Shown here piece after piece: positions 1 to 48,435 of a stretch of DNA of 48,435 bases. Position 1 is the stretch's first letter. The number at the start of each line of letters is the position of its first letter. The stretch comes from a virus: positions 1 through 48,435 of the IMG/VR virus record IMGVR_UViG_3300032242_002661. One strand, 5' to 3'. The position numbers and the translations under genes were made by a program. The notes under the pieces are model-generated. The model searched no databases, was not told the origin of the DNA, and was given only the letters and a program-made list of their open reading frames with translations.

Positions 1-1575
1 AGTTGCTACAGCATAAGCTGGTTGAGTTATAAATGTGGCACCATTAGATGAATTTGTCCAGTTACTTCCACCATCATATGAATAACCTAATACGTTTACA
101 CCACCCGCAGCAACAATAATATTTGAAGGTATTGGTGTAGCTGTTGGAGTTGCCGTAACCGTTGGTGTTGGTGTTGATGTTCCTGTTGGTGTAGGGGTAT
201 TTGTAACCGTTGGTGTTGGTGTAATAGTTGGTGTACTAGTTGGGGTTGGTGTTATAGTTGGAGTTGATGTTGGGCCTGATGTTGGTGTTGGTGTAGGTGT
301 TGGACCTCCTCCGTTAAACGATAATGATATTGTTGAACCTGAAACAAATCTTGTTGAAGCAGCTTGTATCATTTGATTTGAACGAGTAACATTTAATTGG
401 AAAAAATTACCAAGTATATCATAATCAGTTGATGTTCCTGAATAAATTGCAACACTACTTCCTTGACTTATTGTTAAAGTACCACCTGACGTATTTAAAG
501 AATTAAATTGTGTTGAATAACTTGTTCCTGTACTATCATTAAGGTTGAAATACATTTGTAAAGTTCCACCTGTAAAATTTGGACTATACACACCATTTGG
601 TCCAGTAATAAATGTTGCGTTACCATCACTAGTTGGTGGACCCATCACAGGTTGATTATCTGGTGAATAGAATAACCAACCACCTGTAGGTGTAAATGTA
701 GGTGTCGGTGTTGGCGTGCTTGTAGCTGTAACAGTTGCTGTCGGAGTAGGAGTTGGTGTTAATGTTGGTGTACTAGTTGGAGTTGAAGTTAGAGCAATTG
801 TAGGTGTAGGTGTTGGAGTTAAAGTTGGTGTAATTGTTGGCGCTGCTGATGTTGCAGTTGGAGTAGGGGTAACAGTTGGCGTTGCTGTAACTGTTGGTGT
901 TGGTGTTGCAGTTGGAGCAACATATTGTTCTAGAATTACATAATCACTATTTTCTTGTAATAAACTATCACCATTTTCTAGTAATAAATTATCACCCACA
1001 GATATTGGTGTAGATGTTGGAGTACTTGTTATTGTTGGTGTAGGTGTAGGTGTTGAAGTTGGTCCTGCCGGCGTTGATGTCGGAGTACTCGTTGGTGTAC
1101 TAGTTAAAGTTGGTGTAGGTGTAGGTGTCGGCGTACTTGTAGCTTGTGGTGTTGGCGTAGGAGTTGGCGTTGATGAACCACCACCACAATCTGGTGTTGT
1201 TACACCCCATGATGTCCAATATCCATTATTAATTAACCATGCTTTTGCATTATTACCATCACTAAATGTATGTCCTGATGAAAATGGTAAAACAGAAAGT
1301 AAATCTAAAAAATCTTGTTCAGTACATCCTGTTGTTCTATTAAATCCAACATCACCAGTTTCGTATGGAATTTCTGTAGGTTGATTATTTAGCGGCATTA
1401 CGTGAGCTATTACGTAACCTAAATTCTCATCAGGTCCCATCCACCATTTAACACCACCATAATTTGTAGAATAATCTACATCAATATCACCTATAACAAT
1501 ATTACCATATTGTGTTGTCCCGTAAATAGGTGAACCCGGGTTGTATGCGAAAGGTCTTGTTGTTCTTGCTACCAT
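1..1575 (-). CDS. Tail-fibre-like protein with Thr-Pro linkers (3' end outside window)
   Basis: An open frame of 525 codons runs from the ATG at 1575 to the window edge without a stop, so the C-terminus is missing. It opens with a roughly 130-residue folded-looking domain rich in W, Y and G. Four Thr-Pro linkers (TPTPTPT with A, S, V or I substitutions) then separate small domains. One is a short segment of the form LLLENGDSLLQEN, a type common in phage tail proteins. Another is a Gly/Ser/Thr-rich beta-type domain, and the last visible part has LGYSYDGGSNWT, a sequence typical of beta-propeller or fibre repeats. A TATTTATA box lies 7 bases before the ATG. I infer an appendage protein exposed on the virion. 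Receptor binding is likely but not shown. Confidence 0.6.
   Translation of the reverse strand, partial: MVARTTRPFAYNPGSPIYGTTQYGNIVIGDIDVDYSTNYGGVKWWMGPDENLGYVIAHVMPLNNQPTEIPYETGDVGFNRTTGCTEQDFLDLLSVLPFSSGHTFSDGNNAKAWLINNGYWTSWGVTTPDCGGGSSTPTPTPTPQATSTPTPTPTPTLTSTPTSTPTSTPAGPTSTPTPTPTITSTPTSTPISVGDNLLLENGDSLLQENSDYVILEQYVAPTATPTPTVTATPTVTPTPTATSAAPTITPTLTPTPTPTIALTSTPTSTPTLTPTPTPTATVTATSTPTPTPTFTPTGGWLFYSPDNQPVMGPPTSDGNATFITGPNGVYSPNFTGGTLQMYFNLNDSTGTSYSTQFNSLNTSGGTLTISQGSSVAIYSGTSTDYDILGNFFQLNVTRSNQMIQAASTRFVSGSTISLSFNGGGPTPTPTPTSGPTSTPTITPTPTSTPTITPTPTVTNTPTPTGTSTPTPTVTATPTATPIPSNIIVAAGGVNVLGYSYDGGSNWTNSSNGATFITQPAYAVAT
119..1173 (-). repeat. Low-complexity Thr-Pro linker DNA
   Basis: Several blocks of GTTGGTGTTGGTGTAGG-like sequence (about 119-303, 698-922, 1007-1173) encode the Thr-Pro linkers of the fibre gene; similar blocks recur at about 2140-2285 and 2545-2650 in the next gene. 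The shared sequence gives many places for recombination between the two genes. Confidence 0.65.
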
Positions 1576-1582
1576 TATGCTA

Positions 1583-1590
1583 TATAAATA
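1583..1590 (-). promoter_or_regulatory. Late box TATTTATA
   Basis: Exact TATTTATA in coding orientation, 7 bases before the ATG at 1575. Confidence 0.6.
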
Positions 1591-1599
1591 CTTTATTTA

Positions 1600-3675
1600 T
1601 TATATAAATTGCCCTTGTTTAGTTATTAAATTATATTGCAATGTTGCAACATGTTCCTGATCATCACAAGTTTGTGAATTTAAATTAACTGTTGTTCCTG
1701 GTGATTCGACACCATATAAAGAGCTATAACCAGTATTAGTAAATGTATACGCATCTGGTACAGGTACAACAGTACCTCCCTTAAACATTAAAAGTTGCAT
1801 CACTACAGAATTAGAGCCCGGAGTTCCATACCACATTGCGTTCATGTCAATTGTTATTGATGTTGCAGATGGAAATCTATTTTTAAATTCAATCAAATCT
1901 ACAAAAACTGCTTCAAAACCAGTACCTGTATTATCACCACCCCAAGTTAATATTGGTGTTCCTCCATCGTCTGGAAATTGATAAGACCTACACCAACCAA
2001 TATAAGTTGGTAAATCATTTTGTCCAATATCAGGACTACTAATCCTTGTACGAGTATCTAAATCTGTACCATCAGTAAATGAATATGTAACAATTATATA
2101 ATCCGCATCGAATGTAAATCCACCACTATGAAATGGATATGGTGTTGGAGTTATAAATGGCGTAGGTGTTGGTGTTGGGGTTAAAGTTGGAAATAATGTA
2201 GGTGTTGGACTTATTGTTGGTGTTGAAGTAGGTGTAAGTGTTGGTGTTGCCGTTGGAAAAAATGTTGCTGTAGGAGTAGGTGTAATATTAGCAATAAAAA
2301 TAGGCTGTATTGCTGATGTTGCATTTGTAATTGTCGCGTTAGCTGGATTTGAATTAACATTATCTATTGTCATACCCGTATAATTCCAATGGTCAAATGT
2401 GTAATTTGCAGGTGTTTGTCCTGATATTTGATATGTAGTACTTATTGTTACACCTGTAGTCCATACAGAAGTTAAACTTGATGAACTACCAAAAGCCATT
2501 CTTGTTGCACCGCCTCTGTATATTGTAACATTTGATTGTTGTAATGTAGGTGTAGGTGTAGGCGTTGGTGTCAACGTTGGTGTAGAAGTTGGTGTTGGAC
2601 TTGGAGTAATTGTTGGTGTTGCTGTTGGTGTAGGCGTTGGAGTAGGCGGTTCAGTATAACTATGAGGTGTATCAGTGCATGAGTTACACTCACTTATGTT
2701 ATAATTTGTTTTTATATTATTTTTATAATTTTTCTTAATTGCCAAAGCATTTGTTGGCATTTCAGAATAATTGACATTTAAAATATTAAATGCAGTTTCA
2801 CCAGTATGAATATTATTAATACCATCAACACCACCTCCGATTACTTGTACTAAAGGGTTTAAATTTTCGGGATAATAAATAAATGTTATTGTATCACCAC
2901 TATTTGGTAAAGAAGAGTTAGTAAATTCTATTACAGAAGTTCCACTATCATGTGTAAAATCTCTAACAATTTTTTTAACTCTATTATTAATTGAAACGTT
3001 AACTAATGTTCCAATATTCTCGCCAATATCAAAAATTGATTGAGCATCTTCACTAATTTGATTTACTTTTTTAATTTGTCTAATTGACGGAACAATTTCT
3101 TCAAAATTGTTTAATTTATAAATTGGGTTACCATTAAGATAAATTTTTAATGTACCTAACCTATATTTCCTGTCATCATAATATTTTTTTCCTATTTCTT
3201 CAATTGAAAAATAATTCAAAGTATCACCTGTAATCCAATTAAGATAATCTAAATCGCTACTAATTGTTGAACCAGTCACTAAGTCATTAATACCACCTTT
3301 ATTATTTAAATCACAATTGTCTAGAGTTTCATTTCTTTCAAATGTAATTGTTAAATTAAAATCATTTGATGTACCCCCGGAACATAAAACATCAGTTTGA
3401 CCGGTAATTGTATAATAAATTGGTGCATTTGAATTATCATATTTACTATGAATTGCTTTCCATAGTACTCTACCATCTTCGGTAAACGAGAAGGATAAAT
3501 TATTGTCTGCGTAGTTAGATGGATTTGCTTCACCACTTATTCCCCAATAATAGAATGTGCTACCACTAATCCAGTTGTAACCATCTTTATTGAATACAAA
3601 GTCTAAAGTCCAACCATTTTCAGTTCTACGTCTTATGTAAGGGTCTCCTGATTCTAAATAATATATTGTGGCCAT
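1600..3675 (-). CDS. Second Thr-Pro-linked tail-fibre-like protein
   Basis: 691 residues. The first 340 or so form a beta-rich region that may anchor the protein to the virion. A Thr-Pro linker (about 342-378) leads to a roughly 80-residue module with FDHWNYTGMTIDN and a following NPANATITN, which resembles divergent InlB-type B repeats. A second Thr-Pro linker (about 460-515) leads to a C-terminal domain of about 170 residues starting FHSGGFTFDADYIIVTY. It shares its linker style with the gene ending at the left edge and is separated from it by 24 bases. A TATTTATA box sits 4 bases before the start. The likely role is a fibre or other virion surface protein; the domain order is seen, the adhesion function is inferred. 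Confidence 0.6.
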   Translation of the reverse strand: MATIYYLESGDPYIRRRTENGWTLDFVFNKDGYNWISGSTFYYWGISGEANPSNYADNNLSFSFTEDGRVLWKAIHSKYDNSNAPIYYTITGQTDVLCSGGTSNDFNLTITFERNETLDNCDLNNKGGINDLVTGSTISSDLDYLNWITGDTLNYFSIEEIGKKYYDDRKYRLGTLKIYLNGNPIYKLNNFEEIVPSIRQIKKVNQISEDAQSIFDIGENIGTLVNVSINNRVKKIVRDFTHDSGTSVIEFTNSSLPNSGDTITFIYYPENLNPLVQVIGGGVDGINNIHTGETAFNILNVNYSEMPTNALAIKKNYKNNIKTNYNISECNSCTDTPHSYTEPPTPTPTPTATPTITPSPTPTSTPTLTPTPTPTPTLQQSNVTIYRGGATRMAFGSSSSLTSVWTTGVTISTTYQISGQTPANYTFDHWNYTGMTIDNVNSNPANATITNATSAIQPIFIANITPTPTATFFPTATPTLTPTSTPTISPTPTLFPTLTPTPTPTPFITPTPYPFHSGGFTFDADYIIVTYSFTDGTDLDTRTRISSPDIGQNDLPTYIGWCRSYQFPDDGGTPILTWGGDNTGTGFEAVFVDLIEFKNRFPSATSITIDMNAMWYGTPGSNSVVMQLLMFKGGTVVPVPDAYTFTNTGYSSLYGVESPGTTVNLNSQTCDDQEHVATLQYNLITKQGQFI

Positions 3676-3679
3676 TCTA

Positions 3680-3687
3680 TATAAATA
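3680..3687 (-). promoter_or_regulatory. Late box TATTTATA
   Basis: Exact copy, 4 bases before the ATG at 3675. Confidence 0.6.
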
Positions 3688-3712
3688 TCAATTCTTAATT
3701 TGCAAAACAAGT

Positions 3713-3904
3713 TTAATATGTAATTGCAAGAGAGTTATCAATTAAATCTATTGTGGTATCTAATTGAAAATCAAATTCTTCAGAATAATCTAAAACAAGG
3801 TCAATCCAACAACTTGTATCTATGATAAAATCATAATTTTCTGAAAAATCTAACTTTAAATCCAATTTTGTGCCATAAAAGTTTAAAATATTCTGTCCTG
3901 CCAT
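3713..3904 (-). CDS. Small beta-repeat protein upstream of the fibre genes
   Basis: 63 residues, acidic. Two similar segments are visible, LDLKLDFSENYDF and IDLVLDYSEEFDF, which look like paired beta strands. It is the first gene of the leftward fibre group and has its own TATTTATA box 5 bases before the ATG. No cysteine pair, signal peptide or known motif was recognised. The perfect late box and position suggest a small virion protein of the fibre cluster. The reading frame is short, so some doubt remains that it is translated. Confidence 0.5.
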   Translation of the reverse strand: MAGQNILNFYGTKLDLKLDFSENYDFIIDTSCWIDLVLDYSEEFDFQLDTTIDLIDNSLAITY

Positions 3905-3909
3905 ATTTG

Positions 3910-3917
3910 TATAAATA
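3910..3917 (-). promoter_or_regulatory. Late box TATTTATA
   Basis: Exact copy, 5 bases before the ATG at 3904. A divergent copy for the plus-strand gene lies 17 bases away, so this is a two-way control region. Confidence 0.6.
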
Positions 3918-3934
3918 TCTTTACCAACATTTGA

Positions 3935-3942
3935 TATTTATA
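3935..3942 (+). promoter_or_regulatory. Late box TATTTATA
   Basis: Exact copy, plus orientation, 15 bases before the ATG at 3958. Confidence 0.6.
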
Positions 3943-3957
3943 TAAAAAGCTTTTTTG

Positions 3958-4710
3958 ATGAACAATTTTATTAAAACAATAATAGAGGAGAAATTTGCGT
4001 CTAAAGCGCAACAAAGATATTTTTACGCACAAGCTGGTAAAGGTGGAAAGAAAGGAAAGAAATTTGCTAAATGGGCCAAAGAGTTTTCAGATAAGACTGA
4101 TTTTAATAAAATCCCTGAAAAAGTAGGAAAAGAAGAAGAAGTTGATGAAATTATAGATGCAGAAGGTAATATTAGTCATAATAAATTTCCTTTATCATTA
4201 AAAACCAAAGGTGTAACATCTAATTCAACGTCAGACGAAGTTGTTAAAACTGCGCATGGTTCTATGGGTAATTATGGCACTACTGGTGTATCTAATTATA
4301 GAAGATATTGGGGTGAATCAGATATGTCTAAAGCACTAGGTGCTGACGAATTATTACATGATGATGATGTGGACTATGAAGAAGCAAAAGATGAATTTAA
4401 AGAATTAGGTATCGATGATCCAGCAGAAAGAGATGAAAGAGCAAAACAAATGGGATTTGACCCAAATTTACCAGAAGATAAAATTAGATTAGTTGAAAAT
4501 CCAAGAACATTTATTGAAGAATATTTAGAAAGTATATTAAAAGGTAAGTCTCAGGATAATGAAATAGTTGATAATAAAGAAGAAGATGATGAAAATGTTG
4601 AAATTAATGATATTGTTAAAAGACAAATTAAATCATTAAAAAATTCAATGAAAACATACGGATTAAAACCCGGACATATATTGAAAGGTTTAAAAGACGA
4701 TAATGAATAA
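3958..4710 (+). CDS. Virion-type protein with SKAQQRYF domain
   Basis: 250 residues from the ATG at 3958; a TTG lies one codon upstream. The N-terminus NNFIKTIIEE is a short amphipathic peptide like those on other proteins here. It is followed at about residues 14-50 by a basic segment with ASKAQQRYFYAQA and a Gly-Lys-rich run ending in AKEFSDKTDF, a small domain I know from many uncharacterised large-phage proteins. The middle contains GTTGVSNYRRYWGESDM, and the acidic C-terminal half has charged helices. An I-E-E/K site, of the type cut by T4 prohead proteases, lies just before the SKAQQR domain. The TATTTATA box is 15 bases upstream. It overlaps the next gene by 8 bases. Function unknown; head or tail structural role inferred. 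Confidence 0.6.
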   Translation: MNNFIKTIIEEKFASKAQQRYFYAQAGKGGKKGKKFAKWAKEFSDKTDFNKIPEKVGKEEEVDEIIDAEGNISHNKFPLSLKTKGVTSNSTSDEVVKTAHGSMGNYGTTGVSNYRRYWGESDMSKALGADELLHDDDVDYEEAKDEFKELGIDDPAERDERAKQMGFDPNLPEDKIRLVENPRTFIEEYLESILKGKSQDNEIVDNKEEDDENVEINDIVKRQIKSLKNSMKTYGLKPGHILKGLKDDNE

Positions 4711-5194
4711 AGATTTACAACCGCGAGTTTTTAATATACCTCAAAACATCTTAGATAAGATAAACCATCAAGTAATGAGCCTTAATGGAAAACATGCTAA
4801 TGGCTTAAATCGTGCGAAAAAATTGTTAGCTGATAAATCTGTAAAATATGGACAATTAAAAAGGATTATACACGATTTACAAACAATAGATAAAGTTAAT
4901 GATAGACAAAGATATGAGTTAGCAGGTGGAGATGAAATGGAAAAATGGTCAAAACAATATTTACAAGGAGAAAGAGATTTAATAAGTGCAAGAAAAGATT
5001 CTAAACAACAAGCTCAAAATATAGCTGGTACTGGTGAAGAAAAGAATGCACATTTAAAAAAACATACAAAAAAACCAGATTCTTTAGTTTCAATGAATAT
5101 GGCAAAAAGTGGTCCACATAAATCGACTATATCTGCTGTAGGTTCATTAAAACTATTTGAAGAAGTTGAAAGAATAAAAAAATTAATGATATAA
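4703..5194 (+). CDS. Unknown helical protein with C-terminal IKKLM peptide
   Basis: 163 residues, basic and probably helical. The N-terminal half (FNIPQNILDKINHQVMSLNG, then KLLADKSVKYGQLKRIIHDL) looks like a compact alpha domain. The last residues, LKLFEEVERIKKLMI, form an amphipathic basic peptide closely resembling the C-terminus of the 5881 gene (SILKIKRLMFS). I interpret this as a shared targeting peptide. Its start overlaps the stop of the upstream gene, and it is followed after one base by the repeat-protein gene, so translation is probably coupled. No enzyme motif was found. A virion or head-assembly role is inferred only from context. Confidence 0.55.
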   Translation: MNKDLQPRVFNIPQNILDKINHQVMSLNGKHANGLNRAKKLLADKSVKYGQLKRIIHDLQTIDKVNDRQRYELAGGDEMEKWSKQYLQGERDLISARKDSKQQAQNIAGTGEEKNAHLKKHTKKPDSLVSMNMAKSGPHKSTISAVGSLKLFEEVERIKKLMI

Positions 5195-5195
5195 T

Positions 5196-5891
5196 ATGCC
5201 AACACAACTAGAAATTTTAGGACAACAATATTACAAACAAGAAATTACCAGAAATAGGTATACATCTAATAATGAATATAGTTCAAACAATCGTGACGCT
5301 CAATCAACTGGAGATGAGTTTGGAAAAGGACAAGTAGGTGATTCTAATGTTGTAGGCTCTAAAACAGATATTAATACTAGAAATACTTTATTAGTTAAAA
5401 ATAGATATTCTGATAATAATGAATATAATTCTAATAATCGAGATGCTCTTTCAGATGGTGACGAATTAGGAAAAGGACAAATGAGTGATTCAGGAACTAT
5501 AGGTTCAAAAACAGATATACACACCAGAAGCATATTGTTAGGAAAAAATAAATACAAACAAAATTTTGAATACGGACCAAATAATCCTGATGCATTATCC
5601 GATGGTGATGAAATGGGTAAAGGTCAAATTGGTGATAGTGGCGTTGTAGGTTCAAAATCTGACATTAATACTAGAACTGAATTAATAACTAAAAATAGAT
5701 ATGGTTCTAATAATAGATATAATTCAACAAATGTAGATGCTTTATCCAATGGAGATGAATTTGGAAAAGGTCAAGTAGGTGATAATGGTACAATTGGTTC
5801 TAAATCTGACATATTAGAAAGAAACAATTTATTAGCATTTAATAAATTTAATAGCAAAAAAGATTATAAAAATAGTTTAAATGGGGCTTAA
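5196..5891 (+). CDS. Protein with four tandem 49-residue repeats
   Basis: 231 residues. After about 19 leading residues the protein is four near-identical 49-residue units plus a short fifth start. Each unit reads approximately NRYxSNNxYNSNNxDALS, then a block GDEFGKGQVGDSG, then xIGSKxDIxTRxxLLxK. The DALSxGDE, GKGQ and GSKxDI blocks are the most conserved. The regular period, lack of cysteines and many Asn/Gly turns suggest a repetitive rod or solenoid. The gene sits between other small virion-type genes and overlaps the next start by 11 bases. I know no named family with this repeat. Ca2+ binding by the Asp/Asn-rich loops is possible but not shown. Confidence 0.65.
   Translation: MPTQLEILGQQYYKQEITRNRYTSNNEYSSNNRDAQSTGDEFGKGQVGDSNVVGSKTDINTRNTLLVKNRYSDNNEYNSNNRDALSDGDELGKGQMSDSGTIGSKTDIHTRSILLGKNKYKQNFEYGPNNPDALSDGDEMGKGQIGDSGVVGSKSDINTRTELITKNRYGSNNRYNSTNVDALSNGDEFGKGQVGDNGTIGSKSDILERNNLLAFNKFNSKKDYKNSLNGA
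5233..5842 (+). repeat. 147-bp tandem repeat, four copies, coding
   Basis: Four direct copies with a period of 147 bases (49 codons) inside the 5196-5891 gene. The copies differ by many synonymous and some amino-acid changes, so the duplication is old and the protein pattern has been kept by selection. Confidence 0.7.
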
Positions 5892-6723
5892 CGAAACAAT
5901 CTTTATTATACTAGAAGATAATGCATTAGAGGGTAATTCCAAATTACAACCCTTAATTGATGCTGTTAAAGACCGAAATTTAATCACTTTTGATTATACT
6001 GGTCCAAGAACTGGAAAAAATAGAGTAAAACAAGGTTATAGAGTAAAAGCTGAAGGCGTTGCTATTGGTTTAACTAAAAAGGGTAATTTAGCTTTAAGAG
6101 CTTGGGTGCCAGAACCAAATACTTCAAGAAAAGGATTTAAACCAAAAAAAATAAAAAGAAAAGATGGTAGTATAAGAATAGTTCCTGCAACACACTGGAG
6201 AACATTTCTTATTGATAGAATGAAAAAATTAGTAGTATTAAGAGAAACTTTTAATACTAAAAGAGAAGATTATAAAGATGGTGATGATGGTTCATTTTCA
6301 GTAACTTATTATAAATCAGATTGGAATAAAGAGGCGGTTCATGTTACACCTAAAGTTGAAAAACCAACTAAAATACCTAAATCAAGAGCTGATTTAGCAA
6401 AACCACCGAAACCACCAAAACCTAAAGTTGTTGAACCAACACCAGAAGTTGAACCAAAAAAGAAACCCGAAGAGTTACCTCAACCAAAGCCAGAAAAGAA
6501 ACCTGAGCCTATTGAAAAACCAATAGCTGAACCAAAACCAGAAGTTAAACCTGAGCCAATAGGTAAACCTTTACCCGAACCTCAACAAAAGGTTGAACCA
6601 AAAACAAAAGAATTACCGCAACCAAAACCAAATACAAAACCTGCGGCTAATCCAGAAGAAGATGAAGAAAATTTAAAACTTCAAGAATCAATTTTAAAAA
6701 TTAAACGTTTAATGTTTTCATAA
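5881..6723 (+). CDS. WYL-like small beta-barrel protein with Pro/Lys/Glu tail
   Basis: 280 residues. Residues about 22-75 (LIDAVKDRNLITFDYTGPRT followed by a VKQGYRVKAEGVAIGLTKKG block) have the pattern of a WYL-type SH3-like barrel: AI-x-x-R-x-LITFDY, then a basic strand and a turn. From about 155 to 260 the chain is a Pro/Lys/Glu/Val spacer built of EPKPE-like steps. The C-terminus LQESILKIKRLMFS is an amphipathic basic peptide with an L-Q-E/S site just before it, matching the C-terminus of the 4703 gene. The layout of domain, flexible spacer and terminal peptide suggests a tethered virion protein. A DNA- or ligand-binding role for the barrel is only a possibility. Confidence 0.5.
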   Translation: MGLNETIFIILEDNALEGNSKLQPLIDAVKDRNLITFDYTGPRTGKNRVKQGYRVKAEGVAIGLTKKGNLALRAWVPEPNTSRKGFKPKKIKRKDGSIRIVPATHWRTFLIDRMKKLVVLRETFNTKREDYKDGDDGSFSVTYYKSDWNKEAVHVTPKVEKPTKIPKSRADLAKPPKPPKPKVVEPTPEVEPKKKPEELPQPKPEKKPEPIEKPIAEPKPEVKPEPIGKPLPEPQQKVEPKTKELPQPKPNTKPAANPEEDEENLKLQESILKIKRLMFS

Positions 6724-6744
6724 AAAACATTATAATATAAAAAA

Positions 6745-6752
6745 TATTTATT
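6745..6752 (+). promoter_or_regulatory. Late-box variant TATTTATT
   Basis: One mismatch from TATTTATA, 3 bases before the ATG at 6756. Confidence 0.5.
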
Positions 6753-6755
6753 AGT

Positions 6756-7337
6756 ATGGCAGAAATTAACGGACCAATATCAGCAAACGATTTGATGAGT
6801 AAATTAGTTCAAGCAAAAAAAGTAATGAACAAAGTAGATGGTGGAGATTATAAAAGAGGAAATATTGACGAATCAATGTTAATGATGGATACAGAACAAG
6901 TAATGACTAACGAATCTGCACCTGCAGTATCAACTAGGACTGCACCACCACCAAGCGTAGATAGAATAAATAAATCAAAATTACCAGACGCAATTAAAAA
7001 AGCAATGATTGACCATCCTATAGAACAAATGCCATCAATATCTTTAAATGAAACCCTTGACATGGATTTTGTTAAAGGAGCAAAAAGGTTAATGGAACAA
7101 GAAGGTGTATCTTCTAAAAAAACAACACAAGTAAGAACACAAACACCAGTTGTTAGTAATATAGATATGAATGCAATTGCAGTTCTTATTGAAAATACTG
7201 TTCGTAAAGTCATGGATGAAAAATTAAATCAAATCTTATCTGCACAACAAACACAAACAATTTCAGAAAATTTAGTTTTAAAAGTAGGTGATTCAGTTTT
7301 CAAAGGTAAAATCACAGGCGTAAATAAAGCAAAATAA
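6756..7337 (+). CDS. Unknown protein, likely head or tail component
   Basis: 193 residues. The N-terminal half is polar and partly disordered, with Met-rich helices (ESMLMMDTEQVM). The centre contains SLNETLDMDF followed by VKGAKRLMEQE, a peptide related to the terminal basic peptides of neighbours. The C-terminal 55 residues (a helix with VLIENTVRKVMDEKLNQIL, then LVLKVGDSVFKGKITGVN) look like a helix followed by a small beta unit. TATTTATT lies 3 bases before the ATG, a one-mismatch late box. It is followed after 3 bases by the acetyltransferase gene. I do not recognise a named family. A virion role is inferred from the late box and position. Confidence 0.5.
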   Translation: MAEINGPISANDLMSKLVQAKKVMNKVDGGDYKRGNIDESMLMMDTEQVMTNESAPAVSTRTAPPPSVDRINKSKLPDAIKKAMIDHPIEQMPSISLNETLDMDFVKGAKRLMEQEGVSSKKTTQVRTQTPVVSNIDMNAIAVLIENTVRKVMDEKLNQILSAQQTQTISENLVLKVGDSVFKGKITGVNKAK

Positions 7338-7340
7338 TTT

Positions 7341-7922
7341 ATGAGTGAAAATCTCCATCTTTGGCACGCAGATAGAGGAACTTATTTTGATAGAAATGTT
7401 AATATCATTTCGTGGAGTAATAAATTTCATATCAAATTAGGTAAATATAATTCAATAGGTAGAGATTGTAATTTCTTTTTACACGCCAATCATAGACCCG
7501 ATTGGGTTACTACGAGTTCCCAATTGTTAGGTCCTGTAAATCAAGAAATTGAAAATATGATGTTTGATATGGGTCATCCGTCATGTAAAGGCGATATCAT
7601 TATTGAAAATGATGTTTGGATTGGTGCAAAATCAACAATAATGTCAGGTGTAAAAATTGGGAATGGTGCTGTTATTGGAGCAACGACTACAGTAACTAAA
7701 GACGTTCCACCTTATGCAATTGTGGTAGGTAATCCAGGTAAAATTGTTAAATATAGATTTTCAGAATTACAAATTAATTTATTACAAAAAATTGAATGGT
7801 GGAATTGGGATGAAGAAAAAATAAAATACGAATTTAAAACACTTTGGTCATCTGATATTGATTCATTTATTAATAAACACATAAACACAGGTATTATTAA
7901 TGTGAATATGTTATCTAAGTAA
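7341..7922 (+). CDS. CatB/Vat-like hexapeptide O-acetyltransferase
   Basis: 193 residues. The chain has the left-handed beta-helix pattern of xenobiotic/polysaccharide acetyltransferases: NHRPDWVTTSSQ with the probable catalytic His at 51, IIIENDVWIGAKSTIMSGVK (about 86-105), IGNGAVIGATTTVTKDVPPY and VVGNPGKIVKYRF (about 128-140), then the usual WW-W helix at the end. The family transfers acetyl from acetyl-CoA to a sugar or antibiotic hydroxyl. A glycosyltransferase follows 52 bases downstream and two more lie within 6 kb, so a glycan acceptor (host surface polysaccharide or virion glycan) is the most economical guess. Family assignment is strong; the substrate is unknown. Confidence 0.85.
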   Translation: MSENLHLWHADRGTYFDRNVNIISWSNKFHIKLGKYNSIGRDCNFFLHANHRPDWVTTSSQLLGPVNQEIENMMFDMGHPSCKGDIIIENDVWIGAKSTIMSGVKIGNGAVIGATTTVTKDVPPYAIVVGNPGKIVKYRFSELQINLLQKIEWWNWDEEKIKYEFKTLWSSDIDSFINKHINTGIINVNMLSK

Positions 7923-7974
7923 GTTTTGTTTTCTTAATTTTTTTTCTTATATTATAGACATATAATTACTTATA

Positions 7975-9195
7975 ATGTCAAAAATTAAAATTTTAGCTAT
8001 CCCATCAGATAAACACGGAGTTGGTAAATTCAGGATTATGGATCCGTATAAATTTATTGCGGAAAATCATGCAGATGAAGTACATGTAGATATTTCATAT
8101 AATGCTGAAGATAGAGATGATTTTTTTATAGATTATAATATAGTTGTTTTTCACACATTTATTCATCAAACAAATCACGAACATAATAAAGCAAGAATTA
8201 CTTGGTTAAAATCAAAAGGCATTAAAGTTATCATGGATATTGATGACTTATGGTTTGTTGACCAAAGACATCCTATGTATCAAACAATCAAACTTTCTAA
8301 AATTGGTGAAATGAAAGTTGATTTAATGAAATCAGTTGATTATGTGACAACAACAACTCCAACTTTTGCACAGACAATTAAAGAAAGATTAGGTTTGTCT
8401 AATGTATTAATATTTCCAAATGCAGTTGATGAAAATGAGCCACAATTTAAAAATGAAGCAACAAATTCAGATTTGGTTAGATTTGGTTGGTTAGGAGGTT
8501 CGTCACACCTTTATGATTTAGAATTAATGTCTAATGGTATTTCATCTATACATAATTCATATAAGGGAAAAGTACAATTTGTTTTGTGTGGTTTTGATAC
8601 TAGAGGAACTGTTACGGAAATAGATTCTAATACAAAACAACAAAGACAAAGACCAATACAACCTTTAGAAACTGTATGGTATAAATATGAAAGTTTTTTT
8701 ACTGATAATTTTAAAGTTTTAAGTTTACCATACAGAGCTTATTTAAGCACATTTATTGAAGGTGATTATAACGACTTGAACGAACCATATCGTAGAAGAT
8801 GGACAAAAGAAATCAATACGTACGCAACTAATTATAATACTTTTGATGTATCTTTAGCTCCTTTAGTTGATTCACAATTCAATGCTAATAAATCACAATT
8901 AAAAATTATTGAAGCAGGATTTTTTAAAAAGGCTGTAATTGCAAGTGATGTACAACCGTATACTTTAGATTTAATTTCTGCCGTAGATGAAGGTAAATTT
9001 AATGATAAAGGTAACGCGTTGTTAGTTGGTTCAAAAAAGAATCATAAAGATTGGGCAAAACATATGAAACGCTTAATTGATAATCCAAACATGATTGAAG
9101 ATTTAGGTAATCGATTATATGAAACAGTAAAAGACAAATATTCATTAAAAAAAGTTTGTCAAGATAGAGTAGAATTTTTTAAAACAATAAAATAA
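7975..9195 (+). CDS. GT-B glycosyltransferase
   Basis: 406 residues. The N-terminal Rossmann-like half begins with KIKILAIPSDKHGVGKFR and includes VIMDIDDLWF (about 85-94), a feature of phage and bacterial GT4-like enzymes. The C-terminal half begins at VRFGWLGGSSHLYDL and carries the donor-binding pattern LKIIEAGFFKKAVIASD, then a closing helix EDLGNRLYETVKDKYS. GT4-type enzymes move a sugar from a nucleotide-sugar donor to an acceptor in the cytoplasm. It sits in a group with an O-acetyltransferase and two further glycosyltransferases. Donor and acceptor cannot be read from the sequence. Confidence 0.8.
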   Translation: MSKIKILAIPSDKHGVGKFRIMDPYKFIAENHADEVHVDISYNAEDRDDFFIDYNIVVFHTFIHQTNHEHNKARITWLKSKGIKVIMDIDDLWFVDQRHPMYQTIKLSKIGEMKVDLMKSVDYVTTTTPTFAQTIKERLGLSNVLIFPNAVDENEPQFKNEATNSDLVRFGWLGGSSHLYDLELMSNGISSIHNSYKGKVQFVLCGFDTRGTVTEIDSNTKQQRQRPIQPLETVWYKYESFFTDNFKVLSLPYRAYLSTFIEGDYNDLNEPYRRRWTKEINTYATNYNTFDVSLAPLVDSQFNANKSQLKIIEAGFFKKAVIASDVQPYTLDLISAVDEGKFNDKGNALLVGSKKNHKDWAKHMKRLIDNPNMIEDLGNRLYETVKDKYSLKKVCQDRVEFFKTIK

Positions 9196-9201
9196 AACAA
9201 C

Positions 9202-9438
9202 ATGTATTATTTAGTTACAATCGGTTATGAAACCGAACAAATGGACAGAGAAGGAAACCCACGTATTAAAAAAGTAAAATACGTATTACAAGCCGAATCA
9301 GTAGAAGAAGCAACTATTGTTGCAGCTAATTACCGCTCTGGCGATATCAGGGGTAGTGAAAGTTTAAGTGTCGTTAAAATGCCTATTGAATGCGTTATTG
9401 ACGAAAAAAATACACCTGAATATTATAAGAGCAAGTAA
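9202..9438 (+). CDS. Small DUF4494-like protein
   Basis: 78 residues. The pattern MYYLVTIGYETEQMDREG, then VKYVLQAESVEEATIVAANY and a closing SVVKMPIECVI resembles DUF4494, a small alpha/beta domain found mostly in Bacteroidota and their phages: beta strand, a K-K-V-x-Y-x-L-x-A strand, a helix starting E-E-A, then a hydrophobic strand. It begins 6 bases after the glycosyltransferase. Function unknown. The call rests on pattern memory only, but it agrees with the other signs of a Bacteroidota host. Confidence 0.5.
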   Translation: MYYLVTIGYETEQMDREGNPRIKKVKYVLQAESVEEATIVAANYRSGDIRGSESLSVVKMPIECVIDEKNTPEYYKSK

Positions 9439-9457
9439 TTATTATTAAACCCAACAG

Positions 9458-9667
9458 ATGGAATTTTATAGCAAAGAGATACAAATAATGAGACAATCAC
9501 AAAGTAAATTAGTGCTAGAATATGTTTCATCTGTTGGTGTTAAAATAACTTTTGAGGAATTACAAAAGATGACAGATTTATTTGTAGAATGTTGTTTAAG
9601 ACCACAAGACGAAGACCTTAAAAAAAGAATTAAGGCTTTAGATAAATGGATAAGTGAAAAAAAGTAA
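9458..9667 (+). CDS. Small helical protein upstream of dUTPase
   Basis: 69 residues, probably two or three helices, ending in a strongly basic stretch (LKKRIKALDKWISEKK). The segment VKITFEELQKMTDLFVECCL has an EF-hand-like helix spacing but no calcium loop. It lies between the DUF4494-like gene and dUTPase in a tight plus-strand run, with one base between its stop and the dUTPase ATG. No family recognised. Confidence 0.5.
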   Translation: MEFYSKEIQIMRQSQSKLVLEYVSSVGVKITFEELQKMTDLFVECCLRPQDEDLKKRIKALDKWISEKK

Positions 9668-9668
9668 A

Positions 9669-10292
9669 ATGAACAAAGAAGAAGCTGAAGAATATATAAA
9701 AAAATTAGAAACATTTGAATCATCAATCAATGATGATAGCGATGAATTAGATTTAAATTTTTTAGGTGAATTAAACGATTTACTAGAAAAATTAAATACT
9801 GAAATGGTTAATCCAAAAAGTCAAAAGAAAGATTTTACTAATGAAGATTTTGACTTTTCATTTAATGTAAATGTTAATGTTAAAAAACTAACACCGGAAG
9901 CTGTGATACCAACATATTCAAAACCTGGTGATGCTGGTATGGATTTGACAATTACAAATATTAAAGAAAATACCAGTTTTAGTATTACATATAGTTTTGG
10001 TATTGCAATGGAAATTCCTAAAGGTTACGTAGGATTAATATTCCCTCGTTCTTCTATCCGCAATCAAGATTTAATATTATCAAATTGTGTTGGTGTTATT
10101 GATAGTGGTTATAGAGGAGAAATTCAAGCCACTTTTAAGAAGACACAAGGTTTAGATAGTATTTCATATAATGTTGGTGACAGAGGTGCACAGATTTTAA
10201 TTTTACCATACCCACAAATAAAAATGAATGAAGTTGACAATTTGTCAGATACCGAAAGAGGGACTGGTGGATTCGGTTCAACGGGTAATTAG
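9669..10292 (+). CDS. dut: dUTPase (dUTP pyrophosphatase)
   Basis: 207 residues from the ATG at 9669, one base after the preceding stop; an in-frame ATG at 9654 would overlap that gene. All five trimeric dUTPase motifs are present in order: PGDAGMDL (I), FPRSSIRNQ (II), GVIDSGYRGEI with the catalytic Asp and Tyr (III), GDRGAQILIL (IV) and RGTGGFGSTG, the Gly-rich C-terminal arm (V). The enzyme hydrolyses dUTP to dUMP and pyrophosphate, keeping uracil out of phage DNA. About 60 extra acidic residues precede motif I (for example SINDDSDELDLNF) and are not part of the usual 140-150-residue core; their role is unknown. Confidence 0.93.
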   Translation: MNKEEAEEYIKKLETFESSINDDSDELDLNFLGELNDLLEKLNTEMVNPKSQKKDFTNEDFDFSFNVNVNVKKLTPEAVIPTYSKPGDAGMDLTITNIKENTSFSITYSFGIAMEIPKGYVGLIFPRSSIRNQDLILSNCVGVIDSGYRGEIQATFKKTQGLDSISYNVGDRGAQILILPYPQIKMNEVDNLSDTERGTGGFGSTGN

Positions 10293-10296
10293 ATGA

Positions 10297-10304
10297 TATT
10301 TATT
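10297..10304 (+). promoter_or_regulatory. Late-box variant TATTTATT
   Basis: One mismatch, 32 bases before the TTG start of phoH at 10337. Confidence 0.4.
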
Positions 10305-10336
10305 AACAATAAACGGAACAATTAAAATTATTAATT

Positions 10337-11065
10337 TTGGCTTATAAAACAAAAACCAAAACACCACAACCACCCGTAGTAGTAGAAGAAAAGAAGATAT
10401 TACATAAAGATAGGATTAGACAAATTATAAAACGTCCTAAGGAAAAATTCCTAACTAAAAATCAAGAAGAATATTGGCGCATACTTGGTGAAAGCCAAAT
10501 TACATTATGTTTTGGGCCAGCAGGAGTTGGTAAGTCTTATATTGCAATGAAACGCGCTGTAGATTTATTATATGACGATTCTAACAAGTATGAAAAAATT
10601 ATTATAGTTAGACCTGCAGTAGAAGCTGAGGAAAAATTAGGTTCATTACCAGGCGGATTAGAAGAAAAATTAGACCCATACATTTATCCATCATATTATC
10701 TATTAAATAAAATTATTGGAAAAGAAGCTCGCGAAACATTAAAAGACCAAGGATATATAGAAGTTGCAGCTTTAGCATACATGAGAGGATGGAACGTTGA
10801 TAATACTATCTTAGTTTTTGAAGAAGCTCAAAATGCAACACCAGCACAGATTAAATTATTGTTAACTCGTATTGGTTTCAATTCTAAATTTTTCTTATCT
10901 GGTGACCTTGAGCAATCAGACAAATATAAAGACAAAACAAAGTCAGGTCTTTATGATGCAAAAAAAAGACTACAAGATGTTAAAGGCATAGGAATATTTG
11001 AATTTGGTAATGAAGATATTGTAAGAAACCCTATTATAGGTGAAATCTTACAAAGATATGATTAG
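10337..11065 (+). CDS. phoH: PhoH-like P-loop ATPase
   Basis: 242 residues with a TTG start; the next in-frame ATG lies after the Walker A motif, so TTG is needed. Walker A is GPAGVGKS (60-67). The PhoH signature RPAVEAEEKLGSLPG leads to a GGLEEKLDPYI block, Walker B is ILVFEEAQNATPAQIK, and FFLSGDLEQSD is the sensor region. The family is an ATPase of uncertain role, proposed to act in RNA metabolism, and it is very common in marine and T4-type phages. A TATTTATT box lies 32 bases upstream. It sits next to dUTPase, among early-type genes. Confidence 0.88.
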   Translation: MAYKTKTKTPQPPVVVEEKKILHKDRIRQIIKRPKEKFLTKNQEEYWRILGESQITLCFGPAGVGKSYIAMKRAVDLLYDDSNKYEKIIIVRPAVEAEEKLGSLPGGLEEKLDPYIYPSYYLLNKIIGKEARETLKDQGYIEVAALAYMRGWNVDNTILVFEEAQNATPAQIKLLLTRIGFNSKFFLSGDLEQSDKYKDKTKSGLYDAKKRLQDVKGIGIFEFGNEDIVRNPIIGEILQRYD

Positions 11066-11103
11066 TATTTACTTATGACTAATATCATATTATATTTCCA
11101 TAT

Positions 11104-11757
11104 ATGGAAATATTCATTAGCATTGATGGTGTATTAAGAAATACCATACAAAAATTTGATTATCATTATCATGACGCTTATTTAGATTCTGAATTAGAAG
11201 ATAACACATTTGAGTACAACAAAATTGGTAATGTACAAAATGATAATTTACAAAATTATTACAAATTTCAATCAGCAGAAGAATTTGAATATTTTACTTA
11301 CATAGAATATCCTATTGAAATTTTTGGTCATGCGGGATTGAGTTATTCAACAACGTTTACTGATTTACACAAACTTATTTTTGATAATCCCCAACACAAC
11401 TATACATTAATTGGTTTGGACGAATTAGGTAAAGCTAAACCAGGTACATTATTTTTCTTATCAAAAAATGGTTATCTAGGAAATAATATCAAATTTATTT
11501 CTTCCAATGATATTGAATTTAATTGGGATATGTGTGATGTATGGATTACAGATAATAAAAAAATATTAGATTCAATCAAAGAAAATAAAATAGGTGTCAA
11601 ATTTATAACTGCTTATAATCAATACTTTACAAATAATCTAGAAATAACTAAATTAACAGAAATAGAAACAATATGTCCAAATTTTACAAAGACGGAGATG
11701 GGTACTACATTGATATCGAATCAATCACAGACAGATGTAGAACCGGAGATACAATAA
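11104..11757 (+). CDS. HAD-like protein with altered first motif
   Basis: 217 residues. The start MEIFISIDGVLRNTI has the shape of HAD motif I (hhhDxDGVL) and later VWITDNKKILDSIKENKIGV resembles the HAD C-terminal region. The first, nucleophilic Asp is replaced by Ser (ISIDGVL), so phosphatase activity is doubtful. A similar 'IDIDGVLRD' protein occurs in other T4-type phages as far as I recall. The last 28 codons overlap the next gene in another frame; this tail (LISNQSQTDVEPEIQ) looks unconstrained. Role unknown; it may be a structural or regulatory relative of HAD enzymes. Confidence 0.5.
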   Translation: MEIFISIDGVLRNTIQKFDYHYHDAYLDSELEDNTFEYNKIGNVQNDNLQNYYKFQSAEEFEYFTYIEYPIEIFGHAGLSYSTTFTDLHKLIFDNPQHNYTLIGLDELGKAKPGTLFFLSKNGYLGNNIKFISSNDIEFNWDMCDVWITDNKKILDSIKENKIGVKFITAYNQYFTNNLEITKLTEIETICPNFTKTEMGTTLISNQSQTDVEPEIQ

Positions 11758-11954
11758 AAGAAGAAGATGGTTCAGAAGCAACCGAAGTCAACATCTTCAA
11801 ATACGAAGTTTTAAAAATGTGTATAGACAGAGTATTAGGTGACTTTGAAGAAGAAGATGATAAGTTAGGCTTTATGAAAGGTAAAAGTTTATCATTTCAA
11901 ATTGCATTCAACACATTATTAAAAAATGAAATATTAATAGAAGACAATGAGTAA
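11673..11954 (+). CDS. Small protein in 85-base out-of-frame overlap
   Basis: 93 residues, acidic. It starts inside the preceding gene, in another frame, with an 85-base overlap. The N-terminal segment KFYKDGDGYYIDIESI is compositionally regular (Gly/Tyr turns, alternating strands) and looks selected, which argues that this frame is the functional one in the overlap. The rest is two helices (NIFKYEVLKMCIDRVLGDF and SFQIAFNTLLKNEILI). The next gene starts 8 bases before its stop. No family recognised. Confidence 0.5.
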   Translation: MSKFYKDGDGYYIDIESITDRCRTGDTIKEEDGSEATEVNIFKYEVLKMCIDRVLGDFEEEDDKLGFMKGKSLSFQIAFNTLLKNEILIEDNE

Positions 11955-13011
11955 TAAAGAAAATTTAGAAAAATTAGAAGCGGCATTAGGTCGTATTGAA
12001 ATGAAAGAAAATGTCATATATTTTTTAACATATGACACTAAAAACAACGCAAGAGCAGCTATAAAACATATCTATGATATGGCTTTAACATTAAAAGAAA
12101 ATGGTTATACCACAAAACTTTTAGTGGAAGATAAAACATATAGTGGTGCTTTATGGTTAGGTGACAAATATAAAGAAATTGAAGTTGTTACAATTAAAGA
12201 AGATAAAATTGAAATTAAAATCGATGACATTTTAGTTGTTCCTGAATACTATTCAAATGTTTTACAGCAACTATCTTCAATTAGATGTAATAAAGTAATG
12301 CTTGTACAACAAAAAGAATATATTTTTGAAACGTTACCTATTGGTAGTAGATGGAGTGACTATGGTTTTGATAGAGTCATTACAACTACTGAAGCTGCAA
12401 AAAAATATATTTTAGATATTTTCCCTGAGAGTTTAGTTTACATTATTCCTCCAATTATTGGTGATGTTTTTACACCTACTAATAAATCAATTAAACCATA
12501 TATTGCAATTAGTGTAAGAGATAGAGGTCAACATAGAAAATTTATTTCTGAATTTTATGTAAAATTTCCACAATTAAGATGGATAACATTTAGAGATATG
12601 GTTCAATTAGAATATGCTGATTTTGCAAATAATTTAAAAGAATGTATGGTATCATTGTGGGTTGATGATGAATCAACATTTGGTACATTCCCACTCGAAT
12701 CTATAAAATGTGGTGTTCCTGTTGTTGGTAAAATTCCTAAAACAGAACCAGATTGGTTATCTGAAAATGGTATGTGGACTTATGATGATAATAAAGTTGT
12801 AGAAATTTTAGGAACATATGTTTTAGCATGGTTAGAAGGAATTGAATTAACAGAAGAGGTTAAAGAAAAAATGAAAGAAACGTTGTTACCATATAATGAA
12901 GATATTACAAAAACAAATATTATATCAATATTCAACTCAATTAATAATAAACGAATCGAGACTATAAAAAAAGGTTTAGAAAATTTAAACGTAGAAGAAA
13001 ATGCAGAATAA
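11947..13011 (+). CDS. GT-B glycosyltransferase-like protein
   Basis: 354 residues. From about residue 22 the chain runs NVIYFLTYDTKNNARAAIKH then MALTLKENGYTTKLLVEDK, the first strand-helix-strand of a GT-B N-domain. The C-domain has YIAISVRDRGQHRKFISEF and the donor-site pattern VSLWVDDESTFGTFPLESIK followed by CGVPVVGKIP, equivalent to the E-x7-E region of GT4 enzymes. The C-terminal 60 residues are helical. It overlaps the next gene, a GT2-type enzyme, by 11 bases, so the two are probably made together. The sugar and acceptor are unknown. Confidence 0.7.
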   Translation: MSNKENLEKLEAALGRIEMKENVIYFLTYDTKNNARAAIKHIYDMALTLKENGYTTKLLVEDKTYSGALWLGDKYKEIEVVTIKEDKIEIKIDDILVVPEYYSNVLQQLSSIRCNKVMLVQQKEYIFETLPIGSRWSDYGFDRVITTTEAAKKYILDIFPESLVYIIPPIIGDVFTPTNKSIKPYIAISVRDRGQHRKFISEFYVKFPQLRWITFRDMVQLEYADFANNLKECMVSLWVDDESTFGTFPLESIKCGVPVVGKIPKTEPDWLSENGMWTYDDNKVVEILGTYVLAWLEGIELTEEVKEKMKETLLPYNEDITKTNIISIFNSINNKRIETIKKGLENLNVEENAE

Positions 13012-13792
13012 AAATATAACAGCGATTTTACCATTACATAAGATTAACGAAGATTACAAAACAATGTTATCTAATGCTGTTAATAGTATGGAAAATTTTC
13101 ATAATGATGTTAAATTATTAATTGTTTGTCCATCAGAAGTAAAAGGTGAAATTGACACTATGAATTTAAGTGAAACAATAGAAATAAGTTATAATGTGCA
13201 TACAGGCGATACTGACTTTGTTTCTCAAGTAAATAGAGGTATTCAAAATTGCCAAACAGAATGGTTTACAATTTTAGAAGTAGATGATGAATTTAAATCT
13301 ATTTGGTTAAAATCAGTAACTCAATGTGTTGCTGAAAATCCTGAAGTGGATGTATTTTTACCTGTCGTAAAAGATATTAATGTAGAAGGTAAATTTGTAA
13401 GTTTTACAAATGAATCTGTTTGGGCTTATGGCTTTACTGAAAAACAAGGATTTTTAGATAATGAAGTATTATTAGAATTTCAAAATTTTCAAACTAGCGG
13501 TGGACTTTATAGAACACAAGTAATAATTGATAATGGCTTAATAAAAGACAATATCAAATTAACTTTTAGCTATGAATTATTTTTAAGATTAACACACAAT
13601 GGTGTTAAAGTTTTAACAGTACCTAGAATCGGTTACCAACATTTAAACTTCAGACCTGATTCATTATTTTGGGAATACAAAAACAATGATGAAACAAAAC
13701 TTTCAGAAGATGAAGCTAAATTCTGGTTGGAAACAGCAAAGAAAGAATTTTTCTTTAAAAATAAACGCGATGTAAATTATGTAACAGCGTAA
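13001..13792 (+). CDS. GT-A (GT2-type) glycosyltransferase
   Basis: 263 residues. It opens with ITAILPLHKINEDYKTMLSN, the start of a GT-A nucleotide-sugar binding fold; the variant DxD motif is EVDDEF at 93-98, within FTILEVDDEFKSIWL. Later FQTSGGLYRTQVI and LTFSYELFLRLTHNGVKV fit the acceptor-side region of GT2 enzymes. No membrane segments, so it is soluble. Its start lies inside the end of the GT-B gene. The pair plus the upstream GT and acetyltransferase form a glycan-modifying set. Substrate unknown. Confidence 0.72.
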   Translation: MQNKNITAILPLHKINEDYKTMLSNAVNSMENFHNDVKLLIVCPSEVKGEIDTMNLSETIEISYNVHTGDTDFVSQVNRGIQNCQTEWFTILEVDDEFKSIWLKSVTQCVAENPEVDVFLPVVKDINVEGKFVSFTNESVWAYGFTEKQGFLDNEVLLEFQNFQTSGGLYRTQVIIDNGLIKDNIKLTFSYELFLRLTHNGVKVLTVPRIGYQHLNFRPDSLFWEYKNNDETKLSEDEAKFWLETAKKEFFFKNKRDVNYVTA

Positions 13793-13793
13793 A

Positions 13794-14492
13794 ATGCCAA
13801 GAAAACGAACCCAAAAAATTTATTTTGGGGAGGATCAAGAACAAGCGGTAGTACGATATTTAGAATCTGAATCCGATGATGAACGTAACAAGATATTCAA
13901 CGAATATTTAAGAGAACCCCTGATTATTATGGTGGAAAGTATTATCCGCCGTTATAAATTATATAGAAAAGATATGGAATTTGATGAAATCCATACAGAT
14001 ACCATGTCTTTTCTTATAACAAAAATTAGCAAATTTGACCACACAAAAAATACCAAAGCATACTCATATTTTGGTACAATTTGTAAAAACTATCTTATGG
14101 GAGCCATTCAAAAGGATACCAAAGAACAAAATCGTCAAATTTCGTATGATGACATTTCATCTGATATTGAAGAAAATGAAAATTTTTCTTACGTGATAGA
14201 TGAACATGTCATTGATTATAGAAATGTAATAATTAAATTAACCATAGAACTTGAAGAGTTTATTGAAAAACAAAATTTAAATGAAAACGAACAAAAATTA
14301 GGTTTTGCTTTGTTAGAAATTTTTAGTCATTTTGATAAAATATTTCAAGTTGGTGATGGTAATAAATTCAATAAAAACTTAATATTACTCTCGTTAAGAG
14401 AAATGACCTCATTATCTACTAAGGAAATTAGAATTGCTCTCAAAAGATACAAAAAACTCTATGACGGGATTTTAGGTGGATTTTTAGAATAA
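13794..14492 (+). CDS. Late-transcription sigma factor, T4 gp55-like
   Basis: 232 residues. The segment from about 62 to 115 (FDEIHTDTMSFLITKISKFD, then TKAYSYFGTICKNYLMGAI and QKDTKEQNR) has the layout of sigma-70 region 2, matching T4 gp55, in which F-D-x(5)-K-x-P/K-A-Y-x-Y is followed by a basic helix. The C-terminal LREMTSLSTKEIRIALKRYK resembles a helix-turn-helix. In T4 this protein directs host RNA polymerase to late promoters. Here the likely target is the TATTTATA box found before many virion genes. It starts one base after the GT2-type gene. Family call moderate to good; promoter target inferred. Confidence 0.7.
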   Translation: MPRKRTQKIYFGEDQEQAVVRYLESESDDERNKIFNEYLREPLIIMVESIIRRYKLYRKDMEFDEIHTDTMSFLITKISKFDHTKNTKAYSYFGTICKNYLMGAIQKDTKEQNRQISYDDISSDIEENENFSYVIDEHVIDYRNVIIKLTIELEEFIEKQNLNENEQKLGFALLEIFSHFDKIFQVGDGNKFNKNLILLSLREMTSLSTKEIRIALKRYKKLYDGILGGFLE

Positions 14493-14495
14493 ATC

Positions 14496-14503
14496 TATTT
14501 ATT
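14496..14503 (+). promoter_or_regulatory. Late-box variant TATTTATT
   Basis: One mismatch, 4 bases before the ATG at 14508; it opens the tail gene run. Confidence 0.5.
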
Positions 14504-14507
14504 ATTT

Positions 14508-14879
14508 ATGAGAGAAAGAAAAAACAATATTACCCTAGACGTTGATTCTGCATTAGCATTGATGCAGGAAATTTACAACGATGTGGTTGAAAATAGAAAT
14601 ACCGCCTCAATTATCATGAAAAAAATGCTTACATTCATGAAAGATGCTGAGGACATGAGCACAATTGGTCCTGTCATTAAAGAACAACAAAAGGTATTAA
14701 ACGATTTAACTGAAAAGAAAATCTCATTAGTTAAGCTTCAAAGCGCTTTATTAAAACAAACAACCGGTGGCGGTAAAGGTATGCCAATGGGTAAACTTGA
14801 ACTATCAGACGAGGATAGAAAAATGTTAGAACAATTGGTCAGCGAAGATGACAATAAATCGGATAATTACTCATTATAA
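14508..14879 (+). CDS. Small coiled-coil protein, possibly small terminase
   Basis: 123 residues, mostly helical: SALALMQEIYNDVVENRNTA, then a central heptad-like run (VIKEQQKVLNDLTEKKISLV, KLQSALLKQ), a Gly-rich turn and LELSDEDRKMLEQLV. Size, central coiled coil and acidic C-terminus are compatible with a T4 gp16-type small terminase, but I see no diagnostic motif, so that is a weak suggestion. TATTTATT lies 4 bases before the ATG (one-mismatch late box). The next gene begins in the stop codon (TAATG). Confidence 0.45.
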   Translation: MRERKNNITLDVDSALALMQEIYNDVVENRNTASIIMKKMLTFMKDAEDMSTIGPVIKEQQKVLNDLTEKKISLVKLQSALLKQTTGGGKGMPMGKLELSDEDRKMLEQLVSEDDNKSDNYSL

Positions 14880-16873
14880 TGTCTTTCAAAGATACTGTAA
14901 ATAAAGTTAACTCAAAAATTGATGTAATTACAAAGTCATTACAACAAGATGATTTGTCAGTAAAAATTGACAAAGATACTCAAGATTTGATACTTAAAGA
15001 TGTTAAAGACCTTCAGAAAAATATTGGAACAAAACTCGAATCTTTAAAAGCTAAATTAAAGAATAAAAAACTCAAAAAGAAAAATCATAAAAATATTTTT
15101 GAAGAGTTACTTAGTACTGTAAGTAAATTTTTAGAAGCTGGCCGAAAAGCAAATGAAACCGATAGATTTGCATCAATCGAGAGAATGAAATATCATGCAT
15201 ATAGTTCTGCTGATGTTACTATGAAAGCTTCAAGAAAAATTATAATGGATTGTGCTAAAAAAGTTTTATTTGCTGGTAATGGTATTTGTGGTGATGATAA
15301 AGTTTTTGACGCACAACATGACAAATGTTCTTTAAGTCCAAAAGAATTTGACTTTTTTAACATGTTGAAAGTTCCACCTGAAAGTGATTATGGAAAAATT
15401 ATGTATGAATTAAAAAATAGTAATACATCTAAAGAGAAAATTAACAGAAATTTATATTCAGCATTTACATCTTTAAACCACAAATATCAATACGATACGC
15501 CTAGCAATAAAACATTATTTGTTGCAAATTGGGATACAACTACACAACAATTTAATATAAGTGGATTATCTAGAAATTATACTGGTTCAACAACACAAAA
15601 TCCAAAATTGAATGAATTTTTTGATGATTATTATTCAAATATGGATATGCCAGATTTGGTAAACATAGTTAAACAAGCAATGTTTTTAACAACAAAGTGT
15701 GCAAAAATAAGTGTTGATAAAAATGGTGTTTCTGTGGGTGGTGCACCCACAGGTATGGAAGATAATTTAGCATGGGGTCCAGATTTAGATAAAGCAATTA
15801 ATGATTTTGAAAGATTTATAAATAAAATATTTGCATTTTGTAATCAAAAACCAAACGGGTTAGGTGGTCAGACAGCTTTCAATTCTTTTAACGAAGATGA
15901 CGAAGATGCTAATTTTTATTTTGATTTTGATGATGTGGAAGGTATTGATTTACAAGATGAAGATGCAAGAAGAAGAAAAGTATTAGTTTTTAAAGATTGT
16001 AATAATTATGAAGTTCCATATAATGCAAATCATATGGAAGATTTTATTTATTTAGAAGGTAAAGTTGCTTTAAATGATTGGGTTAATCTAACATTAAATA
16101 AAGTTGCAACTGATGCGTACGAACAATCATATGGCGGCATTCAATTACCTGATTTTCAATTTTCTATACATTTAGGTTTTATTGTTAATATACCAAAAGC
16201 AATTATTGCTTCTTTATTATCACCAAAAATTTTATTACCTATCGCAATAATTTATAAATTATTTATTGGTGTTGTTTTAGATGTTAAAGATTTACTCAAA
16301 AAAATGAAGGAATGGGTGTTATGTATTGTTAATGAATTATTTTGGAAATTTATTAGAGAATTTTGGAAAAGAGTTAAAACTGATTTGAAAAATTTTCTTT
16401 TAAAAATTGTAAAAAGAATTTTAAAAGATAAATTAAAAAGATATTATTATGTAATTGCAGCTTTGATGGCATTATTGAAAAAGATAATTGAAAGTGGAAT
16501 TGAAACATGTGAAGATTTATTTGAAGCTATAGGTTATGCTATTGAAATTGCATTAGATTTAGCTGGTGGTGCAGATTTCCATATTCCATTACCATTGTTA
16601 TTAATTGCAGATAAATTACCAGGGTTCAGTACAGTAAAAACAACCATGGAAGCTCAAGAAAAAATGAGAGCTATGGGTATTCCAACAGGGCCAGTTAATG
16701 GTGAACCAAATTATTTTACTGCTGCATTTGATGCATTTGGACATGCTTACACTGAAAATTTATCAAAAACACCAATTATATCAACAAATAAAATTATGAA
16801 AGGTATTTCAGCAAGTGGACCAGTGGTAATACCTCCTATGCAAGGACAAAGTGGTGGACTATTAAAAATTTAA
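14879..16873 (+). CDS. Large tail/baseplate-type structural protein
   Basis: 664 residues, translationally coupled to the 14508 gene (TAATG). The first 110 residues are charged helices (coiled coil with a Lys-rich KLKNKKLKKKNHKNIFEEL). The middle (110-390) is mixed and contains paired cysteines. An acidic stretch at about 335-355 precedes a long region (about 430-560) of hydrophobic and strongly basic helices, for example ILLPIAIIYKLFIGVVLDV and LKKIIESGIETCEDL. The C-terminus is Gly/Pro-rich. It lies directly before a gp5-like gene, so a hub or baseplate role is plausible. The hydrophobic basic helices might contact membrane during injection, which is speculation. Family not recognised. Confidence 0.5.
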   Translation: MSFKDTVNKVNSKIDVITKSLQQDDLSVKIDKDTQDLILKDVKDLQKNIGTKLESLKAKLKNKKLKKKNHKNIFEELLSTVSKFLEAGRKANETDRFASIERMKYHAYSSADVTMKASRKIIMDCAKKVLFAGNGICGDDKVFDAQHDKCSLSPKEFDFFNMLKVPPESDYGKIMYELKNSNTSKEKINRNLYSAFTSLNHKYQYDTPSNKTLFVANWDTTTQQFNISGLSRNYTGSTTQNPKLNEFFDDYYSNMDMPDLVNIVKQAMFLTTKCAKISVDKNGVSVGGAPTGMEDNLAWGPDLDKAINDFERFINKIFAFCNQKPNGLGGQTAFNSFNEDDEDANFYFDFDDVEGIDLQDEDARRRKVLVFKDCNNYEVPYNANHMEDFIYLEGKVALNDWVNLTLNKVATDAYEQSYGGIQLPDFQFSIHLGFIVNIPKAIIASLLSPKILLPIAIIYKLFIGVVLDVKDLLKKMKEWVLCIVNELFWKFIREFWKRVKTDLKNFLLKIVKRILKDKLKRYYYVIAALMALLKKIIESGIETCEDLFEAIGYAIEIALDLAGGADFHIPLPLLLIADKLPGFSTVKTTMEAQEKMRAMGIPTGPVNGEPNYFTAAFDAFGHAYTENLSKTPIISTNKIMKGISASGPVVIPPMQGQSGGLLKI

Positions 16874-16875
16874 AA

Positions 16876-17076
16876 ATGGACGCGCAAAAATTAATTGATA
16901 TTGCAAATAATGTTGAAGATAAATCAAATAATGATTTGTTAATAGTTGCTGGTGAGTTATATGATGAATTTCAAAAAACAAAACAATTAATTATTGATTT
17001 AACTAGGCATTTAGATGGTGTTGAAACTCTATACAATAGAGTTAATAAAGAAATAGAAAAAAGACATAAAGGATAA
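16876..17076 (+). CDS. Small coiled-coil protein between tail genes
   Basis: 66 residues, nearly all helical: LIDIANNVEDKSNNDLLIVA followed by GELYDEFQKTKQLIIDLTRH and a basic end. It starts 2 bases after the preceding stop, and its own stop overlaps the gp5-like start (TAATG), so the three genes are probably co-translated. A small assembly or hub accessory protein is likely by position; no family recognised. Confidence 0.55.
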   Translation: MDAQKLIDIANNVEDKSNNDLLIVAGELYDEFQKTKQLIIDLTRHLDGVETLYNRVNKEIEKRHKG

Positions 17077-18626
17077 TGAAAATAATTGATATTGGTAAAT
17101 GTATCGACAATGTAGACCCTTTAGGTATCGGTAGAATTAGATTCAGCCGATATAATGATTATACAGGTGAAGTTGAAAGAGCATTAACATATGAAGCTTG
17201 GGATAAAAAAGATATTTTTATTGCCAACCCATTTTTACCGAACAATATGAATTTTATTCCTGAAATAGGACAATCGGTAAAAATTCTTACGTACAATACT
17301 GATAAAGATACTGTAAATATAGAATATATTGCTGGTCCATTTAATACAATGTATGATTATAATGGCCAGACATTTTCACAACAAGTTACACACACAACAT
17401 ATGGTACAGTAAACAAAAATAAACCAGCTATTTTTGCTACTAGTGGTGAATATGTAGATAAAAAAACTGAAAATGCTTTTGCAAAAATAAAAGATTTTGC
17501 TGTATATGGTAAAAATGGTTCTGATGTTTTATTTACAGAAAATGGTTTAATTTTAAGAGGTGGTAAACTTTTATCAAAACAAGCAGCCAGTGAAGTCAAC
17601 AGAGAAAATTTAGTAGATTTTCCTATTATGGCAAAAAAATCATCTAGAATTTATTTAAAAAAATTTCCAAAAAAAATGGTATTAGAACAAAAGGCTAATA
17701 CTAAAGTTAATATTGATTTAAAAAGTTTAAAATACATTATTGAGTACGATTGCTCTAGTAATAGTGGAAATGGAATATATAATGGACAATTATATGCTGA
17801 TGATAATAATCCTATGAATATTAATTTTTATGTTTATAAAATAACTAGTGATTATGGAAATATATTCAAAACAAATTATTTTAACGCAGCCACTCAATTT
17901 CCCCATTCAGCTGTTAAATTAATAAACAAAGACAATAGTAATTCGACACCTACATATACAACTAGCGTTAATTCTATTTCAAATGCTTATTTAGAAATAA
18001 GACATAAAATTTATGATATACATTCAAATGGTATAAAAACATTAAATTTATTATATTCAGATGAAAATATACATCCGTTTTATTTTAGACCAACAAATGA
18101 ATTTTTAACTAGAAGTTTTCCTGAAACTGGTAGTACATTCAATAGATTATTAATTCTTAATAATATTAATGTGATGAGAGTTGGACCAAATAATGGTTTG
18201 ATTTTTGATAAAGGATATGCAAAACCAAAAACATCGACAACTGATGAAATTATTGAACAACCAGTTATTTTACCGGATTCACCAGAACAAACTTTTGCAT
18301 CAGTTACAGCAGATAAGCTATATTTCTTATCTACTGACCTAGGGAATAACGAATTAGAAAATCCAATAGAATTTGGTACTTTGAATGAATATGAATACAC
18401 TCAAGAAGATTATATTAAAAAAATTGAAAAATCTACATATGCTAGTGTAAGAGGTGAAAATTTATTAAAAGTATTACAATCCATGATAGATGTATTATTT
18501 ACACATAGGCACAATCCATTAATGCCAATTGTAGGTCAACAAGACTATGAAGATGGTAATACATTAAAAGAATTATATAAAACCTTGGAAAACGACATAT
18601 TGAACAAATCGATTAGAATCAACTAA
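17076..18626 (+). CDS. Baseplate central-spike-like protein (gp5 OB-fold type)
   Basis: 516 residues. The first 100 residues (IDIGKCIDNVDPLGIGRIRF, then ANPFLPNNMNFIPEIGQSVK and VNIEYIAGPF) match the oligonucleotide-binding-like N-terminal domain of gp5/VgrG spikes: a G-x-C-x-x-N-x-D-P-x-G-I-G-R-I-x-F start and P-x-x-G-Q-x-V-x-I core. The middle is beta-rich with no lysozyme motif seen. The C-terminal segment VLQSMIDVLFTHRHNPLMP is a helix typical of such hub proteins. It probably forms the membrane-facing spike or its collar. The muramidase part of T4 gp5 is absent, so lysis of the wall must come from another protein. Confidence 0.62.
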   Translation: MKIIDIGKCIDNVDPLGIGRIRFSRYNDYTGEVERALTYEAWDKKDIFIANPFLPNNMNFIPEIGQSVKILTYNTDKDTVNIEYIAGPFNTMYDYNGQTFSQQVTHTTYGTVNKNKPAIFATSGEYVDKKTENAFAKIKDFAVYGKNGSDVLFTENGLILRGGKLLSKQAASEVNRENLVDFPIMAKKSSRIYLKKFPKKMVLEQKANTKVNIDLKSLKYIIEYDCSSNSGNGIYNGQLYADDNNPMNINFYVYKITSDYGNIFKTNYFNAATQFPHSAVKLINKDNSNSTPTYTTSVNSISNAYLEIRHKIYDIHSNGIKTLNLLYSDENIHPFYFRPTNEFLTRSFPETGSTFNRLLILNNINVMRVGPNNGLIFDKGYAKPKTSTTDEIIEQPVILPDSPEQTFASVTADKLYFLSTDLGNNELENPIEFGTLNEYEYTQEDYIKKIEKSTYASVRGENLLKVLQSMIDVLFTHRHNPLMPIVGQQDYEDGNTLKELYKTLENDILNKSIRIN

Positions 18627-18631
18627 TTTGA

Positions 18632-18639
18632 TATTTATA
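18632..18639 (+). promoter_or_regulatory. Late box TATTTATA
   Basis: Exact copy, 11 bases before the ATG at 18651. Confidence 0.6.
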
Positions 18640-18650
18640 AAGAAAAACAA

Positions 18651-20024
18651 ATGTCATATTTTCGTTCGTATTTTGAGAAAAACAATACAATTGTTAAAAA
18701 TTCTCAAATAAACACAGCAAAAAACCCTACAACTGAAATTTTTTATGGAACAGGGTTTTCAAAGTTTATTTTCAAAATTGATTTTACAGATTTAATTAAC
18801 AAAGTTAGTGGTGCAGAATTAATATTAAATTCAGATACAAAACATACACTACATCTTACAAATACAATATTTGCTAGTGAATCTTTTCTTGGCGGCCAAA
18901 CAGGAACCGGAAAAGATAGAGCATCATCATTTGATTTAATTTTATTTAAATTAAATGAAAGTTGGGATGAAGGGGTTGGATATGATTACGAAGAAACTGG
19001 ATTTGATTATCGAAGCGGTAATTTTAGTGTTGTTAAAAAACCATCAAACTGGTATTTTAGAAATACTTTAGATAAGTGGGTTGAACCTGGAATTTACACA
19101 ACAGGTGCAACAATTTTGGATACTATACATTTTGACAATGGAAACGAAGATATTAATGTTGATGTGACTGACTATGTTAATAACATTTTAAATGGTGGTG
19201 AAGACTTCGGAATTGGTCTAGCTTTTTCATATCCATATGAAAATATAAACCCTGATTATGATAAATCAGTAGCTTTTTTTACAAAATATACACAAACATT
19301 TTTTGAACCATATGTTGAATCATTTTTTAATGATAGGATTGTAGATAATAGACAAAATTTTACTGTATCTGCACCTCAAAGTTTATATCTGTTTGTAAAC
19401 AAAAATGGTAATCCAGTTAATTTATATTCATTACCCTCAGTTGACATTTTAGATGCTAAATTAGCCCCGATTCCTAGTTTAACAGGTCTTACAACCACTC
19501 AGGTGAAAAAGGGCGTATATCGCGTTGATTTTGGTGTTAGCGGTGTAGACTGCTCAGGCAAAGCATTCTTTTATGATGTATGGAAAGATTTATACACCCA
19601 TTATGAAGTACAAATACCTGACGTAAAACAAAAATTCATACCTAAACCTCTTAATTCAGATTATCAAATAGGTGAAAATTTAAAAGATTTTGACAGATAT
19701 GTAATCCAGTTTTATGGCGTTCAACAAAACGAAAAAATCAAAAGAGGTGACGTGAGAAAAATTGTAGTAAATTTTCGTTCTACTAACACACCAACACCAA
19801 AAATTATGGATGAAGCGTACTATAGAATGTTTATCAAAGAAGGTAATGTTGATGTTTTAATTCATGACTGGACATTACTTGATATATCCAATGAAAATTT
19901 CTTTACTTTAAACACATCAAATTATATCCCTAGAGAATATTTTGTAGAATTAAAAGCACATGTTAATGGTGACGAGATTATTTATAAAGATATAATAAAG
20001 TTTGTAGTATTATCTGAAAAATAA
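18651..20024 (+). CDS. Virion protein with DNRLRE-like beta domain
   Basis: 457 residues. Residues about 30-230 have the pattern of a DNRLRE/CBM96-type beta sandwich: ISKAELILN-like strands, then LNESWDEGVGYDYEETGFDY, a Trp-rich SNWYFRNTLDKWVEPGIY, and INVDVTDYVNNILNGGEDFG with FGIGLAFSYP. Such domains in bacterial surface proteins bind carbohydrate. The C-terminal half holds repeated Ig-like strands, possibly two modules. A perfect TATTTATA box lies 11 bases before the ATG. It follows the spike gene by 24 bases. A baseplate, fibre-adaptor or glycan-binding role is inferred; no tail-protein signature beyond context. Confidence 0.55.
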   Translation: MSYFRSYFEKNNTIVKNSQINTAKNPTTEIFYGTGFSKFIFKIDFTDLINKVSGAELILNSDTKHTLHLTNTIFASESFLGGQTGTGKDRASSFDLILFKLNESWDEGVGYDYEETGFDYRSGNFSVVKKPSNWYFRNTLDKWVEPGIYTTGATILDTIHFDNGNEDINVDVTDYVNNILNGGEDFGIGLAFSYPYENINPDYDKSVAFFTKYTQTFFEPYVESFFNDRIVDNRQNFTVSAPQSLYLFVNKNGNPVNLYSLPSVDILDAKLAPIPSLTGLTTTQVKKGVYRVDFGVSGVDCSGKAFFYDVWKDLYTHYEVQIPDVKQKFIPKPLNSDYQIGENLKDFDRYVIQFYGVQQNEKIKRGDVRKIVVNFRSTNTPTPKIMDEAYYRMFIKEGNVDVLIHDWTLLDISNENFFTLNTSNYIPREYFVELKAHVNGDEIIYKDIIKFVVLSEK

Positions 20025-20026
20025 AA

Positions 20027-20034
20027 TATTTATA
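20027..20034 (+). promoter_or_regulatory. Late box TATTTATA
   Basis: Exact copy, 4 bases before the ATG at 20039. Confidence 0.6.
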
Positions 20035-20038
20035 AGTT

Positions 20039-20698
20039 ATGAGAATTATAAAAATCAAAGAAAGTGAAATTAAAGCAATGGTTGCAAGAATTTTAGAAGA
20101 AAATGAAATGGAGCAATCAAATTATATGTTTTTTAGCAATTTAGAACAAATTGAAAGACAATGTAAATTACTTAGACAGGTAGACCCAAGTAAAATCAAT
20201 GAATTATTAGATAATGGACATGATTGGGCTGATGATCATGTAAGTGAAGCTAAAACCAATATGGACCAAGTATTTGATTTTATAATGAATGAAACTAAAG
20301 GCGCACATGATGATAAACCAGTAAATGCTGATATGAATCAGTTTAGTTTAAATGAAACGGGAAGTCTTGAAGAAAATTGTTGGGATGGGTATAAACAAGT
20401 TGGTAGCAAAATGAAAAATGGAAAAAAAGTACCAAATTGTGTACCAGTAAATGAAGCAAGTAGTCGAGCTCAGCAAGCTGCTATAGCAATCAATATGAAA
20501 AAAGAAGGTAAAAAACCAAAAAATGAATCATATGGTGAAATAGACGAAAGCAAAAATTGTCCAACTGACCCTGGTAAGTGGGCTGCATCAAAAGCTGCAG
20601 CAAAAGCTAAATTCGATGTATACCCTAGCGCATATGCTAATGGTTGGGCCGCAAAAAATTACAAATCTAAAGGCGGTGGTTGGAGAAAATGTAAATAA
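20039..20698 (+). CDS. Multi-domain tagged protein with L/I-x-E sites between modules
   Basis: 219 residues. The N-terminus MRIIKIKESEIKAMVARILE is one of the shared amphipathic peptides. After a helical part come two small modules seen widely in uncharacterised phage proteins: CWDGYKQVGSKMKNGKKVPN (about 114-136) and CPTDPGKWAASKAAAKAKFD continuing to a Gly-Gly-Gly-Trp end (about 174-215). L/I-x-E motifs lie just before or after these modules (LNE 104-106, LEE 110-112, IDE 168-170), at places where a T4-type prohead protease could cut. TATTTATA is 4 bases before the ATG. A head-internal polyprotein is inferred. Function of the modules unknown. Confidence 0.55.
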   Translation: MRIIKIKESEIKAMVARILEENEMEQSNYMFFSNLEQIERQCKLLRQVDPSKINELLDNGHDWADDHVSEAKTNMDQVFDFIMNETKGAHDDKPVNADMNQFSLNETGSLEENCWDGYKQVGSKMKNGKKVPNCVPVNEASSRAQQAAIAINMKKEGKKPKNESYGEIDESKNCPTDPGKWAASKAAAKAKFDVYPSAYANGWAAKNYKSKGGGWRKCK

Positions 20699-20699
20699 T

Positions 20700-21467
20700 A
20701 TGTCAAATTTTCTACAAGAAGAAGTATCAAAAATTAGAAAAATGATGCTCCTAGAGGATTTGGTTCAAAATAACGGAACCAAAAAATTGAAAGAAACTCT
20801 AGACATATTAAAAAGTAAAAAGAAAGTTTTAATTTTAAGCTGTTCCAATAGATACAATTGGGATGATAAAGATATTGATGTTCCAAAATCAAAAATTATT
20901 GGTCTTTATTTAAAAGAAGAATTAGGTGATAATTGTGTTTTTATGGATATTTCTAAATTAAAAATTTTTCCATGTGAAGGTAATGTATCTAGAAAAGATG
21001 GTAATCATTGTGGGATTAAAAAAGCACTTCTTGAAGACGATAAAAAAAACCCATCTGGTTATCATAGATGTTGGGCCAGTATTAATAACAAAACTGATGA
21101 ACTATGGAAGGTGTCAAAAGAAATTTTTGAAAGTGATGTGGTATTATTTTTCAGTTCAATTAGATGGGGTCAAACAAACATGTATTATCAAAATTTAATT
21201 GAAAGATTAACATGGATTGAAAATAGACATACAACACTTAAAGAAGATAATGTAATCAAGGATATTGAAACCGGTTTTATATGCGTAGGACAAAACTGGA
21301 ATGGAGAAGAAGTTACGAATGTTCAAATGAAAGTTCATGAGTTTTATGGATTTAAACCAAATAAAAAGTTATATTGGAATTGGCAATTTACCAAAGATGT
21401 ATATGATGAATCCGAATCTTCATACAAAAAAACGTATAAAAAATTCATAGATAATATGGATTTATAA
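20700..21467 (+). CDS. Flavodoxin-fold NAD(P)H/FMN reductase-like protein
   Basis: 255 residues from the ATG at 20700; a longer frame from 20616 would overlap the previous gene. The N-terminal 30 residues, MSNFLQEEVSKIRKMMLLED, are an amphipathic peptide of the type shared here. The rest follows a flavodoxin-like plan: KKVLILSCSNRYNWDDKDID (strand 1 and phosphate loop region), KSKIIGLYLKEEL, VFMDISKLKIFPCEG, then SDVVLFFSSIRWGQTNMYYQ (flavin-site loop) and IETGFICVGQNWNGEEV. Family members reduce FMN or quinones with NAD(P)H. Cys-rich segments (CEG...HCGIKK) are unusual additions. The activity is unproven; the fold call is moderate. Confidence 0.6.
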   Translation: MSNFLQEEVSKIRKMMLLEDLVQNNGTKKLKETLDILKSKKKVLILSCSNRYNWDDKDIDVPKSKIIGLYLKEELGDNCVFMDISKLKIFPCEGNVSRKDGNHCGIKKALLEDDKKNPSGYHRCWASINNKTDELWKVSKEIFESDVVLFFSSIRWGQTNMYYQNLIERLTWIENRHTTLKEDNVIKDIETGFICVGQNWNGEEVTNVQMKVHEFYGFKPNKKLYWNWQFTKDVYDESESSYKKTYKKFIDNMDL

Positions 21468-21469
21468 AA

Positions 21470-21477
21470 TATTTATA
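21470..21477 (+). promoter_or_regulatory. Late box TATTTATA overlapping a start codon
   Basis: Exact copy whose last A is the A of the ATG at 21477. If it is a promoter, its own transcript could not include this start. Confidence 0.45.
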
Positions 21478-21752
21478 TGAAGATAATAATCACTGAAAAT
21501 CAAAAAAAAACGCTTGTGAATAGTGTAAAATGGGAGGAAGTAAGCGGTAAACTAATTAAAACATTTTATTTTAAAGATTATGAAGAAGTTATGTCTTTTG
21601 TAACAAATGTTATGAAAATTGCAGACAAACAAAATCATCATCCTGATATGACAGTACATTATGATAATGTGAAATTATCCATTACTGACCATGAAAAAGG
21701 TAAAGTAACTGATAAGTGTCACAAATTTGTAAATGCTGTAAACAATATTTAA
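21477..21752 (+). CDS. Pterin-4a-carbinolamine dehydratase-like protein
   Basis: 91 residues. The PCD/DCoH pattern is clear: WEEVSGKLIKTFYFKDYEEV, then MKIADKQNHHPDMTVHYDNV with the HHP at 54-56, then LSITDHEKGKVTDKCHKF, where classic enzymes have T-H-D-x-G-G-[LV]-T-x-x-D. The enzyme dehydrates 4a-hydroxytetrahydropterin. In animals it also acts as a dimerisation cofactor, and in phage its substrate is unknown. The first 14 residues, MKIIITENQKKTLV, replace the usual leader and carry the shared ITE-[SND]-Q peptide. A TATTTATA box overlaps the A of the ATG. The HH pair is intact; the loss of one Gly in the third motif may affect activity. Confidence 0.8.
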   Translation: MKIIITENQKKTLVNSVKWEEVSGKLIKTFYFKDYEEVMSFVTNVMKIADKQNHHPDMTVHYDNVKLSITDHEKGKVTDKCHKFVNAVNNI

Positions 21753-21756
21753 TAAT

Positions 21757-22506
21757 ATGAAAATTATAGTTTCTAAAGAAGATAAAGAATATATTGAAGA
21801 ATCTATTGAATCTGGTGAAGTTTTAGTTGAAGATTTAAGAAGATGGTTCAAGGAAAAATGGGTGGATGTAAGTAAAAAAGTTAATGGAAAACATCCTCCA
21901 TGTGGTAGAAAAGATGCAGATGGAAAATCATATCCTAAATGTAGACCATCAAAAAAAGTATCAAGAGAAACTCCAAAAATTGCATCATCTTATGATAAGA
22001 AGGAAAAGAAAGCAATGACATCACAAAAAAGAAGAGCAGAAAAAGAACATCCAAAAGCTGGAAAGGGCAATAAACCAACAATGACACATTATAACGAAAA
22101 TATGGAAACAAGAAAAATTATACAAATCACAGAAGACCAATTTCAAAGATTATTTGAATATAATGAAAACACACCAGTATTAATATACGAGGATTCATTT
22201 GGTTCAGTTCAAAATACAAATTATGAATACAATAATTTATTAAACGAAGCTGAATATCAAGGTAAGAAAGTGCAATTAGGTAAAATCATGCAAGGTGATA
22301 TTAAGAAATTTAAAGTTTATGTTAAAAACGACAAAGGTAAAGTTGTAAAAGTAAACTTTGGCTTTGGTGGTAAATCTGCTCATGGTAAAAGAATGGTTAT
22401 TAAGAAAAATAACCCAAACAGACGTAAATCTTTTAGAGCTAGAATGAATTGTGATAATCCAGGACCACGTTGGAAACCACGTTACTGGGCTTGTCGTAGT
22501 TGGTAA
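21757..22506 (+). CDS. Two-part tagged virion protein (fusion)
   Basis: 249 residues in two halves. Half 1: MKIIVSKEDKEYIEE tag, then LRRWFKEKWVDVSKKVNGKH with C49 and C62 and a Lys-rich end, a domain common in large phages (DUF6321-like as I recall). Half 2 begins at Met116 with another tag-like peptide, RKIIQITEDQFQRLFE, then LLNE/AEYQG and a C-terminal domain ending in RRKSFRARMNCDNPG and WKPRYWACRSW, known to me from T4-type marine phage proteins. The second tag in the middle suggests two ancestral genes joined. L-V-E/D (25/26) and L-N-E/A (164/165) sites lie just before each domain. It probably is a head protein; function unknown. Confidence 0.55.
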   Translation: MKIIVSKEDKEYIEESIESGEVLVEDLRRWFKEKWVDVSKKVNGKHPPCGRKDADGKSYPKCRPSKKVSRETPKIASSYDKKEKKAMTSQKRRAEKEHPKAGKGNKPTMTHYNENMETRKIIQITEDQFQRLFEYNENTPVLIYEDSFGSVQNTNYEYNNLLNEAEYQGKKVQLGKIMQGDIKKFKVYVKNDKGKVVKVNFGFGGKSAHGKRMVIKKNNPNRRKSFRARMNCDNPGPRWKPRYWACRSW

Positions 22507-22507
22507 T

Positions 22508-22804
22508 TTAAATCAACTTTTGATTAGCTATAAAATATATTCTATCTGAAGCATACAGCCCCTTAGCTTGTGCTTCTTTTTTTTCCACTAACTTACCCAT
22601 TTGTATTAAATGAGGACCATTCTTAAGGTCTATACCCACCAAAAAACGACCTTGGTACTTTTCATATGTAGTTTCACGTACATATTTTCCCTCATCATCC
22701 ATTTTAAGGTATTTAATCATTTCATCTTTCTTATTTTTACATGTAATTCCCCTCTCATCTATGAGTTTGGTTAAAACATCTAATCTAAGTTTTTCGTAAT
22801 CCAT
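22508..22804 (-). CDS. Small SAP-like DNA-binding protein
   Basis: 98 residues. The N-terminus YEKLRLDVLTKLIDERGITC followed by KNKKDEMIKYL matches the SAP helix-extended loop-helix (L-x-V-x-x-L-x-x-x-L-x-x-R-G-I-x-x-x-x-x-K-x-x-M-I-x-x-L), a motif found in DNA/RNA-binding proteins. The remaining 60 residues look like a small alpha/beta unit. It is the last gene of the leftward head cluster, after a terminator behind the capsid gene, and ends one base from the stop of the convergent plus-strand gene. A nucleic-acid-binding role is inferred. Confidence 0.55.
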   Translation of the reverse strand: MDYEKLRLDVLTKLIDERGITCKNKKDEMIKYLKMDDEGKYVRETTYEKYQGRFLVGIDLKNGPHLIQMGKLVEKKEAQAKGLYASDRIYFIANQKLI

Positions 22805-22838
22805 CGTTAATAATATAATAAAATTTTGTTCAATAAAA

Positions 22839-22860
22839 AACCCCCGATTTCTCGAGGGTT
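22839..22860 (-). terminator. Rho-independent terminator after the capsid gene
   Basis: Read on the minus strand, AACCCTCGA and TCGGGGGTT pair over 9 bp with one U-G wobble, closing a GAAA loop, and are followed by TTTTTT. On the plus strand the same stem has a C/A mismatch, so it is built to end leftward transcription of the capsid gene. Confidence 0.85.
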
Positions 22861-22880
22861 TTCTATTTTTAAGATAAAGA

Positions 22881-24656
22881 TTATCTTAAAGTATCAATTC
22901 CGTATGTAACGATACCTTTTACATCTATAACTGCGAAGTAACGGTTGTTTACCATTTTCTTTGCGTAACGAGTCATGATACCCTTGATAGGAGTCATGTT
23001 GAAAGGATTATACATAGTTGGAGTTAATTGTAATGGCACATATGGTGCGTATACATAACCAGCGTCTAATAATGACTTACCTTTATGTCCGATAAGGATT
23101 TTACCTGCAGGGAAGTAAGGGTCACGATAAACTTGGTAACGACCAGCTAAAGTACCGATTTTTTCAATACCCATGTTGTATTGATCTTGCTCCGGATGAG
23201 CGTTAGATACGTGGAAATATTCTAAATCATCGAATACTGCAGAAACTTCTGAAGAAACAACAATCCAGTTTGCACCACCACGTAATGTAGTTTTATGGAT
23301 TTGAGCAGACAATTGATTAATTTTAGTAATCAATGTTTGGTTCCAGTCTTTTTGAGTGTAACCTACAAATGAAGAACCTTGGTTACCATATTTCCACTCA
23401 TTGTAATCCCATTTAGCTTTCCATGCAGCGCCTTTTCTTAAGTCACGTAAAATTTCACGGTCAACTTCAGCAGCGATTTGCTCAGATAATAAAGCTGTTA
23501 ATTCAGCTTCAGCATCGATGTTATGGAACGCAGAAACGTCTTGAGCTAATTCTGGAGACCAGCTAGCTCTTAATTTTCTTTCAGTTACAGAAACAGTTAC
23601 TGATTCTAAATCGAAAGAAACTTCACCGATAGCATCTTCAAATTCTAAAGAAGCATACTCTCTCCAAGTGAACTTGAATTCAGAAGCTTGTAATGTAGAA
23701 CCTGTAACTTGATAATCAGTAAAACCTGCAGTAGAGCTATACTTTTGTAAATCAACTTGGATGTAAATTACACCATCTTGACCACAAATGTTATAGTATC
23801 CACCAGCATTTTGACCTACACCAAATGATTTTGCACCATACTCAACAATACCTTTACCATATTTTTGAGTTACGATGTTAATTGGTAAGTTGTCGCTTGC
23901 GCCAATACCTAAGAATGCTTGTAAATCAGCATCTGTAGTAGTAACTTGTAATGAAGCTAAAAATTCTTCAGAATCCATTTCATTACCACTAGGTCCGATT
24001 AATTTACCTTCACCACCTGAAGTGAAACCACTCATCTTGATTACAACGTATGACTTGGTCACACCAGTTGCGATTGAAGATGCAGTTGTGATAGCACCAT
24101 TGCTGAATGTAGCAAAACCGATTGAAGTACCTGTAGCAACTGCATAAGAACCTTTTGAATAATCAAAAAGACCTTGGTCGTTGTTATCATTTGCTTCGTA
24201 GAATCTATCATAAAGACTCTTAGTTTGACCTGTATAACCTAAATTAGGGTCAGTGTTCATTGTTACTCCGTTTACACCACCATAAGGAGTGTAATGGTCG
24301 TTAGTACCATTTGCTTTTCTATCTTGAATTTTTGGTATAAAATAGAATAATTTACCGATTGGTAAGTTCATAGCTTGTACAGACACGATGTCGTTAGCTA
24401 ATAATTTAGAGAATACACGACGAATAATAGGGAAAACTACAGTCTCGAAAGAACCTGAAGCATCAGATACTGCTGCTTCGTTGATTAAATAAGACGCTTG
24501 GTTTTCATATAATTGCGCGATGTTATCTTTTTGGTGACCGTCAAGACCTTCTAAAAAGCCTAAGTCATCCCATTTTCTGATGGTATCTTCTTTGATAACA
24601 CGTAAGTGCTTAAGACCGATGTTACCTACCATACCTGATTCTAATAATGCTCCCAT
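22881..24656 (-). CDS. Major capsid protein, T4 gp23-like
   Basis: 591 residues, longer than T4 gp23 (521). The N-terminal 60 residues, including GFLEGLDGHQKDNIAQLYEN, form a pro-segment ending in YLINE/AAVSDASGS. This is the position and form (L/I-x-E) at which T4 gp21 cuts gp23. The mature part starts with ETVVFPIIRRVFSKLLANDI, a HK97-fold capsid signature of T4-type phages, and later has ELAQDVSAFHNIDAEAELTA and the C-terminal FNMTPIKGIMTRYAKKMVNN. It follows the scaffold gene by 27 bases and is closed by a strong terminator, so it is probably the most abundantly made protein here. A 180-residue Gly/Ser/Thr-rich region at about 120-300 may be an inserted surface domain. Confidence 0.92.
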   Translation of the reverse strand: MGALLESGMVGNIGLKHLRVIKEDTIRKWDDLGFLEGLDGHQKDNIAQLYENQASYLINEAAVSDASGSFETVVFPIIRRVFSKLLANDIVSVQAMNLPIGKLFYFIPKIQDRKANGTNDHYTPYGGVNGVTMNTDPNLGYTGQTKSLYDRFYEANDNNDQGLFDYSKGSYAVATGTSIGFATFSNGAITTASSIATGVTKSYVVIKMSGFTSGGEGKLIGPSGNEMDSEEFLASLQVTTTDADLQAFLGIGASDNLPINIVTQKYGKGIVEYGAKSFGVGQNAGGYYNICGQDGVIYIQVDLQKYSSTAGFTDYQVTGSTLQASEFKFTWREYASLEFEDAIGEVSFDLESVTVSVTERKLRASWSPELAQDVSAFHNIDAEAELTALLSEQIAAEVDREILRDLRKGAAWKAKWDYNEWKYGNQGSSFVGYTQKDWNQTLITKINQLSAQIHKTTLRGGANWIVVSSEVSAVFDDLEYFHVSNAHPEQDQYNMGIEKIGTLAGRYQVYRDPYFPAGKILIGHKGKSLLDAGYVYAPYVPLQLTPTMYNPFNMTPIKGIMTRYAKKMVNNRYFAVIDVKGIVTYGIDTLR

Positions 24657-24683
24657 TTTTGAATTGTATTTTGTTTTTAATTT

Positions 24684-26192
24684 TTATTTTAATTTTCTCA
24701 TCATTTCCTTAATTCTCGTAAATTGTGGATTCTCATAAGCTTTTGACTCTGATAACATTTCTTGAGAAGAAGACGATTGAGGGGTGTTAGAGATTTTACC
24801 TGCTACAGATTCAGTAACTGTTGTTTTTGAACTTAATTCTGTAACAATTGTGTTATATAAGCCTTTAGACTCATTCATAGTAGAAACTGAATCAAATCTC
24901 TTTAAAATGCTCAATTTCTCTTGTTTTGTTGTTGAGTGTTCTGTGAAAATACGAGTGGCATATGCTAAATTTGCGTTGAATACAGCAACTTCATTTAATT
25001 TTTCTTTAAATAATACTAATGCTTTTTTGTATTCTGCATTTTGATTTCTCAAGTTTGCAACTTCTTCGTTTAATGAACCAGCTTTAGCTGTATTCATTCC
25101 ATTACTACCTGCTTTGAATTGTGTACCACCATTACCTTTCTTATGAAATGCAAAAGTGTGTGCAGATTCTTTAGGTTCAACTTTTTTAGGCTTACTTAAA
25201 CCTGGTAACGCAGTTTCTTTTGGTTCAACCTTTTTAGGTTTACTTAGTCCTGGTAATGCAGATTCTTTTGGCTCAACTTTTTTAGGTTTACTTAATCCAG
25301 GTAAAGCGCTTTCTTTTGGCTCTACTTTCTTAGGTTTACCTAAACCTGGTAACGCGTTTTCTTTTGGTTCAACCTTTTTAGGTTTACTTAAACCTGGTAA
25401 TGCAGATTCTTTAGGTTCCATATGCATAGAATCTTCTTCCTCTTCTTCTTCCATTTCAATTTCGTAGATAGTTTCTTCGTTTTCGTTCATAAAGCTATCG
25501 TCACCCTCAACTGTTGGGAAAGATTCATTCCAATCTTCATCCATTTCTGAATCGTCAGAATGTTCTTCGCTACCAAAGTCAGCGTGAGAAGCGTCATCGT
25601 CGTCACCATCTAATTTGATAATGAATTCGTCATCACCTGTTTCAAGTTCAACTTTGTTTCCGTCTTTTTTTACTACAATTCCATCTTCTGGTTTCATAGC
25701 TTTGAATATTTTAAGAACTTCATCATCTGAAGCACCTGTCATATCCATAACATCTTCGTCTTCATCTTCAGTATCGGTATCTGTATCTGAATCAAAATCA
25801 GTATCGTCAGATGTTTCATCGTCAGCACCGAAATCGTCGGTTTCAACGTCATCTGAATCTACATCATCTGTATCAGTTTCATCTGAATCTTCAGAATCGT
25901 CCGAGCCAAAGTCATCGCTTGTTTCGTCGTCGTTATCGAGGTCAGTATCATCTTCAGTGTCGTCTGCAGACTCATCTTCTGCTTCGTCATCTGACATATC
26001 TTTTTCTTCCTCTTCTTTAGGATCAGTTGCATCATCCGCATCTTCTTCCTCTTCTTCCAATGATTCTTTAAGCAAATCTTTTAGTTCTTCCTTCATAGTA
26101 GAAGCAAGTATACCTTTTGCATTTTGCTTTACAGCTTCTTCAAGTGTGTTGATTTGAAGTAACGCTTGTTCTAAAATTGATTTTTCGCTCAT
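24684..26192 (-). CDS. Acidic prohead scaffold protein (gp22 position)
   Basis: 502 residues. Residues about 40-165 are an extreme Asp/Glu/Ser/Thr run. A second acidic part and a Glu-rich block follow, then five copies of a 16-residue unit EPKESALPGLSKPKKV (about 258-340). The C-terminal 130 residues form a coiled coil (EEVANLRNQNAEYKKALVLF), then KLNEVAVFNANLAYATRIFT and L-S-E/S near the end. The last residues, FTRIKEMMRKLK, resemble the shared basic terminal peptide. Position between protease and capsid genes matches T4 gene 22. Scaffold proteins shape the prohead and are degraded by the protease; many L-x-E sites fit this. A TATTTATA box lies 25 bases upstream. Confidence 0.8.
   Translation of the reverse strand: MSEKSILEQALLQINTLEEAVKQNAKGILASTMKEELKDLLKESLEEEEEDADDATDPKEEEEKDMSDDEAEDESADDTEDDTDLDNDDETSDDFGSDDSEDSDETDTDDVDSDDVETDDFGADDETSDDTDFDSDTDTDTEDEDEDVMDMTGASDDEVLKIFKAMKPEDGIVVKKDGNKVELETGDDEFIIKLDGDDDDASHADFGSEEHSDDSEMDEDWNESFPTVEGDDSFMNENEETIYEIEMEEEEEEDSMHMEPKESALPGLSKPKKVEPKENALPGLGKPKKVEPKESALPGLSKPKKVEPKESALPGLSKPKKVEPKETALPGLSKPKKVEPKESAHTFAFHKKGNGGTQFKAGSNGMNTAKAGSLNEEVANLRNQNAEYKKALVLFKEKLNEVAVFNANLAYATRIFTEHSTTKQEKLSILKRFDSVSTMNESKGLYNTIVTELSSKTTVTESVAGKISNTPQSSSSQEMLSESKAYENPQFTRIKEMMRKLK
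25165..25412 (-). repeat. 48-bp tandem repeat in scaffold gene, about five copies
   Basis: Direct repeats with a 48-base period encode five copies of EPKESALPGLSKPKKV, the last changing into ESAHTFAFHKK. Copies differ by synonymous changes and by Ser/Asn/Thr at one site and Ser/Gly at another. Copy number probably varies between related phages. Confidence 0.75.
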
Positions 26193-26217
26193 TGTGAAAA
26201 TTTTGTTTTTGTTATCT

Positions 26218-26225
26218 TATAAATA
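26218..26225 (-). promoter_or_regulatory. Late box TATTTATA before the scaffold gene
   Basis: Exact copy, 25 bases before the ATG at 26192; it may also serve the capsid gene downstream, which has no box of its own. Confidence 0.6.
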
Positions 26226-26279
26226 TTGTCGATTTATTAAAAATCTTTGTTTTTAATATCTCTGTCTAAATAAAATTGC

Positions 26280-26963
26280 TTATTTTGATAAAAACCTGTC
26301 TAAACCGCCCATTAATTTCTTCATTCTGTCGTTAACCATAGGTTTTTTTTCTTCAGATTCTTGGTATTGGTCTCTGTCTCCTAATTCAGGAAATATGTAT
26401 GCACCAGGCGTAGATGGTGAGGAAACTAAATCAAAACATACAAGCTCAAAATCTTCTTGTACAATATTTTGTCCTTTAATATTTTTTAATGAACCAACAC
26501 CACGTGAAGAAACACCTAGTGTGGCACCATTCATCAATAACATTGCAGCTTGGTCTCCTTTAGTTGAAACAATACCCATTTTTTTCCAACCCGGTGATGT
26601 AAATAATTTAATTTTACCCATTAACATTTTACCATCCCACCATGTTTCAAGTATTGAATGGGAAACTCTGTCTAGGTCAATAAGTGATGAAGAAGGATGA
26701 TTTAATTCATTTAATGCAGTACCTTTTTTAATCATTACTTGGTACTTATCATTTTCTCTTTTAAGTAAAGCTTCAGGATAAATTCTTCCGTTCTTATTAG
26801 GTGTATCGTATTTTTGTAAAACTGCAAAAAGGATAAGGTCTTGTGAAAAGTCCAAATCCTTTGCTTCTTTAAGTATACTTTTATTTTCTTCTGGTGAAAT
26901 ATGGCCGGCGTCAAATTCAATTAAAATTCCGGTACCGGTTTCTTTAGGCCCTAATATTTTCAT
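26280..26963 (-). CDS. Prohead maturation protease, T4 gp21-like
   Basis: 227 residues. The U9/S78-type protease pattern is present: DTPNKNGRIYPEALLKREND (about 53-72), ALNELNHPSSSLID with the catalytic His at 89, and MNGATLGVSSRGVGSLK with the catalytic Ser at 152 or 153. This enzyme cleaves capsid, scaffold and internal proteins after L/I-x-E during head maturation. Gene order terminase, portal, x, protease, scaffold, capsid is that of T4. The C-terminus MVNDRMKKLMGGLDRFLSK is helical and resembles the shared basic peptide. TATTTATA lies 16 bases before the ATG. Family call strong. Confidence 0.9.
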   Translation of the reverse strand: MKILGPKETGTGILIEFDAGHISPEENKSILKEAKDLDFSQDLILFAVLQKYDTPNKNGRIYPEALLKRENDKYQVMIKKGTALNELNHPSSSLIDLDRVSHSILETWWDGKMLMGKIKLFTSPGWKKMGIVSTKGDQAAMLLMNGATLGVSSRGVGSLKNIKGQNIVQEDFELVCFDLVSSPSTPGAYIFPELGDRDQYQESEEKKPMVNDRMKKLMGGLDRFLSK

Positions 26964-26979
26964 CTATAGATTTTATTTC

Positions 26980-26987
26980 TATAAATA
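26980..26987 (-). promoter_or_regulatory. Late box TATTTATA before the protease gene
   Basis: Exact copy, 16 bases before the ATG at 26963. Confidence 0.6.
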
Positions 26988-27001
26988 CATCAATATGAGG
27001 A

Positions 27002-27427
27002 TTATTTCTTTGATTTGTGAAAATTGAATAAAGTTTTATCTGTTAGACCTTCATCTAATAGATTTTCAATAATATTTCTAATGTAATCTTTTGTATTTTT
27101 TGATTTAACATCAAACTGATTGTTGACGTATAAAGTAACTTCCAAATTCATAAAAGACCTTTTTTCCAATTTAATACCTTTTGTTCTAATGTCTAAATCA
27201 ACAATAGATTGTTGTTTGAACATAGGTGTTTTTAAATTATAAACAATTTCCTTTATTCTTCTTCTAGTTTTGTGAATTGTTGAATCAAAATCATCTGATT
27301 CATTTTCTGGTTGCAACCAAGAATTTAATTTAAGATATATGGTTTTTAAGTTTTTAAAATCTACGGTACCATAACCGATTTTTACATCATTGTATGTCCC
27401 TAATGGGATATACTTACCTGTTTTCAT
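27002..27427 (-). CDS. Unknown protein between protease and bS21 genes
   Basis: 141 residues, basic. It starts KTGKYIPLGTYNDVKIGYGT and contains RRRIKEIVYNLKTPMFKQQ and LEVTLYVNNQFDVK, a mixed alpha/beta plan with long strands. In T4 the corresponding slot holds small prohead-core genes. Here no similarity to them is visible, and the strand content is more like a folded structural protein. It lies 38 bases upstream of the protease gene, and the divergent bS21 gene starts 105 bases away. Function not recognised. Confidence 0.5.
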   Translation of the reverse strand: MKTGKYIPLGTYNDVKIGYGTVDFKNLKTIYLKLNSWLQPENESDDFDSTIHKTRRRIKEIVYNLKTPMFKQQSIVDLDIRTKGIKLEKRSFMNLEVTLYVNNQFDVKSKNTKDYIRNIIENLLDEGLTDKTLFNFHKSKK

Positions 27428-27508
27428 TAATTCATCATATTATTTTTATTTTATGGTGTATAATAAAAATATACATAAAAAAAATTACAAATACAAAAAA
27501 ATGTTTTA

Positions 27509-27516
27509 TATATTTG
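27509..27516 (+). promoter_or_regulatory. Bacteroidota-type -7 element before bS21
   Basis: TATATTTG matches TAnnTTTG, the -7 element of the Bacteroidota housekeeping sigma factor, 16 bases before the bS21 ATG. A clear TTTG at -33 is not visible, so the call is moderate. Confidence 0.5.
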
Positions 27517-27532
27517 TAATATAATTATTAAT

Positions 27533-27724
27533 ATGCTAATAGTCGATTTAAACAACGAAAAAAGTATTGAGACCGCACTAAGAACTTATAAAAATAAAGT
27601 TCAAAAAACAAAACAAGTTCAACAATTAAGAGAACGACAAGTTTTTACAAAACCATCTGTCAAGAAACGAACTGAAAAGTTAAAAGCGGTTTATGTACAA
27701 CAAAAAAGAAATGGACTTAGTTAA
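27533..27724 (+). CDS. rpsU: Ribosomal protein bS21 homologue
   Basis: 63 residues, basic, full length for bS21. It has the family pattern N-x-x-S-I-E-x-A-L-R-x-Y-K followed by QLRERQVFTKPSVKKRTEKL and KAVYVQQ. RQxFTKPSVxxR and KA-x-Y-x-Q are of Bacteroidota type rather than the RREFYEKP of proteobacteria. Tyr54, which in Bacteroidota ribosomes helps to hide the anti-Shine-Dalgarno sequence (as I recall), is present. It is the only plus-strand gene inside the leftward head cluster, with a TATATTTG promoter element 16 bases upstream and its own terminator. It probably exchanges into host ribosomes; known relatives occur in large phages. Confidence 0.87.
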   Translation: MLIVDLNNEKSIETALRTYKNKVQKTKQVQQLRERQVFTKPSVKKRTEKLKAVYVQQKRNGLS

Positions 27725-27735
27725 GTCCATTTTTT
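27711..27735. terminator. Bidirectional terminator holding both stop codons
   Basis: ATGGACTT-AGTT-AAGTCCAT is a perfect 8-bp stem with a 4-base loop. The plus strand continues with T5-6 and the minus strand with TTCTTTTTT. It ends both the bS21 gene and the convergent 27717 gene; both stop codons lie in the hairpin, and both proteins end in N-G-L-S/N. Confidence 0.8.
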
Positions 27736-28463
27736 AATTCTGTTAATCTGTAGTAGTTATACCTAGAAGGTGAAATTTGATTCACTTCTTTTTTTACATT
27801 ATCTAATTTATTTCTCAAATCTAAATCAGATGATTCATTCATTAAACTTTCAACTTGATTTAAAATTGATTCTTGTAATTCATTAGTTTTTACAATTAAA
27901 TCATCATGTGAAATTGATAATATATTTTTTAATTCTTCTTTTTGTGATTCCGATAATGTGTTGGAATATAATACATTAAAGTTATTTGCTAGTATTGCAT
28001 TTAATAAAGTTTCATTAGGAACTAGTGTGGTTTCTTTTGATTCTAAAATTTCTTTTTTAGTTGTTAAATGCTCAACTAATTTCTTTTTTGCAATAATTTT
28101 ATTTTCAATATTTGATAAAGAATCTTTTTCAGATAAAATGTCCAAAGACTCATATAGTTCATTAGGCACAATTTCAATATTACTTAATTTAGTGTCTAAA
28201 GATTCACAAAATAAATTTAATTTATTCCAATTTCCTATTGGTTCACCAAAATACGTACTTAAACCCTCAACATATAACTTTGCAATTTCTTTATCTTCAA
28301 TATATTTGTTTTCAATTTCTTCATAGAACAAATACATTTCTTTAAAATCTTTATTTTCTTTTATTATTGATAATATATTTTTTATCTCAGCTTTATTTTC
28401 CTTTGCGTAAGATTCAGTTAATTTATTTAATAACTTAGTTTTAAGTGCACCAAATTTCTTCAT
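27717..28463 (-). CDS. Prohead-core-position helical protein
   Basis: 248 residues, almost wholly helical and rich in Lys, Glu, Asn and Leu. It opens KKFGALKTKLLNKLTESYAK and continues with an ILSIIKENKDFKEMYLFYEE block; later ELQESILNQVESLMNESSD recalls the shared E-S-I-x-x-x-x-x-L-M peptide. Its position directly after the portal gene (2 bases between) matches T4 genes 67/68, whose products form the prohead core. Homologues with the same beginning occur, as I recall, in other T4-type phages of marine bacteria. The stop codon lies in the shared hairpin with bS21. Core role inferred. Confidence 0.55.
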   Translation of the reverse strand: MKKFGALKTKLLNKLTESYAKENKAEIKNILSIIKENKDFKEMYLFYEEIENKYIEDKEIAKLYVEGLSTYFGEPIGNWNKLNLFCESLDTKLSNIEIVPNELYESLDILSEKDSLSNIENKIIAKKKLVEHLTTKKEILESKETTLVPNETLLNAILANNFNVLYSNTLSESQKEELKNILSISHDDLIVKTNELQESILNQVESLMNESSDLDLRNKLDNVKKEVNQISPSRYNYYRLTELKNGLN

Positions 28464-28465
28464 TT

Positions 28466-30358
28466 TTAATCGTTTAATATTTCTTTTAATTTATTTTCTA
28501 TTTCATAAATATTCTGCTGAGCTTTATCCATATTAAATAAATCATTCAAATCTAATTCTTCTTCACCGAGCATACCTAATATTTTAGATTTTTTTGATTT
28601 TTTACCTAAAGATTCACTTAATGGTTCCGGCCCACCCGCTGGTGCTCCACCTGCTGGTGCACCTCCTGGAGGAGCAGATTCACCACCTACCGCTGGTTCA
28701 GGTCCACCACCTAATGCACCACCACCTAATGCTCCCATTCCACCAGCTTCTCCACCACCCTCAGGTGATGCGCTTGCCATGGCTTTTTCTCTTTCTTCTT
28801 CAGGGATACCATATTTTTTATCAACTTCATCAAATACACCTGAACGTTTAATTACATTTTGTGTATTTGTTAATTCAAATCCTAATGCACGTTCTAAACG
28901 TTGTTGTTGTAAATCTAATAATACTTCAGCGTCACTCATACCCAAAATATTCTTTTTAGCCCATGTATGTGATACAGGTAAAATACCCATTTGTGACTGG
29001 TCAGATGTTGCATCTTTATACAAAGTAACTTTTTCTTTCCAAGATTCAATTTTTAATAAATCTGATTGAGTCGATGGATTACTTAATGATAATTGAAAAT
29101 TATTTAATTCATCTTCCATACCTAAAAGGTATAAATGAATTAATGCAATTTTATTTAATTCTTGAATTAGAGATTTTTGTATTTTATTAATTGTTCTTGC
29201 AAAACGAATATCCATCAAAGCAAGATTTTTACCATCTCCAACAACTTCTTCAAATCCTAAAAATGCTTTAGGAATACGTAGAGCCGCCAACATTTTCTTT
29301 TGGATATATTCAATATCTGCAATTTCACCTAAGTTCTGTGCACCTGGTAAAGTTTCGATAGGACTATTTTGTGATGGGTCACGAACTGGTATGAAATAAT
29401 CCTGGTCTACTGCCATTTGATTATATCTCATATCCACTTGTCCGTTCTTTGGATCTGCAATTTGTTCTCTTTTAAATTTATTAGCTACACGTTGTACATA
29501 TGGCTCGATATCTTTATCATCCATATTACCAACAAATACTTTAAACACACGTCTTTCTGGTGCTCTTGATGTTCTATAAATCAACATAGCGTCTTCAGCT
29601 AAAAGTAATTGTTTCCAAATACGTCTAACCTTATCTAACATAGATGTACCATAAGGAAGTTTTCTATCGTCACCTAATAATCTGAAGTGAGCAATTTCCC
29701 ATGCTTGGAATTCCATATCTTTATTTTTCCAAGTAAATCTTAATTCTCTACTTGGCATTTTCTTATCTAAAACTTGTCCATTGTTTCTAGCTGCAGCACC
29801 TTCTAATCTTTCAATTTCAATATTTGGTAATTGTTGACAACCAACAATACCTTTTTCTGGATCAATTTTTAAATAAACAAAGTTATCCCCATACTTACAA
29901 ACACCTCGAGCCCACATTACCAAATTAGTATTAACATCTAATTTGTTTTCAAATAAATCTACTAAAATGTTTTTAATTCTGTCAGAATCTGAAAATATTG
30001 TTAAGATATCACCTTTTTCAGATTGAGTTGTTGATTCTTCTGAATAGATATCTAATGCAGCTGATATCTCTGGTGTAAATTCCATAGATTCAAAATCGTA
30101 ATATGCTGCCAATCTATTGGGTTCATAATAAACTGATTGATTATAAAGAGATTGGTCCAATTTGGACCATTTGTCTGCAATGTATGAGCTTTGTTGAGCT
30201 TGTAACATTGCTTTTTCGAATTCATTCTTATCACCAGTTTTTAATAATTCATCTTTACTAAAATTAAATGATGGTGTTTCTTCCTGTTTTACAACACCAG
30301 GATAACCAAACATTCTGGTTAATTTTTGAAATACAGTTAAATTTTGATTATTTGCCAT
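28466..30358 (-). CDS. Portal protein, T4 gp20-like
   Basis: 630 residues. Diagnostic stretches are YDFESMEFTPEISAALDIYS (about 86-105), LVMWARGVCKYGDNFVYLKI (about 146-165), WEIAHFRLLGDDRKLPYGTS, IWKQLLLAEDAMLIYRTSRA and PERRVFKVFVGNM, then KKMLAALRIPKAFLGFEE, all typical of T4 gp20. Twelve copies form the DNA entry ring. The C-terminus after about 545 is a Gly/Ala/Pro spacer (GGGALGGGPEPAVGG), then SLGKKSKKSKILGMLGEEEL and an acidic helix, an addition not present in T4. CATAAATA on the plus strand (TATTTATG in coding sense) lies 4 bases before the ATG. Family call strong. Confidence 0.92.
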   Translation of the reverse strand: MANNQNLTVFQKLTRMFGYPGVVKQEETPSFNFSKDELLKTGDKNEFEKAMLQAQQSSYIADKWSKLDQSLYNQSVYYEPNRLAAYYDFESMEFTPEISAALDIYSEESTTQSEKGDILTIFSDSDRIKNILVDLFENKLDVNTNLVMWARGVCKYGDNFVYLKIDPEKGIVGCQQLPNIEIERLEGAAARNNGQVLDKKMPSRELRFTWKNKDMEFQAWEIAHFRLLGDDRKLPYGTSMLDKVRRIWKQLLLAEDAMLIYRTSRAPERRVFKVFVGNMDDKDIEPYVQRVANKFKREQIADPKNGQVDMRYNQMAVDQDYFIPVRDPSQNSPIETLPGAQNLGEIADIEYIQKKMLAALRIPKAFLGFEEVVGDGKNLALMDIRFARTINKIQKSLIQELNKIALIHLYLLGMEDELNNFQLSLSNPSTQSDLLKIESWKEKVTLYKDATSDQSQMGILPVSHTWAKKNILGMSDAEVLLDLQQQRLERALGFELTNTQNVIKRSGVFDEVDKKYGIPEEEREKAMASASPEGGGEAGGMGALGGGALGGGPEPAVGGESAPPGGAPAGGAPAGGPEPLSESLGKKSKKSKILGMLGEEELDLNDLFNMDKAQQNIYEIENKLKEILND

Positions 30359-30362
30359 TGTA

Positions 30363-30370
30363 CATAAATA
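30363..30370 (-). promoter_or_regulatory. Late-box variant TATTTATG before the portal gene
   Basis: One mismatch, 4 bases before the ATG at 30358. Confidence 0.5.
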
Positions 30371-30412
30371 CTTTTCATTATATTATAAACAAAATATATT
30401 GTAATTTGTAGA

Positions 30413-32188
30413 CTATCTTGGTTTACCAAATAACCAATTATATTCTTTATATGCTTCTTTTTGCACTGTCATCTGTTCGGGTCTCATTCTTATTGGATTA
30501 CCATCCATACCCATTGAACTAATTTGGTCAAATACTGTACCATAAGAATAAAATGATTTTTGTGGTTCGTATGTTCTTTCAGATAAAGTCCATGATTCCA
30601 TCATTGCAACATTTTGAGCGGTACTTCTTTGTAATTGATTAAAACAAATATCACCTGCATACAACGCCATTGACATACTCATTATAGCATCGTCATGTGC
30701 CCCTTTCATGTGGTCTGGTCTACCATTTATATAAACAAATGTATTCAGTTCATTTAAAAGACGAGTAGAACGAACTATAAATCCTTTTCTTAATTGTTCT
30801 TCAAAAGCAGCAACAATTTGTGTCCTTTTGTTATTGAAATTTAAACCTGGTATTTTATCCATGGCCTTCCTATTATACTCCCAAATATTTTGAGTATTAA
30901 CACCATCAATAAATAAATTTTTATAGTTCATTTCTTGCAACTTTCTAGATGTTGCTATACCCATACCACCGGTAATATCAATAACAATAAATGCTTCATA
31001 CATCAATCCCCATTTATAACAAATTGATGCTAAGTCATCTGGTGGTATTTTGCCAATATATTCTAAGACTTGTTCTCTATCGTCAAAATCAATAATATTA
31101 ATTGAAGAAAAATCTTCACTATCACCCCTACTAACATCCACGCCCATAATATAACGATGTCCAGCAATTGGTTCTTTCCATTGCCAAAGAGTACCTTGCA
31201 TATACTTTTCAGTAGGTACTTTAACCATATTTTTTGCGATATTTTCCTGAACATCACCAGGAATTACCCCGTCACCTGAACCTAAAAAGTCACATTCCAA
31301 TTCTTGAGCTATCTTACGTCTATCGTAAAGGAATTTTTTTGACATTTTTTCAAACCATGATGAAAATGGTTTATATCCATTTTCAATATGTTTCACATAA
31401 TCCTTAAGCGGTAAATCAGTTCTAACAACCTCATCATCGTTATATTGTTCTCTGTTTAACATATAATGAAGAATATCACTACATTTAACCCAACATAAAT
31501 CTTTAGTATATCTAGGGTCTTTAAACCATCTTAAATCAGTAATATGAAAATCATTCATTCCACGAATTGCTTGGTCATAAACACCATAATAAATTGGGTC
31601 ATAACCATTTGGTGTTGAGATTAAAATAATCTTACCACCTGTTGATAATGATGCCATAGAGGCTGCCCAGAAGTCTTCACCAGCTTCAATATACGCGGCC
31701 TCATCAAATACTAGTATTGTTGGTGTATAACCACGTAACGCATCGGGCGAGGTTGCAACGGCTTTGACCTCACATCCATTATTTAATCTAAATCTACTTT
31801 CAGAGTTTTTGTCTGGTGAAAAACCTACATTAATCCAATCTGGCCATTGTTCTAAAAAGTGTCTTACTTTATTAGCCATCTCCACCGCAGTATCACGTTT
31901 GTTTGCAATAAGAAGAACCCTTTCAGGGTTTTCAGGTTTAGCTAATTGTAATTTCTTAGATAACCATGCTGCAGTAACAGTTGTTACACCAGCTTGTCTA
32001 TATTTTCTTGTAATATTTTCATTATACTTTTCATAATCCTCAATTAATTGTACTTGGTCTTCAAATAAGTCCATTGGTACATATTTTTTTTGGGTATTAT
32101 CAAAAGTTTGTAGATATGTTCTAAAGGCGTAAGGTGTATCCTTCATAATCTTTGCCAACTCCTTAAGTTGTTCTATTCTTGAATTCAT
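30413..32188 (-). CDS. terL: Large terminase, T4 gp17-like packaging ATPase-nuclease
   Basis: 591 residues. ATPase: a Walker A-like KYRQAGVTT (62-70), Walker B TILVFDEAAYI (157-167) and ISTPNG coupling motif (190-195). Nuclease: MGVDVSRGDSEDFS with Asp351, VIDITGGMG with Asp404 and HDDAIMSM near 507 as the third acidic site. The P-loop lacks the usual Lys before Thr (G-V-T-T); a Lys two residues before the Arg-Gln may serve, as in the K-x-R-Q-x-G-x-S/T loops of several terminases. It cuts and pumps DNA through the portal. TATTTATA lies 5 bases before the ATG, directly after the U-tract of the upstream gene's terminator. Confidence 0.93.
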   Translation of the reverse strand: MNSRIEQLKELAKIMKDTPYAFRTYLQTFDNTQKKYVPMDLFEDQVQLIEDYEKYNENITRKYRQAGVTTVTAAWLSKKLQLAKPENPERVLLIANKRDTAVEMANKVRHFLEQWPDWINVGFSPDKNSESRFRLNNGCEVKAVATSPDALRGYTPTILVFDEAAYIEAGEDFWAASMASLSTGGKIILISTPNGYDPIYYGVYDQAIRGMNDFHITDLRWFKDPRYTKDLCWVKCSDILHYMLNREQYNDDEVVRTDLPLKDYVKHIENGYKPFSSWFEKMSKKFLYDRRKIAQELECDFLGSGDGVIPGDVQENIAKNMVKVPTEKYMQGTLWQWKEPIAGHRYIMGVDVSRGDSEDFSSINIIDFDDREQVLEYIGKIPPDDLASICYKWGLMYEAFIVIDITGGMGIATSRKLQEMNYKNLFIDGVNTQNIWEYNRKAMDKIPGLNFNNKRTQIVAAFEEQLRKGFIVRSTRLLNELNTFVYINGRPDHMKGAHDDAIMSMSMALYAGDICFNQLQRSTAQNVAMMESWTLSERTYEPQKSFYSYGTVFDQISSMGMDGNPIRMRPEQMTVQKEAYKEYNWLFGKPR

Positions 32189-32193
32189 ATATC

Positions 32194-32201
32194 TATAAAT
32201 A
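32194..32201 (-). promoter_or_regulatory. Late box TATTTATA before the terminase gene
   Basis: Exact copy, 5 bases before the ATG at 32188, directly after the U-tract of the 32207 terminator. Confidence 0.65.
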
Positions 32202-32206
32202 CAAAA

Positions 32207-32229
32207 AAAGGGAGTTAAAAACTCCCTTT
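32207..32229 (-). terminator. Terminator between the 32233 gene and the terminase gene
   Basis: AAAGGGAGTT and AACTCCCTTT form a perfect 10-bp stem with a 3-base loop. On the minus strand it is followed by TTTTTTTG and then at once by the TATTTATA box of the terminase gene. Confidence 0.85.
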
Positions 32230-32232
32230 GTA

Positions 32233-33861
32233 TTATCTGTAGATTGAATCTTCATCGTCTTCATCATCATAATCATCTTCATCATCTGATAATCTAATAC
32301 CAGGTATTCCACCCAATAATTTAGATAAATCATCATCAGAATTTTCATTATCAATATCGTCTACTTCATTTTCATATTGTGACATTACATCTTCATATTC
32401 TTGGTCTGAAAACATTTTTTCAATTGCACTTACTAAAGTAGAAACAATTGCTTTTGCTCTATCTGTACCCGCCATAATTTCTTTCATTAATGATAAAAAT
32501 TTACGAGCCGGTAATGAGTAAATGTAATGTTGTACCCAATGTTGTAATTCCATTTTTTGTTCTGGATCAATTACAAAATCAGGATGAGCTGCTAAGAACC
32601 TAGACCAAATAGCTGGTCCAAGACGTAAATCCCATAATTCATATTCCAAGACATCTTCATAATCTCTAATTTTACTTAAAAAAGCATCGTGTCTTGGATT
32701 TTCAGGGTCATAACCTGGAAAGTCCATACCTGCAGCTGCAACAACTTTTTGAACTCCTTTAATAACTTCATGAAATAAAACAGGAAAATTAATTCCGGTT
32801 ACAAAAACTTGTGGGATTGATGGGTCGATAGGTTGACCTATAGTATCTACATTATCACCTTCTTGACCTTCTTCACCACCTTCTTCATCATCACCACCAC
32901 CTAGTTCTTCTTCATCATCACCTGATTTTCCAACTTTAGGAAATTGAACCATAGCTTTACCCGCCACAGAACCTTCTAAACTTTTAATTGTTCCGTTATC
33001 AAAATGCCAATAATTTGTATCATTGATTGACATCATTAAAGCATAAAGGTCCATAATATCTGCATTATTAGGTAATGGCCCAATAACTCTTCTAATTTCA
33101 TTTTTAAAATATGAATACAAAGTATATGCTGTATGTGCTGCACCTTGTGTCATTGCGTTGATAAGTCTTCTTTTTGCTCTTTCAAGATTAAAGTTTTCTA
33201 ACTTATCTACATAGTCGTCTTCAACTGCACGATGTTGTACTTGTGGTGCAACATTTTGTACTGGTTCATCCTCAACACTTGGAGCCTCTGGATGTGTATC
33301 ATCAGGTTGTGGCTGAGCAAAATCATCTTTAGGAATATCACCAATATCATTTACACTAATTAATTTAGCGTGAACATTCATTTGACCTTCCGGTATTTTA
33401 TATAATTTAAAAACAGTTTCAACCGCTAATTTTTCCAACTCTGGTCTATGTGCACTTTCAGCTCTTTCAACTTTAGTTAATGCATCATACATTATACTGA
33501 TTAAATTACCATTACCAGTATAATGAGTTGCTTGTTTTACTCTTCTAATTAAATTCGCATAAGCTTCAGATGCTAATTTTTCAGAAAAGTTTTGTCCCCC
33601 TTGTGGTGCAGGCATTGGAACCTTTTTCATTGGGGTATTTTGCGTACTTAAATCTCTAGTTACATTACTATGAGGTCTTTCTGTAAAATTTTTTTCAGCT
33701 TTATCACTTAAATATTCAGGGTTATCATCCGGGTCAACGTCTCTTGAAGGGTCGAAATTTGGATTTTTAACGCTATATTTTAATGTATTTGGGAAATCCA
33801 TTGCCATCTCATTAATATTTGATTCAATCAAATATAGCAACTTTTTTTTAGAAAACCTCAT
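32233..33861 (-). CDS. Tagged virion-type protein upstream of terminase
   Basis: 542 residues. The N-terminal 18 residues, MRFSKKKLLYLIESNINE, look like the shared amphipathic peptide, ending in I-N-E/M. A helical domain (about 90-160, KLASEAYANLIRRVKQATHY and LEKLAVETVFKLYKIPEG) is followed by a Pro/Asp-rich spacer, a second helical domain (about 225-290), a very acidic Gly-rich stretch (DDEEELGGGDDEEGGEEG) and a third helical domain with FPVLFHEVIKGVQKVVAAAG. The C-terminus is Asp/Glu-rich. No known family identified. Position next to packaging genes and the peptide suggest a head-internal or neck protein. Confidence 0.5.
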   Translation of the reverse strand: MRFSKKKLLYLIESNINEMAMDFPNTLKYSVKNPNFDPSRDVDPDDNPEYLSDKAEKNFTERPHSNVTRDLSTQNTPMKKVPMPAPQGGQNFSEKLASEAYANLIRRVKQATHYTGNGNLISIMYDALTKVERAESAHRPELEKLAVETVFKLYKIPEGQMNVHAKLISVNDIGDIPKDDFAQPQPDDTHPEAPSVEDEPVQNVAPQVQHRAVEDDYVDKLENFNLERAKRRLINAMTQGAAHTAYTLYSYFKNEIRRVIGPLPNNADIMDLYALMMSINDTNYWHFDNGTIKSLEGSVAGKAMVQFPKVGKSGDDEEELGGGDDEEGGEEGQEGDNVDTIGQPIDPSIPQVFVTGINFPVLFHEVIKGVQKVVAAAGMDFPGYDPENPRHDAFLSKIRDYEDVLEYELWDLRLGPAIWSRFLAAHPDFVIDPEQKMELQHWVQHYIYSLPARKFLSLMKEIMAGTDRAKAIVSTLVSAIEKMFSDQEYEDVMSQYENEVDDIDNENSDDDLSKLLGGIPGIRLSDDEDDYDDEDDEDSIYR

Positions 33862-33882
33862 TTTTTTTAATGATATTTTAAT

Positions 33883-35217
33883 TTATTTTATTTTTCTAGC
33901 TTCCGCCTGTGGGTTTTGTTTTGGCTCAATTCTTGGCTTGTATGGTCCCGCAGGTTTACCTGGTTTAGTTCCAGGTTTAGTTGTTGGCTTTGGTTTTGTT
34001 GGAGCAGTTGCTGGTGCACTTTCAGCTTGAGGATTTTGCTTTGGCTCAATTCTTGGCTTATAAGGACCTGCTGGTTTACCTGGTTTTGTATCAGGCTTAG
34101 TAACAGGCTTAGTTGGAGCAGTTGCTGGTCCAGCCTCATTACTTTGTTGTTTTGTATTAGCAGACGCTCTAATAGCTTTAGACGTTAAAAAGTCTGGTAA
34201 ATTAGATTTTTTAGCCATACCAGGGTTTGTGTTTTCGGTTAGTTTTTTACTGATTAATTCCATAATTTCATTCTTTGAAGTGAAGTTATGAAAATATTGA
34301 TTTTCTACCAAATTTTTAACCCAATTTTTAGTTTCAACACCTTCTCTTTTAACATTTTTCCACATAGCTGCAGCAGCGACTTTTTTACCGGCTTCTTTAC
34401 TACCATATTTTTTTGCTGCTTTATTAGCAATCATTTCAAATCCTTTTCCCTTTTTACCCACATCACCGCCTTTTTTTGCTTTCTTTACAACTTCACTTTT
34501 CTTTTCTTTAGATAAGCCAGCTGATGGTTTTGATTCATTATTTTGACCTCTTAAAATTTTAAAATCTTGAGCATCAATTTTACCATTATGATTTTTATCT
34601 ATATTCTTTTGTTTACCTACTAATTTTTCATCTAAATGTGTATGGTCACAATTACATTTAGTTTCTGGTTTACCACAACTATCACATATTTTTGTGCTGT
34701 TTTTGGTTACACCTTTTTTATCTTTACTATCAATATTTTTGCTTTTAGTTTTTTCTATAAAATTTTTAGCTCTTGATGATACTGCAGATTGATTACCTTT
34801 TTTATCTTTTATTGGGTTTCCATCATCATCGTAAAAACGCAACATTTCATTTGCATCTTTCTTTTTTTGACCTCTTAATATTTTAAAATCTTGTGAATCA
34901 ATTTTACCATTATGGTTTTTATCTATTTTCTTTTGGTTTCCTTTTAGATTTTCAGATACACCTTCTTTGGTTGCAACAGTAATACCACCATCATTATTTA
35001 AAGTTACAGTACCATCTTTTACACCAAATCCCTGACCTTTTTGTTTAGCTGCGTTTACTTCAGACGCTGAATAAGTTGTGTTATCTACTTTTGATGTAAC
35101 AGCCTCACCTAAAACTCTTTCAGCTAAGCCAAAAATTTGCTTATCAGTAAAATTTACCAATGTATTTGCAGATATACCTTCTTGGATTAATCTGTTTATA
35201 AGTTCAATTCTTTTCAT
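33883..35217 (-). CDS. Tagged protein with duplicated EF-hand loops and Cys/His cluster
   Basis: 444 residues. The N-terminus KRIELINRLIQEGISANTLV is tag-like, with an L-G-E/A site at 38-39. Two copies of IDKNHNGKIDSQDFKILRGQ (loops at 99-110 and 207-218) have EF-hand spacing D-x-N-x-N-G-x-I-x-x-x-D. Between them C178, C181, C188, C190, H192 and H194 could bind zinc. A basic domain follows (NKAAKKYGSKEAGKKVAAAA), widely seen in phage proteins. The C-terminus is a duplicated 38-40-residue unit with KPGKPAGPYKPRIEPKQNPQ. Modular assembly is evident, function unknown. It overlaps the 35214 gene by 4 bases. Confidence 0.5.
   Translation of the reverse strand: MKRIELINRLIQEGISANTLVNFTDKQIFGLAERVLGEAVTSKVDNTTYSASEVNAAKQKGQGFGVKDGTVTLNNDGGITVATKEGVSENLKGNQKKIDKNHNGKIDSQDFKILRGQKKKDANEMLRFYDDDGNPIKDKKGNQSAVSSRAKNFIEKTKSKNIDSKDKKGVTKNSTKICDSCGKPETKCNCDHTHLDEKLVGKQKNIDKNHNGKIDAQDFKILRGQNNESKPSAGLSKEKKSEVVKKAKKGGDVGKKGKGFEMIANKAAKKYGSKEAGKKVAAAAMWKNVKREGVETKNWVKNLVENQYFHNFTSKNEIMELISKKLTENTNPGMAKKSNLPDFLTSKAIRASANTKQQSNEAGPATAPTKPVTKPDTKPGKPAGPYKPRIEPKQNPQAESAPATAPTKPKPTTKPGTKPGKPAGPYKPRIEPKQNPQAEARKIK
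33899..34132 (-). repeat. Direct duplication at the 3' end of the 33883 gene
   Basis: Two direct copies of about 115 bases encode a Pro/Lys/Thr-rich unit containing PGKPAGPYKPRIEPKQNPQA. The core is nearly identical at protein level and differs by scattered synonymous bases. Confidence 0.7.
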
Positions 35218-35615
35218 GATTCTTCAATTTTAATTTCTTCTTTTATTAAAATATAATCTCTATTTTTTAATTTTTTTGTAACATTTTCTAGACTTTCACC
35301 GAATTTAAATGTTAATCTAACCTCTTCATTTTCAAAATCAAATTTTTCCCAAGCTAAAGCAACTACACCATCCACAGCGTCAATAACTCCGAAATAATCG
35401 GAGTCTTGAATCAATTCTAATTGTAAATTTGTATTTTTTAAAAGACCGACTAAACTAATATACTCTATGTCTGGTGATTTTGTTCTTGATGATGCTGATG
35501 ATGGTATTACAAACCATTCTCCGTTATCAATTTCCGTTGATTCACTAAAAATGAATTCGTATTGTTTTTGACCTTTATAATCAGCGCCAATTTCATTGAC
35601 ATAGATAAGATGCAT
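35214..35615 (-). CDS. Unknown small beta-rich protein
   Basis: 133 residues, acidic and probably beta-rich: HLIYVNEIGADYKGQKQYEF, IFSESTEIDNGEWFVIP, DIEYISLVGLLKNTNLQLEL, then ALAWEKFDFENEEVRLTFKF and a charged end. It contains no tag and no recognisable motif. It lies between two Pro-rich virion-type genes, overlapping the downstream one by 4 bases and starting 4 bases after the upstream one, so they form one unit. Structural role by context only. Confidence 0.5.
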   Translation of the reverse strand: MHLIYVNEIGADYKGQKQYEFIFSESTEIDNGEWFVIPSSASSRTKSPDIEYISLVGLLKNTNLQLELIQDSDYFGVIDAVDGVVALAWEKFDFENEEVRLTFKFGESLENVTKKLKNRDYILIKEEIKIEES

Positions 35616-35619
35616 TTTA

Positions 35620-36666
35620 TTAATTAAAATATTTGCTTAAAGTTTCACCTATTGCGTTCTTTATTTCGTCTAAATCCAATTCTTTTGTTTCATCATGCTG
35701 CATATCTTCAGAATCAAAATCACCATCTTCTTTTATAGCATATTTTGATAAATCAATTTCATTGTTTGGAACTGGTGAATTAATAAATTCATCTAATGAT
35801 GCCATTGGATCATTTTCATTCATTTCAGTAGGTGCAGGAGCAGGTGCAGGTTCATCTGAACTTGGTTCACCTGATGACATATCATCAGAACCCATATCGC
35901 TATCACCATCTAATCCTCTTTCTTTTTCTTCTCTTTCAAAACGTTTTGCTATTTCTTCAATATCTTCGTCATCTAATTTTTTTAAATCAACTGCAGAAAT
36001 AATCATGTTTAAAACATATTTTATATCATCACTTTCTAACTTTTGATGTTGGTCTCTTAATTCTTGACCTAATTTACCAGCAAATTTTTGAATTTCTGCC
36101 ATATACGAAGATGGTTTTCCTTCTCCATCAACAGCACTTGTATCATTAGTTGCTGATGAATCTGTTGGAGCTGCTGAAGCATCTGGTGATGCTGGTGCTG
36201 GCTCAGCTGCAGGTGCGGGAGGCATATCACTTGAAGGTGCTGGCGCTGGAGGTGGTGGAGGAGGAGTATCCATAGAAGGAGCCGGTGAAGGTGCTTCTGT
36301 TTGTGTACCACCTTGAGGTTTTTGTTTTAAAACGTATTTTGTTGACTCTTGTAATTGTAATTCTTCTTGACCTTTAATAAATTCTAATCTTTTATATGCT
36401 TCTGCATATGAACTAAATTTATTTTTGTTCTTCATGAACATACCACCTATATAATCTAATGAAGATTCATTTAAACCGCTTTTTACATAGTATCCGTCTT
36501 TTTCTTTAACGATACCATAAACGTTTCCGTTAACCGATTCTTCAACTAATTCAGCATTAGTTTTTTTACTTTTTGTATTATTGTTGTAGTATGCTAATTC
36601 TAGGATTCTTTTTAATTTTTCATCCACGTTTAATTTTTCACTACCTAAAGGTTTGTATTCTCCCAT
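35620..36666 (-). CDS. Virion-type protein with Pro/Ala linker
   Basis: 348 residues. Residues 1-115 hold a small domain with a GYYVKSGLNESSLDYIGGMF stretch, L-N-E/S and L-Q-E/S sites. A Pro/Ala/Ser linker (about 120-180, with a run of PPPPPPAPAP) leads to a helical domain (SYMAEIQKFAGKLGQELRDQ, then DDIKYVLNMIISAVDLKKLD), a second linker with Asp/Ser/Pro, and an acidic C-terminus. The helical domain occurs in uncharacterised T4-type phage proteins in my memory. TATTTATA is 36 bases upstream. It starts the leftward operon that runs into the 33883 and 32233 genes. Function unknown. Confidence 0.5.
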   Translation of the reverse strand: MGEYKPLGSEKLNVDEKLKRILELAYYNNNTKSKKTNAELVEESVNGNVYGIVKEKDGYYVKSGLNESSLDYIGGMFMKNKNKFSSYAEAYKRLEFIKGQEELQLQESTKYVLKQKPQGGTQTEAPSPAPSMDTPPPPPPAPAPSSDMPPAPAAEPAPASPDASAAPTDSSATNDTSAVDGEGKPSSYMAEIQKFAGKLGQELRDQHQKLESDDIKYVLNMIISAVDLKKLDDEDIEEIAKRFEREEKERGLDGDSDMGSDDMSSGEPSSDEPAPAPAPTEMNENDPMASLDEFINSPVPNNEIDLSKYAIKEDGDFDSEDMQHDETKELDLDEIKNAIGETLSKYFN

Positions 36667-36702
36667 TTTTTTAAATTTGTTAAGATAAACTTATTCTTAT
36701 CA

Positions 36703-36710
36703 TATAAATA
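36703..36710 (-). promoter_or_regulatory. Late box TATTTATA before the 36666 start
   Basis: Exact copy, 36 bases before the ATG at 36666; it opens the operon of three virion-type genes before terminase. Confidence 0.55.
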
Positions 36711-36739
36711 CATAGATATACGAAAAAAAATAAGGTTCT

Positions 36740-37495
36740 TTATTGTGTTATAGACAATTTTTTGTCTGTTAATTGTTTTTTTAAGTTTAATAATTTCTCA
36801 ATATATCCATTTCTTCTTAATAATTTAAATGTCAAATTTTCATAAGAATACTCACCACCATCGTCTAATCCACTCTGTCTAAACGCTTTAATTTTTTTTC
36901 TAAGATTATCTATTTTATCAAGAATATCCATAGTTTTTGATTTTTTAATTAAAGAATCAATCTTTTTTGCATATTCTTCACCTTTTTCTAATATCTTTCT
37001 ATCGTCAATTTTAGGGGCATTTTTCTTAGGTTTTACAACCCAATTGTTATGTAAAATAGAATAAACTCCAGAAGATATATGAGGTTCTTTTACATCCTGA
37101 ACATACATTTCCACATCAAAACCTTTTACAATCACATTATGATTTTCATTCCATACATTCTTTTTTGCATCAAAAAACTCTTTTACTAAATCTTTTGGGT
37201 ATTCCAATTCATCAAAATCAATCAAAATATGTAAATCAACATCTGAAAAATTTGACCAATTGTAATTTGCTAATGAACCAGTTAAAACAATATCATGTAC
37301 AAAAAATTCAACACCTAGAGACTCAATAAAGTTATCTGAAATTTCTAATAATTTTTTTCTGATTTCGTCTCGCATCATCGGAGTTTTATCAAATAATTCA
37401 AATATATTTTCAGATAGATTATCTTTAGATTTGAATGATTTGATAATCTTTTTATCTGTTTCTTTATCTTCAATTAATTCTTCAAATAGACTCAT
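36740..37495 (-). CDS. Pol beta-type nucleotidyltransferase
   Basis: 251 residues. The signature VLTGSLANYNWSNFSDVDLH (about 70-89) gives h-G-S then D-x-D (Asp85, Asp87), the metal-binding start of the polymerase-beta nucleotidyltransferase fold. A third acidic residue may be in VKGFDVEMYVQD. The C-terminal half is helical with a basic end. Family members add nucleotides to RNA, protein or antibiotics, and the substrate here cannot be told. It overlaps the KTSC gene by 4 bases, suggesting a joint role. Confidence 0.7.
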   Translation of the reverse strand: MSLFEELIEDKETDKKIIKSFKSKDNLSENIFELFDKTPMMRDEIRKKLLEISDNFIESLGVEFFVHDIVLTGSLANYNWSNFSDVDLHILIDFDELEYPKDLVKEFFDAKKNVWNENHNVIVKGFDVEMYVQDVKEPHISSGVYSILHNNWVVKPKKNAPKIDDRKILEKGEEYAKKIDSLIKKSKTMDILDKIDNLRKKIKAFRQSGLDDGGEYSYENLTFKLLRRNGYIEKLLNLKKQLTDKKLSITQ

Positions 37496-37737
37496 GATGA
37501 TTTTTTATACTTATGGTTTTTAGCGATACTTTCATTAAAAAATTTTCCTTGTGACTCTGCCATTCTTAATTTAGTGAATTTAGCCCAAGGTACTTTATCG
37601 TATACATAAATACTTCCATTGTTGAATGTAATTGTTAACTCTTCCGTTTCTGTATTATATACTGCTAATTTAATATTAGAAGATTGTACCTCAACAATTA
37701 TAAGTTTACCATCTATTTTTTCTGAAATTATACCCAT
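37492..37737 (-). CDS. KTSC-domain protein, copy 2
   Basis: 81 residues from the ATG at 37737. A longer frame reaches 37806 but would start next to the preceding terminator, and the paralogue has the same length as the short form. The KTSC pattern is clear: VQSSNIKLAVYNTETEELTI, then TFNNGSIYVYDKVPWAKFTK and RMAESQGKFFNESIAKNHKY. The domain is related to the C-terminal part of some lysyl-tRNA synthetases and is often a stand-alone small protein; RNA binding is suspected. Its stop overlaps the nucleotidyltransferase start. Its neighbour at 37838 is a paralogue. Confidence 0.72.
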   Translation of the reverse strand: MGIISEKIDGKLIIVEVQSSNIKLAVYNTETEELTITFNNGSIYVYDKVPWAKFTKLRMAESQGKFFNESIAKNHKYKKSS

Positions 37738-37811
37738 ATTATATGTTTTAATTAATATAGATAAATAATAACAAACAATAAATTGGTTTTGAGATAATAT
37801 GTACAAAAAAA

Positions 37812-37832
37812 AACCCTCGAAAATCGAGGGTT
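37812..37832 (-). terminator. Terminator between the two KTSC genes
   Basis: AACCCTCGA-(3)-TCGAGGGTT is a perfect 9-bp stem; on the minus strand TTTTTTT follows. It ends transcripts of the 37838 gene. Confidence 0.85.
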
Positions 37833-37837
37833 AATTT

Positions 37838-38089
37838 TTAGATTGTTCTAACCTTTTTGTATTTAAAGGCTTTGGTAATATTTTCATTTAAAAACTTACC
37901 TTGAGACTTAGCAAGTCTAAACTTAGTGAAAATTGTTGATGGAACGTTTTGGTACTCATAAATGCTACCGTTAACAAACGCTACTCTTAAATTTTCTTTT
38001 AAAGCGTCGTAAGATGCTTTAGTCAAGCTAGTGGAACGGATTGAAACTTCAATCATGCGACCACTGATTTTTTCTTTTTTTACTGACAT
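37838..38089 (-). CDS. KTSC-domain protein, copy 1
   Basis: 83 residues. It has the same plan as the 37492 gene: IEVSIRSTSLTKASYDALKE, LRVAFVNGSIYEYQNVPSTI, then FTKFRLAKSQGKFLNENITK. Identity between the two copies is highest in the NGSIY and SQGKF-x-NE blocks. They are separated by a terminator, so each may be controlled separately. AATTTATA, a weak late-box-like sequence, lies just before the ATG. Function unknown, possibly RNA-related. Confidence 0.72.
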   Translation of the reverse strand: MSVKKEKISGRMIEVSIRSTSLTKASYDALKENLRVAFVNGSIYEYQNVPSTIFTKFRLAKSQGKFLNENITKAFKYKKVRTI

Positions 38090-38157
38090 GGTGTATAAAT
38101 TTTATATTATAATTTACACAATGTTTTTCATAAAAAAAAATTTTAAGGCAAAAAAAA

Positions 38158-38175
38158 TCCCCGATTTCTCGGGGA
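38158..38175 (-). terminator. Terminator after Hsp20
   Basis: TCCCCGA-(4)-TCGGGGA is a perfect 7-bp stem; the minus-strand loop is GAAA and the U-tract is TTTTTTTT. The stem-loop is nearly the same as that behind the capsid gene. Confidence 0.85.
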
Positions 38176-38179
38176 CTTC

Positions 38180-38545
38180 TTAGTTAAGGGAGATTAAACG
38201 CTCAAGATTTTTCTTCTTATCAATTGGTAATGAAATAGTTAGGACACCATTCTCAACTTTTCCTTCGATGTTTTTTTCTTGCACATCTTCAGGAATGTCA
38301 TAGGCTTTTACAAATGAGCCAATAAATTGATGATTCTTATCGCCTTCATTTTTCTCATAGGTAATTTTTAATACACCTTCCTTAATTGAGATTTTTAAAT
38401 CTTCCTTAGCTAAACCAGGAACACTAATCGAAACAACATAACCAGTTTCATCTTTTTGGATATTAGTTTCTGGTGTTCTAAAAAATTTAGATTCGAATGC
38501 ACTATCGAATCCTTGAAAAAATGGGTCTTTAAATAATCGTATCAT
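38180..38545 (-). CDS. Hsp20 small heat-shock chaperone
   Basis: 121 residues, short for the family (usually 140-160). The alpha-crystallin domain is visible: TNIQKDETGYVVSISVPGLA, KEDLKISIKEGVLKITYEKN, then VKAYDIPEDVQEKNIEGKVE and NGVLTISLPI, with the A-x-x-x-N-G-V-L motif as VENGVLTISLP. The N-terminal arm is brief (RLFKDPFFQGFDSAF). Small Hsps hold unfolding proteins; several T4-type phages carry one. It is divergent from the ClpC-like gene, 153 bases away, so chaperone and unfoldase may be expressed from one control region. The C-terminal I-x-I/V motif is not obvious. Confidence 0.85.
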   Translation of the reverse strand: MIRLFKDPFFQGFDSAFESKFFRTPETNIQKDETGYVVSISVPGLAKEDLKISIKEGVLKITYEKNEGDKNHQFIGSFVKAYDIPEDVQEKNIEGKVENGVLTISLPIDKKKNLERLISLN

Positions 38546-38646
38546 AGTATATAATTTTTTTTTACATAATATTCAAACATTATACCATCAAATTAATTTA
38601 GACAATATGACATATTTTTTTAATATAATAAGTCAAATTGACATTT

Positions 38647-38678
38647 TTTGTTTTTTAGAACAATTTGTGTTATGTTTG
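38647..38678 (+). promoter_or_regulatory. Host-type promoter of the ClpC-like gene
   Basis: TTTG (38647-38650), 20 bases, then TATGTTTG (38671-38678): both elements of the Bacteroidota housekeeping promoter (TTTG and TAnnTTTG) at the right spacing, 20 bases before the ATG. Confidence 0.75.
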
Positions 38679-38698
38679 TTGTAAATAAACTTTAACCT

Positions 38699-40720
38699 AT
38701 GTCAGTAGATTTTTTTGATGAGAATTCATCATCCCCAAACACACGTAGAACAAAGAAAGGTTCTACAACACCGATATTAGATAACTTCTCTCGTGACCTA
38801 ATTAAAATGGCTGAAGAGGGTAAGATTGATCCTATTGTTGGTAGAGATAAAGAAGTTAAGAGAATTGCACAGATTCTTTCTAGAAAAAAGAAAAACAATG
38901 CTGTTATTGTTGGTGATGCTGGTGTAGGTAAATCTGCACTGGTTGAAAAACTTGCGTTATTAATTCACAAAGGTGAATGTCCAACTAATTTATTAGACAA
39001 AAGATTAGTTTCATTAGATTTAACTGCGCTTGTTGCTGGTACAAAATACAGAGGACAATTTGAAGAAAGAATAAAAGCAATATTAAACGAATTACAAGAA
39101 ATTACAAATGTAATTGTGTTTATTGATGAATTACATACTATGGTTGGTGCTGGTAATGCTAGTGGTGCAATGGATGCTGCGAATATTTTAAAACCTGCAT
39201 TAGCAAGAGGTGAAATTCAATGTATTGGCGCCACAACGTTAGATGAATTTAAAAAACATATTGAAAAGGATGGTGCATTAGTTCGACGTTTTCAAAAAAT
39301 TATTTTAAATGAACCAACACAAGATGAAACAATTGAAATTCTTGTAAATTTAAAACCATCCTATGAAAATTATCATAAAGTATCTTACGAAGATGGCGTA
39401 ATAGAAAACATTGTAAAACTTTCACATCGTTACATTACCGATAAACAATTTCCTGATAAGGCAATTGATATTCTTGATGAATTAGGGTCAGAAAAAAAAG
39501 TATCTACCAAAATTCCTGAAATTATTGAAAAATTAAAAAAGGATTCTGATGATATTAAAATACAAAAATTACAAGTTGTAAAAAATCAAGATTACGAACA
39601 AGCGGCTAGATTACGTGATGAAGAGAAAAAAATTATTGAAAAATTAGAAGCTGAAAAAATTAAGTGGGCTGAAAAACAAAAGAATAACAAAATTCCAATC
39701 ATTGTTGAAGATGTATACGAAATTATATCAGAAATGACTGGTGTTCCAATTACTAAATTAGATTCAAAAGAAACACAAAAACTTTTGAATATGGAAGATG
39801 TTTTATCAGCTAAAGTAATTGGACAAGATGAAGCAATTAAAACAATATCAAAAGCAATAAGAAGAAATCGAGTTGGTATCAAAGAAGGTAACAAACCAAT
39901 TGGTTCATTTATTTTTATGGGTTCAACTGGTGTAGGTAAAACATTCTTAGCTAAATCAATTGCTGAAATTTTATTTGGTGACCCTGATAAAATCATCAGA
40001 GTTGATATGAGTGAGTTTATGGAAAAACATGCTGTATCAAAATTAATTGGTTCACCTCCAGGATATGTTGGTTATGATGAAGGTGGTCAATTAACTGAAC
40101 GTGTTAAAAACAATCCCTTTTCTGTAATTTTATTTGATGAAATTGAAAAAGCTCATAAAGATGTTTTTAATATTTTATTGCAAATTTTAGATGAAGGTCA
40201 TCTCACAGATTCATTTGGTAGAAAAATTAATTTTACTAATACAATTGTAATTTTAACATCAAATGTTGGTGCAAAAAAAGTATCTGAATTTGGTGGAGGC
40301 GTAGGATTCTCAACATCATCTTCAGAACAACAAAAATATGAAGTTAGAAAATCAATGATTCAAAAATCATTAAAACAACAATTCAATCCTGAATTTTTAA
40401 ATCGTATTGATGATGTGATTTTATTTAATGCTTTAAATGATGAAACATTAAATAAAATTATTAATAATGAAATGGCAAAATTAGTTAAACGTTTAACTGA
40501 TAAAAATTACAACATATCATTTGACAAGTCCGTATACACAAAAATTTACGAACTGAACAAACAAGAAGAATATGGTGCAAGACCATTAAAGAGAATTATA
40601 CAAAATTTTATTGAAGATTTTTTGAGTGAAGAAATTTTAAAAAGCAATATTGTTGAAAAAATTGCAACAACAATCAAATGCAAAGACGGAAAATTAACAA
40701 TTCATAAAAAAAATGCTTAA
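38699..40720 (+). CDS. clpC: ClpC-like AAA+ unfoldase
   Basis: 673 residues. It has no Clp-N domain, so is shorter than host ClpC (about 840). D1: Walker A GDAGVGKS (72-79), Walker B VIVFIDELHT (138-147), Arg finger region. UVR-like middle NQDYEQAARLRDEEKKIIEK (about 296-315). D2: GSTGVGKT (408-415), ILFDEIEKAH (477-486) and SPPGYVGYDEGG. The loop FGGGVGFSTSS carries VGF (535-537), the tripeptide used to dock on ClpP. The protein could join host ClpP. A host-type promoter precedes it. Family call strong; the ClpP link is inferred. Confidence 0.92.
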   Translation: MSVDFFDENSSSPNTRRTKKGSTTPILDNFSRDLIKMAEEGKIDPIVGRDKEVKRIAQILSRKKKNNAVIVGDAGVGKSALVEKLALLIHKGECPTNLLDKRLVSLDLTALVAGTKYRGQFEERIKAILNELQEITNVIVFIDELHTMVGAGNASGAMDAANILKPALARGEIQCIGATTLDEFKKHIEKDGALVRRFQKIILNEPTQDETIEILVNLKPSYENYHKVSYEDGVIENIVKLSHRYITDKQFPDKAIDILDELGSEKKVSTKIPEIIEKLKKDSDDIKIQKLQVVKNQDYEQAARLRDEEKKIIEKLEAEKIKWAEKQKNNKIPIIVEDVYEIISEMTGVPITKLDSKETQKLLNMEDVLSAKVIGQDEAIKTISKAIRRNRVGIKEGNKPIGSFIFMGSTGVGKTFLAKSIAEILFGDPDKIIRVDMSEFMEKHAVSKLIGSPPGYVGYDEGGQLTERVKNNPFSVILFDEIEKAHKDVFNILLQILDEGHLTDSFGRKINFTNTIVILTSNVGAKKVSEFGGGVGFSTSSSEQQKYEVRKSMIQKSLKQQFNPEFLNRIDDVILFNALNDETLNKIINNEMAKLVKRLTDKNYNISFDKSVYTKIYELNKQEEYGARPLKRIIQNFIEDFLSEEILKSNIVEKIATTIKCKDGKLTIHKKNA

Positions 40721-40748
40721 ATATTTAGTATTTTTTAAAAATTATATA

Positions 40749-40756
40749 TATTTATA
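40749..40756 (+). promoter_or_regulatory. Late box before the possible small RNA
   Basis: TATTTATA, plus orientation, with no start codon close by. The nearest candidate target is the hairpin-bearing sequence 40757-40858, and the lipoprotein start is 147 bases downstream. Confidence 0.45.
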
Positions 40757-40858
40757 TTCTTGTAGGTTCTCTTTGTCGATTACCTTTTCGTTTTTAAAAG
40801 TAAGTGGGGTTGAACCCACCGAAAGACCTTAAACCCCGACATCTCGTTGGGGTTTTTT
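40757..40858 (+). ncRNA. Possible small RNA or attenuator
   Basis: About 100 bases between a TATTTATA box and a strong terminator, with no credible reading frame. GTGGG-(6)-CCCAC (40804-40819) forms one hairpin and the terminator stem (40832-40854) another. GGGGTT of the first could pair with AACCCC of the second, giving two exclusive folds as in attenuators. It could be a free small RNA or a leader of the 40904 lipoprotein gene. I recognise no known RNA family. Confidence 0.4.
40832..40858 (+). terminator. Terminator between ClpC-like and lipoprotein genes
   Basis: AACCCCGAC-ATCTC-GTTGGGGTT is a 9-bp stem including a G-U wobble, followed by a run of T. Directed at plus-strand transcripts. 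Confidence 0.85.
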
Positions 40859-40865
40859 ATTTAAA

Positions 40866-40897
40866 TTTGGTTGTATCGATTAATTTTCGTATATTTA
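40866..40897 (+). promoter_or_regulatory. Near-consensus host-type promoter of the lipoprotein gene
   Basis: TTTG (40866-40869), 20 bases, then TATATTTA (40890-40897), one mismatch from TAnnTTTG, only 6 bases before the ATG. If used, the mRNA would be nearly leaderless. Confidence 0.45.
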
Positions 40898-40903
40898 CTT
40901 TAT

Positions 40904-41098
40904 ATGAAAAAATACACTTTATTATTTGCTGTTGTTGCTACCTTAGCTTTGACAGCATGTGGTTCAGGGTCTGCCTCAAAAGAAACAAAAGACTCTACTG
41001 CTGTGGCAACTGATACTACAGCAAAAACAACTGATAGTACAGCAACTGCTGTAGATTCAACTGCAAGTGGTGCTAAAGTTGAAAAATCAGTTAAATAA
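40904..41098 (+). CDS. Small lipoprotein
   Basis: 64 residues from the ATG at 40904. The signal peptide MKKYTLLFAVVATLALTACG carries a lipobox LTAC with the acylated Cys at 19. The mature part is a Ser/Thr/Asp/Ala-rich, unstructured chain (TDSTATAVDSTASGAK). It has a host-like promoter upstream and a terminator directly after. Phage lipoproteins of this size serve as outer spanins or as superinfection-exclusion proteins that block receptors; no inner-spanin partner is seen nearby, so exclusion or surface modification is slightly favoured. Not assigned to a family. Confidence 0.72.
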   Translation: MKKYTLLFAVVATLALTACGSGSASKETKDSTAVATDTTAKTTDSTATAVDSTASGAKVEKSVK

Positions 41099-41105
41099 GA
41101 AATTT

Positions 41106-41127
41106 GGGGTTGTGTAATATCAACCCC
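41106..41127 (+). terminator. Likely terminator after the lipoprotein gene
   Basis: GGGGTTG-(8)-CAACCCC is a perfect 7-bp stem, followed by a weak T-rich stretch (TATTCTTT). Confidence 0.6.
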
Positions 41128-41151
41128 TATTCTTTAACTTAAATTTTATTC

Positions 41152-41577
41152 ATGGATACAATTGAAACACAGGGTGAATTAATTCTTTTAAGAGGTCTTC
41201 CTGGTTCAGGAAAATCTACATTAGCAAAAATTATTTTACAATTACCATCAAATACAGAACCAGAGGTATTATCTGCAGATGATTTTTTTACTAACGATAT
41301 TGGTAATTATGAATTTGACCCATCAAAATTAAGAGAAGCACATAACTATTGTCAATTCAGATGTTCTGAAAGAATGAGACAACAAAAGGCAAGAATAGTT
41401 GTGGCAAATACATTTACACAAGAATGGGAAATGGAAGAATATTTTAATATGGCCGAAAGATACAATTATCGTGTCCATACTGTGATTGTTGAAAATAGAC
41501 ACAATGGTACAAATGTACATGGAGTACCAGAAGATAAACTCCAACAAATGAAGGAGCGTTTTGAAATTAAACTTTAA
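41152..41577 (+). CDS. Polynucleotide-kinase-like P-loop kinase
   Basis: 141 residues. The chain opens with LILLRGLPGSGKSTLAKII (Walker A, Lys21), then SADDFF (acceptor-side Asp pair), a LREAHNYCQFR helix and VVANTFTQEWEMEEYFNMAE, the layout of NEDD4BP2-like kinases and T4 Pnk kinase domain. It is about half of T4 Pnkp and lacks the phosphatase domain. Such kinases phosphorylate 5' hydroxyl RNA ends. It leads a four-gene group with an RNA ligase and a cyclic-phosphate receiver-domain protein, which supports RNA repair. Confidence 0.8.
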   Translation: MDTIETQGELILLRGLPGSGKSTLAKIILQLPSNTEPEVLSADDFFTNDIGNYEFDPSKLREAHNYCQFRCSERMRQQKARIVVANTFTQEWEMEEYFNMAERYNYRVHTVIVENRHNGTNVHGVPEDKLQQMKERFEIKL

Positions 41578-41820
41578 ATGAGTCAATTTATTGCATCTTA
41601 TTTCAAAACACCAGAAAAAAAATCATCGATGAAATTTCATTCTAATCTACATAAAAATCAATGGGCAGTTTATCCTTTGCCTTTTGCTTATTTATATTTT
41701 GAAACCTGTCACCCAGACTCACATATTCCTTTATTAGAAAATAAAATATGTGGAGTTTATCTGTCCTTTAATTTTTTAAAATGGACTTGGAACATTGGAT
41801 TATATAAACCTATTAAATGA
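41578..41820 (+). CDS. Unknown 80-residue protein within the RNA-repair cassette
   Basis: 80 residues, aromatic-rich: SQFIASYFKTPEKKSSMKFH, NQWAVYPLPFAYLYFETCHP and LSFNFLKWTWNIGLYK. It starts directly after the kinase stop and overlaps the ligase start (ATGA), so is tightly co-translated with both. No signal peptide, no clear membrane helix, no known motif. Its place between kinase and ligase suggests a part in the repair, for example substrate recognition or inhibition of a host nuclease, which is only a guess. Confidence 0.55.
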   Translation: MSQFIASYFKTPEKKSSMKFHSNLHKNQWAVYPLPFAYLYFETCHPDSHIPLLENKICGVYLSFNFLKWTWNIGLYKPIK

Positions 41821-42851
41821 TGATAGAAATTTTAGAAAAATATTATACTGATGGTTTGTTACATAAACAAACACATCCGAAATACGATTTGACTATATGG
41901 AATTATTCACCTAAAGTTCAATACGAGAGATTATGGGATGACATTACAATTCAGTGTCGTGGATTAGTTACTAATTCAAAAGGCAGCATTGTTGCTAGAC
42001 CATTTAAAAAATTCTTTAATTACGATGAACACAAACCAGAAGATATTCCAAATGAAGAGTATGTTGTTTATGAAAAAATGGATGGATCTTTAGGAATCCT
42101 TTTCAATTATGAAGATGAATGGATTTTAGCAACACGTGGTTCATTTACATCACCACAAGCAATCAAAGGAAAAGAAATTCTTGATAAACACGACATCAGT
42201 GCATGGAGAAAAGATAATACATATTTGTTTGAAATTATCTATCCTGAAAATAGAATTGTGGTGGATTATAAAGGTGAAGAAAAATTAGTTGTTCTTGCAG
42301 CAATCCATACTGAAACAGGTGAAGAAATACCTGATAGTAGTTTATTTTGGACACAAGAATCTGGATTTGAAGTTGTTACCACATATAAAACATGGGGAGA
42401 ATCATATGACTTACTTAAAGAAGAAATAAATAAAGATAGAGAAGGATATGTAATTAAATTTAAGAATGGTTTTCGTATGAAAATCAAAGGAGATGAATAT
42501 AAAAGATTACATCACATTTTAACAAACATATCAAATAGAGATATTTGGGAACACTTAAAAGATAATAAATCATTTGAAGATTTAATTAAAGACGTACCCG
42601 ATGAATTTTATGATTGGGTTAAAAAAACTGCATCTGATTTAAATGAACAATTTGAAAATATTAGAACTAACATAGAAAACGATTTCAAAGAATTAGTAAA
42701 TAAAAAAGAATTTGCTGAAAAAATTAAAGATAATCCAAATAAATCATTTTTATTTAAAAGACTTGATTCATATTCATATCAATTACATGAAATGATTTGG
42801 AATTCAATATATCCTACATACTCAAAACCATTTAAAAAAGATGAAAATTAA
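41817..42851 (+). CDS. RNA ligase (T4 Rnl1-like)
   Basis: 344 residues. Nucleotidyltransferase motifs: I, YEKMDGSLG with the adenylated Lys87; RG-S-F at 107-110 and FEIIYPENRIVVDY (138-151) for III and IIIa; EGYVIKF (209-215) for IV; MKIKGDEY (221-228) for V. The C-terminal helical part (about 230-344) resembles the Rnl1 C-domain. It joins RNA 5' phosphate and 3' hydroxyl ends. In T4 the equivalent repairs tRNA cleaved by host anticodon nucleases. It overlaps the cREC gene by 11 bases. Either of two adjacent ATGs may be the start. Confidence 0.87.
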   Translation: MMIEILEKYYTDGLLHKQTHPKYDLTIWNYSPKVQYERLWDDITIQCRGLVTNSKGSIVARPFKKFFNYDEHKPEDIPNEEYVVYEKMDGSLGILFNYEDEWILATRGSFTSPQAIKGKEILDKHDISAWRKDNTYLFEIIYPENRIVVDYKGEEKLVVLAAIHTETGEEIPDSSLFWTQESGFEVVTTYKTWGESYDLLKEEINKDREGYVIKFKNGFRMKIKGDEYKRLHHILTNISNRDIWEHLKDNKSFEDLIKDVPDEFYDWVKKTASDLNEQFENIRTNIENDFKELVNKKEFAEKIKDNPNKSFLFKRLDSYSYQLHEMIWNSIYPTYSKPFKKDEN

Positions 42852-43329
42852 TAAAAGATTACGATTATATCTTGATGACGTAAGAACACCAATAGCCGAT
42901 GACTGGATAATTGCTAGAAACTATGATGAATTTGTAGCGGCAATCAAATTGCACGGATTAGATAATTTTGAGGTAATATCATTAGACCATGATTTAGGTG
43001 AAGGTGCTATGGTAGAATATTATACAAATGTAAAAAACAATTATATGTTAGATTATAATAATATACAAGAAAGGACTGGTATGGATTGCTGTAGGTATCT
43101 GGTTAGTGAAAGCATGAATTCAAAAATACCATTACCACAAATATATGTACATTCTGCCAATCCAATAGGTAGTGCAAATATGATGGGATATATTAACAAT
43201 TATTTAATGAATTGTTCTATACCACAAACTTGTATTAGAGTTAAAATTGAACATACAATAGATGAATTACATCAACTATCACCTGAGGCTCGTAAAGCAA
43301 AATGGGACAAAAGCAAAGATAACGAATAA
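42841..43329 (+). CDS. Cyclic-phosphate-processing receiver-domain (cREC) protein
   Basis: 162 residues. LRLYLDDVRTP (7-17), IARNYDEFVAAI, VISLDHDLGEG (45-55) and IYVHSANPIGSANM (101-114) are the marks of the cREC family, a receiver-like domain linked by comparative genomics to RNA repair and thought to open cyclic phosphate ends. The Asp pair of LDDVR and the DHD of SLDHDLG form the acidic site, and HSANP adds a His. The start lies in the ligase gene, so expression is coupled. With kinase and ligase, the set covers 3' end opening, 5' phosphorylation and joining. Biochemical role inferred. Confidence 0.75.
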   Translation: MKINKRLRLYLDDVRTPIADDWIIARNYDEFVAAIKLHGLDNFEVISLDHDLGEGAMVEYYTNVKNNYMLDYNNIQERTGMDCCRYLVSESMNSKIPLPQIYVHSANPIGSANMMGYINNYLMNCSIPQTCIRVKIEHTIDELHQLSPEARKAKWDKSKDNE

Positions 43330-43366
43330 GGTTAAAAAAAAATATGAGTATAAATACTGATTTTTA

Positions 43367-43397
43367 TTTGGCGGTTCAAAATTTTAACATAATTTTG
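43367..43397 (+). promoter_or_regulatory. Host-type promoter of the 43434 gene
   Basis: TTTG (43367-43370), 19 bases, then TAATTTTG (43390-43397), both elements of the Bacteroidota housekeeping promoter, 36 bases before the ATG at 43434. Confidence 0.7.
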
Positions 43398-43433
43398 GAT
43401 TCATAAAATACACAATACTAAAACTAACCTATT

Positions 43434-43772
43434 ATGCCAAAAAGAAAAACTACACCCAAAGAAGTACCTCACAAAGAATTAATTTTCAAAGGTAAGTACA
43501 ATGATTTTAAAGATTTTTATGACATTAACAAAGAAACAATTTACAAATCGATAATTGAAATTTTTGAAGATTTTAATGAACTTAAAAATTCAGAGGAATT
43601 AACTTTACGAATAGCTGCAAAAATAAAAGGTTTAGAATGGGATACTAAATTCGATTTTAAACGAGTTGAATCAATTGTATTGACTAGAGATATTATTCCT
43701 TATTTTGAAGAAATTGAAGATTATGAAACTTGTCGTCATGTACATAAATTACATAAAGAGTTGACAAATTAA
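43434..43772 (+). CDS. Unknown small protein with host-type promoter
   Basis: 112 residues. A basic N-terminus (PKRKTTPKEVPHKELIFKGK) is followed by a helical, slightly acidic part (YKSIIEIFEDFNELKNSEEL, then LRIAAKIKGLEWDTKFDFKR) and a closing helix with YETCRHVHKLHKEL. No family recognised. It has its own promoter and terminator and stands apart from the RNA-repair group by about 100 bases, which suggests independent, possibly early expression on host control. Confidence 0.5.
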   Translation: MPKRKTTPKEVPHKELIFKGKYNDFKDFYDINKETIYKSIIEIFEDFNELKNSEELTLRIAAKIKGLEWDTKFDFKRVESIVLTRDIIPYFEEIEDYETCRHVHKLHKELTN

Positions 43773-43829
43773 AATTATTAATTTATATTATAATAGTGTC
43801 TGGAGAGATACATTTATTTTTGTCATTAG

Positions 43830-43858
43830 CCCCGGTGTTTTTACATTGGGGTTTTTTT
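43830..43858 (+). terminator. Terminator after the 43434 gene
   Basis: CCCCGGTGT-(4)-ACATTGGGG is a 9-bp stem with two G-U pairs in plus-strand RNA, followed by TTTTTTT. On the minus strand two pairs become A/C mismatches, so it is directed rightward. Confidence 0.8.
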
Positions 43859-45431
43859 ATAATACCATTCTTGAACCTATTAAAAAGTTGTTTGTAAAAT
43901 GTGAACCAGGTTGAGTACTCATATTTAATTTATAATTAAAACTCATACCAAATCTTTTAGATATTTTGTAATCTATACTAGTGCCTACTAGCGCACCAAA
44001 ATGTCTATTTACTGCTGTTGACCCTGTCATTGAATTATATGCCATTGGTGAGGACATAATGAAAATTTGAGGTGAATATGTTACCTTCTTGCTGTATTGG
44101 TATGGTTTAGTCCAAAATACTACCGCTGATGTTATGTAACCAGCATCATATCCTGTTTTATTTGTATTTCTTAATAGTAAATTAATTACCCCAACATTAT
44201 ATCCATATGTTCCATATTTTGCAGTAGGCTTAATCCAAGTATAACTTAACAAATTCATTAAATTACCATTTAAATAAGCTGTAGTTAAACCATAAGAATT
44301 TATTGAGTTTAACTTTCCATTTTCCATATTCATTTTGGTATAACCACCACTCAAAGCAAATTGATTAAGAGTTGACCATATCATAGCATTAGCACTATAT
44401 GATTCATCACCCATCAATGATGACTTACTCCAGCCTAAACCTAAAATTGCACTATATTGTTTGTTTTGACCCTCTGAAGTTGTTAAATCTGAAGCAATTA
44501 ATGTTGGATTTATTGCGTTCATTTTTTTCTTTTCCTCTTTCTTTTTTTGCTGTTCTTCTTTCTTTTTTTCCTCTTCCTTTTTCTTTTCTTCTTTACTATC
44601 AGATTTTTTTTCTTCTTTCTTTTCGTCAGATTTCTTTTCATCAGACTTTTTTTCATCACTTTTACTATCAGATTTTTTTTCTTCTGATTTTGATTCACTT
44701 TTACTCTCAGATTTTGATTCTGATTTTGATTCACTTTTACTTTCAGAAGAACTACTTTCAGATTTTGATTCTGATTTTTGTTCAGATGAAGACGATGACC
44801 CATTTGATTTACTTTCACTACTACTCGAAGAAGATGATGAACCACCACTTGAACTTGATGAATTATTTCCACTTGAACTTGATGCAGAACCACTTGCAGG
44901 TGGTGGTGAAGAAGATGATGAAGATGATGGCGGTGGAGGAGGAGGTGGTGGTGGTGCAGCTGTATTTGCTGCAGCTGATGATGCTGAACTACTTGCTGCT
45001 GAACTAGCTGAAGAAGATGCTGCTGACGATGCTGCACCGCTAGCGGCACTTGACGCAGCTGATGATGCAGCACTAGAAGCCGCACTAGAAGCCGCAGCAC
45101 TTGCTGCTTGAGATGCTGCAGCAGCTGCCGCTTGTGATACTGTATTTTGTACTGTTTGTTGTACTGTTTGACTTACAGGGCAAGCAGATGAATTATAGTC
45201 ATCATATGTTTTTTGTAGCCATGCTTGCAATGTTCCATTTGTCGCTTGTGTTTGCGTAAATGTCTTTATTTGATTATAAAAAGAAACTACAGCATTACCA
45301 TTCACGTATGTAGTGGTTGCTATTTTTATTTCTCCGGTACATTTATCAACAAATGTTTGTGTATAAACTTGTCCGTACGATTTAAACCCGAGAAAACATA
45401 ATATTAGGAGAGATAATATTATTTTTTTCAT
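43857..45431 (-). CDS. Secreted protein with low-complexity linker and outer-membrane barrel
   Basis: 524 residues. Signal peptide MKKIILSLLILCFLGFKSYG/Q of Bacteroidota type. Residues 22-90 form a small domain with Cys31 and Cys84. Then come an Ala/Ser run (about 100-153), nine prolines (about 158-166), a Ser-rich run (to about 210) and a Lys/Glu/Ser coiled stretch (to about 305). The C-terminal 215 residues show amphipathic beta strands with Gly/aromatic pattern (YSAILGLGWSKSSLMG, ending FLIGSRMVL), as in outer-membrane barrels. It overlaps the preceding gene by one base (TAATG). The likely place is the host outer membrane. No known family identified. Confidence 0.62.
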   Translation of the reverse strand: MKKIILSLLILCFLGFKSYGQVYTQTFVDKCTGEIKIATTTYVNGNAVVSFYNQIKTFTQTQATNGTLQAWLQKTYDDYNSSACPVSQTVQQTVQNTVSQAAAAAASQAASAAASSAASSAASSAASSAASGAASSAASSSASSAASSSASSAAANTAAPPPPPPPPPSSSSSSSPPPASGSASSSSGNNSSSSSGGSSSSSSSSESKSNGSSSSSEQKSESKSESSSSESKSESKSESKSESKSESKSEEKKSDSKSDEKKSDEKKSDEKKEEKKSDSKEEKKKEEEKKKEEQQKKKEEKKKMNAINPTLIASDLTTSEGQNKQYSAILGLGWSKSSLMGDESYSANAMIWSTLNQFALSGGYTKMNMENGKLNSINSYGLTTAYLNGNLMNLLSYTWIKPTAKYGTYGYNVGVINLLLRNTNKTGYDAGYITSAVVFWTKPYQYSKKVTYSPQIFIMSSPMAYNSMTGSTAVNRHFGALVGTSIDYKISKRFGMSFNYKLNMSTQPGSHFTNNFLIGSRMVL

Positions 45432-46249
45432 TATTTGTTATGCAAACCAATCGATATTTGATTGAAATTCCTTATTGGGTCTCTATCTAATTTTAATGTA
45501 AAAAATTTAAAATCCCTCAAAATACCAAATTTTAGAGTTGTAAAATATGCATTTGATTTTGGAAATGAGATACCTCCTAAATCATCTTTACCTTGATATC
45601 TAATTTCTTCATGCCCAAAACCAATCATTCCATGTACCCCTAATTTACCAAATCTTTTACCACCACCAAGATATAATGTACCTTGTTTGATAAAGTCAAT
45701 TTTACTTAATGGGAAATCAACATTATTAATCTGTCCGTATGGAAAATATTGATTATGGTCTATTTCATAAGACATTGTATAATCTAAAATAAAATATCCT
45801 TTATTGTCACCAATTGCACCCCAAAAAGATGCTTGATTATTATTTGTATGACCTAATCCAAATGTATAATATGTATCTTTTTCAACCGTATCTCTTTTTC
45901 CATTTTCATAGATACGAATTTCACTTCTGTGTCTCCAACCGTAATTATCATTCCAAATGTAAGGATATGGTTGATACCAACCCCAAGTACCATAATATAA
46001 TCCATATGGATTTATTATTGTTGATCTGTAAGTTCTTACTAATGGTTGACCTTCAAATCTATCACCAGGTCTGATTGGTGCCGTTTGAGTTCTCCATTCG
46101 CTTACTCCTCCACCTCTTTGAGAAGGTACTGATGGTTGTACTCTTGGAGCTGATTGTGATGGAGAGCTTCCACCATTTTGTCTCCAGTGTGATACTTGTC
46201 CAAACATTAAAGTTGGAACTAGTAATAATAAAGATAAAATTGTTTTCAT
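45431..46249 (-). CDS. Secreted outer-membrane-barrel-like protein
   Basis: 272 residues. Signal peptide MKTILSLLLLVPTLMFG/Q. A Ser/Pro/Gln/Arg-rich spacer (to about 70) is followed by a Tyr/Trp/Gly-rich part (GLYYGTWGWYQPYPYIWNDN) and alternating beta strands to the end (YTFGLGHTNNNQASFWGAIG, KFGILRDFKFFTLKLDRD, QISIGLHNK). This suggests a small outer-membrane barrel or surface beta protein. Both ends overlap neighbours by one base. Together with the 43857 gene it is the secreted half of the operon. Function unknown; modification of the host surface is inferred. Confidence 0.6.
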   Translation of the reverse strand: MKTILSLLLLVPTLMFGQVSHWRQNGGSSPSQSAPRVQPSVPSQRGGGVSEWRTQTAPIRPGDRFEGQPLVRTYRSTIINPYGLYYGTWGWYQPYPYIWNDNYGWRHRSEIRIYENGKRDTVEKDTYYTFGLGHTNNNQASFWGAIGDNKGYFILDYTMSYEIDHNQYFPYGQINNVDFPLSKIDFIKQGTLYLGGGKRFGKLGVHGMIGFGHEEIRYQGKDDLGGISFPKSNAYFTTLKFGILRDFKFFTLKLDRDPIRNFNQISIGLHNK

Positions 46250-47178
46250 TATTTTTCTATTTTAATTTTAATTTTTGGTTCATATCCTTTAGGTAAAAGA
46301 TTTTCCATTCCAGTAAATTCACCATGTTTTTTATCCAAACGTATTGTGATAGTTTTTTTGTCACAATTCATCATAATCTGACCAACAGTTTGCATATGAA
46401 ACTTGTTGTCAGTTCTGTAAGGATTTAAAAATGGATTTTTTTTGTACTTTTTCTTTAATAAATCTAAAACATCTTGATCTGTTTTAGCATTTTGTAAATT
46501 TTCTTTTGCTAATTCTAATCTACTATGTGACGATTCTTCTTTGGGTCCACTTTGGTATCCCAAATCTTTATGGAATATACCATGATTAGTTCTTACCACA
46601 ACCTTTTTATTACCTTTTAATTTTTTAATTACAGGTACATCTACACTTGAATGTTCTATGATGTAAATGTTTTTACCATCACTTATAATTGATTCCCCTG
46701 ATACCCCTTTGAATTTTGAACTACCATCACCTCTAGTCGATATTAAAACTTTAATTGCATCTCGTAAATTCTTTTGACATAATACTTGTCTAATTTTTGC
46801 ACCATCAGTGGCATGTTTAGGACTCATTTTTTTATCTTTATTATGAGCCTTTTCTTCTTTAGCCGCTTTAACTTTGTCACTTTCTTTTTCATCATCATTT
46901 ACCATTAATGATGAATTAACTATACCTATTCCAAATTCGTTAATACCTTCAGACCAATCTGTATCAACATCATGCCAATAAGCTATTTCCACATTATCTA
47001 ATACTTCATGAACTAATTCCATTTCAGCAGTATAACCCCTATCTCTATTTTTGGCTAAAACAATACCATCATTTAATCTGACACCCGCAACGGTACATTC
47101 GCTAAGTGTTTTTTTCTCAACAACATCACCAACTAATTTTTTAAGTTGTGATTCTGTAATAACAATTGAATTTCCCAT
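46249..47178 (-). CDS. Ntn hydrolase (C45/AAT-like) with N-terminal tag
   Basis: 309 residues. The first 27 residues, including SIVITESQLKKLVGDVV, carry the shared ITE-[SND]-Q peptide and end in TLSE. The presumed nucleophile is Cys28, followed by TVAGVRLNDGIVLAKNRDRG (C-T-x(4-9)-DG-x(4)-RN-x-D), then a W-x-E-G-I-N-E-F-G-I-G-I-V-N-S-S block and VVRTNHGIF, the pattern of acyl-transferring and amide-cleaving Ntn enzymes (isopenicillin-N acyltransferase/C45 type). The propeptide must be removed to expose Cys28; L-S-E/C is also a prohead-protease-like site. TATTTATT lies 4 bases before the ATG. Substrate unknown. Confidence 0.7.
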   Translation of the reverse strand: MGNSIVITESQLKKLVGDVVEKKTLSECTVAGVRLNDGIVLAKNRDRGYTAEMELVHEVLDNVEIAYWHDVDTDWSEGINEFGIGIVNSSLMVNDDEKESDKVKAAKEEKAHNKDKKMSPKHATDGAKIRQVLCQKNLRDAIKVLISTRGDGSSKFKGVSGESIISDGKNIYIIEHSSVDVPVIKKLKGNKKVVVRTNHGIFHKDLGYQSGPKEESSHSRLELAKENLQNAKTDQDVLDLLKKKYKKNPFLNPYRTDNKFHMQTVGQIMMNCDKKTITIRLDKKHGEFTGMENLLPKGYEPKIKIKIEK

Positions 47179-47182
47179 AATA

Positions 47183-47190
47183 AATAAATA
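47183..47190 (-). promoter_or_regulatory. Late-box variant TATTTATT before the Ntn hydrolase gene
   Basis: One mismatch, 4 bases before the ATG at 47178, between the radical SAM stop and the hydrolase start. Confidence 0.5.
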
Positions 47191-48414
47191 TCATATTAAT
47201 TTATTATCTTTAAATTTATTAATTGATATTAATTCTGGAAAAATTTCAAAAAAACTCTCATTTCTTAAATTATCGAGTTTTTCATTAAAATCAAAGAAAT
47301 TAGATAATAAATTACTATCGTCTTTTGAAAAAACATGATTTTTTAATGATGTTAAATTATTAATTAAATTTTTATACTTTTCGTCTTTATACTTGTTTAT
47401 AAATTCATTTAATTTAATAACAAATTCATCTTTTAAATCTTTTGGTAATACGGTTGAATTATAAAAAATTGGTGTTGATAATGGATTAAGACTAATATCA
47501 TCTGGTGAATTACCATTTAATTCTAGGATTTCTTCTATCATTTCAAATACATGAAGTAGATTATACATTGCAATTGTTGAATAAGTATTAACCTTAAATT
47601 TACCTTTAGATTCATCCTGCTCTCTAATCAAGTATTTAAAGTTTTCTTTCCAAATTTCATAATTTAAATTTTTTCTAATGTATTCCCCTTTTTTATGCGT
47701 ACCATCAATAGAAACGGTAAAATAAACTTGTTTAAAATTTTTAATCAAATCAACATAATTTCTATTAGCATAATTCAGGGTTCTTAAATTAATATTTGAT
47801 GTGCAGTATAATTTAATATTTTTTGCCAAATCCTTTTCAATCAAATAATCAATGAATTTATATTGTTCATCCATAATTGAAGGTTCCCCACCAGCTAAAT
47901 AAACGATTTTTAAATTATCTAATTTTGGACCTAATTCAGAAATTAATACATCAAAATCTTTAGCTGGTTCATTTTTTAATTCTTCATCACTTACATTGAA
48001 TCCTAGTTTTTTCATATCTTGAGCCAACAAAATACTACTTTGAGGAACACACATTCTACATCTTAAATTACATTTATTTGTAATTCTTAAATCTACATAA
48101 TAGATATCATTTTTATCATCTAAATCAATTAATATATTTTCATCTTTAACAATATCATCAAAATATTGTCTATATGAGTGCATACCATTTTTTTCTGCAT
48201 TTATACAACTTGCACAGCCATTATGCACAACACCGGACATCATATCCGATTTAAATTTTTTTATTTTATTCCCATCTAATATTTCATCTATTGTATTATC
48301 ATTTATATTACCAAAACTAGTGTATCCGTTAATACAACAAGGATTTACATCACCTAAAGAATTTATGTGTAAATTTATAAAGGGTGCGTAGCAAAAAGCG
48401 TTATTTTTCTCCAT
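47191..48414 (-). CDS. Radical SAM protein with N-terminal twitch-type cluster
   Basis: 407 residues. The 4Fe-4S motif is CNLRCRMC (Cys115, 119, 122), and VYLAGGEPSIM gives the SAM-binding GGE. N-terminal CYAPFINLHINSLGDVNPCC (Cys8, 26, 27) and CASC (67, 70) look like a second, twitch/SPASM-like iron-sulfur site placed before the core. The C-terminal 130 residues are helical. Such proteins are frequent in T4-type phages of marine bacteria, usually with unknown substrates. SPASM/twitch relatives modify peptides. It lies 12 bases upstream of the Ntn hydrolase gene, so a joint pathway is possible. Family call strong. Confidence 0.88.
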   Translation of the reverse strand: MEKNNAFCYAPFINLHINSLGDVNPCCINGYTSFGNINDNTIDEILDGNKIKKFKSDMMSGVVHNGCASCINAEKNGMHSYRQYFDDIVKDENILIDLDDKNDIYYVDLRITNKCNLRCRMCVPQSSILLAQDMKKLGFNVSDEELKNEPAKDFDVLISELGPKLDNLKIVYLAGGEPSIMDEQYKFIDYLIEKDLAKNIKLYCTSNINLRTLNYANRNYVDLIKNFKQVYFTVSIDGTHKKGEYIRKNLNYEIWKENFKYLIREQDESKGKFKVNTYSTIAMYNLLHVFEMIEEILELNGNSPDDISLNPLSTPIFYNSTVLPKDLKDEFVIKLNEFINKYKDEKYKNLINNLTSLKNHVFSKDDSNLLSNFFDFNEKLDNLRNESFFEIFPELISINKFKDNKLI

Positions 48415-48435
48415 AATGTAGAATATAACGAAAAT

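Follow-up and report, generated by a model that had tools for sequence, protein, structure and literature searches.

A phage bS21 gene of Bacteroidota type without the extended Shine-Dalgarno sequence of Flavobacterium rpsU and with a terminator-like hairpin shared with its convergent neighbour

The stretch of DNA analyzed (the window), a viral record, spans 48,435 bases, and a small gene for ribosomal protein bS21 was located within its head gene cluster. The genes and features concerned were as follows.

27533-27724, plus strand: phage bS21 gene, 63 aa, with Tyr54 (Pfam, NCBIfam and PDB matches; tree)
27509-27516, plus strand: TATATTTG, putative Bacteroidota-type -7 promoter box, 16 nt before the bS21 ATG (conservation; consensus from PMC6847099)
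27706-27735, plus strand, read on both strands: palindromic terminator-like hairpin holding the stop codons of bS21 and CN (scan, folding, covariation)
27717-28463, minus strand: CN gene, the convergent neighbour, 248 aa, overlapping bS21 by 8 nt, C-terminus NGLN
27002-27427, minus strand: gene for a 141-aa protein, divergent from bS21
26280-26963, minus strand: prohead protease (Peptidase_S77)
22881-24656, minus strand: major head protein (MCP)
28466-30358, minus strand: portal protein
30413-32188, minus strand: terminase large subunit (TerL)
38699-40720, plus strand: ClpC-like AAA+ unfoldase lacking the N domain; the box TATGTTTG precedes its ATG by 20 nt

The window protein exceeded the curated cut-offs of two bS21 family profiles, PF01165 of Pfam (48.3 bits where 27 are required, E 8e-13) and TIGR00030 of NCBIfam (37 bits against 28.95). 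Its best match among solved structures was 7jil (E 2.8e-11), named as the F. johnsoniae ribosome in PMC9723584, and Tyr54 supplied the aromatic residue 54 of Bacteroidia-type bS21. As the first-pass annotation had noticed, the gene stood alone on the opposite strand inside the head cluster. It lay on the plus strand between portal and prohead protease, amid the minus-strand genes for MCP, prohead protease, portal and TerL; an opposite-strand bS21 within this region is the gene position described by Chen et al. 2022 (PMC9723584). No tRNAs were found in the window, and an Rfam search of it gave no match.

Relatives were collected by a viral-contig scan, from which the 80 closest loci were kept (71-92% identity), and by a second scan with the portal as query, from which 80 loci were kept. 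Among the portal-scan loci with at least 1.5 kb downstream (n = 52), a bS21 match was present in 50 and the CN gene in all 52, and bS21 was seen in 10 of the 28 shorter ones. The two scans together yielded 78 loci for comparison that were distinct when protein and leader were considered jointly. Since tblastn of bacterial genomes with the phage bS21 protein found no relative encoded there, F. johnsoniae bS21 was used as the query for bacteria. A tree was built from 158 bS21 proteins. Its 39 distinct phage proteins, that of the window included, formed a single clade (100/98), and a 100/90 branch set this clade, together with Flavobacteriaceae, apart from E. coli and B. subtilis bS21. The tree, with its 64 columns, did not single out the nearest bacterial group. 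Judged from these proteins, the phage copies are one clade within Bacteroidia-type bS21, and a placement outside Bacteroidota was not seen. The initial claim of a Bacteroidota-type phage bS21 that keeps Tyr54 was thus borne out by profiles, tree and residue 54, which was Tyr in 77 and His in one of the 78 distinct phage loci. The bS21 of a 735-kb phage record (L253, LR756501.1, positions 1501-1677) was placed beside the window's clade (96/93).

Two relatives (L343 and L346) carried the portal, CN and 141-aa genes in the same order and no bS21, with CN and the 141-aa gene flanking the empty site. This arrangement would be compatible with gain of bS21 in an ancestor or with losses in these two. 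Of the earlier view that bS21 was a separately acquired gene, its discreteness and its absence from otherwise syntenic relatives stood. The CN protein gave no match in Pfam, PHROGs or PDB sequences, nor to annotated phages by tblastn. Its AlphaFold model (mean pLDDT 75.7 and pTM 0.53, a middling confidence) was mostly helical, and Foldseek with this model matched uncharacterised phage proteins only.

The differences from host bS21 were evaluated between 67 full-length phage proteins and a bacterial set of 85 distinct proteins whose residue 54 is aromatic. Eleven positions were nearly non-overlapping between the two sets, and every one of them lay in residues 7-30 (chance of all 11 falling there 2.4e-4, with positions assumed independent). 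Near-fixed divergence from the hosts was present and was confined to this part. Divergence of the N-terminal helix of phage bS21 was reported by Chen et al. (PMC9723584); the confinement of the near-fixed differences to residues 7-30 was, provisionally, not found in published accounts. The KPSV core was conserved, whereas the full FTKPSV noted at first was local, the relatives having mostly V in place of T.

The terminator scan revealed that the palindrome at 27706-27735 was terminator-like on both strands, with folding z values of -5.7 and -4.0. In the covariation analysis, 99.5% of the cells were paired and three pairs had changed on both sides, compared with at most 61% pairing in slid controls. 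A terminator of bS21's own had been proposed; the terminator-like hairpin is present, but it is common to the convergent CN gene and overlaps both stop codons, and the proposal was rejected in favour of a shared one. The two genes overlapped by 8 nt in 71 and by 4 nt in 10 of 81 loci. Because one palindrome overlaps both stops, the bS21 and CN proteins both end in NGL followed by S, N or D, the sole exception being one CN that ends in NGL. The normalised synonymous entropy of bS21 was 0.13 in codons 59-63 versus 0.47 in codons 2-58. Among the 78 loci, a stable hairpin together with the NGL tail was found in 72, neither in 5, and an NGL-type tail with a mismatched hairpin in one (L318), a pattern to be read as an association and not as 78 independent events because the loci are related. 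The CN proteins of the two relatives lacking bS21 were without the NGL ending. The simplest reading would be that the NGL tail is held by a nucleic-acid constraint and not by ribosome function; Chen et al. took the C-terminal conservation as ribosomal (PMC9723584).

Of 42 distinct regions upstream of bS21, 38 contained the putative -7 box TAnnTTTG, in most cases at a distance of 16-19 nt from the ATG, in agreement with the proposal that the gene has its own promoter. Among the 78 combined loci the box was found in 58, and several of the more distant phages did not have it. Transcription in F. johnsoniae begins 4-5 nt past the -7 box (consensus and spacing from PMC6847099), so leaders of about 11-15 nt are predicted (about 11-12 nt for the window bS21). 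Only two genes of the window, those for bS21 and the ClpC-like protein, had the box within 40 nt upstream, where chance alone would give 1.5; this count proves nothing by itself, so that the case is carried by conservation. Taken together, the upstream and downstream elements support bS21 as a probable separate transcription unit. A sigma-70 style promoter scan was uninformative (94 sites versus 99 in shuffles). The candidate late promoter element ACACCATAA before the divergent gene was rejected, with one other exact copy in the window only, inside the TerL gene. Separately, the 40-nt regions upstream of 52 window genes contained 15 occurrences of TATTTAT against 0.64 expected, for example before 1600-3675 (minus), 18651-20024 (plus), 24684-26192 (minus) and the prohead protease (26280-26963), portal (28466-30358) and TerL (30413-32188) genes, all three on the minus strand. 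It was also enriched in 11 relatives (5-7 versus 0.1-0.35), and is possibly a phage promoter element or a leader signal.

In F. johnsoniae, bS21 is autoregulated, in that ribosomes without bS21 act through an extended Shine-Dalgarno sequence (SD) on rpsU, and Y54A as well as loss of the C-terminal part of bS21 lead to more rpsU translation (PMC9976891). A duplex energy with the anti-SD below -13 kcal/mol was adopted as the criterion of an extended SD. For these energies the 16S tail was taken to be GGAUCACCUCCUUUCU. An extended SD was detected in 80/80 Flavobacterium-type loci and in 45 of 91 loci of a wider Bacteroidota sample, within which 15 of the 44 bacteria with an aromatic residue 54 had one. 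In the 78 phage loci none was found (0/78); the strongest phage site reached -9.7 kcal/mol (L026), and the window gene, at 0.8 kcal/mol, was without the extended SD of autoregulated Flavobacteriales rpsU. The phage bS21 gene would therefore lie outside the rpsU autoregulatory circuit. It appears from these sites to be uncoupled from the Flavobacterium feedback, yet it retains Tyr54, the residue exerting that feedback. The actual host may not use rpsU feedback, given that a strong rpsU SD was seen in only 15 of those 44 bacteria.

SD tetramers preceded 2 of 53 window genes against 2.06 expected by shuffling, and the statement that the phage genes lack SDs held. The argument built on it, that anti-SD hiding by phage bS21 shifts translation toward phage mRNAs, was not supported and was rejected as a cause of phage-mRNA preference: host mRNAs are likewise without SDs (PMC6847099, PMC9976891), so anti-SD hiding alone cannot favour phage mRNAs. 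Any such preference would have to originate in the N-terminal helix, which has diverged, in line with what Chen et al. proposed. The predicted specific loser from continued anti-SD hiding is host rpsU, through continued repression.

Of the 18 related records searched, 14 had the gene for the ClpC-like protein; where a record reached far enough, the gene lay about 10-11 kb from bS21. The -7 box was present in 15/15 of its upstream regions, window counted. The protein has a VGF motif in a position like that of a ClpP loop, and the motif may be one. McNutt et al. 2023 speculated that phages of this kind might encode a protease targeting host bS21 (PMC9976891), for which this unfoldase is a candidate. 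Close to it were genes for an Hsp20 chaperone (38180-38545, minus) and a KTSC-domain protein (37838-38089, minus). Elsewhere in the window, a T4 Rnl1-type RNA ligase (41817-42851, plus) and a Radical SAM protein with SPASM domain (46249-48414, minus), adjoining a weak acyl-transferase (AAT) match, were observed.

The core finding was published in 2022, and the window bS21 belongs to the kind described by Chen et al. (PMC9723584), who reported bS21-encoding Bacteroidetes phages, the gene position and the conserved aromatic residue 54, and already held the idea of bS21 substitution into host ribosomes. Their phages (clades a-e) have the same reverse-strand bS21 between TerL, portal, protease and MCP genes, the same residue 54 and N-terminal divergence, the same bS21 clade apart from bacterial bS21 and the same adjacent CN gene on the opposite strand, and no feature was found that sets the window apart from them. 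CN was undetected in their two outgroup phages (PMC9723584), whereas relatives with CN but no bS21 were seen here. Their text makes no mention of a terminator, a promoter or autoregulation (PMC9723584). The missing extended SD, the shared covarying terminator, the -7 box and the CN-bearing relatives without bS21 are provisionally regarded as new relative to that work. Host rpsU of F. johnsoniae (McNutt et al. 2023, PMC9976891) shares the protein family, Tyr54 and the KPSV core, but has an extended SD below -13 kcal/mol, whereas the phage gene has none and its N-terminal half is changed. The bS21 of Pelagibacter phage HTVC008M (Mizuno et al. 2019, PMC6375957) is also phage-borne, with an alphaproteobacterial relationship where that of the window is to Bacteroidota.

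The leading explanation, at about even odds, is that phage bS21 replaces host bS21 during infection, keeps the rpsU feedback off and escapes this feedback itself. The phage protein would take the place of host bS21 on 30S subunits, and its C-terminal half with Tyr54 would go on hiding the 16S rRNA 3' tail, so that the ribosome would still count as complete and the SD-dependent feedback on host rpsU would stay off. The phage bS21 mRNA would begin near the host-type -7 box and have a very short leader without an SD, which would allow the protein to be made outside host feedback, and transcription would stop at the two-way terminator common to the convergent head-cluster gene. Initiation may be altered by the change in the N-terminal helix, which Chen et al. 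located at the mRNA binding site (PMC9723584). In favour of this explanation are the family and tree placement, residue 54 and the 11 near-fixed differences, the extended SD seen in Flavobacterium and in none of the phage loci, the Y54A and truncation effects in F. johnsoniae (PMC9976891), the entry of a phage bS21 into E. coli ribosomes (PMC6375957), the transcription of bS21 with structural genes in lake samples (PMC9723584), the conserved -7 box and the covarying hairpin. The SD-like site retained ahead of the huge-phage bS21 gene (L253, -12.1 kcal/mol) counts against it, as do the absence of the -7 box from several more distant phages and the chance that the true host does without the feedback. 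Entry of a phage bS21 into E. coli ribosomes was found for HTVC008M, and translation was lowered to ~5% (PMC6375957), which would also be compatible with a poorly fitting or inhibitory subunit. It is conceivable, if unlikely, that the phage exploits the feedback itself: host rpsU would stay repressed while the SD-less phage mRNA escapes, ribosomes would drift to phage bS21 without destruction of host bS21, and the ClpC-like unfoldase may speed the exchange.

The redirection proposed by Chen et al., in which ribosomes that have taken up phage bS21 would prefer phage mRNAs late in infection by virtue of its diverged N-terminal helix, is a tentative possibility that we hold to be somewhat improbable. 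The confinement of host differences to residues 7-30 suits it, as does late co-expression, bS21 being transcribed together with structural genes in lake samples (PMC9723584); however, no sequence feature marking phage mRNAs was found, SDs being missing on both sides, and the TATTTAT upstream of phage genes might act either as promoter or as leader signal. A plain supply of bS21, which would top up or repair bS21-poor ribosomes as host expression fails and leave mRNA choice unchanged, is quite doubtful: the near-fixed N-terminal differences exceed the needs of plain replacement, even though the C-terminal half and KPSV core are conserved and this is one small gene, with no other ribosomal proteins seen in the window. 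A non-ribosomal role, such as virion packaging (raised as a possibility by Chen et al., PMC9723584) or head assembly linked to the CN protein, would suit a gene that lies within the head cluster and overlaps CN, but is very improbable with residue 54 and the KPSV core staying conserved and with CN retained in L343 and L346 without bS21.

Phage carriage of bS21 is currently explained by a preferential translation of phage mRNA. Replacement of host bS21 with the rpsU feedback kept off would be a sharper alternative, based on the extended SD that 80/80 Flavobacterium loci have and the phage loci lack, and one testable in F. johnsoniae, where rpsU reporters as well as Y54A and truncation strains are available. 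The findings on the shared hairpin are also a warning that conservation of a phage C-terminus need not mean ribosomal function.
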